Shown one piece after another: positions 1 through 64,000 of a stretch of DNA of 64,000 nucleotides. Source of the stretch: an uncultured Polaribacter sp. (GTDB taxonomy: Bacteria > Bacteroidota > Bacteroidia > Flavobacteriales > Flavobacteriaceae); contig NZ_CANNFH010000001.1 in assembly GCF_947503875.1 (NCBI RefSeq), forward strand, positions 434,001 to 498,000, written 5' to 3'. Numbering within the stretch: position 1 is the first letter of the stretch; every line of letters starts with the position of its first letter. Below the pieces are notes generated by a model, which worked only from the letters and a program-made list of their open reading frames with translations, did not search any database and was not told where the DNA came from. The translations under genes were made by a program, and so were the position numbers.

Positions 1-2168
1 GGTTAGCCAGTGTTATGACTGCCCATTTAAGCATACCAAGTTTAGAGCCACAAAATAATTTGCCAACATCTTTATCTAAAAACGTAGTAACTAATTTATT
101 GCAAGAGAAATTAGGCTTTCAGGGTTTAATAATTACAGATGGTTTAAACATGAAAGGAGCTGCAAACTATGCAACTTCTGCAGAAATTAACATCGCTGCA
201 ATACAAGCGGGTAATGATGTTTTGTTGATTCCACAAGACGTGGCAGCTTCTATTGAATTGATTAAAAAAGCTTTAGAAACCGGCACAATTACAGAGGAAA
301 GAATCAATTTTTCTGTTAGAAAAATATTAAAAGCAAAATATTGGGCAGGTTTACACAACTACAAACCTGTGAAGCTAGAAAATTTACAAGAAGATTTAAA
401 TAGAGAAAAAGACGATTTATTGCATAGGAAATTGGTGAAAAGTTCCATTACACTTTTAAAAGACACGCAACAAAATATTCCTTTAAGAAATTTAGAAAAG
501 CAAAACATAGCTTATGTAAAAATCGGTGATGCCAATAATACACATTTTGTAAAAATGCTTAAAAACTATGCAAAAGTTACAGTAGTGGCAGATAAAAATT
601 TAGATGGTTTAATTAAAAAGTTAAAGCCTTTTAATTATGTAATTGTGGGTTTTCATAAATCTAATGCTAACCCTTGGAAAAGCTATAAGTTTACCAATAA
701 AGAATTGGTTTGGTTGCAAGAGATTGCTAGGCAAAAAACAGTGGTTTTAGATGTATTTACAAGTCCTTATAGTTTATTGCAATTAAAAAGTTTTACCAAT
801 ATAGAAAGTGTTTTGGTGTCTTATCAAAACAGTAAAATAGCACAAGAAATAAGTGCACAAGTATTATTTGGTGCCCTAGAAGCCAAAGGTAAATTACCGG
901 TTTCTATTGGTAGTTTTTTTAATGAAGGTACAGGTTTAATAACTAATAAATTAAGTAGGTTAGCCTATACTATACCTGCAGCTGCTGGTTTAAATGCCCA
1001 AAAATTAGCCATTATAGATAAAATGGCAGATACTATTATAAAACAAAAAATGGCACCTGGTTTTCAGATTTTTGTAGCCAGAAATGGTAAGGTTGTTTTA
1101 AACAAAAGTTATGGTTATCATACATTTGATAAAAAAAGACCTGTAAAAAATACAGATATTTACGATTTAGCATCGCTCACCAAAATTTTAGCTTCTTTAC
1201 CTTTGTTAATGAAAGCGGAAGAAGAAGAAAAAATACCATTAAATGCGGCTTTAAAAGAGGTTTTGCCAAGTTTTGCGAAATCTAATAAAGCCAATGTTAC
1301 TGTACAAGAAATACTATCACACTATGGGCAATTAAAAGCATGGATTCCTTTTTATATAAGTACGCAAGACAGCATAACAGGTGAAAATTCAACAACTTTT
1401 TATCGCACAAAAAAATCAAATGCGTTTAGAGTAGAGGTTGCAAAAAATTTATACATAAAACATGCTTATAAAGACAGTATTTATAAGTACATAAAAGATG
1501 CAGACCAAAGAAATAGAAAAGGTTATACATATAGCGATTTAGGGTATTATATTTTTAAGGAAGCCTTAGAACAGAAGTATGATAAACCTTTAGAAAAGTT
1601 GGTAGAAGATAATTTTTACAGTTCTTTAGGAGCCAATAGAACTACCTATTTGCCATTAAAAAAGTTTGCAAAAAGAGAAATTGTACCTACAGAAAAGGAC
1701 ACCTATTACAGAAATCAATTATTACAAGGTTACGTGCATGATATGGGTGCAGCAATGTTAGGTGGTGTTGGTGGCCACGCAGGTTTATTTGCAAATGCTA
1801 ATGATGTTGGTAAAATAATGCAAATGTATTTACAGAAAGGTTTTTATGGCGGTAAACGTTATTTAAAAGCTACAACTATAGATAAATTTAACCACAGATA
1901 TTACGAAAGTAATAAGGTTAGAAGAGGTTTGGGCTTTGATAAACCACAATTAAACGAACGTGTAAAAGCAACTTGTGGTTGCGTTTCTAATGAGAGTTTT
2001 GGGCATTCTGGTTTTACAGGCACATACACTTGGGCAGATCCTGCAACTGGTCTAGTTTACGTGTTTTTATCTAACAGAGTTTATCCAACCATGGAAAACC
2101 GCGGATTGGTAACAAGCAATATGCGCACAAAAATACAGCAAGTAATACAAGACGCTATTGTAAATTAG
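1..2168 (+). CDS. Glycoside hydrolase family 3 (beta-N-acetylhexosaminidase) / serine hydrolase (beta-lactamase) fusion, 5' truncated by window edge
   Basis: Frame is open upstream of the ATG at 15 (LASVMTAHLS); GLIITDGLNMKGA GH3 motif; C-terminal beta-lactamase-like domain with SLTK and YSDLGY motifs. Confidence 0.9.
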   Translation, partial: LASVMTAHLSIPSLEPQNNLPTSLSKNVVTNLLQEKLGFQGLIITDGLNMKGAANYATSAEINIAAIQAGNDVLLIPQDVAASIELIKKALETGTITEERINFSVRKILKAKYWAGLHNYKPVKLENLQEDLNREKDDLLHRKLVKSSITLLKDTQQNIPLRNLEKQNIAYVKIGDANNTHFVKMLKNYAKVTVVADKNLDGLIKKLKPFNYVIVGFHKSNANPWKSYKFTNKELVWLQEIARQKTVVLDVFTSPYSLLQLKSFTNIESVLVSYQNSKIAQEISAQVLFGALEAKGKLPVSIGSFFNEGTGLITNKLSRLAYTIPAAAGLNAQKLAIIDKMADTIIKQKMAPGFQIFVARNGKVVLNKSYGYHTFDKKRPVKNTDIYDLASLTKILASLPLLMKAEEEEKIPLNAALKEVLPSFAKSNKANVTVQEILSHYGQLKAWIPFYISTQDSITGENSTTFYRTKKSNAFRVEVAKNLYIKHAYKDSIYKYIKDADQRNRKGYTYSDLGYYIFKEALEQKYDKPLEKLVEDNFYSSLGANRTTYLPLKKFAKREIVPTEKDTYYRNQLLQGYVHDMGAAMLGGVGGHAGLFANANDVGKIMQMYLQKGFYGGKRYLKATTIDKFNHRYYESNKVRRGLGFDKPQLNERVKATCGCVSNESFGHSGFTGTYTWADPATGLVYVFLSNRVYPTMENRGLVTSNMRTKIQQVIQDAIVN

Positions 2169-2183
2169 ACTTTTTACGAGAAC

Positions 2184-2272
2184 CTATTTCCAGCTTTCGG
2201 CACTCGCTTTGCGCAGAAAAAGCGCAAGAGCTCAAACAAAGCCTCTATCTGGGGTAAACTTGTTTGCCAGCT
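2184..2272. repeat. Intergenic repeat, copy A (CTATTTCCAGCTTTC...ATCTGGGGTAAA...TTGCCAGC) with central imperfect hairpin
   Basis: Shares both ends with 55576-55677; different central stem. Confidence 0.7.
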
Positions 2273-2350
2273 AACGGTATTAATTAATATGAGTGCTATT
2301 TAAAAAACACGGTTTGTTAGTCAGTTATTATTTATAATATTTCTGCCTAA

Positions 2351-2428
2351 TGTCATTTCAACTTTACGAAGAAATCTCAAATTAAATACTAGATTTTTCT
2401 TCTATACTTTCCTACATTCTAAATGACA
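2351..2428. repeat. Palindromic intergenic repeat TGTCATTT...AAATGACA
   Basis: 8-bp terminal inverted repeat; inner GAAGAAATCTC; related sequence at 61076-61165. Confidence 0.6.
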
Positions 2429-2487
2429 AGCGCTAAATTTTCAAGATTATAAGAAATACAAATTGCAATAGTTATATTTAATTCGCT

Positions 2488-3540
2488 TTAATTATTGCTT
2501 TCTGTATTTGTAGGAGCCAATTTTACATAACACCATAGCAATAGCACAGAAACTAATAAATAAATCAACCCAATTGTAGTACCAAAGAACAGGTTTACAA
2601 TTACACTTTGTAAAACTAAGAATATTGGAAAATTAAATGCATTTAGCGCAAACCTAAAGGTGTCTATAAATTCCAATTCGTCTATTTTTTTTGATGCCAT
2701 TCGCCAAATTAACAAGGGTACAAAACAATTGATTCTAATTAAAAAAAGAAGCCATTTAAAATTATTTTGTTGAGGTGCTTTTTCTTCAGGAAATTCATTT
2801 TTTTCTATAAAACCATTTACTTTTTTTACATCTGTAAAATCTACATGCCCTTTGTTTAATTTTTTTAAGGTAATTTTATAGTCGTCATTAAACGGAATAT
2901 GAACACTTAATTGTTTTAGCTGATAACTCACTTCATTTTTAAGTTTTACAGTAGCAGTTGTTAATTCATCTTTTGCTAAAAAAGAATTTGCATTTATCGG
3001 TTTTCCAAAATTTATAGCAACTTTAGCAGGATATTTAGATGCTTGTTGGTAGGTAATTCCTACAGGAATTATACTAATATTAATTTCAGGATATTTTTCA
3101 ATTGCACCAAAAACTATGCGTGTAAAGCCCTTGCTTAAAACTCTAACAGTTCTCCTCTTGTCATGACTACCTTCTGGAAAAATCATTAAAGTTTCTCCTT
3201 TCTTAAAAATAGTAAAACAGTCCTCAAAAATAGCTTGATTTTTACCTAAGTTGCTTACACCATCTCTAATTCTGTAAATGGGCATTAGATTTAGTGTGCT
3301 TAAAAACCATTTTACACTTGGTTTCTTAAAAATAGCAGCTCTCACTAAAAAATGATTTACTCTAGGAATATTTGTAGTTGCTAAAAGAGGATCTATCAAT
3401 CCATTTGGATGATTTATTGCAAATAAAACGGCTCCTTTTTTAGGTATATTTTCTTTACCAGAAACAACTATTTTTTTGGTGTAAAAAAATAGGCTAGTTT
3501 TTAGAAAAAGTTTAAATAAATAATACCAAAGCGTTTTCAA
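2488..3540 (-). CDS. 1-acyl-sn-glycerol-3-phosphate acyltransferase-like (PlsC family) membrane protein
   Basis: NHPNGLIDPLL (NHxxxxD) and FPEGSHDK acyltransferase motifs. Confidence 0.85.
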   Translation of the reverse strand: MKTLWYYLFKLFLKTSLFFYTKKIVVSGKENIPKKGAVLFAINHPNGLIDPLLATTNIPRVNHFLVRAAIFKKPSVKWFLSTLNLMPIYRIRDGVSNLGKNQAIFEDCFTIFKKGETLMIFPEGSHDKRRTVRVLSKGFTRIVFGAIEKYPEINISIIPVGITYQQASKYPAKVAINFGKPINANSFLAKDELTTATVKLKNEVSYQLKQLSVHIPFNDDYKITLKKLNKGHVDFTDVKKVNGFIEKNEFPEEKAPQQNNFKWLLFLIRINCFVPLLIWRMASKKIDELEFIDTFRFALNAFNFPIFLVLQSVIVNLFFGTTIGLIYLLVSVLLLWCYVKLAPTNTESNN

Positions 3541-3553
3541 ATTTTAAAATATT

Positions 3554-4489
3554 TTAATTTGTATTATTTGTTGTAGCCATTTCTTTTTTAGATTTTCTGC
3601 CCCAATAACTCGCTAAAAGTAATCCTGAAAAAATATCCCAAATACCCCAAAACGCAGCCAATAAAGCCATGCCTCCCAAACCATTAAAAAAGCCAAAAAT
3701 TAGTAACAAACCTAAACCACCATTTTGTATACCAGTTTCCATGGCTATTGTTTTGGTGTCTTTAGTATTTAACTTAAAACTTTTAGCCGTATAATAACCA
3801 AGTATAAAGGCAAAAATATTGTGAAAAATCACCAAAAACACCACATGATGAATGTGATTTAAAAACACATCTAAGTTGTTAGAAAATGCAATAATTATTA
3901 AAACAATAAACACTAGCATAGAGAGTGGTTTTAAAACTTTTTCTAATTTAGCTGCTAATTTGGTGTTGTAGTGTTTTAAGAGCATCCCCAAAAACAAAGG
4001 AATACCTAAAATAAGAATAACTAATTTTAATAAGGCTACCCAATCTAAAGCAACTGTTTTAAGTATAGCATCTGTAGGTGGGTACAAACTGCCCCAAAAC
4101 TTTAAATTAAAGGGTGTCATAAAAATACAAATTACAGTAGCAAAAGCGGTAAGACTTACAGAAAGCGCTGCGTTACCACCTGCCATTTTACTAAAAAAGT
4201 TAGACACATTACCACCAGGACAAGCAGCAATCATAAGCATACCTAAAGCAAAACTAGGATGTGGTTGCACAATTAAAATTCCTAAAAAAGTAAATAAGGG
4301 CAATAAAAAAAACTGCGATAAAACGCCAACAAAAAGAATTTTAGGATTTTTAAAAAGACGTTTAAAATCCTTGATTGTAATACCCAAGGCAACCCCAAAC
4401 ATTATAACACCAATTGCAATGTTTAGTACCCAAAGACCACTTTCATCAAAGTTGATTTGAATATCGTCTATTTGTATGGGATTTTGCAT
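3554..4489 (-). CDS. Bile acid:sodium symporter family (BASS) protein
   Basis: Multi-TM; ACPGGNVSNFFSKMAGGNAALSVSLTA and ETGIQNGGLG motifs. Confidence 0.88.
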   Translation of the reverse strand: MQNPIQIDDIQINFDESGLWVLNIAIGVIMFGVALGITIKDFKRLFKNPKILFVGVLSQFFLLPLFTFLGILIVQPHPSFALGMLMIAACPGGNVSNFFSKMAGGNAALSVSLTAFATVICIFMTPFNLKFWGSLYPPTDAILKTVALDWVALLKLVILILGIPLFLGMLLKHYNTKLAAKLEKVLKPLSMLVFIVLIIIAFSNNLDVFLNHIHHVVFLVIFHNIFAFILGYYTAKSFKLNTKDTKTIAMETGIQNGGLGLLLIFGFFNGLGGMALLAAFWGIWDIFSGLLLASYWGRKSKKEMATTNNTN

Positions 4490-4519
4490 TTTTTTTGGTT
4501 TAAGGTTTTTTTTAGTTTT

Positions 4520-4557
4520 AAAGTTATAAAGTTATAAAGTTATAAAGTTATAAAGTT
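4520..4557. repeat. Tandem 8-mer array (ATAAAGTT)n
   Basis: Direct reading; second array of the same unit at 6132-6170. Confidence 0.9.
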
Positions 4558-4625
4558 GTAATGTTAAAAATGTTTAGAAGTTTATTTGTTTATGGTTTTA
4601 AAAGGGGATTATTATTTTTTTTTTG

Positions 4626-4679
4626 ACTAAAAGCTAAAAGCTAAAAGCTAAAAGCTAAAAGCTAAAAACCAAAAACTAA
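4626..4679. repeat. Tandem 7-mer array (CTAAAAG)n running into the stop codon of the DUF4159 gene
   Basis: Direct reading. Confidence 0.9.
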
Positions 4680-5317
4680 TTCTTAAAAGCAAACTCAATA
4701 ATATTGGCGCCCATTTTTAAGGCTTTTTCTCTTACCTTTTCTGGGTTATTGTGTATTACTGCATCTTCCCAGCCGTCACTTAAATCGGTTTCATAATCGT
4801 AAAAAACAACTAATCTCCCTTCATAAAATATTCCAAAACCTTGTGCGGATTTTTTATCGTGTTCGTGTATTTTAGGAATTCCGTTTGGAAATTTAAAAGT
4901 CTGATTGTAAATTGGATGATTGCTAGGAATTTCTTGAAACTCTAATTTTGGAAATACTTTTTGTATTTCTTTTCTTATAAATTTATCCAATCCATAATTA
5001 TCAGAAATATGTAAAAATCCACCAGAAATTAAATAATTTCTAAGATTTTCAGTTTCATCATCAGAAAAAAATACATTTCCATGGCCTGTCATAAAAACAA
5101 TAGGGAAATTATAAATGTCTTCACTAGAAACAGCTACCGTTTGCGGGTTCTTAGAAATATTGGTTTTTATGGTATTATTTGTAAATTCAACTAAATTTGG
5201 TATTGCAGTAGGGTTGCTGTACCAATCTCCACCACCATTGTATTTTAGGATAGCAACATCTTGAGCATTCAAAAAATAAGAAGAGAAAAGAAATAAAAAT
5301 ACAGCTAATTTTTTCAT
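4676..5317 (-). CDS. DUF4159 domain-containing protein
   Basis: Signal peptide; LKYNGGGDWYSNP...FMTGHGNVFFSDDETENLRNYL...SNHPIYNQTF pattern. Confidence 0.85.
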   Translation of the reverse strand: MKKLAVFLFLFSSYFLNAQDVAILKYNGGGDWYSNPTAIPNLVEFTNNTIKTNISKNPQTVAVSSEDIYNFPIVFMTGHGNVFFSDDETENLRNYLISGGFLHISDNYGLDKFIRKEIQKVFPKLEFQEIPSNHPIYNQTFKFPNGIPKIHEHDKKSAQGFGIFYEGRLVVFYDYETDLSDGWEDAVIHNNPEKVREKALKMGANIIEFAFKN

Positions 5318-5354
5318 TTAAAGTAATCTAATTGCACAAGCAAGATAAGAAAAG

Positions 5355-6062
5355 CTATTGATTTACAAAAGAAACAATGTTTACAGCAACCAAACCTGCA
5401 GTTTCTGTTCTTAATCTGCTTTCGCCCAAAGAAATAGGTGTTAAATTAAGAGACAAAGCTTTTTCTATTTCTTTAGTAGAAAAATCTCCTTCTGGCCCAA
5501 TAAGAATGGTTGTTTTTTCTTTGGGTTTTACAATGGCTTTTAGCGGATTTTTAATTTGATCTTCACAATGTGCAATGCAAATTTGTCCTTCAAAATCTTG
5601 ATTTAGAAACTCGTTAAATTTTATAGGTGCATTTAATTTTGGTAACGTAAATTTTAATGACTGTTTCATAGCAGATTGAATGATTTTTTCAAATCGTTCT
5701 AGTTTTACAACTCTACGTTCAGAGTTTACGCAAATAATAGGTGTAATTTCATCTATACCTATTTCTGTTGCTTTCTCTAAAAACCATTCTAACCTGTCGT
5801 TATTTTTAGTAGGCGCAATAGCAATGTGTAAATAGTAATTCCAAGGTTTTGGCTTTTCTTCAACCTTAATAATATTTGCAGCACACCTTTTATCGTTTGC
5901 AAAACTAATTTCAGCAGCAAACAAAAAACCTTTTCCGTTTGTAATTTTTAGAATATCGCCTTCTTTTTTGCGCAAAACGCGCACAATGTGTTTGCTTTCA
6001 ATCTTATCAAAAGTAATTTGTTGTGTTTCTTTAGAAAGTTCTGAGTTGTAAAAAAGTTGCAC
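5355..6062 (-). CDS. rsmE: 16S rRNA (uracil(1498)-N(3))-methyltransferase
   Basis: SPOUT motifs ILIGPEGDFSTKEIE, LGESRLRTETA. Confidence 0.93.
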   Translation of the reverse strand: MQLFYNSELSKETQQITFDKIESKHIVRVLRKKEGDILKITNGKGFLFAAEISFANDKRCAANIIKVEEKPKPWNYYLHIAIAPTKNNDRLEWFLEKATEIGIDEITPIICVNSERRVVKLERFEKIIQSAMKQSLKFTLPKLNAPIKFNEFLNQDFEGQICIAHCEDQIKNPLKAIVKPKEKTTILIGPEGDFSTKEIEKALSLNLTPISLGESRLRTETAGLVAVNIVSFVNQ

Positions 6063-6131
6063 TAGAAATTTAAAGTTTAGAGTTTAGAATTCAAAGTTAG
6101 GGATTAATATTGTTTTTTCTGATTTAGTTTT

Positions 6132-6170
6132 TAAAGTTATAAAGTTATAAAGTTATAAAGTTATAAAGTT
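6132..6170. repeat. Tandem 8-mer array (ATAAAGTT)n
   Basis: Direct reading; same unit as 4520-4557. Confidence 0.9.
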
Positions 6171-6245
6171 TGAAAGGTGAAAGGTTTCGAAGGTGAGATT
6201 TCTCCATAAAGTCGAAATGGCATTTGTTAGAAATTTTTAATTTCC

Positions 6246-6278
6246 ACTAAAAACTAAAAACTAAAAACTAAAAACTAA
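6246..6278. repeat. Tandem 7-mer array (CTAAAAA)n running into the stop codon of the GNAT-like gene
   Basis: Direct reading. Confidence 0.9.
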
Positions 6279-7393
6279 ATATTCTTTCTATAAGTTCTTC
6301 TCCTTTTATGCGTTTCTGGTTTAAAATTTTCCCACAGTTTTTTTATAGCTTCATTGTCTTCCAATTCTGGAGTTCTAATACAATTTTCTATTCCTAATGG
6401 TGTAAAAGTTTTGGTGTATTGGTCAAAAATTATGGCAGTAACTCCTTTGTTTTGGTGTGCTGGATCTACACCAATTAAGTAAAAAGTAACGTCTTTGGCA
6501 TTTTTTCTAGCGCTTAATAAATGGAATAATCCAAAAGGAAATAATTTACCTTTTGCTTTTTGCAAGGCTTCAGAAAAAGAAGGCATTACAATGGCAAAAG
6601 CAACTAACTTATTGTTTTTATCAACAACAAATTTTATGTATTCTGGATTGATAAAAGAAATGTATTTTTTCTTAAAAAAAGCAATCTGAGCATCAGAAAT
6701 TGGTACGTATGTAGATAGTTTTGAGTAACTTTTGTCAAAGACTTTAAACATTTCATCTACATAAGGTAAAATATCTTTGGTTTTGGTAAAATCTAAAGGT
6801 GTTAGCTCAAAACGTTTTTGTATTATTTTACTAATTCTATTAAAATAAACAGCATCTACATTTTTAAATTTGAACTTGTTTTCTAAATATTCTTTCTCTT
6901 TTACAAAACCCAATTGTTCTAAATGCTCTTTGTAATATGGATGATTGTACCAAGTAATCATTGTGCCTATATGATTAAAGCCATCAACCAAAACACCGGT
7001 TTTGTCTAAATTATTAAAACCAACAGGTCCTTCTATATATTCTAAATTATTTTTTAAACCAATTTCTTTTACTTTCTCTAAAAGTATTTTGGTAACTTCT
7101 ATATCATCAATAACATCAAACCAACCAAAACGCATTTTTTTAATTTGTTGTTTTTCAACTTCAAACCAATTTATTATTGCTACAATTCTACCTACTATTT
7201 TACCATCTTTTATAGCTACAAAAAATTGGGCTTCTGCGTTTTCAAAAACTGGGTTTTTCTTCGGATTAAAATTAGCTACTTCATCTTTAATAATAGGAGG
7301 TACCCAGTATTTGTTGTTTTTGTATAGCGAAAAAGGAAATGTAACAAACTGTTTCATTTCCTTTTCTGTAGTTATTTTTTTAAGTGCAATCAT
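6275..7393 (-). CDS. GNAT-like N-acetyltransferase-fold protein
   Basis: N-terminal FVTFPFSLYKNNKYWVPP and C-terminal YLIGVDPAHQNKGVTAIIFDQ GNAT-like motif. Confidence 0.7.
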   Translation of the reverse strand: MIALKKITTEKEMKQFVTFPFSLYKNNKYWVPPIIKDEVANFNPKKNPVFENAEAQFFVAIKDGKIVGRIVAIINWFEVEKQQIKKMRFGWFDVIDDIEVTKILLEKVKEIGLKNNLEYIEGPVGFNNLDKTGVLVDGFNHIGTMITWYNHPYYKEHLEQLGFVKEKEYLENKFKFKNVDAVYFNRISKIIQKRFELTPLDFTKTKDILPYVDEMFKVFDKSYSKLSTYVPISDAQIAFFKKKYISFINPEYIKFVVDKNNKLVAFAIVMPSFSEALQKAKGKLFPFGLFHLLSARKNAKDVTFYLIGVDPAHQNKGVTAIIFDQYTKTFTPLGIENCIRTPELEDNEAIKKLWENFKPETHKRRRTYRKNI

Positions 7394-7407
7394 TTTTAGA
7401 AAAAAGC

Positions 7408-8610
7408 TTAATTGTTGTTTTTTTTCTTCTTTTTCTTCGACTTCTTTTCATCTTTTTTCATTTCTTCTTCTAGCTCTTTTATCTCACGTTCTAATTTTTC
7501 AATTTCGGTTTCTTCTTTTTTTATTTTTTTAGATTTCTTGGTCTTTGGTTTTTTCTTATTCTTAAATAATCCTAAAAAGCTACCATTACTTTTTTTCGTT
7601 TTACGAGTTCTACTTCTAGTTGGTCTTGTTCTATTTTTACTTTTCTTTTTAAATAAATTTAAAAAACGATTAAAAAAGTTGTTTTGTTTTCTATTGTAAC
7701 GTGAAATTGGTGTGTCTTTTAGTTTGCTGCCATTATCATTTAAATTTACGAAAGAATCTTTGTGATTATCAATTCTATAGGAAACACCTATACCTGCATA
7801 AAAACCTTGTGCTTGGCCTTCAAACAACATTCTACCAGAGGCATTCAATTGCAAGTCTTTATTATATAAATAGGCAAGGCCAAGACCTAAGTTGGTATTG
7901 GTTTGAGTTTGCTGATAGACGGTTTGATTCTCAAAAAAATAAGACCAAGCATTGTTAAAGTTTCTTGTAGCTGTAATTATGTAAGAAAACTCAGAAAGTG
8001 TTGTACCTATGTTATCATAAAAAACATTGGTTATAATATTAAAATCATTGGTTAAATTATGTTGTAATAAAAGACCAACTTTTGGAGTTATTTGCCCTGT
8101 TTGATGAATTTCATTTACAACATCTGTATTTATGCCTACATAAATTCCTACAGAAGGTATTAATCTTTTTTTATCAAAGGCATTTCTTCTTTTCCAACTT
8201 TTTATTTCTTTGGATTTGTCTTCATATTTAGGTTCAAAAACTAAATATTTAGCACCTAAAGTCATTCTACTAAAACCAGTAGTAAAGTAATCTGAAACAA
8301 AAATATTTTTAAAAGCTACTCTATCTCTTTGCAACGTAAATTGTGCATTTAATTCTAGTTTTTCTAGAAAAAAACTGGTTCTAAAAAGTACATCTGCACC
8401 AAAAGATTGTGGTCGAGAAAAAGTAGGTTCTACACTTATATCTCTAAAAAAGATATTACTTTCAAATTGATAAACACCAGTTCCTACGCTGTATGGACTT
8501 TCAGAAAAACCAGGTTTGTTGGAGTTTATTACTTCTGTATATTGCCCAAATACTAAATTGCTTTGTACGAGTAAAAACAATACAAAAAACGCTTTTTTTA
8601 AGAGATGCAT
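7408..8610 (-). CDS. Outer-membrane beta-barrel (MetA/phenol-degradation transporter-like) protein with Lys-rich charged C-terminal tail
   Basis: Signal peptide; INSNKPGFSESPYSVGTGVYQFES start; tail KKSKKIKKEETEIEKLEREIKELEEEMKKDEKKSKKKKKKNNN. Confidence 0.7.
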   Translation of the reverse strand: MHLLKKAFFVLFLLVQSNLVFGQYTEVINSNKPGFSESPYSVGTGVYQFESNIFFRDISVEPTFSRPQSFGADVLFRTSFFLEKLELNAQFTLQRDRVAFKNIFVSDYFTTGFSRMTLGAKYLVFEPKYEDKSKEIKSWKRRNAFDKKRLIPSVGIYVGINTDVVNEIHQTGQITPKVGLLLQHNLTNDFNIITNVFYDNIGTTLSEFSYIITATRNFNNAWSYFFENQTVYQQTQTNTNLGLGLAYLYNKDLQLNASGRMLFEGQAQGFYAGIGVSYRIDNHKDSFVNLNDNGSKLKDTPISRYNRKQNNFFNRFLNLFKKKSKNRTRPTRSRTRKTKKSNGSFLGLFKNKKKPKTKKSKKIKKEETEIEKLEREIKELEEEMKKDEKKSKKKKKKNNN

Positions 8611-8739
8611 AAATACAGATTAATTTTTTACTTAGGTATAAACAAACATAGAACAAAAAAGCAACTTTTTAAAGGCAAACCCTACTTTTTTAGGTTTAAG
8701 AAAGTTTTATAGAAAGTAAACGCAACAATTGTTTTCAAA

Positions 8740-9042
8740 TTGTTATTTTTGATTTATTTTTTAAAACAAAATATGTTGGCAGGAGTATTAAAAACCATCT
8801 TTTGGATCTTAATTATTTATTATGGCTTTAAGTTTTTAGCAAGGCTTTTTGCACCCTTTTTAATTAAAAAAGCGGCAGAAACCATGCAGAAAAAAGCATC
8901 ACAACAATTTGGTGGTCAAAATAAGCAAAGTAATAAAGCAGATGTTAGGGAAGGAGAAACCATTATAGATAAAAAACCAAGCCAAACACAGCAAAGTAAA
9001 AACTCTGTTGGAGAGTATGTAGATTTTGAGGAAATAGAGTAG
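8740..9042 (+). CDS. DUF4834-type small membrane protein
   Basis: One TM, AETMQKKASQQFGG...EGETIIDKKP...VGEYVDFEEIE. Confidence 0.65.
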   Translation: MLFLIYFLKQNMLAGVLKTIFWILIIYYGFKFLARLFAPFLIKKAAETMQKKASQQFGGQNKQSNKADVREGETIIDKKPSQTQQSKNSVGEYVDFEEIE

Positions 9043-9089
9043 CACCTAATCCTTCACCCAAAATAAATCAATCAAAACCAAAATACCAA

Positions 9090-11516
9090 GTGAAAATTTC
9101 TAAAATACTGCCTTATGTATTTGCCCTACTTATTTTTGTACTGGCATCTCTAATTTACTTTCATCCCGTTTTAAAAGGACAAAAATTAAATCAATCAGAC
9201 ATTACCCAATTTAGGGGAATGGTAAAAGATATGAATGATTTTAGAGCAGAAAATAACATAGAACCTTATTGGACAGGAGCCTCTTTTAGTGGAATGCCAT
9301 CTTACGCTATAAGTGCATATTATCCAAACGATTTTGTACGAGGTTTAGACAAATTATTACGCTTTTTACCTAGACCAGCAGATTATACGTTTTTATATTT
9401 TTTAAGTTTTTTCGTTTTAATGTTAGCTTTAAAAGTAGAGTATAGGTTGGCTATTTTAGGTGCTTTAGGTTTTGGTTTTTCTACGTATTTAATAATTATT
9501 TTTGGCGCTGGCCATAATGCAAAAGCACATGCAATTGCATATATGCCTTTGGTTTTAGCAGGTGTCTTATGGATTTTTAGAAAAAAATACGTGCTTGGTT
9601 TTCTAGTTACTGGCCTAGCAATGGCATTAGAAATATATGCAAACCACATACAAATGACTTATTATTTAGGTTTTTGTTTGCTTATTTTAGGTATTGTAGA
9701 AGGTGTAAACGCCATAAAAGAAAAAACTTTACCAAGTTTTATAAAGCAAACAGCGGTTATAATTGCTGCTGTACTTTTGGGTATTGGTGCAAATGCGCCG
9801 CGTATTTTGGCAATGCAAGAATATTCTGAAGTAAGTACCAGAGGAAAATCTGAACTTACCATTAATGTAGATGGTTCTAAAAAAGAAGCTACTAAAGGTT
9901 TAGATAAGGCTTATATTACTCAATACAGTTATGCGAAACTAGAAACTTTTAATCTATTAATCCCAAGATTCATGGGAGGTGGCACAGTAGAATCTTTAGG
10001 AGAAAACTCTAATTTTTATCAATTTATAGAGGCAAAAGCAGGTAAAAAAGTAGCTAAAGAATATTCAGAACAAGTGTTAACCTATTGGGGAGACCAACCC
10101 ATAGTAGAAGCGCCAGCATACATTGGTGCAGTACTTTTCTTTCTATTTTTCTTAGGCATATTTTTAGTAAAAGGAAGATTAAAACAATGGTTAGTTGCTG
10201 CCACTATTTTTTCTATTGTGTTAAGTTGGGGTAGAAATTTTGAAATAGTAACCAACTTTTTTATCAATTATGTACCACTTTATAACAAATTTAGAGCAGT
10301 ATCTTCTATACAAGTAATTGCAGAATTATGCGTACCTATTTTGGCCGTTTTAGGTTTAAAAGCCTTCTTCTCTAAAGAGTTAACTCAGAAAGAAAAATTA
10401 AATGGTTTAAAGAAAGCTGTAATTTGTTTTGCAGGTTTGGTAGTTGTTGGTTTCATGTTTGCGCATGTTTTTGGCACTTTTGAAGGGTTAAGAGATGCAC
10501 AGCAATACAAACAAATTCCTGGTTTTTTAGATGCTGTAATGGCAGATAGAAAAGCAATGTTATTAAAAGATAGCTTACGCGCTTTATTTTTAGTTTTAGT
10601 TGCGAGTGTTTTATTATGGTTGTTTATAAAAGAAAAAGCAAAACAAGTACTTGTAATTTTAGGTATTCTAGCAGTAGTTCTTTTCGATTTAATTTCTGTA
10701 AATAAAAGATACGTAAATGCAGACGATTTTAAAGCATCTAAAAAAATTGAAAAACCGTTTATTGCCACAGAAGCTGATAAAAAAATATTAGAAGATAAAG
10801 GATATTACAGAGTTGCTAATTTTGCTATAGATGTTATGAATGATGGAAGCACTTCTTACTTTCATAATTCTATAGGTGGTTATCATGCAGCTAAATTAGG
10901 CAGGTATAATGAGTTGTTTGAGTATCAAATAGCAAATAATAATATGCCAATTTTAAATATGTTGAACACCAAATATTTAATTATTCCAAATGAAAAAGGC
11001 AAGCTAGAAGCGCAAAAGAATATAGAAGCAAATGGAAACGTTTGGTTTGTACAAAACTTAATTGGTGTAAATAACGCTAATGAAGAAATGCAGATGTTAG
11101 ATTCTTTAGACACAAAATCTTCTGCGGTAATTTTGAATAGTGATTTTAATAAACTAGGTTTAAAGTTGCCAATTGAACGTGATAGTTTGGCTAGTATTAC
11201 TTTAAAAGAATATCAATTAAATAAGTTGGTATATGCTTCTAATACAAACTCCGCACAATTTGCTGTTTTTTCTGAAATATTTTACAAAAATGGCTGGAAT
11301 GCTTACATTAATGGCGAGTTACAGCCACATTTTAGAGTAAATTATGTACTAAGGGGAATGAAAATTCCAGCAGGTTCTAATGAAATTGTCTTTAAATTTG
11401 AGCCCAAAGTAATTGAAAATGGTAAAGTATTTTCATTAACATCTTACGCGTTACTTATTTTTGTTTCTGTAGGTTGGTTTTTTTACGATGAGAAAAAGAA
11501 GAAAAAACAAGCATGA
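9090..11516 (+). CDS. YfhO family membrane protein
   Basis: Multi-TM GT-C-like; FYKNGWNAYINGELQPHFRVNYVLRGMKIPAG C-terminal motif. Confidence 0.88.
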   Translation: MKISKILPYVFALLIFVLASLIYFHPVLKGQKLNQSDITQFRGMVKDMNDFRAENNIEPYWTGASFSGMPSYAISAYYPNDFVRGLDKLLRFLPRPADYTFLYFLSFFVLMLALKVEYRLAILGALGFGFSTYLIIIFGAGHNAKAHAIAYMPLVLAGVLWIFRKKYVLGFLVTGLAMALEIYANHIQMTYYLGFCLLILGIVEGVNAIKEKTLPSFIKQTAVIIAAVLLGIGANAPRILAMQEYSEVSTRGKSELTINVDGSKKEATKGLDKAYITQYSYAKLETFNLLIPRFMGGGTVESLGENSNFYQFIEAKAGKKVAKEYSEQVLTYWGDQPIVEAPAYIGAVLFFLFFLGIFLVKGRLKQWLVAATIFSIVLSWGRNFEIVTNFFINYVPLYNKFRAVSSIQVIAELCVPILAVLGLKAFFSKELTQKEKLNGLKKAVICFAGLVVVGFMFAHVFGTFEGLRDAQQYKQIPGFLDAVMADRKAMLLKDSLRALFLVLVASVLLWLFIKEKAKQVLVILGILAVVLFDLISVNKRYVNADDFKASKKIEKPFIATEADKKILEDKGYYRVANFAIDVMNDGSTSYFHNSIGGYHAAKLGRYNELFEYQIANNNMPILNMLNTKYLIIPNEKGKLEAQKNIEANGNVWFVQNLIGVNNANEEMQMLDSLDTKSSAVILNSDFNKLGLKLPIERDSLASITLKEYQLNKLVYASNTNSAQFAVFSEIFYKNGWNAYINGELQPHFRVNYVLRGMKIPAGSNEIVFKFEPKVIENGKVFSLTSYALLIFVSVGWFFYDEKKKKKQA

Positions 11517-12703
11517 AAATAGGAATGATTTTAGATGCTCCATTTCCCCCAGATCCTAGGGTAGAAAATGAGGCAGTTTCCTTGGTAAATCATGGTCATG
11601 AAGTTTTTTTATTCTGTTTAAAATATGCAGATGAAAAAACAACTGAAACAATTAATGGAATTCAAGTAAAAAGATATGCTTCTAATACTTTAGAATATAA
11701 ACTGTCTGCCTTGGCATATACAGTGCCTTTCTATACTTTTTTAATGAAAAAAAAAATCAGAAAATTTATAGAAGAAACACAAATTGAAGCTTTGCATATT
11801 CATGATATTAGAATTGCGCAAGCCGTATTTAATGCGAATAAAAAATACAATTTACCAATTGTTTTAGATTTACATGATAATTTGCCTGAGGTAATGAAGC
11901 TTTATCCGCATTTGCAAAAGTTTCCTGGTAAGTATATCATTTCACCTGAAAGGTGGAAACAGAAAGAGAAAACTTTTATTGAAAAAGCTGATGCTGTAAT
12001 TACAGTATCTCCAGAATTTTTAGAAAATTTAGCACATAGAATTCCGCAAGCAAAAAATAAGTTAGTTTTAGTACCTAATACTATTAGAAAGTCTTTTTTT
12101 ACTGAATATACAAGAAAAGAATCCATTTTAAAAAAGTATAAAGACAATTTTGTTATTTTGTACTTGGGAGATACCAATATTAGAAGAGGTTTACAAACTG
12201 CAATTGCAGCAATAGATAGCATTAAAGAAGATATACCCAATATAAAATTGGTTATTGTAGGTAAAAATAGCACAGACCATATCTTAAAAAAACAAGTGCA
12301 AGAGTTACAATTAAATCGTTTTGTAGATTTTGAAGGTTGGCAAGATGTAGGTTTATTTCCTTCTTATATTTTATCTAGTACCATTTGTATTTCTCCTTTA
12401 CATAGAAATTTACAGCATGACGTTGCTTACGCCAATAAGATTTTTCAGTATATGAGTTTTGGTAAACCTTTATTGGTAAGTAACGCTACAGCTCAAAAAA
12501 ACTTAGTAGAAACAAATAATACAGGTTTAGTGCATAAGGACAGAGATGTTACAGATTTTTCTAAAAAAGTGTTGCAGCTTTTTAAAGATGAGAGTCTTAG
12601 AAAACAGTTGGGTGAAAACGGAAAAGAATTTATAGAAAAAGAATTTTGTTGGGAACAAACTTCTAAAAAACTATTGCATTTATACGATAATTTAAAATCT
12701 TGA
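11513..12703 (+). CDS. Glycosyltransferase family 4 protein
   Basis: GT-B fold; LVLVPNTIRKSFF, LGDTNIRRGLQTAI, C-terminal YMSFGKPLLVSNA. Confidence 0.88.
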   Translation: MKIGMILDAPFPPDPRVENEAVSLVNHGHEVFLFCLKYADEKTTETINGIQVKRYASNTLEYKLSALAYTVPFYTFLMKKKIRKFIEETQIEALHIHDIRIAQAVFNANKKYNLPIVLDLHDNLPEVMKLYPHLQKFPGKYIISPERWKQKEKTFIEKADAVITVSPEFLENLAHRIPQAKNKLVLVPNTIRKSFFTEYTRKESILKKYKDNFVILYLGDTNIRRGLQTAIAAIDSIKEDIPNIKLVIVGKNSTDHILKKQVQELQLNRFVDFEGWQDVGLFPSYILSSTICISPLHRNLQHDVAYANKIFQYMSFGKPLLVSNATAQKNLVETNNTGLVHKDRDVTDFSKKVLQLFKDESLRKQLGENGKEFIEKEFCWEQTSKKLLHLYDNLKS

Positions 12704-13959
12704 AAGTATTAATAATTACATATTACTGGCCTCCTGCAGGCGGTTCTGGCGTACAGCGTTGGTTAAAATTTGTAAAATATTTACAAGATTTTGGTATTGA
12801 GCCAATAATTTATACGGTAGCAAATGCCAATTATCCTAAAGAAGACGTTTCACTAATAAAAGAAATACCCAAAAATGTAACTATTTTAAAGCAACCCATT
12901 TGGGAACCAACAGATCTTTTCTTTTGGAAAAAAAAGAGCGCAAACAAAAAGGGGATTGCTAATGTTAGTAAAGGTGGATTTTTATCTTTTATACGTGGTA
13001 ATTTTTTTGTGCCAGATCCTAAAGTTTTTTGGGTTAACAAATCTGTAAACTATTTAGAAAACTATATTTCTAAAAATACAATAGATTTAATAATCTCTAC
13101 AGGACCGCCTCATAGCATGCATTTAATTGCACAAAAATTAAAGAATAAAACGGGTTTAAAGTGGATGGTAGATTTTAGAGATCCTTGGAGTAACTTGTAT
13201 TACAATAACGATTTTAAACAACTTTCTTTTGCAAAAAAAAAGAATTTTAAATTTGAAAAAAGTGTTTTGCAAGAAGCAGATTGTGTTTTAACGGTAAGCA
13301 ACCATTTAAAACAAGGGTTTGTAAAGTTTGCTAAAAACGTAAAAGTAGTTACTAATGGTTTTGATGATGAAAATTCTGATAACTTAAAAACAGCATTAGA
13401 TATTAAATTTTCTATTTCCTATATTGGGTTGTTGCCAAAGCAAAGTAATCCAAAACTTTTATTTAAAGTTTTAAGAGAAATGTCCAAAGAAAATTTAGAC
13501 TTTAAAAAAGATTTAGCACTTAATTTTATTGGCGATATTTCTGAAGAAATAAAAACGGAAATTAACTTAAATAATTTAGAGGAGCAGAGCTCTTTTAAAG
13601 GTTATGTTTCGCATAAAAAGGCGATAGCTTTTCAAAATAAAAGTCAGGTTTTATTGTTATTGATACCTAATGTGCCCAATAATAAAGGAATTTTAACAGG
13701 AAAGTTATTTGAGTATTTAAAAGCAAAAAGACCTATTTTAGCCATAGGTCCAGAAAATGGAGATTTGGCTGCTGTTTTAAAAGATACAAATGCTGGTACT
13801 GTTATAGATTTTAAAGATCATCAAAAAATGAAAGAAGAAATTTTAAGATTATACACGCTATTTAAAGCAAATAAATTAAAATTAGATTCTAAAAATATCC
13901 AAAGATATCATAGAAAAGCGCTAACAGAACAGTTGGCTTTTATCATAAAAAACGTATAA
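12700..13959 (+). CDS. Glycosyltransferase (GT4-like)
   Basis: YYWPPAGGSGVQRWLKFVKYL N-terminus; KLFEYLKAKRPILAIGPENGDLA; TTG start overlaps preceding stop. Confidence 0.85.
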   Translation: MKVLIITYYWPPAGGSGVQRWLKFVKYLQDFGIEPIIYTVANANYPKEDVSLIKEIPKNVTILKQPIWEPTDLFFWKKKSANKKGIANVSKGGFLSFIRGNFFVPDPKVFWVNKSVNYLENYISKNTIDLIISTGPPHSMHLIAQKLKNKTGLKWMVDFRDPWSNLYYNNDFKQLSFAKKKNFKFEKSVLQEADCVLTVSNHLKQGFVKFAKNVKVVTNGFDDENSDNLKTALDIKFSISYIGLLPKQSNPKLLFKVLREMSKENLDFKKDLALNFIGDISEEIKTEINLNNLEEQSSFKGYVSHKKAIAFQNKSQVLLLLIPNVPNNKGILTGKLFEYLKAKRPILAIGPENGDLAAVLKDTNAGTVIDFKDHQKMKEEILRLYTLFKANKLKLDSKNIQRYHRKALTEQLAFIIKNV

Positions 13960-13963
13960 AAAG

Positions 13964-15466
13964 ATGGGTATTGTTTTAAAACAATCTTTTAGAAATACAA
14001 TAATTATTTATGGAGCTTTTTTAATTGGCGGTATAAATACTATTGTGTTTTACCCTAGAATTTTAGAATCAGAATTTTACGGAATGGTAACGTTTCTTCT
14101 GTCTGCTTCTAATTTAATAATGCCTTTAACAGCTTTTGGTATTCAGTATACTATTGTAAAATTTTATTCTTCTTATCAAACAAAAGAGCAAAAAGATAAG
14201 TTTTTATCTTCCGTAATTTTTTTACCCATTTTTATTGCATTGCCCATTGGTTTTTTGTGGGATTATTTTCATGAATGTATTATGAGTCGTGTTACAGAAG
14301 AGAATCAGAACATAGAAAATTATACATTTTTTATCTATTTGATTGCTATTGCATGTGCTTATTTTGAGTTGTTTTATTCTTGGACAAAAGTACAATTGCA
14401 AACTGTTTTTGGTAATATTTTAAAAGAATTATGGAATAGAGTTGTAGTAATGCTGCTGTTATTAGCTGTTTTTTTTGATTTTATTACAAAGCCTGAGTTT
14501 ATTTTCTATTTAACAATAGCCTATATTATCAGAGCTTTTGTAATGATGTTTTATGCGTTTAAAATGTATTTGCCTAAATTTTATTTTAGGTTGCCAACAA
14601 ATTATTTGGAAATTTTAAAATACTCAGGTTACATTATTCTGGCAGGAAGTGCAGGTGCAATCTTATTAGATATAGATAAAATTATGATTCCTGGAAAAGA
14701 CACTATAGAAAAAGCTGCTTATTATTCTGTGGCTGTTTTTATAGGTTCTTTTATTGAAGCTCCAAGCAGAGCAATGACTCAAATTTTACAACCTTTAACA
14801 TCAAAATCTTTAAATGAGTTTAATACAAAAGAAGTAGAAAATTTATACAAAAAAAGTTCTATAAATTTACTTTTAGTAGGTGGTTTGTTTTTCTTACTTG
14901 TAAATTGTGGTGTAAGCGAACTTTTTAAATTAATGCCAGAAAAAGGCTATGCAGGTGGCGAATATGTGGTTTTAATGATTTCTTTAGCAAAGCTATATAC
15001 TATGGTTTTAGGTAGTAATGGTGCTATAATTAATAATTCTAAATTTTATAGAGTAGCACTTCCTTTAGCTTTAGGAATGTCAGTTTCTGTATATTCTTTA
15101 AACAGAATATTCTATTTTAATTTAAATTTTGGTACAGATGGTTTAGCGCTTGCAACATTAATTACTATTGTTTTATTTAATACGATTAAACTATGGTTTG
15201 TGAACCAAAAATTTGCAATTACACCTTTTACTAGTAATTCATGGAAAATGGTGCTTATAATTATTATTTTATTTGGCACTTTTTATTTTTGGAATTTTTC
15301 TATACCTAATATTAAAATATTTAACTTTACTATTACTCCTATATTTAATATTGCTTTAAAAAGTATTTTAATTACAATAGCCTACGTTTATTTAGTTTTA
15401 AAATTTAAAATTTCACATGAAATTGATGTGTTGCTCCAAAAGTTTTACAAAAGACAGTCTAAATAG
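13964..15466 (+). CDS. Oligosaccharide flippase / polysaccharide biosynthesis protein
   Basis: 12+ TM Wzx/MATE-like profile; follows two glycosyltransferases. Confidence 0.82.
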   Translation: MGIVLKQSFRNTIIIYGAFLIGGINTIVFYPRILESEFYGMVTFLLSASNLIMPLTAFGIQYTIVKFYSSYQTKEQKDKFLSSVIFLPIFIALPIGFLWDYFHECIMSRVTEENQNIENYTFFIYLIAIACAYFELFYSWTKVQLQTVFGNILKELWNRVVVMLLLLAVFFDFITKPEFIFYLTIAYIIRAFVMMFYAFKMYLPKFYFRLPTNYLEILKYSGYIILAGSAGAILLDIDKIMIPGKDTIEKAAYYSVAVFIGSFIEAPSRAMTQILQPLTSKSLNEFNTKEVENLYKKSSINLLLVGGLFFLLVNCGVSELFKLMPEKGYAGGEYVVLMISLAKLYTMVLGSNGAIINNSKFYRVALPLALGMSVSVYSLNRIFYFNLNFGTDGLALATLITIVLFNTIKLWFVNQKFAITPFTSNSWKMVLIIIILFGTFYFWNFSIPNIKIFNFTITPIFNIALKSILITIAYVYLVLKFKISHEIDVLLQKFYKRQSK

Positions 15467-15768
15467 TCTGTAAACATGTGAAATAATAAAGCAAAACAAA
15501 TTATTCTAGTTTTATTAAAAAACAATCCTAAAAAATAAAAAGCTATAGCTAGATAAGAATGTAACGGATGAAAGTTAATGCTACACCTATCCTCAACAAA
15601 AATGGGATTTGCTAGTAAATGATCTGCATCTACTAGCATAGATGCTAAAAAGATAAGGTAAGCTACTCTCCATTTTTTTTTATAAAAAAGTAAAGCAATG
15701 CCTAACGGCGCAATAAAATGCAAACTATAATGAATTAAAAAAGAAGGTTGCAACATTTTAAAACACAA
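15445..15768 (-). CDS. DUF6122-type membrane protein
   Basis: IHYSLHFIAPLGIALLFYKKKW...LLANPIFVEDRCSINFHPLHSY; converges with and overlaps flippase 3' end. Confidence 0.75.
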   Translation of the reverse strand: MCFKMLQPSFLIHYSLHFIAPLGIALLFYKKKWRVAYLIFLASMLVDADHLLANPIFVEDRCSINFHPLHSYLAIAFYFLGLFFNKTRIICFALLFHMFTDYLDCLL

Positions 15769-15791
15769 TATCCAAGTAATAGCTTAAAAAA

Positions 15792-16367
15792 TTATTTCGT
15801 TAACAATTCTCCTCTTATCCTACTTAATTGTACGGGCGTAATATTTAATAATGAAGCAATGTGATATTGAGGTATTAGATCCTCAATTACAGGAATTTCT
15901 TGTAATAATTTTAAATAGCGTTCTGTAGCATTTAAAGCAGAGAGCCTGTATATTTTACTCTCTAATTCTAAAAAAGTATATTCTAGGATTTTATTGTACA
16001 AATTAGATATTGCTATGTCTGTTTCTGCTAATGCCTTAAATCCTCTGAAATTTAGAATGTATATTTCGCAATCTAATAAACAGCTAAACGTAAATTTTGA
16101 GGGCTTATCTAGTACAAGAGCTCCTAAAGAACCAATAAGCTTTTGTCCTACATAAATATTTCTTGTGAGTTCTTTTCCTTTACTATTAGTAAAGGAAGAT
16201 CTTACAACTCCAGATTCTAAAATATAAATATGTTCTGGTCTTTCTTTTTCTCTACCTAGTATATCCCCTTTTTTACAAGAAACAGGATCTATTAAACTAA
16301 GTAATGAGTCTTTGGATAGTTGGGGTAGTTTTTGAAAGTTGTCTAAATACTCTATTAATGTTTGCAT
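15792..16367 (-). CDS. Crp/Fnr family transcriptional regulator
   Basis: cNMP-binding fold plus C-terminal IPQYHIASLLNITPVQLSRIRGEL HTH. Confidence 0.88.
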   Translation of the reverse strand: MQTLIEYLDNFQKLPQLSKDSLLSLIDPVSCKKGDILGREKERPEHIYILESGVVRSSFTNSKGKELTRNIYVGQKLIGSLGALVLDKPSKFTFSCLLDCEIYILNFRGFKALAETDIAISNLYNKILEYTFLELESKIYRLSALNATERYLKLLQEIPVIEDLIPQYHIASLLNITPVQLSRIRGELLTK

Positions 16368-16433
16368 GATTTGGTTAGCTCTATATTTTACTTTGGGTAG
16401 TGTTGTGTAAAAATGCGAAAATACTTCATAATT

Positions 16434-17030
16434 TTATAAAAAACTAATACTATTAGGTCCCTCCATAAAAAGTAAGTCTAAAACGGATAAGTTTGGTATA
16501 AAACCGTACTTTTCATCAAACATTTGAGTATAAGGTTTGTAAAATCTAGCAGGCGTTTTTTTCGCATCTGCCAAATGCCTATAATCTTTAGAGAGACTAC
16601 CTGTGGCATATGCCTTTGTTTTTACCACCTTATTTTCTAATTGCAAAGCATCTTTAATGTATAAAAAAGTATCTATATTTAAATCTTGCAAAAATTTATA
16701 TTTTTTTTCAAAAATAGGGATTAAATCATCTACGTAAAATTCAAAGAAAGGCGAATTTCTATAAGCAGTTTTCAAGCTTTTAAAATGTTGATCTTGCCAA
16801 TTTTGTGCATTTTCAATCAATGTGTCTTTCGTTTTTTTTCTAAACGAAGTTTTTGGGTGTTTTACAGGTATATTTAATAGCTGTCTCCCATTGGTGTTAT
16901 AAATATAGCATCTATTTCTATAACTTTGTTTTTGAAAATTATCTTCCATTTCAAAAGCAACTTCTGTTGCTCTTATAATTTCTTGGTATTGTGCTATAGG
17001 AGAAAAATAAGTAGGTATAAATAGAGACAT
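16434..17030 (-). CDS. WbqC-like family protein
   Basis: TYFSPIAQYQ, NRCYIYNTNGRQLLNIPVKH, YRNSPFFEFY. Confidence 0.85.
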   Translation of the reverse strand: MSLFIPTYFSPIAQYQEIIRATEVAFEMEDNFQKQSYRNRCYIYNTNGRQLLNIPVKHPKTSFRKKTKDTLIENAQNWQDQHFKSLKTAYRNSPFFEFYVDDLIPIFEKKYKFLQDLNIDTFLYIKDALQLENKVVKTKAYATGSLSKDYRHLADAKKTPARFYKPYTQMFDEKYGFIPNLSVLDLLFMEGPNSISFL

Positions 17031-17063
17031 GACCTTTTATTTTTTTTATGCAATGATGCTTGT

Positions 17064-18764
17064 TTATTTTGCCTTTTTACGTTTAGCTTTAAAAAAGCTA
17101 TAACCAATGTATAAAGCAATTAATATAAAAACAATATATCTGTAAGAAACAGGCTCTCCATCTCCACCAACTGTGGTAAACATTCTGTTCCAACGTATAG
17201 ATTTTATTTTTTCACCAAAACTACTTGCATTAGCATCCCAGCTAAACCATATCATTACAGGTTTACCTAAAACATGATCAAAAGGTACATAACCCCAATA
17301 ACGTGCGTCTAAAGAGTTGTGTCTATTATCTCCCATTAACCAGTAATAATCTTGTTTAAAGGTATAAGAATCTGCTTTTTCTCCATTAATGTAAATGTCT
17401 TCGCCAACAAAAGTTAAGTCGTTGTTTTCGTAATTCTTAATAATTTGCTCGTAATATGGTAAAGATTTTGCATCTAGTTTTACTGTAGCACCTGCTTTAG
17501 GTATATAAATAGGTCCAAAATTATCTTGACTCCAATTATTGCTTTCTATATGGGGAAAAATTGCATTATCTGCCGCATAATTTATTTTAGTAACAGAAAG
17601 TGTGTTTGGTTGTTTTCTTAAAAGAATAACTTCTTCTTCTGTTAAATTTATATTTATTTTATTGGCAACATTTTCCATTTTTAAACGGGTTGCTAGGTTT
17701 TGAGATACGCCGCCTGCAACTTCTGTAAATAAAGAATCAGCACCTATTTTTGTTAAATTTGCACCTTTTTTAAAAGCTTCTTGCACTCTAGAATCATTCC
17801 AATAATCGTTAGCAATTTTGTAAACGCCTGTTCTCTCTTTGTTTATTAAAAACTTAGGAAATGTATTTCTATCAATCGCTTTTTTAGCTGTGTAAGTATA
17901 GTAAAATTGAATTTTGGCTCTATAAGGCAGTTCGTTTTTCTTACCATTTATATAGACATAACCGTTTTTAATCTCTAAGGAATCTCCTGCAATACCCACG
18001 CAACGTTTTACGTAGTTGGTTTTTTTATCTACAGGCTTATAAGTGAATTTCCCAGAGGTATCGCCCCACATAGTTGCTAAAGAATCTGCAGGCCAATTAA
18101 AACAAACTATATCATTATTTTTTATGTTTTGCAAACCTGGTAACCTTGTATAGGGCAGCTGTGGCTTTTTAAGGTAAGATGCTGTTCCAGTAAATGGTAA
18201 AGAATCATGTACCATAGGTGCAGCAATTACTGTAGACGGTACTCTTGCACCGTAATGAAATTTACTTACAAATAAATAATCACCAATTAACAAAGATTTC
18301 TCTAAGGATGAAGTTGGTATGGTAAAAGGCTGCATAAAATAAGTATGCACTAAAGTTGCAGCAATAATTGCAAATGTTATAGAACTTACCCATTCACCTA
18401 ATTCAGAGCGTGGTTTTAAACTTCTTTCGGCATTATATTTTGCATCTGTTTTATAGTTGATATAAAAAATGTACAAACCTAGAGTTACAATCACTAAAAA
18501 TGAATCTAGTTTTTTGTAAAACCCAAATGTTCTTATGGTTTCAATCCAAATTACAGGAAACATTAAAAGATTTACTACAGGTATAAAAAGTAAAAAAATC
18601 CACCATTTTGGTCTATTGATAATTTGCATTAACACAACACCGTTGTAAATTGGTATGGCTGCTTCCCAAGCTTTTCTACCTGCTCTTACATACAATTTCC
18701 ACGTTCCTAAAAAGTGAATTACTTGTATGAAAATAAAGAAAATAAACCATTCTGTAAAAGTCAT
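17064..18764 (-). CDS. lepB: Signal peptidase I (large Bacteroidota form)
   Basis: MQPFTIPTSSLEKSLLIGDYLFVSK; KRCVGIAGDSLEI; WLMGDNRHNSLDARYWGYVP. Confidence 0.93.
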   Translation of the reverse strand: MTFTEWFIFFIFIQVIHFLGTWKLYVRAGRKAWEAAIPIYNGVVLMQIINRPKWWIFLLFIPVVNLLMFPVIWIETIRTFGFYKKLDSFLVIVTLGLYIFYINYKTDAKYNAERSLKPRSELGEWVSSITFAIIAATLVHTYFMQPFTIPTSSLEKSLLIGDYLFVSKFHYGARVPSTVIAAPMVHDSLPFTGTASYLKKPQLPYTRLPGLQNIKNNDIVCFNWPADSLATMWGDTSGKFTYKPVDKKTNYVKRCVGIAGDSLEIKNGYVYINGKKNELPYRAKIQFYYTYTAKKAIDRNTFPKFLINKERTGVYKIANDYWNDSRVQEAFKKGANLTKIGADSLFTEVAGGVSQNLATRLKMENVANKININLTEEEVILLRKQPNTLSVTKINYAADNAIFPHIESNNWSQDNFGPIYIPKAGATVKLDAKSLPYYEQIIKNYENNDLTFVGEDIYINGEKADSYTFKQDYYWLMGDNRHNSLDARYWGYVPFDHVLGKPVMIWFSWDANASSFGEKIKSIRWNRMFTTVGGDGEPVSYRYIVFILIALYIGYSFFKAKRKKAK

Positions 18765-18846
18765 AATATTTTGTTTTGATACTAATTTTATAAAAAAGTA
18801 AAATCTTATTGCTAGTTAGTAACTATAAGTTGAATTGTGTTACAAT

Positions 18847-19548
18847 TTAATGTAAGTTTAAAACATCTTTCATGTTAAAAACCCCTGTTTTGCCAATAAT
18901 CCATTCTGCGGCAACAACAGCACCTAAGGCAAAACCTTGGCGGTTATGGGCCGTATGTTTTATTTCTATAGAATCTACAACAGAATTGTACCAAACAGAA
19001 TGTGTACCAGGGACTTCTGGTATTCTTTTAGCTACAATTGGTATGTTTGTTTCAGCAGTTTTTTTGTCTAGTTCCCATTTTTCTTTAGCCGAGTTTTCTA
19101 TAATTCCCTCAGCTAAAGTAATGGCTGTTCCACTTGGTGCATCTAATTTTTTGGTATGATGAATTTCTTCCATAGAAATATCATAATCCTCTAAATTTTG
19201 CATCATTTTTGCCAATTGTTTATTCAGTTCAAAAAATATATTTACGCCTAGACTGAAGTTAGAAGCGTAAATAAAAGCTCCCTTTTCTTTTTCGCAAAGT
19301 GCTACCGCGTCTTTATATTTATCTAGCCAACCTGTAGTACCAGAAATTACAGGCACATTGTTTTGTAAGCAATTAGAAATATTTGAGAAAGCGGAATTAG
19401 GGATACTAAAATCTATAGCAACATCTGCTAAACTAATATCTATTTCGTCATCAACATCTTTTCTTATAACTATTTCGTGGCCTCTAGAAATTGCAATTTT
19501 TTCAATTTCTTTTCCCATTCTTCCGTAACCTAAAAGTGCAATCTTCAT
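18847..19548 (-). CDS. dapB: 4-hydroxy-tetrahydrodipicolinate reductase
   Basis: LLGYGRMGKEIE; EEIHHTKKLDAPSGTA; AHNRQGFALGAVVAAEWI. Confidence 0.95.
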   Translation of the reverse strand: MKIALLGYGRMGKEIEKIAISRGHEIVIRKDVDDEIDISLADVAIDFSIPNSAFSNISNCLQNNVPVISGTTGWLDKYKDAVALCEKEKGAFIYASNFSLGVNIFFELNKQLAKMMQNLEDYDISMEEIHHTKKLDAPSGTAITLAEGIIENSAKEKWELDKKTAETNIPIVAKRIPEVPGTHSVWYNSVVDSIEIKHTAHNRQGFALGAVVAAEWIIGKTGVFNMKDVLNLH

Positions 19549-19550
19549 TT

Positions 19551-20132
19551 TTAAAAAGTGTATTTTAATTTAAAACCAACTTTAGGCGTATCAAATTGTA
19601 TTGGATCTTGCATCAAAGTTGGTCTTATAGATAAATTATCGTCTGTATTAAATTGTATTAAATGTGCATTTACACTGGCTTCAACAATTTGTAAAATATA
19701 AATTATTACACCAGAAAGTAAAGACATATCTCTGTTTTCACTAAGTTGTTCTTGTGCTCTTTCAAGTGTTTCTAAAGAAACACTTTCTACTCCTAAATCA
19801 TTTGTAAATTCGTCTTGAAAACCAGTTCTTCTTAACCTATATGCGGTTCTAAATCTCTTATATTCTTTATTATTTATGAGGTAATAATAAGTAGGTACAG
19901 CAAGGGCACCCCAAACAATAGGCGCTTTCCAATATTTTTTATTATAAATTTGACCCATTCCTGGTAATATTGTAGAATAAAATGCAGCTCTTGCTGGTTT
20001 TAAAGGTGCGTAAGTACCCTGTTGCAAAGGTATAGTCTTTTTAATTTTAATATTTGTAGTATCTTTTTGACTAAAAATATTGAAACTAAAAAAACTAAGG
20101 AGTAATAGGAATATGGTTTTTTTTAAAAACAC
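19551..20132 (-). CDS. DUF5683 domain-containing protein
   Basis: PARAAFYSTILPGMGQIYNKKYWKAPIVWGAL. Confidence 0.85.
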   Translation of the reverse strand: MFLKKTIFLLLLSFFSFNIFSQKDTTNIKIKKTIPLQQGTYAPLKPARAAFYSTILPGMGQIYNKKYWKAPIVWGALAVPTYYYLINNKEYKRFRTAYRLRRTGFQDEFTNDLGVESVSLETLERAQEQLSENRDMSLLSGVIIYILQIVEASVNAHLIQFNTDDNLSIRPTLMQDPIQFDTPKVGFKLKYTF

Positions 20133-21017
20133 TTATTTTAATAAGTTTTTTATTCTATTAAAATCTTCTTCAGAATGAAACGGAATGGTTATTTTACCTT
20201 TTCCATTATTAGCCACGTTAATAGTTACTTTCTGACCAAAGAAATCACTAATTTCTTGATTACTATTCTTTATAAAAGCAGGTGTTGATTTCTTTTTAGG
20301 TTTTGCAATTTTACCTGTTTTTAAGGTTTTTACAAGTTCCTCTGTTTGCCTCACAGATAATTTATCACGTAAGATTTTCTCGTAAATAGCTAATTGATCT
20401 TCTGTATTGTCTACATTAATCATTGCACGCCCATGTCCCATAGAAATAAAGCCATCTCTCATACCCGTTTGTAAAATTGGGTCTAATTTTAATAAACGCA
20501 AATAATTGGTAACTGTAGAACGTTTTTTACCAACTCTTGTGCTTAACTCTTCTTGTGTTAAGGCAATTTCATCAATTAAACGTTGGTAAGAAAGGGCAAC
20601 TTCAATTGGGTCTAAATTTTTTCTTTGAATATTTTCAACCAGCGCCATTTCTAGCATTTCTTGGTCGTTTGCAATTCTAATGTATGCAGGTACTGTTTTG
20701 TTGCCTATTAATTTAGATGCTCTAAATCTTCGTTCACCAGAAACTAATTGAAATTGATTGCCTTCTAATTTTCTTACGGTAATTGGCTGTATAACCCCTA
20801 ATTCTTTTATAGAACCAGCAAGTTCTCTTAGCGCTTCTTCATCAAAATAAGTTCTAGGTTGGTAAGGATTTACTTCAATTAAATCTAGTTCTATTTCTAT
20901 GATACTACCTACTACTTTATCTGCATTATTATCTAATGCACTGTTAATATTAGGTGTTTCCTTTAATAAAGCAGACAATCCTCTTCCTAAGGCTTGTTTT
21001 TTTGTTGCTTTTGCCAT
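20133..21017 (-). CDS. parB: Chromosome partitioning protein ParB
   Basis: NPYQPRTYFDEEALRELAGSIKELGVIQPI; LVSGERRFRA; VENIQRKNLDPIE; HTH region. Confidence 0.95.
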   Translation of the reverse strand: MAKATKKQALGRGLSALLKETPNINSALDNNADKVVGSIIEIELDLIEVNPYQPRTYFDEEALRELAGSIKELGVIQPITVRKLEGNQFQLVSGERRFRASKLIGNKTVPAYIRIANDQEMLEMALVENIQRKNLDPIEVALSYQRLIDEIALTQEELSTRVGKKRSTVTNYLRLLKLDPILQTGMRDGFISMGHGRAMINVDNTEDQLAIYEKILRDKLSVRQTEELVKTLKTGKIAKPKKKSTPAFIKNSNQEISDFFGQKVTINVANNGKGKITIPFHSEEDFNRIKNLLK

Positions 21018-21782
21018 TTACGCGTTCTTTTTTAATAATTCTTGCGCCAAATTTAAGTAATTTACGGCTCCTTTGCTAGTAGCATCATAAGCAATTATAC
21101 TTTCGCCATAACTTGGTGCTTCTCCTAAACGTGTATTTCTTCTAATAATTGTATCAAAAACCATGGTTGAAAAATGTTTTCTAACTTCATCTACCACTTG
21201 GTTAGATAGACGTAAACGAGAATCGAACATAGTTAACAATAAACCTTCAATATCTAAATCTGCATTGTGTATTTTTTGTACACTTTTTATTGTGTTTAAA
21301 AGTTTTCCAAGACCTTCTAACGCAAAATATTCACATTGAATAGGAATAATTACAGAATCTGCAGCTACTAAAGAGTTTAGCGTAATTAAACCTAAAGATG
21401 GTGCACAATCTATTAAAATGTAGTCGTAATCATCTTTTATAGCTGCCAAAGCTTTTTTTAGCATATATTCTCTTTCTTGCTTGTCTACTAATTCAATTTC
21501 TATAGCCACTAAATCAATATGTGCAGGAATAATATCTACATTTGGCGAATCTGTTTTTACAACAGCATCTTTTGCAGATAGTGAATGCTCTAATACATTA
21601 TAGGTGCCACCTTCTACAGTTTCTACATCTATACCTAAACCAGAAGAAGCGTTTGCTTGTGGGTCTGCATCAATTAGCAATACTTTTTTTTCTAATACAC
21701 CTAAAGAAGCCGCCAAATTAACGCTTGTTGTTGTTTTACCAACACCTCCTTTTTGATTTGCTATTGCAATAATTTTCCCCAT
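21018..21782 (-). CDS. parA: Chromosome partitioning ATPase ParA/Soj
   Basis: NQKGGVGKTTTSVNLAA deviant Walker A; DADPQANASSGLGI. Confidence 0.95.
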   Translation of the reverse strand: MGKIIAIANQKGGVGKTTTSVNLAASLGVLEKKVLLIDADPQANASSGLGIDVETVEGGTYNVLEHSLSAKDAVVKTDSPNVDIIPAHIDLVAIEIELVDKQEREYMLKKALAAIKDDYDYILIDCAPSLGLITLNSLVAADSVIIPIQCEYFALEGLGKLLNTIKSVQKIHNADLDIEGLLLTMFDSRLRLSNQVVDEVRKHFSTMVFDTIIRRNTRLGEAPSYGESIIAYDATSKGAVNYLNLAQELLKKNA

Positions 21783-21974
21783 ATGATTCCACTACTTTTG
21801 TAATTGTAAAATTACATATTTTTATTACTTTTAAAAGTCAAAGATGTTAATAAATCAATAATTTTTTAAAATAATGATTTTTAATGTGTTAAATATATTT
21901 TTTACTTCTTTTTACACAAATTGTCAGATAGAAAAATAGCGTGAGTTTTATGTTTTTTAACTTTTTAACTTTTA

Positions 21975-23435
21975 CTATTTTTTTGGTGTGTTTTTTAAGA
22001 TTTCTTTTAAAAAGTTCCAAAATTTTTGAGTAGAACTAATACTCGCGCGTTCGTCTGGTGAGTGTGCGCCTCTAATTGTTGGACCAAAAGAAACCATATC
22101 CATTTTTGGATAATTTTGCCCTAAAATACCACACTCTAAACCTGCATGGCAAGCTTCAACTTTGGCCTTTTCACCATGTGTTTTTTCATATAATTGTGCT
22201 ACAACTTCTAAAATTTCTGATTTGATGTTGGGTTGCCACCCAGGATATTCGCCAGAAAATTCTACTTGAAACCCAGCTAATTCAAAGCTAGATTTTAAAG
22301 AATTAGCAAGATCTAACTTATTAGTTTCTGATGAAGAACGTGTTAAACAGCCAATTTTTATTGCGCCATCTTTAACAATTACTCTGGCAATATTATTAGA
22401 GGTTTCTACTAAGCCTTCAATATCTGGACTCATTCTGTATACCCCATTTAAAGCAGCATACATAGCTTTTAGTAAACCTTCTTGCACACCAAGTTCCATT
22501 ATTTTTGGCAGTTCTGTTATTTCAACAATTGTTACAGTTAAATTAGGTTCTAACGCTTTAAATTCTTCTTGAATTGTCTTTACCAATTCTTTGGTTTCAA
22601 AAATAAAAGGGGCTTTAGAAATTTGATCTACACAAACTTCAGCAACACTTTCTCTAGGAATTGCATTGCGTAAACTACCTCCATTAATAGCGGCAATTCT
22701 TAGTCCATAGTTGGTAAAACCATCAAACAGCAAACGATTCATAATTTTATTGGCATTACCTAAACCTTTAATTATATCCATACCAGAATGCCCACCATTT
22801 AAACCTTTAACAGTTATTTTAAAGGTCACAGTATTTTTAGGAATTTCTTCTTCTTTGTAATTTCTTGTGGCAGTAATATCTACACCACCAGCACAGCCCA
22901 TTCCAATTTCGTCATCTTCTTCTGTGTCTAAATTTAAAAGAATATCTCCTTTTAAAACTCCAGCTTCTAAACCCATGGCACCAGTCATTCCTGTTTCTTC
23001 ATCAATAGTAAAAAGTGCTTCTAAATTGGGATGCGCTATAGTTTTAGACGCCAAAACAGCCATAATTGCTGCAACCCCTAAACCATTGTCTGCGCCTAAA
23101 GTTGTACCATCTGCTTTTATCCAATCTCCATCTACAAGCATTTTTATGCCCTCTTTTTCAAAGTTAAAAACAGTGTCGTTATTTTTTTGGTGTACCATAT
23201 CTAAATGGCTTTGTAGTACAACGGTTTTTCTGTCTTCTAAGCCTTTTGTAGCTGGTTTTCTAACAATAACATTACCTACCTTGTCAACAAAGTTTTCTAA
23301 ATTTAAATTATTAGCAAAAGCTACCATAAAGGCAATAATGCGTTCTTCTTTTTTTGAAGGACGAGGTACCGCATTTAAATCGGCAAACATATTCCAGACT
23401 TCTTTTGGCTCTTGATTTCTTACTGCTAAACTCAT
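21975..23435 (-). CDS. pepD: Aminoacyl-histidine dipeptidase (M20 family)
   Basis: VLQSHLDMVHQKN; GTTLGADNGLGVAAIMAVL; IDEETGMTGAMGL; ACHAGLECGIL. Confidence 0.93.
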   Translation of the reverse strand: MSLAVRNQEPKEVWNMFADLNAVPRPSKKEERIIAFMVAFANNLNLENFVDKVGNVIVRKPATKGLEDRKTVVLQSHLDMVHQKNNDTVFNFEKEGIKMLVDGDWIKADGTTLGADNGLGVAAIMAVLASKTIAHPNLEALFTIDEETGMTGAMGLEAGVLKGDILLNLDTEEDDEIGMGCAGGVDITATRNYKEEEIPKNTVTFKITVKGLNGGHSGMDIIKGLGNANKIMNRLLFDGFTNYGLRIAAINGGSLRNAIPRESVAEVCVDQISKAPFIFETKELVKTIQEEFKALEPNLTVTIVEITELPKIMELGVQEGLLKAMYAALNGVYRMSPDIEGLVETSNNIARVIVKDGAIKIGCLTRSSSETNKLDLANSLKSSFELAGFQVEFSGEYPGWQPNIKSEILEVVAQLYEKTHGEKAKVEACHAGLECGILGQNYPKMDMVSFGPTIRGAHSPDERASISSTQKFWNFLKEILKNTPKK

Positions 23436-23563
23436 TGTTTTTAATTAAAAATTAGATAATCAAAAATACGGTATTTGATTTGTTTTAAAAATGAAAACAT
23501 CTTTAAAAAGATTGTATTTATTCTTTTAAAGATGTTTGTAAATTAATATTAAATTTTATTTAG

Positions 23564-24214
23564 TTAGAATTCAATAATAGTTTCAGATATGTTTTTTCTA
23601 ACCTTTACAAGGTCTTTCATATAATCATCTGCAGCTCTAAAACCAACAGGCATTACTAAAACTGATTTTAAATTGTGTTCCTTAAGATTTAAAATATCGT
23701 CATATTTTTCTGGAGAAAAACCTTCCATTGGGCAGGCGTCTATCTTTTCTGTTGCACAAACAGTCATTAAATTACCCAAGGCAATATAGGCTTGGTTTTT
23801 ATTCCAAACAAACAACTCTTCTTGTGTTTTTTTTGCAATTTCTTCCGTTAAAAAAGTTTGAAATGGCTTTATAATTTCATCAGAAGTATTTCTTAGTTTT
23901 TTGGTTAAATTAAAATAGTCTTCTACTTCTTGGGTTGTGTAATTGTCTTTTGTACAAATAACCAAAACATGAGACGCTTGTACAATTTGTTTTTGATTCC
24001 AAGAGTGTTCTAGTAATTTTTCTTGAATTTCTTTATTTTTTACAACCAATAATTTTAAGGGTTGTAAACCATAAGAAGTGGCCGTTAAATTAAATGCTTC
24101 TTTTAAGGTTTCTATTTGATTTTTAGATAATTCTTTATTGCTATCAAATTTTTTAACAGCATAACGCCATTGTAAACTCTCTATAATATTCATTGTTTTT
24201 ATTTTGAAGTGCAA
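23564..24214 (-). CDS. NAD(P)H-dependent oxidoreductase (nitroreductase family)
   Basis: WRYAVKKFDSNKELS; ATSYGLQPLKLLVV; ACPMEGFSPEKYDDIL. Confidence 0.9.
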   Translation of the reverse strand: MHFKIKTMNIIESLQWRYAVKKFDSNKELSKNQIETLKEAFNLTATSYGLQPLKLLVVKNKEIQEKLLEHSWNQKQIVQASHVLVICTKDNYTTQEVEDYFNLTKKLRNTSDEIIKPFQTFLTEEIAKKTQEELFVWNKNQAYIALGNLMTVCATEKIDACPMEGFSPEKYDDILNLKEHNLKSVLVMPVGFRAADDYMKDLVKVRKNISETIIEF

Positions 24215-24304
24215 AAATAGTGTATTACAAGCGCATTTTAAATTTTATGAGAGTAGTTCATTAGAATAAAGTGCCAATTTTTTGTAAATTTAAAACAAAA
24301 AGAG

Positions 24305-25576
24305 ATGAAAGAGGATTTTTTACATTATATATGGAAGTATAAATTGTTTTCACTAACTAATTTAGAAACTGTAAATAAAGAGGTTGTCACTATTGTAAAC
24401 TCAGGTATTCATAATAAAAATGCAGGTCCAGATTTTTTAAATGCTCAATTGAAACTAGACAATCAACTTTGGGCAGGTAATGTAGAAATTCATATAAAAT
24501 CTTCTGATTGGTATGCACACAACCACGAAACAGATGCCAATTACGATAATGTAATTTTGCATGTAGTATGGGAAAATGATGCCAATATTTACATGAAAAA
24601 CAACCAACCTTTGCCTACTTTGGTTTTAAATGGTTTGGTGTCTAATACCATTTTACAGAATTATAACAGTTTATTATTTGCGCCTCAAAAATGGATTCCT
24701 TGTGAAGATTTTATTAAAGATGTGGATAGTTTTACCTTATCTAATTGGAAAGAGCGTTTGTTTTTTGATCGTTTAGAAAGAAAAGCAACAACTATTAAAC
24801 AGTTGTTAGCAAAAGAAAATAACGATTTTGAAGCGGTGTTATTTCAACTTTTAGCTAAAAATTTTGGTTTAAAAATTAATGGTGATGCCTTTTTACGACT
24901 AGCCCAATCTGTAGATTTTGCAATAATTAAAAAATGTAGTTTTAAAGGGCTAGAGTTGGCTGCTTTGCTTTTTGGACAAGCAGGTTTTTTAGAAACAAGT
25001 TTAGCGCACGAATATCATGCAACTTTAAAAAAAGAATACAACTATTTAAAGCATAAGTTTGGTTTAGAATCAATGTCTAAAAATACATTTTCATTTTTTA
25101 GAATGCGACCCAATAATTTTCCAACCATTAGAATAGCACAGCTGATTGGTTTGTTTCACAAACATCAAAATTTATTTTCTAAAGTGCTAGCAGTGCAAAA
25201 GTTAGATGATTTTTATACTTTGTTTTCTATTGATGTAGCTTCTTTTTGGAAAACTCATTATAATTTTGAATCCACTTCTAAAACATCAGCAAAAAAGCTA
25301 ACCAAATCGTTTATAGATTTGCTGATTATTAATACAATAATTCCGTTAAAATTTCTTTATGAACAAGCTAGGGGAGAAGTTGATGAAACCTTCTATTTAG
25401 AGTTGTTAGAAAATATAAAACCAGAAAAAAATAGCATCATAACTAAGTTTGAAGTGCATAAAATTTTCGCAAAAAATGCTTTTGATACCCAGGCTTTATT
25501 AGAATTAAAAAATAATTATTGTTTGCTAAAACGTTGTTTAGAATGTGCAATTGGCGTAAAAGTTTTGGGTAAATAA
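24305..25576 (+). CDS. DUF2851 family protein
   Basis: NKNAGPDFLNAQLKLDNQLWAGNVEIHIKSSDWYAHNH. Confidence 0.88.
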   Translation: MKEDFLHYIWKYKLFSLTNLETVNKEVVTIVNSGIHNKNAGPDFLNAQLKLDNQLWAGNVEIHIKSSDWYAHNHETDANYDNVILHVVWENDANIYMKNNQPLPTLVLNGLVSNTILQNYNSLLFAPQKWIPCEDFIKDVDSFTLSNWKERLFFDRLERKATTIKQLLAKENNDFEAVLFQLLAKNFGLKINGDAFLRLAQSVDFAIIKKCSFKGLELAALLFGQAGFLETSLAHEYHATLKKEYNYLKHKFGLESMSKNTFSFFRMRPNNFPTIRIAQLIGLFHKHQNLFSKVLAVQKLDDFYTLFSIDVASFWKTHYNFESTSKTSAKKLTKSFIDLLIINTIIPLKFLYEQARGEVDETFYLELLENIKPEKNSIITKFEVHKIFAKNAFDTQALLELKNNYCLLKRCLECAIGVKVLGK

Positions 25577-25577
25577 A

Positions 25578-25608
25578 AAAGCTTCAAAATTTTTAATTTT
25601 GAAGCTTT
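25578..25608. terminator. Bidirectional intrinsic terminator between convergent genes
   Basis: 14-bp perfect inverted repeat AAAGCTTCAAAATT-TTT-AATTTTGAAGCTTT. Confidence 0.85.
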
Positions 25609-25626
25609 ATCGAGAAAAAAATAAAT

Positions 25627-28044
25627 TTATTTAGGATCTAAAGTATTGTTTATCCCCTTAATAATATCTTGATAATGGTATTTAGTTATGGTGTTAATTC
25701 GTCTTTTGCTAGCAGTATTTAACTGTGATTTTAAAACATTTAATTCACCTCTAATTATAGACGAAATATCTGTGCTTTTTGCAGTGGAATCATTCATTAA
25801 ACTCGCCATTCTACTCGTAAAATACTTTTGTAAGTTTCTTTTGTATAGATCTACGTTTTTAGTAGTTTTAAGCTCAGAAAATACACTTTTTCTTAAATCA
25901 GAAATCATGTTTACAGCTTCATAATTGTTAGGTGTAATAACCTCACTTTCTATTAACCTTTTTAAGGTTCTTGTATTTAGAATACTACCTAAAATTCTTT
26001 TTTGAAAACGTCCTAATTTGTCTGTATAATCAGTTTCATCAATTTTGTTTAAAATATTTTTATCTAATAACCAATTTGGGGTTTCAAAAACATTGTTTTG
26101 TAACCAGTTTAAAGATTCTTTTTGCATTTCTTTTGGCACAGCTATATAAACATTGCCTGCTTGCGTTGGTTTTTTATTAAATTCATAAACACCACCAATA
26201 TTACCTGCAACATGGCCTGCATATCTGCCCCAAACACTTAATAATTCGCCATATAATTCATCTAAATCTTCATAATTATTGGTTTCAGAAGAAGTCCATT
26301 TTGGTAAGTTTTTTGCAACTATTTTAAGGTTTTTAACACCATACGTACTCGATTTTACCTGGTTGTTACCAATTCCTTCTGTTTGTGCAGATGGGTCAAA
26401 ACGTTGCCCGCCAAATCTGTAAATTGGGTTATCCGCTTTATCTTCAATCCATTTATCTAAGGTTTTTACTTCTTGTTCTGGTGTTGTAGCATTTGCTATT
26501 TGTCTGTAACCCCAATTAATTGCATAATGGTCATAAGGCCCTAGTTGTCTTATAAAACGAATGTTTTTATCACCAGGTTGTGCAACATAATTGTAGCGTG
26601 CATAATCCATAATTGTTGCTGCAATTCCGTTTTTCTGCGTAAAATCTCCATTACGTAAATCTTCTGTATTATACGCAAAACTTGCAGCCATATTGTGCGG
26701 TAAACCTAAAGCGTGCCCAACTTCATGAGCAATTACCATGCGCATCATGTCTCCAATTTCTTCGTCTGGTGTATTTAAAGTTCTTGCTGAAGGATTTGCA
26801 GCACCTGTTTCTAGCAAATATCTATTTCTGTAAGAACGTAAGTGATTGTGGTACCAAATAATATCACTTTCTAAAATTTCTCCTGTTCTTGGGTCAGAAA
26901 CACTTGGGCCTGTAGCGTTTCTAGTTGTACTAGCAACATATCTAATAGAAGAATATCTAATATCTTCCATACTAAATTCTGGATCTTCTTCTTTGGTAGG
27001 TGGCATTTTTGCCATAATTGCATTTTTAAAACCTGCAGTTTCAAAAACCTTTTGCCAATCATTAACACCTTGCTGAATGTATTTTCTTAGTTTTTTAGGA
27101 GTTGCAGGATCTAAATAATAGACAATTGGTTTTACAGGTTCTACCAATTCGCCTCTGTTATAGGCTGCAATGTCTTTTGGCTCTAAACGCCATTTTCTAA
27201 TATATCTTTTACTATCTGCTTTTAAAGCTTCAGAACTGTAATCTACATTACCAATAGAAAAATAACCAACTCTCTTATCATAAATTCTTGGCATCATTGG
27301 GTTTTCTGGTAATAAAATCATAGATTGATTAATGCGCATCGTTATAGTATTTGTTGAAGAGTTGCTTGGAGGTGCATCTGCATCAAACGTAAAATCTTGT
27401 ATAACCTCTATGTTTTCAGGATAACTTTTTATAGAGTTAATAAAACTTCTAGAGGCGTCTAATCTTCTTACCTTATACGTTTTTCTAAAGTAAGAAGGTA
27501 AACCAGTTATTGCTTTTACATCTGTAGAAAAGAATTTGCTAACATCAACTAAAACAGCGGTAGAATCTTGGTTTTGTGTTTTTACATCAAATGCATAAAT
27601 TACAGGTTCTAAATTATTTGCTTTAACAGATTTATATATTGGCAAAGAATCATTTGCAATAGCATTATAAGATTTTACTTTTAGTAAGATTTTATCTTTA
27701 AAAGATTCCCAAACAATAACTTGTGTATTTATTTTTGATCCTGCATTTACATAACCACCACCCAAACCAGCAGGTAATTCTTTAATTCTTGTTACTAATA
27801 ACATTTCTTTACCCAAATATGTTTTTGGTATTTCGTAAAGAAATTGGTTTTTGTTTTGGTGTACTTTAAACAAACCATTGTCTGTTTTGGTACTTTTTTT
27901 AACAAAATCAGTGTAATTTTTAGATGAGGTTTTTTTAGTTTTTGTTGGTGCTGTTTTTTTTGCACTTTTTAAAAGTGAACTACTTTTAGGAGAGCAGCCA
28001 ATAAATACGAGAAAAGCAAAAAGGAATAGGTAATTTTTATTCAT
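25627..28044 (-). CDS. Zinc-dependent metalloprotease lipoprotein (DUF5117/DUF5118 type)
   Basis: FIGCSPK lipobox; VIAHEVGHALGLPHN zinc-binding motif. Confidence 0.9.
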   Translation of the reverse strand: MNKNYLFLFAFLVFIGCSPKSSSLLKSAKKTAPTKTKKTSSKNYTDFVKKSTKTDNGLFKVHQNKNQFLYEIPKTYLGKEMLLVTRIKELPAGLGGGYVNAGSKINTQVIVWESFKDKILLKVKSYNAIANDSLPIYKSVKANNLEPVIYAFDVKTQNQDSTAVLVDVSKFFSTDVKAITGLPSYFRKTYKVRRLDASRSFINSIKSYPENIEVIQDFTFDADAPPSNSSTNTITMRINQSMILLPENPMMPRIYDKRVGYFSIGNVDYSSEALKADSKRYIRKWRLEPKDIAAYNRGELVEPVKPIVYYLDPATPKKLRKYIQQGVNDWQKVFETAGFKNAIMAKMPPTKEEDPEFSMEDIRYSSIRYVASTTRNATGPSVSDPRTGEILESDIIWYHNHLRSYRNRYLLETGAANPSARTLNTPDEEIGDMMRMVIAHEVGHALGLPHNMAASFAYNTEDLRNGDFTQKNGIAATIMDYARYNYVAQPGDKNIRFIRQLGPYDHYAINWGYRQIANATTPEQEVKTLDKWIEDKADNPIYRFGGQRFDPSAQTEGIGNNQVKSSTYGVKNLKIVAKNLPKWTSSETNNYEDLDELYGELLSVWGRYAGHVAGNIGGVYEFNKKPTQAGNVYIAVPKEMQKESLNWLQNNVFETPNWLLDKNILNKIDETDYTDKLGRFQKRILGSILNTRTLKRLIESEVITPNNYEAVNMISDLRKSVFSELKTTKNVDLYKRNLQKYFTSRMASLMNDSTAKSTDISSIIRGELNVLKSQLNTASKRRINTITKYHYQDIIKGINNTLDPK

Positions 28045-28332
28045 AATTAGGAATGTTGAATTTGGCCTCCAAATTATAAAAAAACACTTGTACTAATTCT
28101 TAGCATACTGTTAAAAAGTGCTCATAAAAAATTAGCATTATTAATTGTATTTACACAAATTCATATTTTAGATGTAATTTATGTATGCTAATATTTTTAT
28201 AACTGATAAGAAATTGACAAACAACAAGATTATATTTTGGATGTAATATGTACCTTTGTTTTAAGGCTAATACATGCAAAGCTTGTTTTAGGCTAAAAAT
28301 TGAATAATAAAATTACCTATATTTAACTAAGT

Positions 28333-29409
28333 ATGAAATCTATATTTTTAAAATCATTATTTGCTTTTGTTGTTGTTTTTTTGTTCGCTTGCACTAATAA
28401 AACCAATAAAAAGGAAGAAAAAGCGAGTAACGCAAAAGAAATTGTAGAAAGCCCTGTTGGAATGGTTTGGGTACCTACCAAAACATTTTTAATGGGCGCA
28501 AAACCAGGAGATACATATGCAATGCCTAGAGAAAAACCAGCACATAAAGTTACAGTATCTGGTTTTTTTATGGATGCTACAGAGGTTACTAATGGACAAT
28601 TTAAAAAATTTGTTGAAGAAACAAAATACATAACTGTTGCAGAAAGACCTTTAGATTGGGATGAAATAAAAAAAGATTTACCACCAGGAACGCCAAAACC
28701 AGACGATTCTATTTTGCAACCAGGAAGTTTAATTTTTAACAAGCAAGCAAGGGGAGTGGTTTCTATGGAAAATTATGGACAATGGTGGACTTGGAAAGTA
28801 GGTGCAAATTGGAGGCAGCCAGAAGGATTGGGGAGCTCTATTGAAGGTAAAGAGAATTACCCTGTTGTGCATGTTGGTTTAGAAGATGCTTTGGCATATT
28901 GTAAGTGGGCGAATAGAAGGTTGCCAACAGAGGCAGAATGGGAATCTGCTGCACAAGGAAGTAATACTGATAATAAATATGTTTGGGGTAATAATTTAGC
29001 AGAACTAAATAAAAACGCCAATACTTGGCAAGGAACTTTTCCAACAGAAAATATTTCTGAAGACAATTTTGAATATATTTCTCCAATAAAATCATACCCG
29101 GAAAATAATATTGGTATTTATGATATGGCAGGTAATGTTTGGGAAATAACCACAGATTTCTTTGATCCAACGTATTACAAAACTTTAGATGTAAATAAAA
29201 CTTATACAAACCCTAAAGGAGCAAAACAATCACGTTCACCTACAAACCCATATCAAACAGAGTATGTAATGAAAGGTGGTTCTTTTTTATGTCATGCTTC
29301 GTATTGCGCAAGTTTTAGAATTTCTGCAAGAATGGGCATGGAGCCAAGTTCTAGTTCAGATCATATTGGTTTTAGAACTGTTGCAACTAAAGAGATGTTA
29401 GCTAACTAA
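28333..29409 (+). CDS. Formylglycine-generating enzyme family lipoprotein
   Basis: LFACTNK lipobox; GGSFLCHASYCASFRISARMGMEPSSSSDHIGFR contains the canonical FGE C-x4-C active-site spacing. Confidence 0.88.
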   Translation: MKSIFLKSLFAFVVVFLFACTNKTNKKEEKASNAKEIVESPVGMVWVPTKTFLMGAKPGDTYAMPREKPAHKVTVSGFFMDATEVTNGQFKKFVEETKYITVAERPLDWDEIKKDLPPGTPKPDDSILQPGSLIFNKQARGVVSMENYGQWWTWKVGANWRQPEGLGSSIEGKENYPVVHVGLEDALAYCKWANRRLPTEAEWESAAQGSNTDNKYVWGNNLAELNKNANTWQGTFPTENISEDNFEYISPIKSYPENNIGIYDMAGNVWEITTDFFDPTYYKTLDVNKTYTNPKGAKQSRSPTNPYQTEYVMKGGSFLCHASYCASFRISARMGMEPSSSSDHIGFRTVATKEMLAN

Positions 29410-29412
29410 ATT

Positions 29413-29451
29413 AAAAAAAAGCCTTAAGTTTTATTCTTAAGGCTTTTTTTT
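29413..29451. terminator. Bidirectional intrinsic terminator
   Basis: 16-bp perfect inverted repeat AAAAAAAAGCCTTAAG/CTTAAGGCTTTTTTTT. Confidence 0.9.
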
Positions 29452-29464
29452 AAAGATATTCAAG

Positions 29465-31774
29465 TTAACTTATGGCTTCCCATTGAATTGAATTTTTATA
29501 TTTAAAAATCTCATTATTACTTGTTGGATCCATTACCATTAAATAAATCCATTCGTTATCTAATAATGTTTTTGTACCTGCATTTCTTGCAATAATATCA
29601 GAAACTCTTGCAATTGGTGCTTGTATCATAACAGATAATCGCAAAGGTTGGTGGTACATAGTTTCATCAGAACCATATAAGGATTGTAAGGGCAATCCCA
29701 TTTTTAAATCACCACCATTTCCTTGAACTACTCCAAATTTCCCTGTAATATTATGTGTTATTTTAGATCCACCTCCATAAATATTATTATCTACTGTAGC
29801 AAAGTAATAATGGTTGTTTATCCACTGTGTAACCGTCATTGGTCCTAGCATAATTCCTTCAAGCGCTTTTCCTTCAGGGTCTAGTTCCCATTCATAAGAA
29901 TGTAAAAAACAACGGCTGTCTAAGTTGGTGTTTTTTGTTAAATTTCTTGGTCCAACAATAAAACCTGCGTTCTTTGCCAACCCCCATTCAGGTCTGGTTT
30001 CACCCCAATTATTGGCTTTTTTTTCTGCATTAGCAACACTATTTCCTTTTGTTCCCAAACGATCTGTAGTTGCTGTTTTTTGCGCTTTTAGTAAATCTGT
30101 TTTTAATGCTGTAATTTTTGCTTTAAATGTTTCTGGAATTTCAGCATCAAAAATTACAATATCATCTGTTGTGGTATTGTGTTCTGCTCCAATAAAAATA
30201 GTATCGTCAGGAATATATACATCTAAATCTGCTAAAGATTTTCTAACTTCTGGTTGGTTTGCTAACTTCGCCAACATTCTTGCATTATGTCTTCCTGGAC
30301 TTGCCGCACAAGCACCGCAATCTAAACTAGAGCCAAATGGATTGTTAGCAGAATGGCTTCCATGACCAGCAAAAATAACTAAAGGTGCAAATTTTTTCCA
30401 TCCCATTAAATCAAAAGCAGATTTTACAATGGCAACTTTTTCTGTTAGGGGGATACCAATTGCGTCATTGTCGCTACATTTGTTTATATCTGGCTGACAA
30501 ATAGTTTCTACTTTAGAAGCTTTTTTATCGTCCATTTGATACATTTTTCTGGGTATTAAGGTTCTTGCAATTAAAGACCAACCATAATAAAAACCAGAAC
30601 CTTCAACATAACCAAAAGCAGAAGGTATCATGTTTTTCATTCGCTTTAAAAATTGATTTTTAAACGTGGAAACATTATTTTTCTTTTTGTAAGTATTTAG
30701 CAGTTCTTGTTTTTGATCTTGTGCAATTTCGGAAACTTTATAGGCAGAGTCTACAATTGGCGGACAAGATTTTCTAGTAATACCATCATCTAAACTTTGG
30801 TAATCCATAGTAATTCCAAAAAAACCAGCGTAACCAAAAGTCTCGTAATTTCCTTTAGATTCTATATGTCTTCTAATTAATTCAGACCTTGTATCAATAC
30901 AAAATACCATTTGTGCATCTGGTCTATTATTTGCTGTTGATGGTTGCGCTATAGATTCTTTTTCTAAAGCACTAACTAACTGCTTTTGCCAACTTTTTTC
31001 CCAAGCTTTTAAAAAGACGTATTGAATTTTAGATGTTAAATTTTCTTTACTTTTGTCCTTTTCTTTGGGTAGAATAGGAAGATTTAGTTTTTGGGTGGTC
31101 CAAAGTCTTACTGCTAAATAGTCAATAATATCAATTGGGTATTCTTGATGCCAATCTGTGCTTGCTTGCGTTCTATGATTAATATAGCCTGTCCAACCAG
31201 GAAGTGCAGCTAAATGATAGGTGAAAATTTTAAGATAGTCACTTTCATTATATTCTTTTAAAATTTCTTCTAAGGCTGTTTTACTATTTTTTGGAATGTC
31301 TTTTAAATTTGTTTTTCCTGTTTCAGAATCATAAATAACCAAAAGTCTCCAAGCATTGTAAAAACCCTCTGTTTTATATGGCATCTCCCATTCTGCTAAG
31401 CCTTCATCCATAAAAGAAGCTAACCATTTTGCAACAATAGTATCTACAGCATGATTTTGGTTAATTACTTCACCTTTAGGCAGATTTATGAGATGATTTA
31501 GGTAAAACTCCGCAGATTCAGTTAAATTATTTTCTTGTAGCAGAGTAGCTAAAATACCTTTATCTATATCGCCTTTTTTCCAGGCTTGTTGATACAATTT
31601 TGTTGCGGGAAAAGCATTTGCGTTAAAGTTGTTTTTAGCAGTTTCTACTGCATCTTTAAAAGAAGAGTTTTCGTAACCAGATAATGGGTTAGAGGCAACA
31701 AAAGTATATAAAGGCCAAGTTTTTCCAATAACTTTGGAAGCTTCATCAATAGTATTTAAAATTTGCTGGCTCAT
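29465..31774 (-). CDS. dabA: DabA-like inorganic carbon transporter subunit (DUF2309)
   Basis: Beta-carbonic-anhydrase-like residues in MVFCIDTRSE, FAGHGSHS and LDCGACAASPGRHNAR. Confidence 0.88.
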   Translation of the reverse strand: MSQQILNTIDEASKVIGKTWPLYTFVASNPLSGYENSSFKDAVETAKNNFNANAFPATKLYQQAWKKGDIDKGILATLLQENNLTESAEFYLNHLINLPKGEVINQNHAVDTIVAKWLASFMDEGLAEWEMPYKTEGFYNAWRLLVIYDSETGKTNLKDIPKNSKTALEEILKEYNESDYLKIFTYHLAALPGWTGYINHRTQASTDWHQEYPIDIIDYLAVRLWTTQKLNLPILPKEKDKSKENLTSKIQYVFLKAWEKSWQKQLVSALEKESIAQPSTANNRPDAQMVFCIDTRSELIRRHIESKGNYETFGYAGFFGITMDYQSLDDGITRKSCPPIVDSAYKVSEIAQDQKQELLNTYKKKNNVSTFKNQFLKRMKNMIPSAFGYVEGSGFYYGWSLIARTLIPRKMYQMDDKKASKVETICQPDINKCSDNDAIGIPLTEKVAIVKSAFDLMGWKKFAPLVIFAGHGSHSANNPFGSSLDCGACAASPGRHNARMLAKLANQPEVRKSLADLDVYIPDDTIFIGAEHNTTTDDIVIFDAEIPETFKAKITALKTDLLKAQKTATTDRLGTKGNSVANAEKKANNWGETRPEWGLAKNAGFIVGPRNLTKNTNLDSRCFLHSYEWELDPEGKALEGIMLGPMTVTQWINNHYYFATVDNNIYGGGSKITHNITGKFGVVQGNGGDLKMGLPLQSLYGSDETMYHQPLRLSVMIQAPIARVSDIIARNAGTKTLLDNEWIYLMVMDPTSNNEIFKYKNSIQWEAIS

Positions 31775-31776
31775 AA

Positions 31777-33285
31777 TTATTTAGATTTATACATTAAAAG
31801 TGATTTCTTAGTGGGTTGAGAAATGTTTAATAATTTTACATACATCCATGGAATTTTTTTGTAAACGCTAAACTTCATCAGGAAAAAGCCAATTAAGAAA
31901 ATAAAGCCGAAGATAATTTGTACCCAAGACAGTGGGGTAGGATGAGCTATCATAGGCATATCATTCATTAAAATAGTAACACCATTGTACATTAATGCGT
32001 ATAAACCAATACCTGCAATAAATACTAAGGCAGGAACCACTATTTTTTGAATTAGAGATAAACTTTGTTCTTTTACAATATTATAAGTTGCTTGACCAAC
32101 AGTAATGGCAACAACTAAGGTTAAAAATATACTACTGTTGCTTTCAGTTCCTTTTCCAGTCCAAACTGTAAAAAGGTAGGCGCCAAATAACCCAAAGATC
32201 AAAACTAAAAATGCCAACAAAGGTTTTATTTTTACAGATGTTTCTTGTTTTGGTTTTGTTTGTTCTATTTCTTCCCCAGAAGATAAAAATAAATAAGCTT
32301 TGTAAAAGCCGTGTAAAATTAAATGAGCAACAGCTGCATTAAAAAAGCCTAATCCACATTGCATTATCATAAATCCCATTTGTGCAATGGTAGAACAAGC
32401 TAGTTTTTGTTTTACGTTTACTTGTAACAATTTTGTAAACTGAGCCAGTATTGCTGTAAAACCCCCAACAGCAAAAAGTATGGTTAACGTATCTGAAGTA
32501 AGTAATAAGGTTGCAAAAAGAGATAATAAAATTCCTGCTCCGTTTACAAAACCTGCGTGCATAAGTGCAGATGCAGGAGTAGGGGATGTCATTGCAGATA
32601 ATAACCAACGATGAAAAGGGTAAATTGCAGATTGTACAATGGCTGCTGCAATAATGCACAAAGCAGCAATCATAGTAATGTAATTTGGTAAATCTGTTAC
32701 AGCTAAAGACAAACCACTTACTGTAAATTCTCCACTTTTAAAAGCTAATAAAAGTAAGCCAACAGCTAAAAATAAAGAGCCAATTAAAAAATATTTTTGT
32801 GTAAATTTTGATGCTTCTCTAGCTTCTCCCCAATCTTTATCAATCCCAATTAATTGAGACATAAAAACACCCATAATTAACCAGCTAGATATTAAAAGTA
32901 AAATGTTATTAGATACTACTAAAAACATTACAGATAAGGTGAATAGTAAGCAAAGCAGCATAAATTTAGAATGATATTTGAACCCTTTTAGGTAAGAGGA
33001 TGCATACGTGCTTACAATTGCGCTAAAAAAAGTTACTGTTGTCCAGATTAAAATTGTAAAACCATTTATTTTTAGAAGATTCCCATAAGTCCATTCTGGT
33101 ATTTTAGAGAAATTTAAAATAAGATAGGTTAGATTACCCGCAAATAGTAACCATAAAAACACGCTTACAATTACAGAGATGGAAGTTTTGTTCTTTTCTG
33201 CATTAGAATTTGCTTGCAGTGTGCTTAGTTGTTTCTCAGAATTCATTTTTTTATTTTGTTTGCTGATTGATTTGTTAGATTGCAA
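31777..33285 (-). CDS. dabB: DabB-like proton-conducting membrane transporter (NuoL/MrpA-like)
   Basis: SAIYPFHRWLLSAMTSPTPASALMHAGFVNGAGILL; immediately upstream of dabA. Confidence 0.85.
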   Translation of the reverse strand: MQSNKSISKQNKKMNSEKQLSTLQANSNAEKNKTSISVIVSVFLWLLFAGNLTYLILNFSKIPEWTYGNLLKINGFTILIWTTVTFFSAIVSTYASSYLKGFKYHSKFMLLCLLFTLSVMFLVVSNNILLLISSWLIMGVFMSQLIGIDKDWGEAREASKFTQKYFLIGSLFLAVGLLLLAFKSGEFTVSGLSLAVTDLPNYITMIAALCIIAAAIVQSAIYPFHRWLLSAMTSPTPASALMHAGFVNGAGILLSLFATLLLTSDTLTILFAVGGFTAILAQFTKLLQVNVKQKLACSTIAQMGFMIMQCGLGFFNAAVAHLILHGFYKAYLFLSSGEEIEQTKPKQETSVKIKPLLAFLVLIFGLFGAYLFTVWTGKGTESNSSIFLTLVVAITVGQATYNIVKEQSLSLIQKIVVPALVFIAGIGLYALMYNGVTILMNDMPMIAHPTPLSWVQIIFGFIFLIGFFLMKFSVYKKIPWMYVKLLNISQPTKKSLLMYKSK

Positions 33286-33529
33286 AGTTGCTCAAATATA
33301 TTTATATATTTTTACTTATATCAATAATGTTAATCATAAAGCGCATTAATGTGTTAAAATAAAAATTTAAAATTTTTAAACTTATTCATGTTCAAAATAG
33401 TTTACATATTTTTAATATTAATGAATGGGAAATAATTTGAGCATTTTACTGCTTTTTGATGAATACAAGAATCTATAATCTAGATTAAAACTAAATTGTT
33501 TTATTTTTGTTCAGTATTACAAATATTTT

Positions 33530-34561
33530 TTGAAGATGAAAAAAAGAATTTTAACACTATTATGTATTGTTGTTTTTTGCAGTCATGATATGTATCTTAA
33601 ACTAGATAGCTATATACTACAGCCGAATCAAAAATCAAAAATTCAGTTATTTAATGGCACTTTTGACAAAAGTGAAAATACAATAGACAGAGATAGAATG
33701 CTAGACGCAAGTCTGTTGGGCAACGGAGTTCGCACTAAAATTGAAGATGCGCAATGGGAAGAAATAGATAGTACTACCATTTTAAGCTTTACAGCTGGCA
33801 ATTCAGGTACTTGGATTGTAGGAGTATCTACTAGACCAAGAAATATAGCAATGAAAGCTGAAGCTTTTAATAAATATTTAAAACATGATGGTGTTAAAGA
33901 TATGCTAACTGAAAGGGCAGAAAATAAAACCTTAAACCAAGACGCTGTAGAAAAATACTCGAAACATGTAAAAGCTATTTTTCAGGTGGGTGATAAAAAG
34001 ACAGCAGATTGGAAAACAATTTTAGGGTACCCAATAGAGTTTGTGCCTGTTGAAAACCCTTATAATCTTTATACAGGAGATAATTTACAAGTTAAATTAT
34101 TAAGAAATGGAGTTCCTTTAGCAAATCAGTTGGTTTACGCAGATTATAGAGCATCAAAGCATGGTCATCATCATAACTCAACTGAAGAACATAGTCATGG
34201 AGAAAAAACACATTCTCATAAAAAAGATGAAAAACATTCTCATGAAGACAACAATGCTGCTGATGATCACACGCATACAACAGGCCAAGAGCTAAGAACT
34301 GACTCAAATGGAATAGCTACTGTGAACTTAACAAATGATGGAATTTGGTATCTAAGAACAATTCACTTGGTAAACTCAGAGGAAAAAGGATTAACCCATG
34401 AATCTAATTGGGCTACTCTAACTTTTGAAGTTACACATCATCACAGATCAGAAGAGCATCACAATCATGCAAAAGAAGATGGTTTGCCTATGTATATTTT
34501 TATTGTGGGAAGTATTATTTTTGTTGCTATTTTGTTTTTCTTTTTCAATCGTGAAAAATAA
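33530..34561 (+). CDS. DUF4198 domain-containing, His-rich metal-related exported protein
   Basis: SHDMYLKLDSYILQPNQKSKIQLFNGTF; His-rich stretch HGHHHNSTEEHSHGEKTHSHKKDEKHSHED; C-terminal TM. Confidence 0.75.
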   Translation: MKMKKRILTLLCIVVFCSHDMYLKLDSYILQPNQKSKIQLFNGTFDKSENTIDRDRMLDASLLGNGVRTKIEDAQWEEIDSTTILSFTAGNSGTWIVGVSTRPRNIAMKAEAFNKYLKHDGVKDMLTERAENKTLNQDAVEKYSKHVKAIFQVGDKKTADWKTILGYPIEFVPVENPYNLYTGDNLQVKLLRNGVPLANQLVYADYRASKHGHHHNSTEEHSHGEKTHSHKKDEKHSHEDNNAADDHTHTTGQELRTDSNGIATVNLTNDGIWYLRTIHLVNSEEKGLTHESNWATLTFEVTHHHRSEEHHNHAKEDGLPMYIFIVGSIIFVAILFFFFNREK

Positions 34562-34564
34562 TTT

Positions 34565-35242
34565 TTGTTAATGAAGTTTGTAATTAAATTAGTCTTTTTG
34601 GTATTGTTTTTTTTGATTCCATTAAGCACTTTTGCTCATGGTGTTAGTTCAGTAGATCAAACTATTTTAACTAATGGAGGTTTATGCTCTTATATATATG
34701 TAGGAGCAAAGCACATGCTTACAGGTTACGATCATTTGCTGTTTTTAGCAGGAGTAGTTTTTTATCTTAAAAATTTTAAAGATATAGTAAAGTTTATTAC
34801 TGTTTTTACCATTGCACATTGCGTTACCTTAACAGGAGCTACTTACTTAGGTATAAGTGCAAATGAGCATCTTGTAGATGCAGTAATTGCCTTAAGTGTG
34901 CTTTACAAAGGATTTGAAAATTTAGAGGGGTTTAAGAAGATGAAATTAAAAGTACCAAATTTATTAGTTATGTTATTCTTATTTGGTTTAATTCACGGTT
35001 TTGGATTATCAACAAGACTACAATCTTTTGATATTGGTTCTGAACAATTTTTGTTAAAGATTTTTAGTTTTAATCTAGGCGTAGAAATCGGTCAAATTTT
35101 AGCGTTAATTCCTATTGTATTTTTAATAACAAGTTGGAGAAATAAAAAAAGCTATCCTGCTTTTTACAAAGCAATAAATACCTATTTGATTATTATTGGA
35201 CTAGCATTGTTTTGTTATCAGTTATACGGGTACTTTAGGTAA
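34565..35242 (+). CDS. HupE/UreJ_2-like membrane protein
   Basis: YVGAKHMLTGYDHLLFLAGVVF and FTIAHCVTL, LIHGFGLSTRL motifs. Confidence 0.82.
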   Translation: MLMKFVIKLVFLVLFFLIPLSTFAHGVSSVDQTILTNGGLCSYIYVGAKHMLTGYDHLLFLAGVVFYLKNFKDIVKFITVFTIAHCVTLTGATYLGISANEHLVDAVIALSVLYKGFENLEGFKKMKLKVPNLLVMLFLFGLIHGFGLSTRLQSFDIGSEQFLLKIFSFNLGVEIGQILALIPIVFLITSWRNKKSYPAFYKAINTYLIIIGLALFCYQLYGYFR

Positions 35243-35320
35243 AGAAAGTCCATGAAAGTAAAAGTCTAATTTGTGTGTTATTTAAAAATTTTACAAGAAT
35301 AATATACATGGAGATATTGC

Positions 35321-35363
35321 AAAAAAACACCCTTGATAAAGTTTATTTCAAGGGTGTTTTTTT
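35321..35363. terminator. Intrinsic terminator downstream of HupE-like gene
   Basis: 16-bp perfect inverted repeat AAAAAAACACCCTTGA/TCAAGGGTGTTTTTTT. Confidence 0.88.
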
Positions 35364-35808
35364 ACTGTGAATTGGTGATTAATTATGACCGTTACACAAT
35401 TATTATGCTGTTGTTATATAAACTTAAATGATACAGCCTATAGAACGTTGGCATTTTTAATTGCTGCTTAATTTAGCGTTTTTTTTGGAGAAATAGCTTT
35501 AGATTTTTTATTCTACTTCTTAAAAATATTACCCTAAAATTATGTATTTATTCAATTAGTATTTTTTGTTGTACATAATATTGATTAACGAAAAAGATGT
35601 AAATTTTTATTTTTTTGCAACTATTTGGGTTCTTTTTTTTTGTTTTTACACTATCATATTTTTTAGAAAAAAAGATAATAGTTTTATCATACCTATTAGA
35701 TAATTAAACATAAGGATTTAATATCTTAATTTTTTTGACAGTAAACGCATTTCTAATTGGTCTAAAATTTTTGAATTTAAAATTGGATTATGTTTTTTTG
35801 ATAAGTTT

Positions 35809-36882
35809 TTATTGATAAACTCTAACATAATCTATTTCCATTGTAGAAGTACTAAAATTAGGATCTATTGCACCTCCTAAATTACCTCCCATAGCAATAT
35901 TTAGAATTAAAAATTGATTGTTGTAAAATGGCCAAGTATCATCATTTTTAATTGATGGATTATAGTTGTAAAATTCAGCATCATCTAGCAAAAAAGTAAT
36001 ACTACTTTCTGTCCAAATAGTAGAGTAAATGTGAAATTCCGTAGTTTCATTACTAATAGAAGTTGCTTTGTAATTTACAGTATTTCCAGAACTAGATGTT
36101 GTGTGTAAAGCACATGATATTTGCCCTGGATTATTACCAACATACTCCATGATATCAATTTCACCACAAGCTGGCCAACCTACAGAATCAAAATTTGCTC
36201 CAAGCATCCAAATAGCAGGCCATACACCACCACCTGCAGGCAGTTTAGCTCTTACATCAACTCTGCCATAGGTAAACTCAAATTTACCAGCAGTTAAAAG
36301 TCTTGCAGAAGTATAGGCTGAACCTTGAAAATTTTCTTTCTTCGCAGTAATTTTTAATACACCATTTTCTACTTTAGCATTATCTAATCTATCTGTGTAA
36401 TATTGAGATTCATTATTACCCCAACCATTATTACCAATTCCTATATTGTAACCCCATTTAGTTGAATTTGGGACACCATTTGCATCAAACTCATCTTGCC
36501 AAATTAACTTTAATTCTGTTTTTACAAATACGGTTAAAGAATAATTTACACTAATATTTCCTCCTGAATTATCTGCTACAACTATAATGTCATATTCATT
36601 AATACCACCTTGTGTAAAAGTATAACTAAACCTGTTTTGAGAAAGTTCTAAAGTTTCATTATTAATTAATACTCTGTAAGAAGTTGCATTTGTTGCAGTT
36701 ATTGTAAAATTAACTTCGCCACTACCATCTCCATTAGGGTTATTACCATCAGCACCAACCTTAACTGCAGCTATAGATAAGTTTGTAGGAGCACTCACTC
36801 TTTCAATTTCGTTTTCATCACTATTACAAGAAATTAAAGATAAACTCAAGAAAGTTAGTAATGTAAATAATATATTTTTCAT
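35809..36882 (-). CDS. GH16 family glycosidase (laminarinase-type endo-beta-1,3-glucanase), lipoprotein
   Basis: GEIDIMEYVG catalytic ExDxxE; SLISCNSDENE lipobox. Confidence 0.9.
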   Translation of the reverse strand: MKNILFTLLTFLSLSLISCNSDENEIERVSAPTNLSIAAVKVGADGNNPNGDGSGEVNFTITATNATSYRVLINNETLELSQNRFSYTFTQGGINEYDIIVVADNSGGNISVNYSLTVFVKTELKLIWQDEFDANGVPNSTKWGYNIGIGNNGWGNNESQYYTDRLDNAKVENGVLKITAKKENFQGSAYTSARLLTAGKFEFTYGRVDVRAKLPAGGGVWPAIWMLGANFDSVGWPACGEIDIMEYVGNNPGQISCALHTTSSSGNTVNYKATSISNETTEFHIYSTIWTESSITFLLDDAEFYNYNPSIKNDDTWPFYNNQFLILNIAMGGNLGGAIDPNFSTSTMEIDYVRVYQ

Positions 36883-36917
36883 TGTTTTTAGTTTTTAAGG
36901 ATATTAGGTAAAGTCAA

Positions 36918-39218
36918 TTATTTTAGATTAAATTTAGCTGAAAGTTTAGCATTTGAACTACCACCAACAGTTATATTAAATTCACCAGGTTCCACAATAA
37001 ATTGCCCTTTTTGTGTGTAAAATCCTAATTCTTTTTTTGTAAGGGTAAACTGAATTGATTTGGTTTCTTTTGGGTTTAGTGTTACCATTTTAAAACCTTT
37101 TAATTCTTTAACAGGTCTAGCAACTAAAGCAACTTTATCTTGAATGTAAAGTTGTGCTACCTCTTTTCCTTTAATGTTTCCTGTATTAGTTATATCAACA
37201 GAAATATTAATTTTTTTATCTGATAACGTGTTTATTTTTAGATTTGTGTAAGAAAATGTTGTGTAACTTAAACCATAGCCAAAAGGATATAATGGCTTAT
37301 TACTTTCATCACTATAATGAGACCAAAAAACAACATCATTATTTTCTCCATAAGGACGTCCTGTGTTTTTATAATTATAGTAAATAGGTATCTGCCCAAC
37401 ACTTCTAGGAAATGTCATAGGTAGTTTACCACTTGGGTTGTAATCGCCATACAATACTTGTGCAATTGCATTACCACTTTGTACCCCAAGTTGCCATGCT
37501 TCTACAATTGCAGGTATATTCTTATCTGCCCATGTAATTGCAAGTGGTCTACCATTGTTTAATACAAGAACAATTTTTTTATTAACTTTATAAACTGCTT
37601 CTAGAAGTTCTTGTTGAACACCAGGAAGATCAATATTTGTTCTACTTCTTCCTTCACCTGTTTGATAGCCATGTTCTCCTAAAACCAACACAACAACATC
37701 AGATTCTTTAGCTAGTTGTATGGCTTCTGCAAAATCAGAAGTGTCTGTTTCATTTATTTTAAGTTCATTTACAAAAGTTACTTTAGAATCTTTAGTAAGT
37801 AAATCTGCACCTTTTGCGTATTTTAATGTGTTGCCTTTGTATTGTTGTAATCCTTCTAAAACAGAAACTGCTGTTCCATCATCGCTAGCTATTCTCCAGC
37901 TACCTAAAGGACTCGTTTTGTCGTTGGCTAATGCACCAATCAATGCTATTTTTTGATTTTCTTTTTTTAGAGGTAATAAATTGTTTTCATTTTTAAGTAA
38001 TACAATTGATTTTTTAGCGATATCTAAAGCATCTTCATGAAATTGTTTTTTACCAATGGTCTTTTTTTCGTTTTCTAGGTTACAATATTTATAAGGATCA
38101 TCAAATAAACCGAGTTCAAATTTTACTCTTAAAATTCGTTTTACTGCATCATTAATAAGTATTTCATCAACTTTACCTTCTTTTACCAAATTTGCTAATT
38201 CTGCTACATAAGCACTAGATTCCATATCCATATCAGAACCTGCTTTAACGGCTAATTCTGCTGCATGTTTATTGTTTTTTGCATAACCATGTGGTACCAT
38301 TTCACCTATAGAACCCCAATCAGAAACTACAAATCCATTAAAATTCCATTCTTTTTTTAATATATCTCTCTGTAGAAATTCATTACCGGTTGCAGGGACA
38401 TCATTCAGTAAATTAAAAGAATTCATAAAAGTTCTTACACCAGCATCTGTAACTGCTTTAAAAGGAGGGAAGATGATGTTGTATAAGGTTGATGTACCTA
38501 CATCTACAGTATTATACTCACGCCCAGCTTCTGCAAATCCATAGCCTGCAAAATGTTTTGCACAGGCAGCTATTGTTTTAGGAGATGACAAATCGTTCCC
38601 TTGAAAACCTTGTACTCTTGCCACCCCAATTTTAGAGCCTAAATATGGGTCTTCGCCTGCACCTTCCATAACACGTCCCCAACGCGCATCTCTAGATATG
38701 TCTATCATTGGAGCAAATGTCCAGTTGATACCAGAGGCTGCTGTTTCTTCGGCTGCATTTTGCGCTGCTTTTTTAATTGCTTCTAAATCCCAACTTGCAG
38801 ATTCTGCCAAAGGTATAGGACCAATTGTTTTGTGTCCATGAATTACATCAAACCCAAAAATTAATGGAATTCCTAACCTAGTTTCTTCAACAGCTATTTT
38901 TTGAAGCGCTTTAACTTGTTTAACACCTTTTACATTTAGCATAGAACCTACTAAACCTTTTTTTAGATGTTCGTATTTTTGTGCTGCTAAATCGCCTGAT
39001 TTAGGTGCTGGACCAGTTGCATCCCAAAAACCATTGTATTGATTCATTTGACCTATTTTTTCTTCTAAGGTCATTTTTAATAGTAAGCTATCAATACTTT
39101 GTTCAATATTTAAGTTTATAGAATTTTTAGTGTAACTCTTTTGTGATAGACTGGTCTTATTTTCTGAAACTTTGCAGGAAAAACAAAGTGCCAAACAAAT
39201 TAAGATTAATTTTTTCAT
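36918..39218 (-). CDS. bglX: GH3 beta-glucosidase (BglX-like)
   Basis: FVVSDWGSIGEM nucleophile region; KHFAGYG; fibronectin-like C-terminus. Confidence 0.9.
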   Translation of the reverse strand: MKKLILICLALCFSCKVSENKTSLSQKSYTKNSINLNIEQSIDSLLLKMTLEEKIGQMNQYNGFWDATGPAPKSGDLAAQKYEHLKKGLVGSMLNVKGVKQVKALQKIAVEETRLGIPLIFGFDVIHGHKTIGPIPLAESASWDLEAIKKAAQNAAEETAASGINWTFAPMIDISRDARWGRVMEGAGEDPYLGSKIGVARVQGFQGNDLSSPKTIAACAKHFAGYGFAEAGREYNTVDVGTSTLYNIIFPPFKAVTDAGVRTFMNSFNLLNDVPATGNEFLQRDILKKEWNFNGFVVSDWGSIGEMVPHGYAKNNKHAAELAVKAGSDMDMESSAYVAELANLVKEGKVDEILINDAVKRILRVKFELGLFDDPYKYCNLENEKKTIGKKQFHEDALDIAKKSIVLLKNENNLLPLKKENQKIALIGALANDKTSPLGSWRIASDDGTAVSVLEGLQQYKGNTLKYAKGADLLTKDSKVTFVNELKINETDTSDFAEAIQLAKESDVVVLVLGEHGYQTGEGRSRTNIDLPGVQQELLEAVYKVNKKIVLVLNNGRPLAITWADKNIPAIVEAWQLGVQSGNAIAQVLYGDYNPSGKLPMTFPRSVGQIPIYYNYKNTGRPYGENNDVVFWSHYSDESNKPLYPFGYGLSYTTFSYTNLKINTLSDKKINISVDITNTGNIKGKEVAQLYIQDKVALVARPVKELKGFKMVTLNPKETKSIQFTLTKKELGFYTQKGQFIVEPGEFNITVGGSSNAKLSAKFNLK

Positions 39219-39221
39219 ACA

Positions 39222-40730
39222 TTAGTATATTACTGATTGCATTGCATGTGGTTCAATTTCCAAAGAAATTTCATTATTTCCAACTATCAAATTATAGTTT
39301 ATTTTACTATCAGTTTTATTCATAACCACAGTAACAATAGAGCCATCTGTATTTTGGAATGAAGTACTTTCTATAGTGCTTCTACTTGTAGTTGTACTAA
39401 TTCTTAAAGCCCCTTTTTTAATAAATTTTGAAAAATGACCTATGTAATAATAGGTTGGTGTATATATTAATTCATTGGTTTGTGTATTTGCATGAATTGG
39501 AGCAAAACAAAAATTTTGAACATGGTTTGGACCTCCATTTTCATTTAACAAAACGTTCCAATCAGTCCAACCAACGGTGCCACTATTAAAATCATTAATC
39601 ATAGAATTTCCATAACGTTCTGCATTAGACCATCTTTGGTATTCATTTGCATCAAATTTTTCTTGACAACCCTCTGTAAATAGTAAATTAATATCCGGAA
39701 AAGATTCTTTAATATTCTTTAAGTTGTCATATTTAGGCTCACCACCTGTCCAAGTTTCATACCAGTGAAATCCTATTCCCCAAGCATATTTCATAGCTTC
39801 TTTATCTTCAAAAATAGTATTTGCTCTGTGTGATATTAAATCTCTATTATGATCCCAAACTACGATTTTTTTATCAGCTAATCCATTTTTTTCAAAAGTT
39901 GGTCCTAAGTTGTTTTTTAAGAAATCTCTTTCTTCTTCTGCGGTGTAAATACAAGATTCCCAACGTTGAACTGCCATTGGTTCATTTTGTATAGTTACAC
40001 CCCAAACAGGAATACCTTCTGCTTCATAAGCCTTTATAAATTTCACAAAATAATCTGCCCAAGTTTGGTAGTATTTTGGCAATAATTTACCACCTTGTAA
40101 CATATGATTGTTAGTTTTCATAAAAGCAGGAGGACTCCAAGGACTTGCATAAAAAACCAAATCATCTTTGATTAATGCTTGTGCTCTTTTAATTAAAGGA
40201 ATACGTTTTTGTTTGTCTTTTTCTATAGAAAATGTTTTAAGTTCTGCGTCTCCTTCTTTTATATAAGTATGGCTCCCTAAACCAAAATCGCTACTATGGA
40301 TACTTGTTCTAATAATGTTATAATTTATACCTTCATCAGAAAAATAAGCTTTTAAGAATTCTTCTTGTTTGTCTTTACTTAATTTTGAAAAAACTTCTGA
40401 AGATGCATCTGTTATTGCGCCTCCAATACCTAAAAATTCTTGAAAATTTTTTTCAGGATTTACAAAAACAGCTACTTCTGTTTCTTTAGGCTGATTAGAT
40501 TTTTTAAATATGTTTTCTTTAGTTAGAGATAACCTTAAATCTGTGTCTTTAGCTGTTGTATAAATTATAGCTTTTTTATTTAATAAAGACTTTTGTGTTA
40601 TTTTTTCTGATTTTAGATTTCCCTCTATAATAGCATCTTTCTTTGAGCTATTACAGGAGACGATTAATAGAATTAAAGTTATTATTTTAATGCTTTTTGT
40701 TATCATTTTTTTATTTTTTATAATTTCCAA
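39222..40730 (-). CDS. GH30 family glycosidase, lipoprotein
   Basis: FLGIGGAITDASSEVFSKL; WSPPAFMKTN; TIQNEP; LLFTEGCQEK. Confidence 0.9.
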   Translation of the reverse strand: MEIIKNKKMITKSIKIITLILLIVSCNSSKKDAIIEGNLKSEKITQKSLLNKKAIIYTTAKDTDLRLSLTKENIFKKSNQPKETEVAVFVNPEKNFQEFLGIGGAITDASSEVFSKLSKDKQEEFLKAYFSDEGINYNIIRTSIHSSDFGLGSHTYIKEGDAELKTFSIEKDKQKRIPLIKRAQALIKDDLVFYASPWSPPAFMKTNNHMLQGGKLLPKYYQTWADYFVKFIKAYEAEGIPVWGVTIQNEPMAVQRWESCIYTAEEERDFLKNNLGPTFEKNGLADKKIVVWDHNRDLISHRANTIFEDKEAMKYAWGIGFHWYETWTGGEPKYDNLKNIKESFPDINLLFTEGCQEKFDANEYQRWSNAERYGNSMINDFNSGTVGWTDWNVLLNENGGPNHVQNFCFAPIHANTQTNELIYTPTYYYIGHFSKFIKKGALRISTTTSRSTIESTSFQNTDGSIVTVVMNKTDSKINYNLIVGNNEISLEIEPHAMQSVIY

Positions 40731-42154
40731 ACATAAGTAGCAACTGCCCCTGCTTTTAGAGAAGTAGTTATGGGTTGGTCTAGTACATTTATATTGAAAG
40801 ATTTATCTATCGAAGTATTGTTAAGAACAATCACAATAATTTCATTATTGGGAGTTTTAAAAGCAACGTTTGGAAAATCGTTACTGTAGTTAGAGCCAAT
40901 TCTAATAGAGCCAGGTCTTACTAATTTAGAAGCATGTGCTATAATATAATAAGCATCATTTTTTATTACATTATTACCATCTATTGTAAGAGCTCCCAAA
41001 CATTCTGTACATCCTCCAGGAGTATGAGGTTCTAACCTAGAGTTTGAGGCTAAGTTCCATTCTAATACTGTTTTACACCAATTTCTGGTAGCGCCAACAA
41101 TTAATTCTCTTGTATGCCAACGTAAATTTTCAGCAAATTTGCTATTTACGCCTACCCATTGTTCTGTAAAATATAAGTTTTTATCAGGATATGTGTTATG
41201 AACATTACTTAAACTATTTATATCACCAGCATAAAGATGAAAAGCTGCACCATCTATATATTTGTTCGCCTCAGCATCATTATAAATGCTTATAGGATAA
41301 GATGTATTGTCTGCATTATGATCCCAAACAATAATTTTTGTTTCTATTTTTTCTGATGCAAATTTAGGTCCCAAATTGTTTTTTATAAATTCTGCCTGTT
41401 CTTTAGCCTCCATATACATACTTGGATTATTTCCATCATGATGAGGTTCGTTTTGTATGGTAATTGCATCAACAGAAATACCTTCTAATTGATATGCTTT
41501 TATGTATTTAACAAAGTAATTTGCATAAGTTTCATAGTATTCTGGTTTTAAACTACCTCCAATAGAATTGTTGTTATCTTTCATCCAAATAGGCGGAGAC
41601 CAAGGAGAACCCATTATTTTTATAGCTGGATTTATGGCTAAAATTTCCTTTAAGATAGGAATTAAGTTTTCTTTGTCTTTATTTATAGAAAATTGATTTA
41701 AATTAACATCTGTTTCACCAGGTTGCAAATCATTGTAAGAAAATACTTCAGCATCTAAATCTGATGCACCAATACTTACTCTTAAATAGCTTACTCCAAT
41801 ACCATTTTCACTAAAAAGATCGTTTAATATTTTTGACCTTTCAGAAGATGACATATTGTTAAGGTGTAAAGCACTACCACCTGTTAATGAGAAGCCAAAT
41901 CCGTCTACTTCTTGATATGATATGTTAGGGTTTACATTAATAGAAAAATTAATATTTGCCGAAAAGTTTGGGATGCTTTTTTCATAAAATTGAAATAATT
42001 CTGATTTATCAGCATTTGTTAAATAAAGATCTACATTACTGAAAGTAGTAACAGCAGGTACATCTGAAATAACCTCTTCTTTTTCTACATTTGTACCATT
42101 ATTAGTACAACTAGCTATGAAATATGTTAAAATTATTATAGTAAAAAATCTCAT
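40718..42154 (-). CDS. GH30 family glycosidase (second paralog), lipoprotein
   Basis: VDGFGFSLTGGSALHL; SPWSPPIWMKDNN; TIQNEPHHD; YFTEQW. Confidence 0.9.
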   Translation of the reverse strand: MRFFTIIILTYFIASCTNNGTNVEKEEVISDVPAVTTFSNVDLYLTNADKSELFQFYEKSIPNFSANINFSINVNPNISYQEVDGFGFSLTGGSALHLNNMSSSERSKILNDLFSENGIGVSYLRVSIGASDLDAEVFSYNDLQPGETDVNLNQFSINKDKENLIPILKEILAINPAIKIMGSPWSPPIWMKDNNNSIGGSLKPEYYETYANYFVKYIKAYQLEGISVDAITIQNEPHHDGNNPSMYMEAKEQAEFIKNNLGPKFASEKIETKIIVWDHNADNTSYPISIYNDAEANKYIDGAAFHLYAGDINSLSNVHNTYPDKNLYFTEQWVGVNSKFAENLRWHTRELIVGATRNWCKTVLEWNLASNSRLEPHTPGGCTECLGALTIDGNNVIKNDAYYIIAHASKLVRPGSIRIGSNYSNDFPNVAFKTPNNEIIVIVLNNTSIDKSFNINVLDQPITTSLKAGAVATYVWKL

Positions 42155-42258
42155 ATGAATTATTTTTATTTATTAAGAACATTAAAGCCCATATGATATT
42201 AAAATATGGGCTCTAACTACATTAATCCAAATTAAACTTAAAAAAAAACTAACTTATT

Positions 42259-43134
42259 TTAATTGCTTCCTCGCATTTCTACATTAGAAATGGTAATTCC
42301 AGAAGTTTGGCCTCCACCACATTTTATTACTAAATATATGGTTCCAGAAGTATCAAAAGTTACTTCATTACTTCTAGAACTAGAGTAAGAATTGTCTACA
42401 CAACCAACAGAAGAAAGTATTCCGTTAAAAGCACCTGTGCCACAGCCTCCCCAAGTATTTAAACCCATTACAATATTATTTCCGTAATCATTCCATTGCA
42501 CTGGTTCTACTGTACTTGCAAACACTTCAAACCAAGTATCATTATTTCCATCACCAGAAACAATCATATCTATAGTATATGTTTTATTTGCAATAACCTC
42601 AATAGGTTGATATATCCCTTGTTGATTAAAACCACTTGCAACAATAGTAGCACTGCCCTCATTAAAGGTCCAACCTGCCCCAGAACCGCTGATGTTTAAA
42701 ACAGTCCATTCATTATGCGCACTAGCATCTTCAAATTTTCCACCTTTAACAATATTACCAGCAACTGGGTCTGAAGTTGCAACATTTACGGTTTGAGAAG
42801 ATATTGCAGCAACACCACCTATACCAGTTACTTTGTGTTGTACTGTATATGTACCAGCATCAGGAAAAAACACTTCTGCAGAACTGCTTCCAGAAGAAAA
42901 CCCAGCACCTTTACCCAAATCCCAACTAGAGGTTATATAGCTATTATTGGCACTTAATGTATATGTATTATTTGCTTCTGATACTTCAGTTATTGTAAAA
43001 TCTGCATTTAAGTTATCTGCAATTAACCCATTACCTTCGCCTAATTCTTCTGGCTGACAAGATGTAAAAATTAATCCCATTGCAACTAATGGTAAATATT
43101 TAATACCGTTTTTTAATTTTGTATTTAAGTTCAT
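42259..43134 (-). CDS. PKD-domain surface glycan-binding lipoprotein (putative SGBP)
   Basis: FTSCQPEELG lipobox; PDAGTYTVQHKVTG PKD motif; C-terminal beta-sandwich; position after SusD. Confidence 0.75.
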   Translation of the reverse strand: MNLNTKLKNGIKYLPLVAMGLIFTSCQPEELGEGNGLIADNLNADFTITEVSEANNTYTLSANNSYITSSWDLGKGAGFSSGSSSAEVFFPDAGTYTVQHKVTGIGGVAAISSQTVNVATSDPVAGNIVKGGKFEDASAHNEWTVLNISGSGAGWTFNEGSATIVASGFNQQGIYQPIEVIANKTYTIDMIVSGDGNNDTWFEVFASTVEPVQWNDYGNNIVMGLNTWGGCGTGAFNGILSSVGCVDNSYSSSRSNEVTFDTSGTIYLVIKCGGGQTSGITISNVEMRGSN

Positions 43135-43153
43135 AATAATTTAATTTAGAAGA

Positions 43154-44665
43154 TTAATAATTAGGATTTTGAACAATTTTTGTGTTTTCTAATTCAGCTA
43201 ATGGAATTGGTAATATTTCATTTTTTCCTGGTGTAAATCCTTTGAATGCTAATGCTGCTGCTGCTCTACCAGTTCTAACAAGATCATACCATCTATGGCC
43301 CTCGCCAGCTAACTCTAATCTTCTTTCATTTAAAATAGCATCTATAGATACTGGAATAGATGGCAAACCAACTCTTGCTCTTACTGCATCTAATAATGCT
43401 TGTGCACGAGCACCTGAACCGCCTAAAGCTTCTGCTTCTAATAAATAAGTATCCGCTAAACGCATCATATAGGTATTTTGCTTGAAATTTAATTCAGTAA
43501 CTCCTCCACCTGTTGTTCTATCAGATGCAAATGGCAAAAACTTTTTAAGAAAATATCCCGTATCTTGAAAACCCTGTTCATATTCTACCTGACCTGCATT
43601 TGCAAGTGCTCCAACATCTAATATGGTATCATCAAATCTTGGGTCTCCATTTAATACATCATACAAATTTTGTGTAATAACATTAAAACCCCATCCACCA
43701 GCTAAATCTGTAGCAGCTGAACCAGAAGAATTAACAAAACCTCTTGGACCTATCATTTGAGCTAAACTATTGCCTTCATCTGCGCCAGAACCCCAGAATC
43801 CCCAGTCTGCATTACTTTGATTTGTATGTGCAACTTCAATAATTGATTCTGTATTATATATATTATTTATTTCCCATAAATCTGAAAAATTATCTAATAA
43901 CTTATAACCAAAAGGACTAGTTCCTCCAGGAGTACCATTTACTTCTGCCAGTTGTGTGGCAGCTTCAGTATTTTTTCCTTGATATAGGTAGACTTTCCCT
44001 AAAAGTGCTTTAGCTGCTCCTCTGCTTAATCTACCTCCTTCATTAGAAATATCTAAAGAAATTGGTAAGTTTGGTATAGCTTCTAATAAATCTGTTTCTA
44101 TTTGAGTGTAAACATCATTAGGATCTGCTTGTTCTATATTAAAAATTTCTGATGTTGGTATTGGCGCAGTTATAAGTGGTATGTTTCTAAATAAACGCAC
44201 CAATTCAAAATAATAAATTGCTCTTAAAGCTTTTGTTTCTGCCTCAAATCTTGCTTTAGTTACAGCAGACATATCAATGTCTGGTAATTTTGTTAATAAA
44301 ACGTTTGCTCTAAAAACACCTTGATAAAAATCATTCCAATAACTAGTAGCTATATTAGACTCGCTAATACTATAATTAGAGAAAGATTGTAATTGAACCC
44401 CATCTGAAGAACTACCACCACCTGTGAAATGATCATCTGAACCTGAATTTAACAAAGCAATCATATTTTCAAAACCTCTAGATTGTTTGCCAATTACATC
44501 GTAAACAGAAATTAATGCAGAGAACGCTTCTGTTTCATTTGTGTAAAAGTTTTCTTCTAAAGCAGTTCCTTTAGGCTCTACTTCTAAATATTCTTCACTA
44601 CATGAGATTGCCATAATAGAAAAAAGAATCCCTATACTTATTTTTTTTACATTTTTTAATTTCAT
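43154..44665 (-). CDS. susD: RagB/SusD family nutrient uptake outer membrane lipoprotein
   Basis: AISCSEEYLEVEPKGTALEENFY; RRLELAGEGHRWYDLVRTG. Confidence 0.93.
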   Translation of the reverse strand: MKLKNVKKISIGILFSIMAISCSEEYLEVEPKGTALEENFYTNETEAFSALISVYDVIGKQSRGFENMIALLNSGSDDHFTGGGSSSDGVQLQSFSNYSISESNIATSYWNDFYQGVFRANVLLTKLPDIDMSAVTKARFEAETKALRAIYYFELVRLFRNIPLITAPIPTSEIFNIEQADPNDVYTQIETDLLEAIPNLPISLDISNEGGRLSRGAAKALLGKVYLYQGKNTEAATQLAEVNGTPGGTSPFGYKLLDNFSDLWEINNIYNTESIIEVAHTNQSNADWGFWGSGADEGNSLAQMIGPRGFVNSSGSAATDLAGGWGFNVITQNLYDVLNGDPRFDDTILDVGALANAGQVEYEQGFQDTGYFLKKFLPFASDRTTGGGVTELNFKQNTYMMRLADTYLLEAEALGGSGARAQALLDAVRARVGLPSIPVSIDAILNERRLELAGEGHRWYDLVRTGRAAAALAFKGFTPGKNEILPIPLAELENTKIVQNPNY

Positions 44666-44684
44666 TTTTTATTAGTTTTTATAA

Positions 44685-47600
44685 TTAAAATTGAATATTA
44701 ATACCAATTTGGTTTGTTTTTGCTTGTGGATAAAATCCACGATCGATTCCAAAAATACCACCACCAATTTCTGGGTCAAATCCACTATACTTTGTAAAGG
44801 TGAATAAGTTTTCACCAGTATAAAAAATTCTTAATTTACTGATTCCATATTTTGACAGTACATTAGAAGGTAAAGAATAACCTAGTTGTAAAGTTTTAAT
44901 TCTAAAATAATCGCCATCTTCTAAATAGAAATCAGACGGGTTTGAAAAATTGTTGTTCGTGTCATTTGTTGTTAATCTTGGGTAAGAATTTGAAGTACCC
45001 TCACCAACCCATCTTCCTAAGGCTGCTGTTTGGTAGTTTGCATTTTCTATATCTAACCTTCTCAAACCTTGAAAAATCTTATTACCAGCAGCTCCTTGAC
45101 CAAATACTAAAATATCAAAATTCCTGTAATCAGCATTTAATGTAAAACCATATGTAAATTTAGGAATTGAACTTCCAAGAAAATCTCTATCATCAGAATC
45201 AATATCACCATCATCATCTATATCAACCCATCTAAAATCTCCTGGTTGTGCATTTGGCTGAATAATAGCCCCTGTAGAGTTTACATAATTATCAATTTCT
45301 GATTGGTTTTGAAAAATACCATTTGTTTTAAAACCAAAGAATGAATTTACGGGTTGTCCTACTTGTGTTCTGGTTATCGGGAACGTACTAGATTGTATAG
45401 TTGCTCCTCCAGATAAAAAGTCTACACCATTTCCTAAAAAAGTAACTTCATTTTCTAAATAAGATACATTACCATTTAAAGAAAAATTAACTTCATTTAT
45501 ATTGTTGCTGTATCCAATTTCTAAATCAATTCCTTTATTTTCCATGTCAGCAACATTTCCTGTAGGATTTCCAATAGCACCAACAAAACCAGGTATAGTA
45601 ACAGGTTGTAAAATACCCGTGGTTTCTTTTTTGTACCAATCAAAGGCAACAGATACATTGTTAAATAACCTTGTATCAAAACCTATGTTTAATTGACTTG
45701 TTTCTTCCCATCTAAGATCAGGGTTTGAAGGTGCATTAGGACTATTTCCAATAGTTACAGAACCAGAAGTACCAACCGTATAATTTCTACCACCTCCTAT
45801 TGTAGAAAGGAATTGGAAATCACCAATATTATCATTACCAGTTACACCATAACCTCCACGAATTTTTAATTGGCTAATAACGTCGTTATCTTTCCAAAAA
45901 CTTTCTTTTGAAGGAACCCAACCAGCAGAAAATGAAGGAAAATACCCGAATTTATTATTAGCACCAAAACGAGAAGAGCCATCTCTTCTTATGATAGCTG
46001 TAAGCAAATACCTTTCATCGAAGTTGTAATTTAATCTAGAGAATATTGAAGTTACTCTATGCTCATTTCCGGAGAATGCAAAGGCATTAATTTGATCTGT
46101 AGGTACTCCAAAATTAAATGAAGCATCTCGAAAATTATCTACAGGGATATTAAAATAGGTTACATTTTCACCACTAGTAATATTATCTACATAAACTCCT
46201 TGGCCTAATAATATATTAAAATCATGCTTTTTAATTTCTTTAAAATAAGAAACCGTATTTTCTAAATTCCAGCCAAATCCTTTATTTCTTCCTCTAGAGA
46301 TATTATTTTGTATATTAATAGTAGCAGCATTTAAATATGAAACTGGGGTAAAACTATCAAAACCCCAATATGCTAATTTAGCTCCTACTGTGCTTTTGAA
46401 TACTAATCCTTCTATTGGTTTAAATTCAAGATAAGCATTACCAACAAAATTATCTGACCAACCATAATTTCCTAAAAGTGTTTGTTCATAAGCTAATGGG
46501 TTAGACATTTCTTGTGCAACTAAGTTAGAAATACCATAAGGATTACCATTAGGATCTCTCCATATTCCGTTATTTGTGTATGGTGCTTGATTGGCAAGTA
46601 TTGGGTCTGTTTCAACTATTGGTGTAATTGGGTCTAAATTTATTGCAGATGATAAAGGACCTCCAAATTCGCTATTTGTATTACCCAAACCAACATTTTT
46701 TTCATTTGAATAGCCCAATGTTTGTCCAAAAGTAAATTTATCTGAAATTTTATGAGTTGAGTTTAAACGGATGTTTTTTCTTGTATAATTAGAAATATTT
46801 TTCATAACTATACCTTCTTCATCTAAATACCCAAATGAAACAAAATATTTAGAAACATCATTACCTCCATTTAAGCTAATTTCATGTCTTTCTCTTTTTG
46901 CGGTATTAAAAATTACTGATTGCCAATCTGTACCCTCGCCCAAAGACTGAGGATTAGAAAATATAGTATTACCGCCACCAGCAATAGATTTTTCATTTAT
47001 TAAAGTAGCATATTGATTAGCATTTAAAAGATCTAATTTTCTGGCTGCAGTAGAAAGTCCCATAAAAACATTATAGTTCACACTAAGTTTACCAGATTTA
47101 CCTTTTTTAGTGGTAATTAAAATTACCCCAGCAGCAGATCTAGCACCATAAATTGCCTGAGAGGCTGCATCTTTTAATACTTCTATTGATGCTATATCTG
47201 ATTGGTTTAAAAAACCAATTCCTCCAGCGTCAACTACAATTCCATCAACAACCCAAAGCGGTTCGTTGTTTCCTAATGTTGTAATACCTCTTACTCTTAC
47301 TGTAGATGATGAACCAGGTTGCCCAGAATTAGCAGCAATTGTAACACCAGATACCCTACCTTGTAATGATTGTTCAACTCTTGTAATTGGTAAATCTTCA
47401 AGTTCTTCTTGTTTAATGCCAGAAATTGCTCCAGTAATTACACTTTTTTTCTGTGTACCATAACCAACAACAATAATTTCATCTAAATCATTGTCAGGCA
47501 ATAACTTAATTGTTAAATTAGTTTCTGTGTTAATTTTAATTTCTTGGGTAGCGTAGCCAAGATAACTAAATATTAAGGTATCTCCGTTCTTAGCCTTTAT

Positions 47601-47792
47601 AGAGAATTTTCCGTCAAAATCTGTGGCTGTTCCTTTAGTGGTGTTTTTTAACAGGATATTAACCATAGGTGCAGGTTCTCCAGTTTCATCTAAAACAGTA
47701 CCTCTTATTGTGGTTTCTTGGGCCCAAGAAACCAAAGTTGTAATAAGAGATAAAATGATAAATAGCTTAAAATTTAATTGATTTTTTCTCAT
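44685..47792 (-). CDS. susC: SusC/RagA family TonB-linked outer membrane protein
   Basis: Carboxypeptidase-like N-domain; VVGYGTQKKSVITGAIS; VLKDAASQAIYGARSAAGVILITTKKG. Confidence 0.95.
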   Translation of the reverse strand: MRKNQLNFKLFIILSLITTLVSWAQETTIRGTVLDETGEPAPMVNILLKNTTKGTATDFDGKFSIKAKNGDTLIFSYLGYATQEIKINTETNLTIKLLPDNDLDEIIVVGYGTQKKSVITGAISGIKQEELEDLPITRVEQSLQGRVSGVTIAANSGQPGSSSTVRVRGITTLGNNEPLWVVDGIVVDAGGIGFLNQSDIASIEVLKDAASQAIYGARSAAGVILITTKKGKSGKLSVNYNVFMGLSTAARKLDLLNANQYATLINEKSIAGGGNTIFSNPQSLGEGTDWQSVIFNTAKRERHEISLNGGNDVSKYFVSFGYLDEEGIVMKNISNYTRKNIRLNSTHKISDKFTFGQTLGYSNEKNVGLGNTNSEFGGPLSSAINLDPITPIVETDPILANQAPYTNNGIWRDPNGNPYGISNLVAQEMSNPLAYEQTLLGNYGWSDNFVGNAYLEFKPIEGLVFKSTVGAKLAYWGFDSFTPVSYLNAATINIQNNISRGRNKGFGWNLENTVSYFKEIKKHDFNILLGQGVYVDNITSGENVTYFNIPVDNFRDASFNFGVPTDQINAFAFSGNEHRVTSIFSRLNYNFDERYLLTAIIRRDGSSRFGANNKFGYFPSFSAGWVPSKESFWKDNDVISQLKIRGGYGVTGNDNIGDFQFLSTIGGGRNYTVGTSGSVTIGNSPNAPSNPDLRWEETSQLNIGFDTRLFNNVSVAFDWYKKETTGILQPVTIPGFVGAIGNPTGNVADMENKGIDLEIGYSNNINEVNFSLNGNVSYLENEVTFLGNGVDFLSGGATIQSSTFPITRTQVGQPVNSFFGFKTNGIFQNQSEIDNYVNSTGAIIQPNAQPGDFRWVDIDDDGDIDSDDRDFLGSSIPKFTYGFTLNADYRNFDILVFGQGAAGNKIFQGLRRLDIENANYQTAALGRWVGEGTSNSYPRLTTNDTNNNFSNPSDFYLEDGDYFRIKTLQLGYSLPSNVLSKYGISKLRIFYTGENLFTFTKYSGFDPEIGGGIFGIDRGFYPQAKTNQIGINIQF

Positions 47793-48087
47793 GTTTAAGT
47801 TTAATTATGTTTTTAACTTTAAACTTTTTTAGAATTAATCTAAAACAGTTTTTGTGAATTATTTAACAAATTAAACGAAGCAATGACTTTAGTACAATAG
47901 AGAGTAGTATAAAAGTGGATTTTTATTTAAAAAAAATATTTCAAAATACTTATTATAAGGTATTTATGATTTTTTTGTTTGTTTGTAAAAGTAGTATGTT
48001 TATAGTGTTTTGGTAGTTTATTTTATCAATATAGATAATAATTAGGTTAATTTATTATATAAATTTAAGTGTAAAAGCAAAATTTAG

Positions 48088-49740
48088 TTACTTAATTTTT
48101 TTAACCATATCTTCAAACTCTTCTCTGTTGATAGATATATTTCTAACTTTTACACGATAGTTATATATCGTGTTTACAGAGTATCTTAATATTTTTGAGA
48201 TTTTAGAACTGTTTGAAATTCCTAATCTAATCAATGCAAAAATTCTTAATTCTACGGTTAAGGAGTCGTCTTCTTTAACAATAATTCTTTCATCTTCTTT
48301 TAAGAGCGCATTAAAATTTTTAATAAAGTTTGGATATATATGTAAAAATGATTTGTCAAAATTTTCATAAAATATCTTTAATTCACTCTCAATTATTTTT
48401 TTAGATTTACTAAGTTCTAGTAAATCTTTTGTTTTATTTGTTATTATATACTTGCTTACAGTTTTTCTATAAACATCTAATTTATCTATGTATTCAGAAT
48501 ATAAGTTTAAGAAGGTACCAATATATTGTTCCTTAATTACATCTACAGAAGAAAGTTCCTCATACAATCGTTTTAAATCATTATTGGAAAAACTTAATTT
48601 TTCATTTAAATCTTTTAGTTTTAGATTAGCTGTTTTTAAGTATTCCTTACCTTGATTAATTTTTTTATTTTGTTTGATGATAAAAAAGATTGCGATCATT
48701 AGTATTAAAGAAAGTAAACTAATAAAAATTAATTGTTTTTTAAGTCTATTGGTTTGTTTATTGTTTTTTATTTCATAAGCTTTTGATATTGCTGGCAAAA
48801 CATTGGATATGTCTAAAAATCTTAATTTTGAATTGTAAAATCTTGCATCTTCAAAAGAAAAATTAATATAATCATGAGCTCTATCAACTTTTCCTTCTGC
48901 AAAAAGAATAATTGCTAAATTGGTTAAGGAGGCATTATCTTTTATTGATGCTCGTATATCAGAAATTGAAGATAATATTAAAAACTTTTTTTGATTTACA
49001 CTATTACCATCTACTTCAGCCTTCATAAAAGACCTATAAAAGGTTATAACGGCATACTCTCTAGTTCCCATTTCAGCTTGAGATAACCTTTTTTTATTTA
49101 CTTTTAAAGCCTCTTTTGTATTGCCTTGATCTCTATAGTTTTGTTCTATTATTTCTAAATACAACTTAGATTTTTTTTTAAGATTAGTTATTTCAGAGTT
49201 AAGAGAATCTTGATAAACTCTATAAAGATTATTATACTTTTCTTTTATATTTTTTACGCTAGAAATAGTTCTTAGTTCATAGTAGCATCTTTTAAAAATA
49301 ATATAATATTCGTAAAGAAGTTTTTTACTTAAGTTTGATGAGTTTATTTCTTCCAAAAGATTTATGCATTCATCATACCTTCCAGAAGTTGCTAATAACT
49401 TAGCTAATCTTATAGTAGATTCTCTTATAAAAAGATCATTTCCAATTTTTTTGGCCAAAGCCAAATTTTCTTCAATGTAAAAAAGTGAAGCATTAAAACT
49501 AAAATATTCATATTCTGAGATTAGTTTTTTCTTAATAAAGTATTTGTTTTCTAGGCTGATATCTTTGTCAGATAAAAGTCTTTTTAAGTTTTCTATTCTT
49601 TGTTCTTTTGCCTTTTGATAACTTACTCTTTTAGACATTTCTGTTTCAAGTCTTGTTAATAATTCTTCCTCATTATTTTGAGAACTTAAAGGTGAACTAA
49701 GTAAAATTAAAAAAAAAGGTAGAAATATTTTGGATAACAT
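48088..49740 (-). CDS. DUF6377-type TPR/membrane transcriptional regulator (PUL regulator)
   Basis: Signal peptide, TPR-like repeats, one TM, coiled coil, C-terminal HTH RLGISNSSKISKILRYSVNTIYNYRVKVRN. Confidence 0.8.
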   Translation of the reverse strand: MLSKIFLPFFLILLSSPLSSQNNEEELLTRLETEMSKRVSYQKAKEQRIENLKRLLSDKDISLENKYFIKKKLISEYEYFSFNASLFYIEENLALAKKIGNDLFIRESTIRLAKLLATSGRYDECINLLEEINSSNLSKKLLYEYYIIFKRCYYELRTISSVKNIKEKYNNLYRVYQDSLNSEITNLKKKSKLYLEIIEQNYRDQGNTKEALKVNKKRLSQAEMGTREYAVITFYRSFMKAEVDGNSVNQKKFLILSSISDIRASIKDNASLTNLAIILFAEGKVDRAHDYINFSFEDARFYNSKLRFLDISNVLPAISKAYEIKNNKQTNRLKKQLIFISLLSLILMIAIFFIIKQNKKINQGKEYLKTANLKLKDLNEKLSFSNNDLKRLYEELSSVDVIKEQYIGTFLNLYSEYIDKLDVYRKTVSKYIITNKTKDLLELSKSKKIIESELKIFYENFDKSFLHIYPNFIKNFNALLKEDERIIVKEDDSLTVELRIFALIRLGISNSSKISKILRYSVNTIYNYRVKVRNISINREEFEDMVKKIK

Positions 49741-50028
49741 AATTTTACGTTTAAAATAAAGTCAATTTGCATTAAAATCGACTAAAAATTATTAATCTTG
49801 AAATTATATAAAATAACTCAACCTTACAAGAGTATGGTAAAAGAATTTGCCATTCTTTAGTTTTTAGATAAAATATTTATGTTTATTCAAATGTTCTGCT
49901 AGCTTTTTTTCTGAGGATTTTTGATTCTAGCAGACAGAGTGTTCTTAAATTTTTTTAGGAAAAAGTATGCCAATCGTAAACGTATATTTTTTAAACGAAA
50001 AAACCTCATTTTTCACTAATGTTTTTGT

Positions 50029-50074
50029 CTGGGTGGCAGGATTCGAACCTGCGACCTTCACGCTTTCAGCGTGA
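50029..50074 (-). other. 3'-half tRNA fragment (anticodon arm TCACG-CTGAAAG-CGTGA, variable loop, T-arm, 3' acceptor strand CACCCAG); no 5' half
   Basis: Minus strand TCACGCTGAAAGCGTGAAGGTCGCAGGTTCGAATCCTGCCACCCAG; D-arm and 5' acceptor strand absent, replaced by the GIY-YIG ORF. Confidence 0.85.
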
Positions 50075-50311
50075 CGAGATATCGTTCAGGTATCTTTTAG
50101 CACCTCTTTTTTTTATTTTTCTTTCTAATAGTAAAGCTTTAGGTTTTGTAGTCATTTCTTTAAGATAAACGATTTTCCAATCTTTAGCTTTTCCCGTAAA
50201 ACCTTTATGATTATATAGATGTTCATTAAGTCTTTCATCTGCAGATTTTTGAGTATAACCTACATAATGTTTATCAATTTCTGTTGAAAAAAGAATATAA
50301 ACGGTAAACAT
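50066..50311 (-). CDS. Small GIY-YIG nuclease family protein
   Basis: FTVYILFS...HYVGYT GIY-YIG motif; conserved Arg (DERLNEH) and Glu (LLLERKIKKRGAKRYL). Confidence 0.9.
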   Translation of the reverse strand: MFTVYILFSTEIDKHYVGYTQKSADERLNEHLYNHKGFTGKAKDWKIVYLKEMTTKPKALLLERKIKKRGAKRYLNDISSR

Positions 50312-50326
50312 ATTTTTAGAATAAAA

Positions 50327-50354
50327 AAAGCTAAAACCTTTCGATTTTAGCTTT
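50327..50354 (-). terminator. Intrinsic terminator downstream of tRNA-Pro
   Basis: 10-bp perfect inverted repeat AAAGCTAAAA/TTTTAGCTTT followed on the minus strand by a T-run. Confidence 0.75.
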
Positions 50355-50360
50355 AATAGT

Positions 50361-50434
50361 CGGGGTGGCAGGATTCGAACCTGCGACCTCCTCGTCCCAA
50401 ACGAGGCGCGATGACCGGGCTACGCTACACCCCG
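50361..50434 (-). tRNA. tRNA-Pro (anticodon TGG)
   Basis: Acceptor CGGGGTG/CACCCCG; anticodon stem CCTCG-TTTGGGA-CGAGG; T-arm GCAGG-TTCGAAT-CCTGC. Confidence 0.97.
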
Positions 50435-50579
50435 AAAAAATAAAATATAACTTTTAACGATTATATTTTTAGTAAGGCGTGCAAATATACTTTTTTTATT
50501 TATTAGTATCCTATAAAATTTAAGAAATATTTATTATTTGAATACAGTACTTTTGCAGTATTAATCTCAAAATACATAT

Positions 50580-52877
50580 TTGAAGGTACTTATCAAAAAA
50601 CTTTTCCTTTTAGCCTTTATTATGCAAAAGGTTATAGGTTTTAGTCAAGAAATTGTAGAAGGAAAGGTAATTGACGCAAATGGAATTGCGTTAATAAAAA
50701 CCAAAATAATTAATGCAGATAATGCATTAGAAACTCAAGTAAATAAAACGGGTTTTTTCAATATTAAAAAAGCAGGGATTTATACCTTTCAGTGCAAAGG
50801 TTATAAGTTAAAAACTCTTCGTTTAGAATCAAATAAGTTTTACAACATTCAATTAGAAATCAATTCTTTAGCGTTAGACGAGGTTGTTGTAATGGCAAAC
50901 CATATTCCACAGCAATTAAAGAAAGTAACGGCCGCAATTTCTATAATTTCTCCAAAAGATATTGCACGCTCAAATCATACAGATTTTGCACCAATTTTAA
51001 ACAGAACTCCTGGTGTTTTTATGCAAAACGGAGCATTAAATACCAATAGAATAACCATAAGAGGAATTGGTTCAAGAAATCTTTTTGGTACATCAAAAAT
51101 AAGGGCTTATTTTAAAGATATTCCTCTAACAAACGGAAGTGGAGCAACAACAATAGAAGATTTTGAATTGGCTGCTATTGGGAATATGGAAATTATAAAA
51201 GGAGCAGCATCTAGCGTTTATGGCGCTGGTTTAGGAGGTGTTATACACTTAAATCCTAAAGAAGCAAATTTAAATGAGGTGAGCTTACAACCAGAATTTT
51301 CTGTGGGTTCTTTTGGCTTAAATAAACAAATTTTAACCGCTAATTATGGTGCTGCTAAGCACGCAATTAAAGCGGTTTATAGCAATACAGAAAGTAACGG
51401 TTTTAGAGAAAATAACAATTATAATAGAGAAACATTTACAGTACATTCGAATCACTATTTAGATGCAAACAATGAACTTACTTTTTTAGCCAGTTATGCA
51501 AATTTAAAAGCATTTATACCAAGTTCTATAAATGAAGAAACGTTTATGAAAAGACCACAATCTGCAGCTTTTACTTGGCAACAAGCAAGGGGTTTTGAAG
51601 ATTCACAAAGAGGTGTTTTTGGTTTGTCTTGGAATCATGTTTATAATGATAAAATTAAACAAGTAACAAGTGTTTTTACTTCTTTTAGAGATAATTACGA
51701 ACCTAGACCATTTAATATTTTAGAGGAAAGTACTTTGGCAGTGGGTGCAAGAACTCGTTTGTTAGGGAATTATCAATTTCTAAATAAAACTTTTAAGTGG
51801 ACAGTTGGAGCAGAAGTTTTTAATGATATTTATAAATCGAAAACCTTTGCAAATTTATATAGAGATTTCTCTGAAGGAACAGGAAGTGTGCAAGGCGATA
51901 ATTTATCTGACTTTCAAGAAAATAGAAACTATTACAATATTTTTGCAGAAGCAAATTACGAGTTTACAACAAACACAACCTTAACTATTGGACTAAATAT
52001 AAATGAAACAAGGTATACATTAGATGATCGTTTTGAAGTTTCCCAAGACAATCCAGATCAATCTGGTAATTTTTCATTCAATACTATTGCTTCACCAAAA
52101 ATAGGATTATCGCATTTATTTTCAGACAATATTAGTCTTTTTTCAAGTATAAGTCATGGTTTTTCTCCCATATCATTAGAAGAAACATTATTACCAAACG
52201 GACAAATTAATACCAGTTTAGAACCTGAAACAGGTTGGAATTATGAGGTTGGCACAAGAAGTAATTTCTTCAATAAGAAGTTGTTATTTAACGCTTCAAT
52301 TTATCGCCTTAACATAGAAAACCTTTTGGTTTCTAGAAGAACAGCAGCAGATGAATTTATTGGGATAAATGCTGGTAAAACGCAACATGATGGCTTGGAG
52401 TTAGACCTTTTGTATAAATGGATAGAAAACAAAAATGTTGCCGTACAATTATTTACAAATTATACGCTGAACAACTTTGTTTTTAAAGAATTTATAGATG
52501 ATGAAGCTGATTTTTCTGGAAATGACTTAACAGGAGTGCCTTCCTCTGTTTTAAATGCAGGTGTAGATTTTAATTTTGCCAATGGTTTTTATGGAAACGT
52601 AAATTATCAATTTGTGGGTAGTATGCCAATTACAGATGCAAATAGTTTGTATACAGAAGCCTATAATTTAACTAATTTTAAAGTTGGTTATGCGTTTCAT
52701 TTTCTAAAAGACATACAAGTAAATGCTTTTTTTGGCGTGAATAACGTATTTGATGAAACCTATGCATCACAAATTTTAATTAATGCCAGTAGTTTTGGTG
52801 GCAATGCACCAAGATATTTTTATCCAGGAAACCCCATAAATTATTTTTCAGGAATAAATTTTAATTATCTTTTTTAA
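50580..52877 (+). CDS. TonB-dependent receptor
   Basis: Carboxypeptidase-like N-domain; plug NRITIRGIGSRNLFGTSKIRAYFKDIPLTNGSG...IIKGAASSVYGAGLGGVIHL; C-terminal barrel ends in F. Confidence 0.92.
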   Translation: MKVLIKKLFLLAFIMQKVIGFSQEIVEGKVIDANGIALIKTKIINADNALETQVNKTGFFNIKKAGIYTFQCKGYKLKTLRLESNKFYNIQLEINSLALDEVVVMANHIPQQLKKVTAAISIISPKDIARSNHTDFAPILNRTPGVFMQNGALNTNRITIRGIGSRNLFGTSKIRAYFKDIPLTNGSGATTIEDFELAAIGNMEIIKGAASSVYGAGLGGVIHLNPKEANLNEVSLQPEFSVGSFGLNKQILTANYGAAKHAIKAVYSNTESNGFRENNNYNRETFTVHSNHYLDANNELTFLASYANLKAFIPSSINEETFMKRPQSAAFTWQQARGFEDSQRGVFGLSWNHVYNDKIKQVTSVFTSFRDNYEPRPFNILEESTLAVGARTRLLGNYQFLNKTFKWTVGAEVFNDIYKSKTFANLYRDFSEGTGSVQGDNLSDFQENRNYYNIFAEANYEFTTNTTLTIGLNINETRYTLDDRFEVSQDNPDQSGNFSFNTIASPKIGLSHLFSDNISLFSSISHGFSPISLEETLLPNGQINTSLEPETGWNYEVGTRSNFFNKKLLFNASIYRLNIENLLVSRRTAADEFIGINAGKTQHDGLELDLLYKWIENKNVAVQLFTNYTLNNFVFKEFIDDEADFSGNDLTGVPSSVLNAGVDFNFANGFYGNVNYQFVGSMPITDANSLYTEAYNLTNFKVGYAFHFLKDIQVNAFFGVNNVFDETYASQILINASSFGGNAPRYFYPGNPINYFSGINFNYLF

Positions 52878-52898
52878 CGTATTTTTAAAAACAAAAAA

Positions 52899-54008
52899 AT
52901 GAAACATACTTCTACTTTATTTTTATTTCTTTTGATTGCATGTTTTTCATGCGCGCAAAAAATAACATCAGAAAAATCAAAACCTTTTACATACACAACA
53001 GAAGTTGTTGTGCCAGAACTTAATATTCCTTGGGGATTTACATTTTTACCAGACAATTCCATTTTAATTACAGAAAAATCTGGAGAATTAATTCATTTTA
53101 AAGATGGTAAAAAAACAAAGATAGCAGGTATGCCAGCAGTTACTGTTAGAGGGCAAGGTGGTTTGTTAGATATTGAATTGCATCCAAATTATAAAGAAAA
53201 TAATTTTATTTATTTTACATATGCTTCTGCAGAAGGTACAGAAAGAGGTGTAAATACAGCTTTAATGAGAGCTGTTTTTAAAGACGGAGTTTTATCAAAC
53301 CAAAAAGTATTGTATAAAGCAGCACCAAATAGCAGAAAAGGACAACATTTTGGCTCTAGAATTGCGTTCGATTCAAAAAATAGAATTTATTTTTCTGTTG
53401 GAGATAGAGGAAATAGAGATGTAAATCCGCAAGATATTACAAGAGATTGTGGTAAAATTTACCGATTAAATGACGATGGAACTATTCCAAAAGACAATCC
53501 TTTTGTTGGCGTAGCAAATGCAAAAGAAGCCATTTTTACATACGGAAATAGAAATCCACAAGGAATGGAAACCAACCCTTTTACAGGAGAAATTTGGGCG
53601 CACGAACATGGTCCAAAAGGTGGCGATGAAATTAATATTATTAAAAAAGGTAAAAACTATGGTTGGCCAGTAATTAGCTACGGAATTAATTATTCAGGTA
53701 CAAAATTTACAGATATTACCGTAAAAGAAGGTATGGAGCAACCTTTGCATTATTGGGATCCTTCAATAGCACCAAGTGGTATGGCTTTTGTAAATTCAGA
53801 CAAATATCCTACTTGGCAAGGAAATGTACTAGTGGGCTCTTTAAAATTTAAATACATTGCCAATTGTTATTTAGAAAATGGCAAAGTAGTAAGAGAAGAA
53901 AAAATTCTACAAGATTTAGGAAGAGTAAGAGCCATAGAACAAGGCATAGATGGTTACTTGTATGTAGGAATAGAAGGTTTAGGAATTGTAAAAATAATAC
54001 CAAATTAA
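52899..54008 (+). CDS. PQQ-dependent sugar dehydrogenase, lipoprotein
   Basis: FSCAQK lipobox; LNIPWGFTFLPDNSILITEKSGEL; TYGNRNPQGMETNPFTGEIWAHEHGPKGGDEIN. Confidence 0.93.
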   Translation: MKHTSTLFLFLLIACFSCAQKITSEKSKPFTYTTEVVVPELNIPWGFTFLPDNSILITEKSGELIHFKDGKKTKIAGMPAVTVRGQGGLLDIELHPNYKENNFIYFTYASAEGTERGVNTALMRAVFKDGVLSNQKVLYKAAPNSRKGQHFGSRIAFDSKNRIYFSVGDRGNRDVNPQDITRDCGKIYRLNDDGTIPKDNPFVGVANAKEAIFTYGNRNPQGMETNPFTGEIWAHEHGPKGGDEINIIKKGKNYGWPVISYGINYSGTKFTDITVKEGMEQPLHYWDPSIAPSGMAFVNSDKYPTWQGNVLVGSLKFKYIANCYLENGKVVREEKILQDLGRVRAIEQGIDGYLYVGIEGLGIVKIIPN

Positions 54009-54009
54009 C

Positions 54010-54444
54010 ATGAAAATTATTAGTTTATGCATAGTAGTAAATTTGTTTTTCTTATCAACAAAAGAAACAAAACAAAACTATGTAAAGGTAACGCAAGAAA
54101 CGAATTTACAACAAAGTATAAATCGTGGTAAAGAAATTTATGCAGATATGTGTGCCACTTGCCATTTACCAAATGGAGAAGGTGTAGCTAAAGTTTATCC
54201 GCCTTTGGCGAAATCTGACTATTTAATGGAAAAACGAGAAGCGAGTATACGCGCAATTAAATATGGTCTTAAAGGTAAAATAGTGGTTAATGGCGTAACT
54301 TATAAAGGGATGATGGCTAACTTAGGTTTGTACGAAGATGAAGTTGCAGATGTTATGAATTACATCACCAATTCTTGGGGAAATAAAAATCCAAAGATGG
54401 TAACAGAAAAAGAAGTTAAGAAAATTCAGAAAAAAGAAGACTAA
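54010..54444 (+). CDS. c-type cytochrome
   Basis: MCATCHLPNGEGVAKVYPPLAKSDYL (CxxCH). Confidence 0.92.
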   Translation: MKIISLCIVVNLFFLSTKETKQNYVKVTQETNLQQSINRGKEIYADMCATCHLPNGEGVAKVYPPLAKSDYLMEKREASIRAIKYGLKGKIVVNGVTYKGMMANLGLYEDEVADVMNYITNSWGNKNPKMVTEKEVKKIQKKED

Positions 54445-54504
54445 TTATTTTTTAGTGCTTTTATCAATTTTTGTTATATGTAAATTGTAATTAATCATTT
54501 AAAT

Positions 54505-54538
54505 TTGCTACTTAAATAAATCAAAAAAAATACATTTG
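54505..54538 (+). promoter_or_regulatory. Possible Bacteroidota-type promoter (TTG-N23-TACATTTG) for trxB
   Basis: TACATTTG matches TAnnTTTG at 54531-54538; TTG at 54505-54507; spacing at the upper limit for flavobacteria. Confidence 0.5.
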
Positions 54539-54561
54539 TATTCTAAAATAAAAGAAGGATT

Positions 54562-55509
54562 ATGTCAGACACTATAGAAAAAATAAAATGTTTAATTATT
54601 GGTTCTGGACCTGCAGGTTATACTGCCGCAATTTATGCAGCAAGAGCAGATATGAGACCAATAATGTATACAGGTATGCAAATGGGCGGTCAATTAACTA
54701 CCACAACAGAAGTAGATAATTTTCCTGGCTATAAAGATGGTACAGAAGGTCCTAAAATGATGGACGATTTAAAACATCAAGCAGAACGTTTTGGTACAGA
54801 AGTACGTTTTGGTATGGTTACTAAAGTAGAATTAAGCGAAAAAGTTGGTGGTATTCATAAAGTTGTGGTAGATGAATCTAAGCATATAGAAGCAGAAACT
54901 ATAATTATTTCTACAGGAGCTACTGCAAAATATTTAGGTTTAGAAAGTGAGCAGCGTTTAATTGGTGGTGGCGTTTCTGCCTGTGCAACTTGCGATGGTT
55001 TCTTTTATAAAGGACAAGACGTTGTAGTAGTTGGTGCAGGAGATACAGCAGCAGAAGAAGCAACATATTTGGCTAATATTTGTAGTAAAGTTACTATGTT
55101 GGTACGTAAAGATTACATGAGAGCCTCAAAAGCCATGCAACATAGAGTAAATAAAACTAAAAATATTACCGTTTTATACAACACAGAAATAGATGAGGTT
55201 TTAGGTAGTAATGTGGTAGAAGGTGTTAGAGCCATTAACAATCAGACCAAAGAAACACAAGAAATTCCTGTAACTGGTGTATTTATTGCCATTGGTCATA
55301 AACCAAATTCAGATTTATTTAAAGGAGTTTTAGATATGGATGAAACCGGTTATTTAATAACTGAAGGCAAAACAACTAAAACAAATTTACCAGGAGTTTT
55401 TGCAGCAGGCGATATACAAGACAAAGACTACAGGCAAGCAGTAACAGCAGCAGGTACAGGTTGTATGGCAGCCTTAGATGCAGAACGTTATTTAGGCGCT
55501 TTAGAATAA
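54562..55509 (+). CDS. trxB: Thioredoxin-disulfide reductase
   Basis: GSGPAGYTAAIYAARA; CATCDGFFYKG; GAGDTAAEEA; AAGDIQDKDYRQA. Confidence 0.96.
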   Translation: MSDTIEKIKCLIIGSGPAGYTAAIYAARADMRPIMYTGMQMGGQLTTTTEVDNFPGYKDGTEGPKMMDDLKHQAERFGTEVRFGMVTKVELSEKVGGIHKVVVDESKHIEAETIIISTGATAKYLGLESEQRLIGGGVSACATCDGFFYKGQDVVVVGAGDTAAEEATYLANICSKVTMLVRKDYMRASKAMQHRVNKTKNITVLYNTEIDEVLGSNVVEGVRAINNQTKETQEIPVTGVFIAIGHKPNSDLFKGVLDMDETGYLITEGKTTKTNLPGVFAAGDIQDKDYRQAVTAAGTGCMAALDAERYLGALE

Positions 55510-55536
55510 ACAACTAAGTTATATTTTATATAAAAA

Positions 55537-55571
55537 AAGGGATTTCAGCAATGGAATCTCTTTTTTTTTTT
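55537..55571 (+). terminator. Intrinsic terminator of trxB
   Basis: GGGATTTCA-gcaa-TGGAATCTC stem (with G-U pairs) followed by a long T-run. Confidence 0.75.
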
Positions 55572-55575
55572 GAAG

Positions 55576-55677
55576 CTATTTCCAGCTTTCCACTATATCT
55601 TTTTACTAGCTCCAGAATTTCACTCAGGAGCTAGTAAAAAGGATGCCGTTTCAATCTGGGCTAAGCGTTTTTGCCAA
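55576..55677. repeat. Intergenic repeat, copy B, with 14-bp perfect central stem (TTTTTACTAGCTCC/GGAGCTAGTAAAAA)
   Basis: Shares CTATTTCCAGCTTTC and ATCTGGG.TAA...TTGCCA with 2184-2272; stem arms 55600-55613 and 55627-55640. Confidence 0.8.
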
Positions 55678-55834
55678 CTTCATAGCCTATTAAAACGTAT
55701 GTAATATTTAATGCAGAAGTGTTCTTTTTTAGATTTTAAAAACAGCAAATTAAAAGAGAAAAAAGGTATATTTACAAAATAATAACTATACCTTATGATT
55801 GTATGTAAAACTTACTGGATATCGTTAATGAAAG

Positions 55835-55861
55835 TTGTTATATAACGAGTTAGGTGCAAGC
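55835..55861. repeat. Left boundary of cassette 1: TTGTTATATAACGA-GTTAGGTGCAAGC
   Basis: GTTAGGTGCA (55849-55858) is an exact inverted match to 57475-57484; TTGTTATAT (55835-55843) is an exact inverted match to ATATAACAA at 59396-59404. Confidence 0.8.
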
Positions 55862-55879
55862 AAAAACAAACGACAGTAA

Positions 55880-57469
55880 ATGAAAACAACTTTCCTCGGA
55901 AACGGACTCGATTCAGGTAAAAAAAATAATGTCGGAAAACAACTTGCTAAATCTTTTGAAAGTAAAGATTATAAGAAATTTTATGGTTTTGTTGCTTTCG
56001 CAACTCTTTCAGGATTTAAACCTTTTATATCAAAGCTTGAAATAGCGAAATCAAATTACGAAGAAATCAAATTCTTTATTGGTATTGACCATAAAATTAC
56101 TAGCGAAGATGCACTTGAATTTTTATTGAAAGAAAATATAGAAACTTATATCTATTACGATGAAGATAATCATCGAAAAATTTACCACCCAAAATTATTC
56201 TTGTTTGAAGGTAACAATACTTCAAGAATAATCATAGGATCCTCAAACCTTACTCATCAAGCACTTTATTCCAATGTAGAAGCATCAATCCAATTAGACC
56301 TTGAATTAGATGACTTAAATACACTTACAGAAATTAAAGACTATTATTCAAGTCTTTTAGACCTTTCTTCACCTAACTTAAAATTACTTTCAAACGAGTA
56401 TTTAGAACTTTTAAAAAAACAAGGTCTACTATCTAATGGAGATAATGATGAAGAAGAGAATGACGATGATGACCATAGAACTAAAAAGAAATATGAATAT
56501 GACAAAAAGTTTACTGAAAGTGATAAAGAAAAATTTAATACAATATTAGAGAGATATCTTTTATATAAACAAACTAAAAGACCTGATGGAATAGTAAGTA
56601 AACACGCAAAAGACAGAGAATTATTTAGATGGTATCAAAAAATGCACGCTTTATACAATCAAGATACAAATTCACTTCCTTTTGACTATTTCGAAAGACT
56701 ATTAGAAGCTGATTTTCCTTTTGATGGTATAGGTCGCAAAAGAAAACAATTACTTAAATGGAAAGAAGATTTTCAAAAAGTTCTTGACTACAAGAACAAA
56801 GTTGACCTAGATAAAAAATACACATACGTACCTCAATTTAAGAATAAATCGAATGAATATTATGAAGTTGGTTTATGGTGTGCTCAACAAAAACAGAGAA
56901 GAAAAGGAAACAAGAATTATGGAATGGAATGGAGTCAATTTGAGGAAGACAAAATGAATTCTATAAATTTTGTTTGGGATGTTTCTACTTTAGGTTTCAG
57001 AACAACAGAAGATAAATGGTCAGATACTTATGTAGAATTAGAAGATTATTACTCAAACAAAAAAAACTACAAAACAGTTCCATCTCAAAAAACATACATT
57101 GGTCATTGGTTAAGCGACCAAATGTCATTTAAAACAAGACAAGACAGAGAAAACAGAAATGATTTATTGAGTAGTGAAAAAGAAAAAATGTTAGGAAAAC
57201 TTCTTAATGAAAATGGTGTAGAATGGGAATGGAGAAAACAAAAAGAAAGAGAAAGTATTCAAAGTAAAATTAAAAGTTGGCAAATTGTAGAAAAACTAAA
57301 AAACGAAGGAAAAATAAAAGAGTTTAGAGAGCAAAATCCAAAAGTCTTAAAAAAATACAGAGATGATGTGGCTCAATTAAGAAGTCATACAAAAAGGTGG
57401 AATAATGAAAAAAATAAATGGAAATACGAACTTGTTGACAAAGTAGGATTTCCATATAAGAAAGAATAA
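55880..57469 (+). CDS. PLD-like nuclease-domain protein with C-terminal helicase-associated-type repeats (candidate defence/restriction nuclease)
   Basis: HKD-type motif IYHPKLFLFEGNNTSRIIIGSSNLTHQAL; repeats resembling helicase-associated domains: EVGLWCAQQKQRRKG...SINFVWD and YIGHWLSDQMSFKTRQ...NGVEWEW; no helicase motor. Confidence 0.7.
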   Translation: MKTTFLGNGLDSGKKNNVGKQLAKSFESKDYKKFYGFVAFATLSGFKPFISKLEIAKSNYEEIKFFIGIDHKITSEDALEFLLKENIETYIYYDEDNHRKIYHPKLFLFEGNNTSRIIIGSSNLTHQALYSNVEASIQLDLELDDLNTLTEIKDYYSSLLDLSSPNLKLLSNEYLELLKKQGLLSNGDNDEEENDDDDHRTKKKYEYDKKFTESDKEKFNTILERYLLYKQTKRPDGIVSKHAKDRELFRWYQKMHALYNQDTNSLPFDYFERLLEADFPFDGIGRKRKQLLKWKEDFQKVLDYKNKVDLDKKYTYVPQFKNKSNEYYEVGLWCAQQKQRRKGNKNYGMEWSQFEEDKMNSINFVWDVSTLGFRTTEDKWSDTYVELEDYYSNKKNYKTVPSQKTYIGHWLSDQMSFKTRQDRENRNDLLSSEKEKMLGKLLNENGVEWEWRKQKERESIQSKIKSWQIVEKLKNEGKIKEFREQNPKVLKKYRDDVAQLRSHTKRWNNEKNKWKYELVDKVGFPYKKE

Positions 57470-57471
57470 GT

Positions 57472-57614
57472 GCCTGCACCTAACAGCGTATAAATTTTAT
57501 TGCTATTTCTGGCTTATTTGGGAAAGGTTTCGCACACTTTTAATTCAGTAAATATTTACTAACTTTACGCTAAACCAACGCAACAAATCTTATACAATCA
57601 CGTTGTAGCTAATT
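57472..57614. repeat. attC-like nested palindromic junction between cassette 1 and cassette 2
   Basis: TGCACCTAAC (57475-57484) and GTTGTAGCTA (57602-57611) edges; inner arms GTATAAATTTTATTGC (57488-57503) and GCAACAAATCTTATAC (57580-57595) are 13/16 complementary; central perfect palindrome AGTAAATATTTACT (57547-57560). Confidence 0.75.
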
Positions 57615-57622
57615 TGAGAAAA

Positions 57623-58312
57623 ATGAAAAAAATAATTCATAACATAGTGACCTTACTTATTGGAATAGTCGGACTTTTTGGCGGATTAATTTGGGGTTAT
57701 TATTCAAAATGGGAATTTGAACCTATTATTTTATCTGCAATATCATTCTTAGAAATAATTGCATATTTTACTCTTCCAAAAGAAAAGAAAAAAGAAAAAG
57801 AAATTTCCAATAAATCAAAAAATACAAATAAGCAGAAAGTTGAAGTTACCGTAAATAATTTTACTTCAAATAATAATGATGTTCCATCAATCGAAAAAAA
57901 GAACAGAAATGCTTTAATAGATTCAAAAAAAACTAAAATTGGAATTCTTTTTATAGACGATGATAAAAAATTTAATATAGTAAAAATATTGAAAGATAGT
58001 AATTGGAAAAACACAAAAACTGTTACAGATATAAAAAGTCTAGATGTCAGTTATGTGCAAAATTCTGAAATAATATTTGTTGATATAAATGGTGTTGGAA
58101 AAATATTAAACCTAGAATATGAAGGACTTGATTTGGCATTAATGCTAAAACAAAAATACCCAGAAAAGAAAATAATTATTTATTCTGCGAATAAAAATAG
58201 TAACTCATTTCATAAAGCTTGGGATATTATTGATGGTAGACTTGAAAAAAGTGCTTTACCATACCAATTCCAAAACTTAGTAGAAAATTACAGTCTAGAA
58301 TACTATAAGTAA
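57623..58312 (+). CDS. Membrane-anchored response-regulator receiver-like protein
   Basis: N-terminal TMs (GIVGLFGGLIWGYY), then LFIDDDKKF, EIIFVDING, IIYSANK, LEKSALP (acidic pair, phospho-Asp, Ser, Lys-Pro positions of REC). Confidence 0.7.
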   Translation: MKKIIHNIVTLLIGIVGLFGGLIWGYYSKWEFEPIILSAISFLEIIAYFTLPKEKKKEKEISNKSKNTNKQKVEVTVNNFTSNNNDVPSIEKKNRNALIDSKKTKIGILFIDDDKKFNIVKILKDSNWKNTKTVTDIKSLDVSYVQNSEIIFVDINGVGKILNLEYEGLDLALMLKQKYPEKKIIIYSANKNSNSFHKAWDIIDGRLEKSALPYQFQNLVENYSLEYYK

Positions 58313-58313
58313 T

Positions 58314-59372
58314 ATGGAAAAAACTTACTATTATGTAAAGCAATTAAATGGTGACTACCTATTTGACAACTTTCCAATTGAATTAAAGTATTTAGTAATC
58401 AATTTTAAAGAATGTAGAAATACAATTAACATTTCTATAGGTGGAAAAGAATTAAAAGCAAGAATAGGACTAAAAAAAAGCTCAGAATTCCAAGTTTATG
58501 TTTTAACAACTGAAAGTAAATTTATAAACAGATTTAAATTTTTTAAAGAATTGGTAAACTCAAGTTCCAGTTTTATCAAACCACTTTTGAGCTTACAGCA
58601 AGATTTAAAAGATAAACACGAAAAAATAGTAGAAGAATTCATACATAATGCAACATCTCTAAATACTTACAGTATTCAAGATTTATTTTTTCTAATTCCC
58701 CAAGACCGTTTAATAGGTAACATCAATAAACAGAAAGATATAATAAGACAAATAATAAAGGAGAAACCTAACGTAACAGTTGATACTTTATTAAAACAAA
58801 TTAAATATAGTTTAGCAACAAAAGTTGAATTTTCAGTATTTGAAAGAACTCTTAAAAACACAAGTGTTCTTCAAAAAACAGAACATTCTATTAGACCAGT
58901 GGTTCTATCAATTCTACAAATATTTATCTCGGATTTTGATAAAAAAAATATAGAGGTACATCTTGGTGGCACAGAAAAAGTTCTTGAAATAGATTTTGAC
59001 TCTTTGTTTGTTTCTTTATATTATATTTTTGATAATGGAGTGAAATATTGTTGCCCTAGAACAGATTTTAAGATTCGTTTTTCCGAAGAAAAAGATTCTT
59101 TTGATATTATTATTACTATGGTATCTATAGAAATAAAAGAATCTGAAAGAAACTTAATTACAGAAAGAAATTATCGTTCAAAAATAGCCAGAAAAATTAA
59201 CGAAAAAGGATTAGGAATTGGTATGTATAGAATAATTAAAACATTGAAATTTAATAATGCTAAATTAGAAATCAATCCAAGAGCATTTCCGATGACAAAA
59301 GATAATAAAGGAATAAAATATGAAGGAAACGAATTTAGAGTTGTTTTCTGTAAACAAAATAAATGGATATAA
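58314..59372 (+). CDS. GHKL ATPase / histidine-kinase-like protein with degenerate G1 region
   Basis: SLYYIFDNGVKYC (N-box), EKGLGIGMYRIIKTL (G2-like); VEEFIHNATSLN possible DHp His; no recognisable DxGxG. Confidence 0.7.
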   Translation: MEKTYYYVKQLNGDYLFDNFPIELKYLVINFKECRNTINISIGGKELKARIGLKKSSEFQVYVLTTESKFINRFKFFKELVNSSSSFIKPLLSLQQDLKDKHEKIVEEFIHNATSLNTYSIQDLFFLIPQDRLIGNINKQKDIIRQIIKEKPNVTVDTLLKQIKYSLATKVEFSVFERTLKNTSVLQKTEHSIRPVVLSILQIFISDFDKKNIEVHLGGTEKVLEIDFDSLFVSLYYIFDNGVKYCCPRTDFKIRFSEEKDSFDIIITMVSIEIKESERNLITERNYRSKIARKINEKGLGIGMYRIIKTLKFNNAKLEINPRAFPMTKDNKGIKYEGNEFRVVFCKQNKWI

Positions 59373-59380
59373 TAAAAAAC

Positions 59381-59405
59381 TAGCTACAACAACGCATATA
59401 ACAAA
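59381..59405. repeat. Right boundary of cassette 2: TAGCTACAAC-AACGCATATAACAAA
   Basis: Exact 10-bp inverted match to 57602-57611; ATATAACAA inverted match to 55835-55843. Confidence 0.8.
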
Positions 59406-59438
59406 CAGCATTCCTCGTTTTTTTGAATACAAAACAAA

Positions 59439-59468
59439 AAAAATCCCAAGCTAAAACTTGGGATTTTT
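59439..59468. terminator. Intrinsic terminator (downstream of J-domain gene on minus strand)
   Basis: 12-bp perfect inverted repeat AAAAATCCCAAG/CTTGGGATTTTT. Confidence 0.85.
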
Positions 59469-59487
59469 CTTAAAATAAAAATAAATC

Positions 59488-59958
59488 TTAAACTTCTACA
59501 GAAGCTTTCATAGATTTTCTATAGGTAAACTTGTTAAAAATATTTCTTTTACCAAAGTTGTTCATCGATTTTGCGTTTAAAAATTTGCCAAAAAGTATTT
59601 TGCTAACGCCAAAGTATTCGTATTTATTACCATCTGTAAACGTAACTTCTAACAACATACTTTTATGATGCCAATCTGCAACTTGAAATTCTGTAATGGT
59701 TTTTTTGTACGCTTCTAAATTTGCCGCTTTTGTTTCTGGAGCAATACTTACTAAAAAATGGTAACCGTCAATAATTTCTGTACTTTTTTCTTCAGCCTCC
59801 AATTTCTTAGTTTCATCTTGAAATTTATCTGGATGCCATTCTTTCACTAGTTTTCTATAAGAGGTTTTTAAATCTTTTAAATTAATATCACCTTCTATAG
59901 AAAACAATTTTTTATATTGCTTTATGCGCTTCATTCTTAGTTTTTTAAATGCGCACAA
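59488..59958 (-). CDS. J-domain protein with C-terminal KTSC-like domain
   Basis: LKTSYRKLVKEWHPDKFQDE (HPD); MLLEVTFTDGNKYEYFGVSKILFGKFLNAKSMNNFGKRN. Confidence 0.85.
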   Translation of the reverse strand: MCAFKKLRMKRIKQYKKLFSIEGDINLKDLKTSYRKLVKEWHPDKFQDETKKLEAEEKSTEIIDGYHFLVSIAPETKAANLEAYKKTITEFQVADWHHKSMLLEVTFTDGNKYEYFGVSKILFGKFLNAKSMNNFGKRNIFNKFTYRKSMKASVEV

Positions 59959-60030
59959 AACTAGTACTATTAAATGAATAATAAACTAAAATTATTACCA
60001 ATTTATAAAGCTTATATTTAGATTGTTAGC

Positions 60031-60933
60031 TTAGTTTAAACCCAACGCTTTTCGTTCCGCTTTATCTGTAACTCCATTTTTGCTCCAATAAGCAGATTTT
60101 ATCGTTTTTATTTTGGTAGCTTTTGTAGTCATTTCTTTTCCTCTTTGTGTAATCGTTTCTTCCCAACTTTCTATTGTATGAGGAAACTTTTTAGTTAAAG
60201 TGATGCTTAATCTTCTTTTTAAGTTTGGATAATTTATAGAAAAGATAAGAAAATCGTCTTGTGTTTTAAGACTTACTTCAGCATTATGCGCTTTTATTTG
60301 TTGATGATTTAAGGCTAAAAACTCAAAAGAAGGCACAATCTTATAATTTCCTTGTTGTATACTTTCTGGATTTATTCTTAATTGATTCCAAAGTTCATTT
60401 TCTAAAACTTCTTTTGCTAGCATTAATTTTCTATCTGCGTTACTTTCAAAATAAGAGAAAAAATTAATGTCGAATTTCTCTCTATTATTAAGTTGCATAA
60501 AAGTATTGCCACACCATTCTTGTGCGGCAAAAGAAATTTTTAAAGCCTGTTTATTTATATCAATAGGAGAGAAGGTGCTGGTCATTATAGAATATGGATA
60601 AATACCAGTGGTATATTTTTTAGTACTGTTTAATTTTAAAACAGATACATTATTTTTATTTTGATAATCTGCTTTTACTTGTTTTTTGGGCAAAAAATCT
60701 TCAGTTACAAAAATGTTTACTGCAGTTCCTTTGTACATTTGCCCATATCGAACTTGATCTAGTTTATAAGAAGTAATTTCTGCTTTTCCTACATACCAAT
60801 ATGCATTAAAATCAGGGTGTTTTTCAGCAACTTTTAACTTTTTGGAAGTCAAATCAGCTGCTTTCTTAGGTTCAGGATTTGAACAAAAAAGGAATAAAAA
60901 GCTAAATATAAAAGAACTATATATTTTGAACAT
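60031..60933 (-). CDS. Uncharacterised lipoprotein, conserved in flavobacteria
   Basis: FLFLFCSNPEPKKA lipobox; HPDFNAYWYVGKAEITSYKLDQVRYGQMYKGTAV. Confidence 0.7.
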   Translation of the reverse strand: MFKIYSSFIFSFLFLFCSNPEPKKAADLTSKKLKVAEKHPDFNAYWYVGKAEITSYKLDQVRYGQMYKGTAVNIFVTEDFLPKKQVKADYQNKNNVSVLKLNSTKKYTTGIYPYSIMTSTFSPIDINKQALKISFAAQEWCGNTFMQLNNREKFDINFFSYFESNADRKLMLAKEVLENELWNQLRINPESIQQGNYKIVPSFEFLALNHQQIKAHNAEVSLKTQDDFLIFSINYPNLKRRLSITLTKKFPHTIESWEETITQRGKEMTTKATKIKTIKSAYWSKNGVTDKAERKALGLN

Positions 60934-61075
60934 TCGTTTTATTTTAAATGGTTTTATAAAATACTAATTTACGATAAAACTGAAGAATTTTAAACTTAAA
61001 GACACGCATTAACATCAATTTAATAACCTGAGTTAGATTGTAATTTTACAGATAAATTATTATGAGTCAAAGTTT

Positions 61076-61165
61076 TGTCATTTCAACCTTATGGAGAAAT
61101 TTAAATTATAACGATCATAAATAGAGAGATTCCTTTGTTTCGCTAATGTTTCAATCGGAATGACA
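61076..61165. repeat. Palindromic intergenic repeat TGTCATTTC...GGAATGACA
   Basis: Inverted ends plus GGAGAAATT/GAGATTCC core; related to 2351-2428 and half copy near 6195-6225. Confidence 0.65.
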
Positions 61166-61230
61166 TGAAGCATAGATTAACTATTTTATCTACATAAAGA
61201 TATCAACTGAACTCAATTTAATATCAAAAA

Positions 61231-61258
61231 AAAACCATCATTAAAAAATGATGGTTTT
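61231..61258 (-). terminator. Intrinsic terminator
   Basis: 12-bp perfect inverted repeat AAAACCATCATT/AATGATGGTTTT flanked by A-run (T-run on minus strand). Confidence 0.75.
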
Positions 61259-61312
61259 AAACAAACAACTAACTTAATTTAAAACAGTATTGTTTTAAAT
61301 TTTCTTCTTCTT

Positions 61313-63109
61313 TTAAAAGCAATATTTATTTTCAGCTTTTACTTTTTCTGCAATTTCGTTTCGTAAATCTACAATATCTGGGTAGTTTGCGTATTTGGTA
61401 AAACGTTTTAAACCCATTAACATCATGCGTTGTTCATCTCCTTCAGCAAAAGAAATAATACTTTCTTTACCTTTTTCTTCAATTTTATCTACAGCGTGAT
61501 ATAGATATAATTTAGACATTGCAATTTGTACAGATTGTTCCTTTTCGCTAGTGCGTTTTACATTTTTTTCTGTTCTTAAAATTGCAGATTCTGCCATATA
61601 AATTTCAATTAAAATATCTGCAGCAGCAATTAATAATTGTTGATGTTCTTCTATTTCTGGACCATATTTTTGCAATGCAGCACCAGCTACCATTAAAAAG
61701 GTCTTCTTTAATTTGGCAATCATTTCTTTTTCTTCAGAAAATAATACTGAATAATCAGGTGTATCAAAAGAAGGAATTCCCATTAAACTATTGGCAACTT
61801 CTGTTGCAGGACCAAGTAAATCTACATGTCCCTTCATTGCTTTTTTAATTAACATGCCAACAGATAGCATTCTGTTAATTTCATTGGTTCCTTCGTAAAT
61901 TCTTGCAATTCTAGCATCTCTCCACGCAGATTCCATTGGTGTTTCTTCAGAAAAGCCCATTCCACCAAAAATCTGAATACCTTCATCCGCACAATTTTGT
62001 ACATCTTCAGAAACGGCAACTTTTAAGATAGAACACTCAATCGCATATTCTTCCACACCTTTTAATTCTGCTTCTTGGTGGGTATTTCCAGCTTCTACTC
62101 TTAGAGCAATTCTGTCTTCTATGTCTTTAGACGCTCTGTAAGTTGCAGATTCTCCAACATAAGCATCTGTTGCCATTTCTGCTAATTTTATTTTAATAGC
62201 GCCAAAATTTGCAATAGGTGTTTTAAATTGCTTACGTTCTGTAGCATATTTTACAGCAGTTGTAATAATTCTTCTTTGAGAATCTAAACATGCAGCAGCT
62301 AATTTAATCCGACCAACGTTTAAAGCATTCATGGCAATTTTAAAGCCTTCACCACGTCCTGCTAACATGTTTTCTGCAGGAACAACAGTATCGTTAAAAA
62401 ATACTTGACGCGTAGAACTTGCTCTAATGCCTAATTTATGCTCTTCTTCACCTAAAGTTATTCCATTTGGATTGTCTTTATCGTATTCAACAATAAAGCC
62501 TGTAATATTTTTATCATTTTCTATTCTTGCAAAAACAATCATTACACGACAAAAACCTGCGTTAGAAATCCACATTTTTTGACCGTTAATTTTATAAGAT
62601 TTTCCATCAGCAGATAATTCTGCTGTTGTTTTTCCTGAATTTGCATCAGAACCAGCACCTGGCTCTGTTAAACAATAGGCACCAAACCATTCTCCAGTGG
62701 CCAACTTTGGTACATATTTTTGTTTTTGTTCTTCTGTTCCGTACAAAGTAATTGGCATTGTTCCAATACCAGTATGTGCTCCAAAAGCAGTACTAAAAGA
62801 ACCCGTTCCAGAAGAAATATAATCACAGGTTAATACAGTTGATACAAAGCCCATTCCTAAACCATCATAGGCTTCAGGAACAGCAACACCTAAAAAGCCT
62901 AGTTCTCCAGCTTTACGCATAACTTCTTCAGTTAATGCATAATCTTTAGCCTCAAAACGTGTTTTGTGTGGGATGATTTCTCTGTCATTAAATTCCATAA
63001 CAGCTTCTTTCATCATTTGCTGTTCTTCTGTAAAATCTTCAGGTGTAAAAACGTCTTCACAATTTGTTTCTTTTACAAGAAATTGTCCACCTCTTAATAA
63101 TTCTGCCAT
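61313..63109 (-). CDS. Acyl-CoA dehydrogenase family protein
   Basis: YCLTEPGAGSDANSGKTTA; QIFGGMGFSEETPMESAWRDARIARIYEGTNEINR. Confidence 0.95.
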   Translation of the reverse strand: MAELLRGGQFLVKETNCEDVFTPEDFTEEQQMMKEAVMEFNDREIIPHKTRFEAKDYALTEEVMRKAGELGFLGVAVPEAYDGLGMGFVSTVLTCDYISSGTGSFSTAFGAHTGIGTMPITLYGTEEQKQKYVPKLATGEWFGAYCLTEPGAGSDANSGKTTAELSADGKSYKINGQKMWISNAGFCRVMIVFARIENDKNITGFIVEYDKDNPNGITLGEEEHKLGIRASSTRQVFFNDTVVPAENMLAGRGEGFKIAMNALNVGRIKLAAACLDSQRRIITTAVKYATERKQFKTPIANFGAIKIKLAEMATDAYVGESATYRASKDIEDRIALRVEAGNTHQEAELKGVEEYAIECSILKVAVSEDVQNCADEGIQIFGGMGFSEETPMESAWRDARIARIYEGTNEINRMLSVGMLIKKAMKGHVDLLGPATEVANSLMGIPSFDTPDYSVLFSEEKEMIAKLKKTFLMVAGAALQKYGPEIEEHQQLLIAAADILIEIYMAESAILRTEKNVKRTSEKEQSVQIAMSKLYLYHAVDKIEEKGKESIISFAEGDEQRMMLMGLKRFTKYANYPDIVDLRNEIAEKVKAENKYCF

Positions 63110-63191
63110 TTTTATTGGATTTTAAGATTTCTAGAATCAAGAATCAAGATTGTTTAAGTCTAGATTTGAAACTCGAAATCATTTTTTGTAT

Positions 63192-63500
63192 TTATTTTAT
63201 TTTTTGCTCTAACTCTTTAAATTTTTCTTCCGTAACATAATTTTCGTTAAACGCTACATTTTATTGGGTTTCCCATTCGAAAGCAGAACCTAAACTATGC
63301 TCTAAGTAATTACTAAAATGTTTATCAGAACTTTTACTTGTTCCTTCAGAGATATTCGATGGGATAGAAACTGCACATCTATTCATTTGACTCATTAATC
63401 CATAAGTCTCAAATTTTGGAAAATTTCTTGTTCATTTATATGATTCAGTAACAAGTTCCATACTTGTAGACCATATTTTTAATTTTTTGAAGTTGTGCAT
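63192..63500 (-). pseudogene. Four-helix-bundle protein (23S rRNA intervening-sequence type) disrupted by two in-frame stops
   Basis: Minus-strand single-frame translation MHNFKKLKIWSTSMELVTESYK*TRNFPKFETYGLMSQMNRCAVSIPSNISEGTSKSSDKHFSNYLEHSLGSAFEWETQ*NVAFNENYVTEEKFKELEQKIK*. Confidence 0.85.
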
Positions 63501-63537
63501 TGTCTTGATTCTTGTTTCTTAACGTCTTGATTCTTTT

Positions 63538-64000
63538 TTAAGAAAGAAACTCAAACACACCAGCAGCACCTTGTCCTGTTCCAACACACATGGTTACCAT
63601 TCCATATTTATTTTTCATATCGCGTTTGCGCATTTCATCAAACAATTGCACAGATAATTTAGCGCCTGTACAACCTAAAGGATGCCCTAATGCAATGGCT
63701 CCACCATTTACATTTACAATTTCTTGGTTTAAATCTAATTCACGCATCACAGCCAAAGATTGAGAGGCAAATGCCTCATTCAATTCAATTAAATCGATAT
63801 CATTTTGTTGTAAACCAGCTTGTTTTAATACTTTTGGAATTGCAGCCACAGGGCCAATTCCCATAATTCTTGGTTCTACACCAGCTGCAGCATAATTTAC
63901 AACTCTTGCAATCGGTTCAATATTTAATTCTTTTACCATTTCTTCACTCATTACCATTACAAAAGCGGCACCATCACTCATTTGAGAAGAATTACCCGCA
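63538..64000 (-). CDS. Acetyl-CoA C-acyltransferase (thiolase), 5' end beyond window
   Basis: [39 protein letters not shown]; frame open to window edge. Confidence 0.93.

Follow-up and report, generated by a model that had tools for sequence, protein, structure and literature searches.

We examined a 64,000-nucleotide stretch of a contig from an uncultured Polaribacter sp. (Flavobacteriaceae), referred to below as the window, and find that two units between trxB and dnaJ are very probably gene cassettes of an integron-type system that is widespread in Flavobacteriaceae, one that would employ a tyrosine recombinase of ~390 aa and a folded-attC mechanism. The cassette topology, a conserved hairpin, attI, the linkage of arrays to an integrase, an empty site in relatives and cassettes shared with other genera are all apparent from comparative sequence data, which make up the entire support for the integron reading and on which the system appears to work like an integron. 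Within the open-licence PMC literature we provisionally regard it as undescribed.

Two gene cassettes between trxB and dnaJ

The features of the locus are listed in Table 1. In both units the two edges match at 12 of 13 positions, the exception being position 11 (A on the left, C on the right). The edges lie just where an earlier reading made from the letters alone (the sequence-only reading) had placed them. The outer pair it described, TTGTTATAT (55835) and ATATAACAA (59396), is also present and mutually inverted. That reading did not mention the ~122-bp hairpin element at 57482-57604 or the truncation of the element downstream of unit 2.

Table 1. Features of the cassette locus in the window
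Feature	Position	Strand	Evidence or remark
trxB, left chromosomal neighbour	54562..55509	+	ORF; 82-201 bp from dnaJ in 10 relatives
attI-like core ATATAACGAG|TT	55840..55851	+	60-site attI matrix; half site
Cassette 1 left edge (R' arm) GTTAGGTGCAAGC	55849..55861	+	12/13 complementary to 57472-57484
Cassette 1 (TT...attC...G)	55850..57602	+	Edges plus attC
Cassette 1 gene: PLD-like + helicase-associated (HA) domain, 529 aa	55880..57469	+	
Cassette 1 right edge (R'' arm) GCCTGCACCTAAC	57472..57484	+	
attC-type site of cassette 1	57482..57604	-	Bottom-strand hairpin; model R1
Cassette 2 left edge (R' arm) GTTGTAGCTAATT	57602..57614	+	Homologous cassette in L266
Cassette 2 gene A: receiver-like, PADLOC PDC-M43A	57623..58312	+	PDLC04646 2.7e-65
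Cassette 2 gene B: HATPase-like, PADLOC PDC-M43B	58314..59372	+	PDLC04647 6.8e-100
Cassette 2 right edge (R'' arm) AACTAGCTACAAC	59378..59390	+	Compensatory change vs L266
Truncated attC of cassette 2, R''-L'' half AACAACGCATATAACAAACAGC only	59388..59409	+	
dnaJ/KTSC gene, right chromosomal neighbour	59488..59934	-	PF00226, PF13619

The protein encoded by cassette 1 has Pfam profile matches to PF13091 (7.5e-8) and PF03457 (5.6e-7), and cassette 2 carries a candidate phage-defence pair (PDC-M43). Downstream of the R''-L'' half of cassette 2 we found no L'-R' half and no match to the covariance model R1 described below; because its attC is truncated, cassette 2 can probably no longer be excised.

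At the left border, the attI matrix gives a score of 1.6, the highest among 1384 GTT sites on the same strand (runner-up -11.8), and the core scores 16.2 vs 7.4 for the runner-up. Full attI sites score 28-78, so that the window site is far lower, and it comprises the proximal half only. The core looks whole by eye and was considered as a complete attI, a candidate rejected on the matrix result. The cut at this core would fall between 55849 and 55850.

The trxB/J-domain locus in relatives, which the sequence-only reading had named as a place to look, is free of cassettes: in all 10 relatives that have trxB beside dnaJ, the gap is 82-201 bp. In one further relative (L210) a different gene separates the two. 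A homologue of cassette 2 lies within an attC array of another genus (L266), with gene B at 76% identity. Its edges are GTTGTGGCTA/TAGCCACAAC, compared with GTTGTAGCTA/TAGCTACAAC in the window, and one base differs in both arms, a compensatory change. In three other genera, homologues of cassette 1 adjoin attC sites. At strain level, no single cassette was seen to be gained or lost.

A conserved attC-type hairpin

The host genome (G000) contains nine full-length copies of the attC-type site, seven of them in a tandem array on another contig (L055 8130-14793, corresponding to G000:C6:20129-26792), and there is a lone cassette at L074. Among nine host-genome cassettes tested, the left end is the reverse complement of the cassette's own right end, with one mismatch in 13 in eight cassettes, usually the A/C at position 11, and two mismatches in the ninth. 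Since they recur in the C6 array and the L074 cassette, the edge repeats are not due to chance. Tandem cassettes recurring there and at loci across the family support the proposal of a cassette-type mobile system. Whatever the integron, opening the cassette circle at G|TT gives the cassette a 5' end made of half its own R box, complementary to R'' on the 3' side of the gene. The edges are complementary and cassette-specific for this reason, and the self-complementary end that the sequence-only reading took for a departure from attC follows from ordinary integron topology.

The inter-cassette element is 122-125 bp long, and the copies at C6:23955 and C6:26670 share 95% and 90% identity with the one at 57482-57604. 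From the nine copies we derived a consensus bottom-strand hairpin and, from this, the covariance model R1, against which 57482-57604 scores 141 bits (R1 was built partly from that site). Matches to R1 occur in 74 of 80 genomes of the host genus and in 172 of 221 genomes of the family. In the hairpin, an R arm of 13-14 bp contains the fixed G.T pair and is separated from the L stem (17 bp) by ~5/2 unpaired spacer nucleotides; the loop is variable. Standard pairs fill 97.2% of the pair cells in 150 matches taken from named loci of Flavobacteriaceae, and 13 of the 17 pairs vary on both sides. The covariation score is 0.447, compared with 0.141 for shuffled and at most 0.108 for slid structures; the alignment was made to fit the structure built into the model, and scores of this kind rise when the sequences are related. 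The crossover triplet is conserved, with AAC bounding 148 and GTT 149 of the 150 aligned sites.

The bottom strand of 57482-57604 folds more stably than the top strand (-21.3 vs -16.3 kcal/mol), as it does in all eight reconstituted sites, in which each attC was completed with the left end of the same cassette, the arrangement expected in the circular form. On the bottom strand the A/C at position 11 pairs as G.T, and on the top strand it is an A.C mismatch; in the L stem, two pairs are likewise nearly always G.T. The L stem is without extrahelical bases in 129 of 150 sites, and 16 sites carry one, in the same column. From this pattern we infer that the G.T pairs mark the strand, the role of extrahelical bases in classical attC. 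Complementarity of the edges extends to position 14 (81%). The R box departs from the RYYYAAC/GTTRRRY consensus, with GTTRRRY in just 12 of 179 distinct edges.

Searches of Rfam with the attC-type element and of phage DNA with attC returned no match. The pattern AACNRCGYATA, searched genome-wide, gave 24 matches vs 34 in a reversed control and is uninformative alone; the search nonetheless revealed the repeated element.

A tyrosine recombinase without the IntI additional domain

The candidate integrase is a tyrosine recombinase of about 385-410 aa that heads arrays (e.g., L084, L080, and L085). The host genome encodes an intact copy with all catalytic residues (G000:C3:359797-360954), and these residues are invariant across the flavobacterial family. 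The IntI model TIGR02249 scores 206-220 bits, below its cut-off of 265. At E<=0.001 this model also matches Xer proteins, control genomes included; it is unspecific at that level, and therefore only cut-offs and geometry were used. The distance from the GKG box to HxLRH is 57-58 in all 14 measurable flavobacterial sequences, 100 in 11 of 11 IntI and 66 in 4 of 4 Xer proteins (XerC/D). Thus, the ~42-residue additional (I2) domain of IntI is absent, and the alignment to the IntI structure 2a3v breaks exactly at the I2 position.

Phylogenetically, the flavobacterial integrases form a clade of their own (SH-aLRT 99), distinct from those of IntI (100) and Xer (100), and both they and IntI are separate from XerC/D. 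Several other recombinases lacking the insert lie nearer to IntI (support 94, in a quick tree with long branches). The closest solved structures are 4a8e and 5hxy, and the NCBIfam model NF040815 (recomb_XerA_Arch) scores 218-228 bits (cut-off 220). The nearest NCBIfam model is already titled "site-specific tyrosine recombinase/integron integrase", so existing annotation hints at a relation to integrons. The N-terminal ~75 residues are predicted to adopt a beta-beta-alpha-beta-beta-alpha-beta fold (pLDDT 86) that is possibly HARP-like: the top Foldseek match, non-significant, is SMARCAL1 HARP (4o66; E 0.08, probability 0.85), and HARP PF07443 gives weak profile support in 4 of 31 members (best Pfam E 0.0064, below significance for a curated match). 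Because the full-length model has a pTM of 0.51, its domain arrangement was left out of use.

Linkage of integrase, attI and cassette arrays

A scan of named genomes yielded 80 integrase loci, including Polaribacter, Winogradskyella, Lutibacter, Maribacter, Tenacibaculum, Algibacter, Psychroserpens and others. At these loci, 169 of 170 attC matches lie downstream of the integrase and 170 of 170 are on one strand (p=8e-77), the integrase being co-oriented with the cassette array across many genera. Downstream of the integrase, 313 kb hold 133 edge pairs that differ at position 11 only, and 128 of these are A/C; the corresponding counts are 9 for 595 kb upstream and 7 for three Markov controls. 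This is the enrichment of complementary ends that the sequence-only reading implied. A contig end lies no more than 2 kb from the integrase on the downstream side in 38 loci and on the upstream side in one, as expected for a repeat array.

A conserved attI site of ~60 bp follows the integrase stop codon. The motif [AG]TATAA..[AC]G|TT occurs 3' of the stop in 60 of the 80 loci, mostly at 39-60 bp; the matrix consensus is TTATCCGGAAA...GATAAA..GTTATATTTGT..GATATAACAAG|TT. In a closed genome (G054), the integrase at 1191135-1192364 is followed by ATATAACCC|GTT and then by a stretch of about 111 kb with about 103 attC sites in a single orientation (duplicates from overlapping stretches were removed by hand). 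Across 221 family genomes, 128 have both integrase and attC, 44 attC matches without an integrase at the threshold used, 11 an integrase only and 38 neither (odds ratio 10, p=6e-11; counts read by hand). A co-occurring tyrosine recombinase, which the sequence-only reading had suggested seeking, is thus found in the ~390-aa enzyme. No integrase adjoins the two window cassettes, in line with its statement that none is visible, and the genome encodes one on C3. The undescribed Bacteroidota cassette system it proposed does appear to be undescribed and belongs to Flavobacteriaceae, but attC-type hairpins and an integrase are present.

In the host genome, the C6 array has a full attI (score 61.1; training median 60.2) that lies behind an IS110 transposase and the last ~15 codons of a remnant integrase. 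No clear attI or array adjoins the intact C3 integrase, and the window array is on a different contig.

Proposed mechanism and alternative explanations

We infer that the ~390-aa recombinase is the catalyst, acting via folded single-stranded attC. The enzyme (in this genome the one on C3) would bind a cassette's attC in its bottom-strand hairpin form, cut at G|TT and insert the cassette at attI (TTATCC[CG]G...TATATTTG...ATATAACNAG|TT) just 3' of the integrase gene, and the new 5' end of the inserted cassette would be half of that cassette's R box. The window pair would have entered, probably in trans, at the partial attI-like site between trxB and dnaJ, with the last attC truncated after insertion.

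Classical cassettes (CALIN) could instead have been moved by an ordinary IntI from elsewhere, with the flavobacterial recombinase incidental. The sites do show attC anatomy, canonical IntI exceeds the cut-off in 84 of 297 genomes of the phylum, and IntI1 recombined the attC of a Polaribacter phage in an assay (PMC9892861). Yet none of 99 relatives searched (60 of the host genus) has an IntI over the cut-off, the IntI-bearing phylum genomes listed include none of Flavobacteriaceae, and the enzyme positioned on the attI side of the arrays, with matching orientation in many genera, is the other recombinase; together with an R box that is not RYYYAAC, this makes such an origin very improbable. It is less probable still, to the point of being negligible, that the repeats are structural or regulatory DNA between genes (e.g., terminators or RNA elements) and not recombination sites. 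An ORF precedes every element, and each could fold into a hairpin, but the complementarity links the two ends of a cassette, 0.4-2 kb apart, which co-vary and are cassette-specific; an Rfam match is absent, and relatives have the empty site.

A more serious question is whether the host-genome system, formerly an integron, is now an inactive, decayed remnant, a view compatible with the integron reading for the family. The loss of all but the end of the integrase at the C6 array, beside IS110, the C3 integrase without a clear attI and the truncated second attC of the window speak for decay, whereas the C3 integrase is intact, has complete catalytic residues and could act in trans, and relatives have complete platforms. 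We regard decay as a real possibility for this genome, though the less probable one. For the family, we retain the integron reading.

Significance and comparison with known systems

Dependence on IntI and its additional domain is taken to be a general property of integrons; the flavobacterial recombinase is without that domain. In the passage of PMC4792948 that cites Messier and Roy (2001), IntI is defined by its unique additional (I2) domain. IntegronFinder surveys recorded in Bacteroidetes only In0 earlier and then one integron in Salinibacter (PMC9024848), and no integron was reported in a Tenacibaculum genome (PMC10013915); standard surveys seem to have missed the flavobacterial system. 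If the system works as proposed, a gene-capture platform invisible to current tools is, or once was, present in most genera of Flavobacteriaceae, with about a hundred cassettes in some species, including candidate defence and toxin-antitoxin genes. The system would also offer a natural comparison for the way in which folded single-stranded DNA became a substrate of a Xer-like enzyme.

The window pair and the C6 array resemble CALIN or single attC sites in having no adjoining integrase, but a likely cognate integrase, undetected as IntI, lies elsewhere in the genome and the classical R-box consensus is missing. As in attG insertions, the window cassettes occupy a partial site that is far from any integrase and empty in relatives; unlike them, the left border retains an attI-like core and the enzyme is different. 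The XerA and XerC-XerD recombinases are related through the closest solved structures and the NF040815 match, whereas the flavobacterial clade is separate from XerC/D of the same order, is linked to attI and arrays, and has the N-terminal extra domain.

A close parallel is with sedentary chromosomal integrons (superintegrons) of the Vibrio type, which share the integrase gene with adjacent attI, cassettes in tandem that hold roughly one ORF apiece, within-genome conservation of the attC hairpins, the AAC/GTT crossover triplet, a better-folding bottom strand, toxin-antitoxin and ORF-less cassettes, and size (about 103 sites in a single array). The true departures are an integrase that is not IntI, lacks the ~42-aa I2 domain, has an extra ~90-aa N-terminal region and forms its own clade; its reading in the same direction as the cassettes; an R box that is not RYYYAAC, with a fixed G.T at arm position 11; and an L stem mostly without extrahelical bases. 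Because integrase domain, R box and extrahelical bases all differ, the system does not belong among IntI integrons. Tentatively, and at slightly less than even likelihood, it may represent a second, separately assembled integron class of Bacteroidota, in which a Xer-like recombinase would recognise folded single-stranded attC through a HARP-like N-terminal domain and G.T-marked hairpins, these taking the place of the I2 domain and extrahelical bases used by IntI.

Integrase genes and cassette arrays

The C6 integron of the window's own genome (G000) seems to have lost its integrase: about 15 C-terminal codons, ending ..TDKQSKNVLLSRKF*, are all that remains of the gene at the full attI, and an IS110-family transposase gene lies directly 5' of this site. 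Contig C3 encodes an intact integrase whose neighbour is a ychF-like GTPase gene. No clear attI and no cassette array adjoin this integrase, and the enzyme may act in trans. Solitary or decayed attC copies, some adjoined by single accessory genes, are dispersed in this genome (C5:289594, C5:290461, C7:26748, C4:291308, C4:232709). An intergenic palindrome in the window is similar to sequence beside C5:100696 and looks like a REP-type Bacteroidetes repeat.

Coordinates of features in G000 (L055, C6 array region; L078, C3 integrase region)
Feature	Location	Detail
Intact integrase gene	C3:359797-360954	L078
IS110-family transposase and integrase remnant	C6:18992-20129	L055 6993-8130
HigB/HigA toxin-antitoxin cassette	L055 12143-12738	
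Next cassette	L055 12858-13401	no ORF of at least 60 aa
Palindromic repeat	window 55570-55700	arms 55599-55616, 55624-55641

Elsewhere, the 111-kb array of the closed genome G054 contains a 14-kb attC-free gap, probably an insertion (L296 about 4500-19000; G054:C1:1214000-1228500). Related recombinases without the IntI insert (L057 in G093, L278 in G204, L276 in G165) fall nearer IntI in a quick tree and are possibly a second platform of this kind; a cassette-like edge, GTTGTATGTAATT, comes after the L057 recombinase.

Vibrio superintegrons likewise carry toxin-antitoxin and ORF-less cassettes, as in the C6 array.
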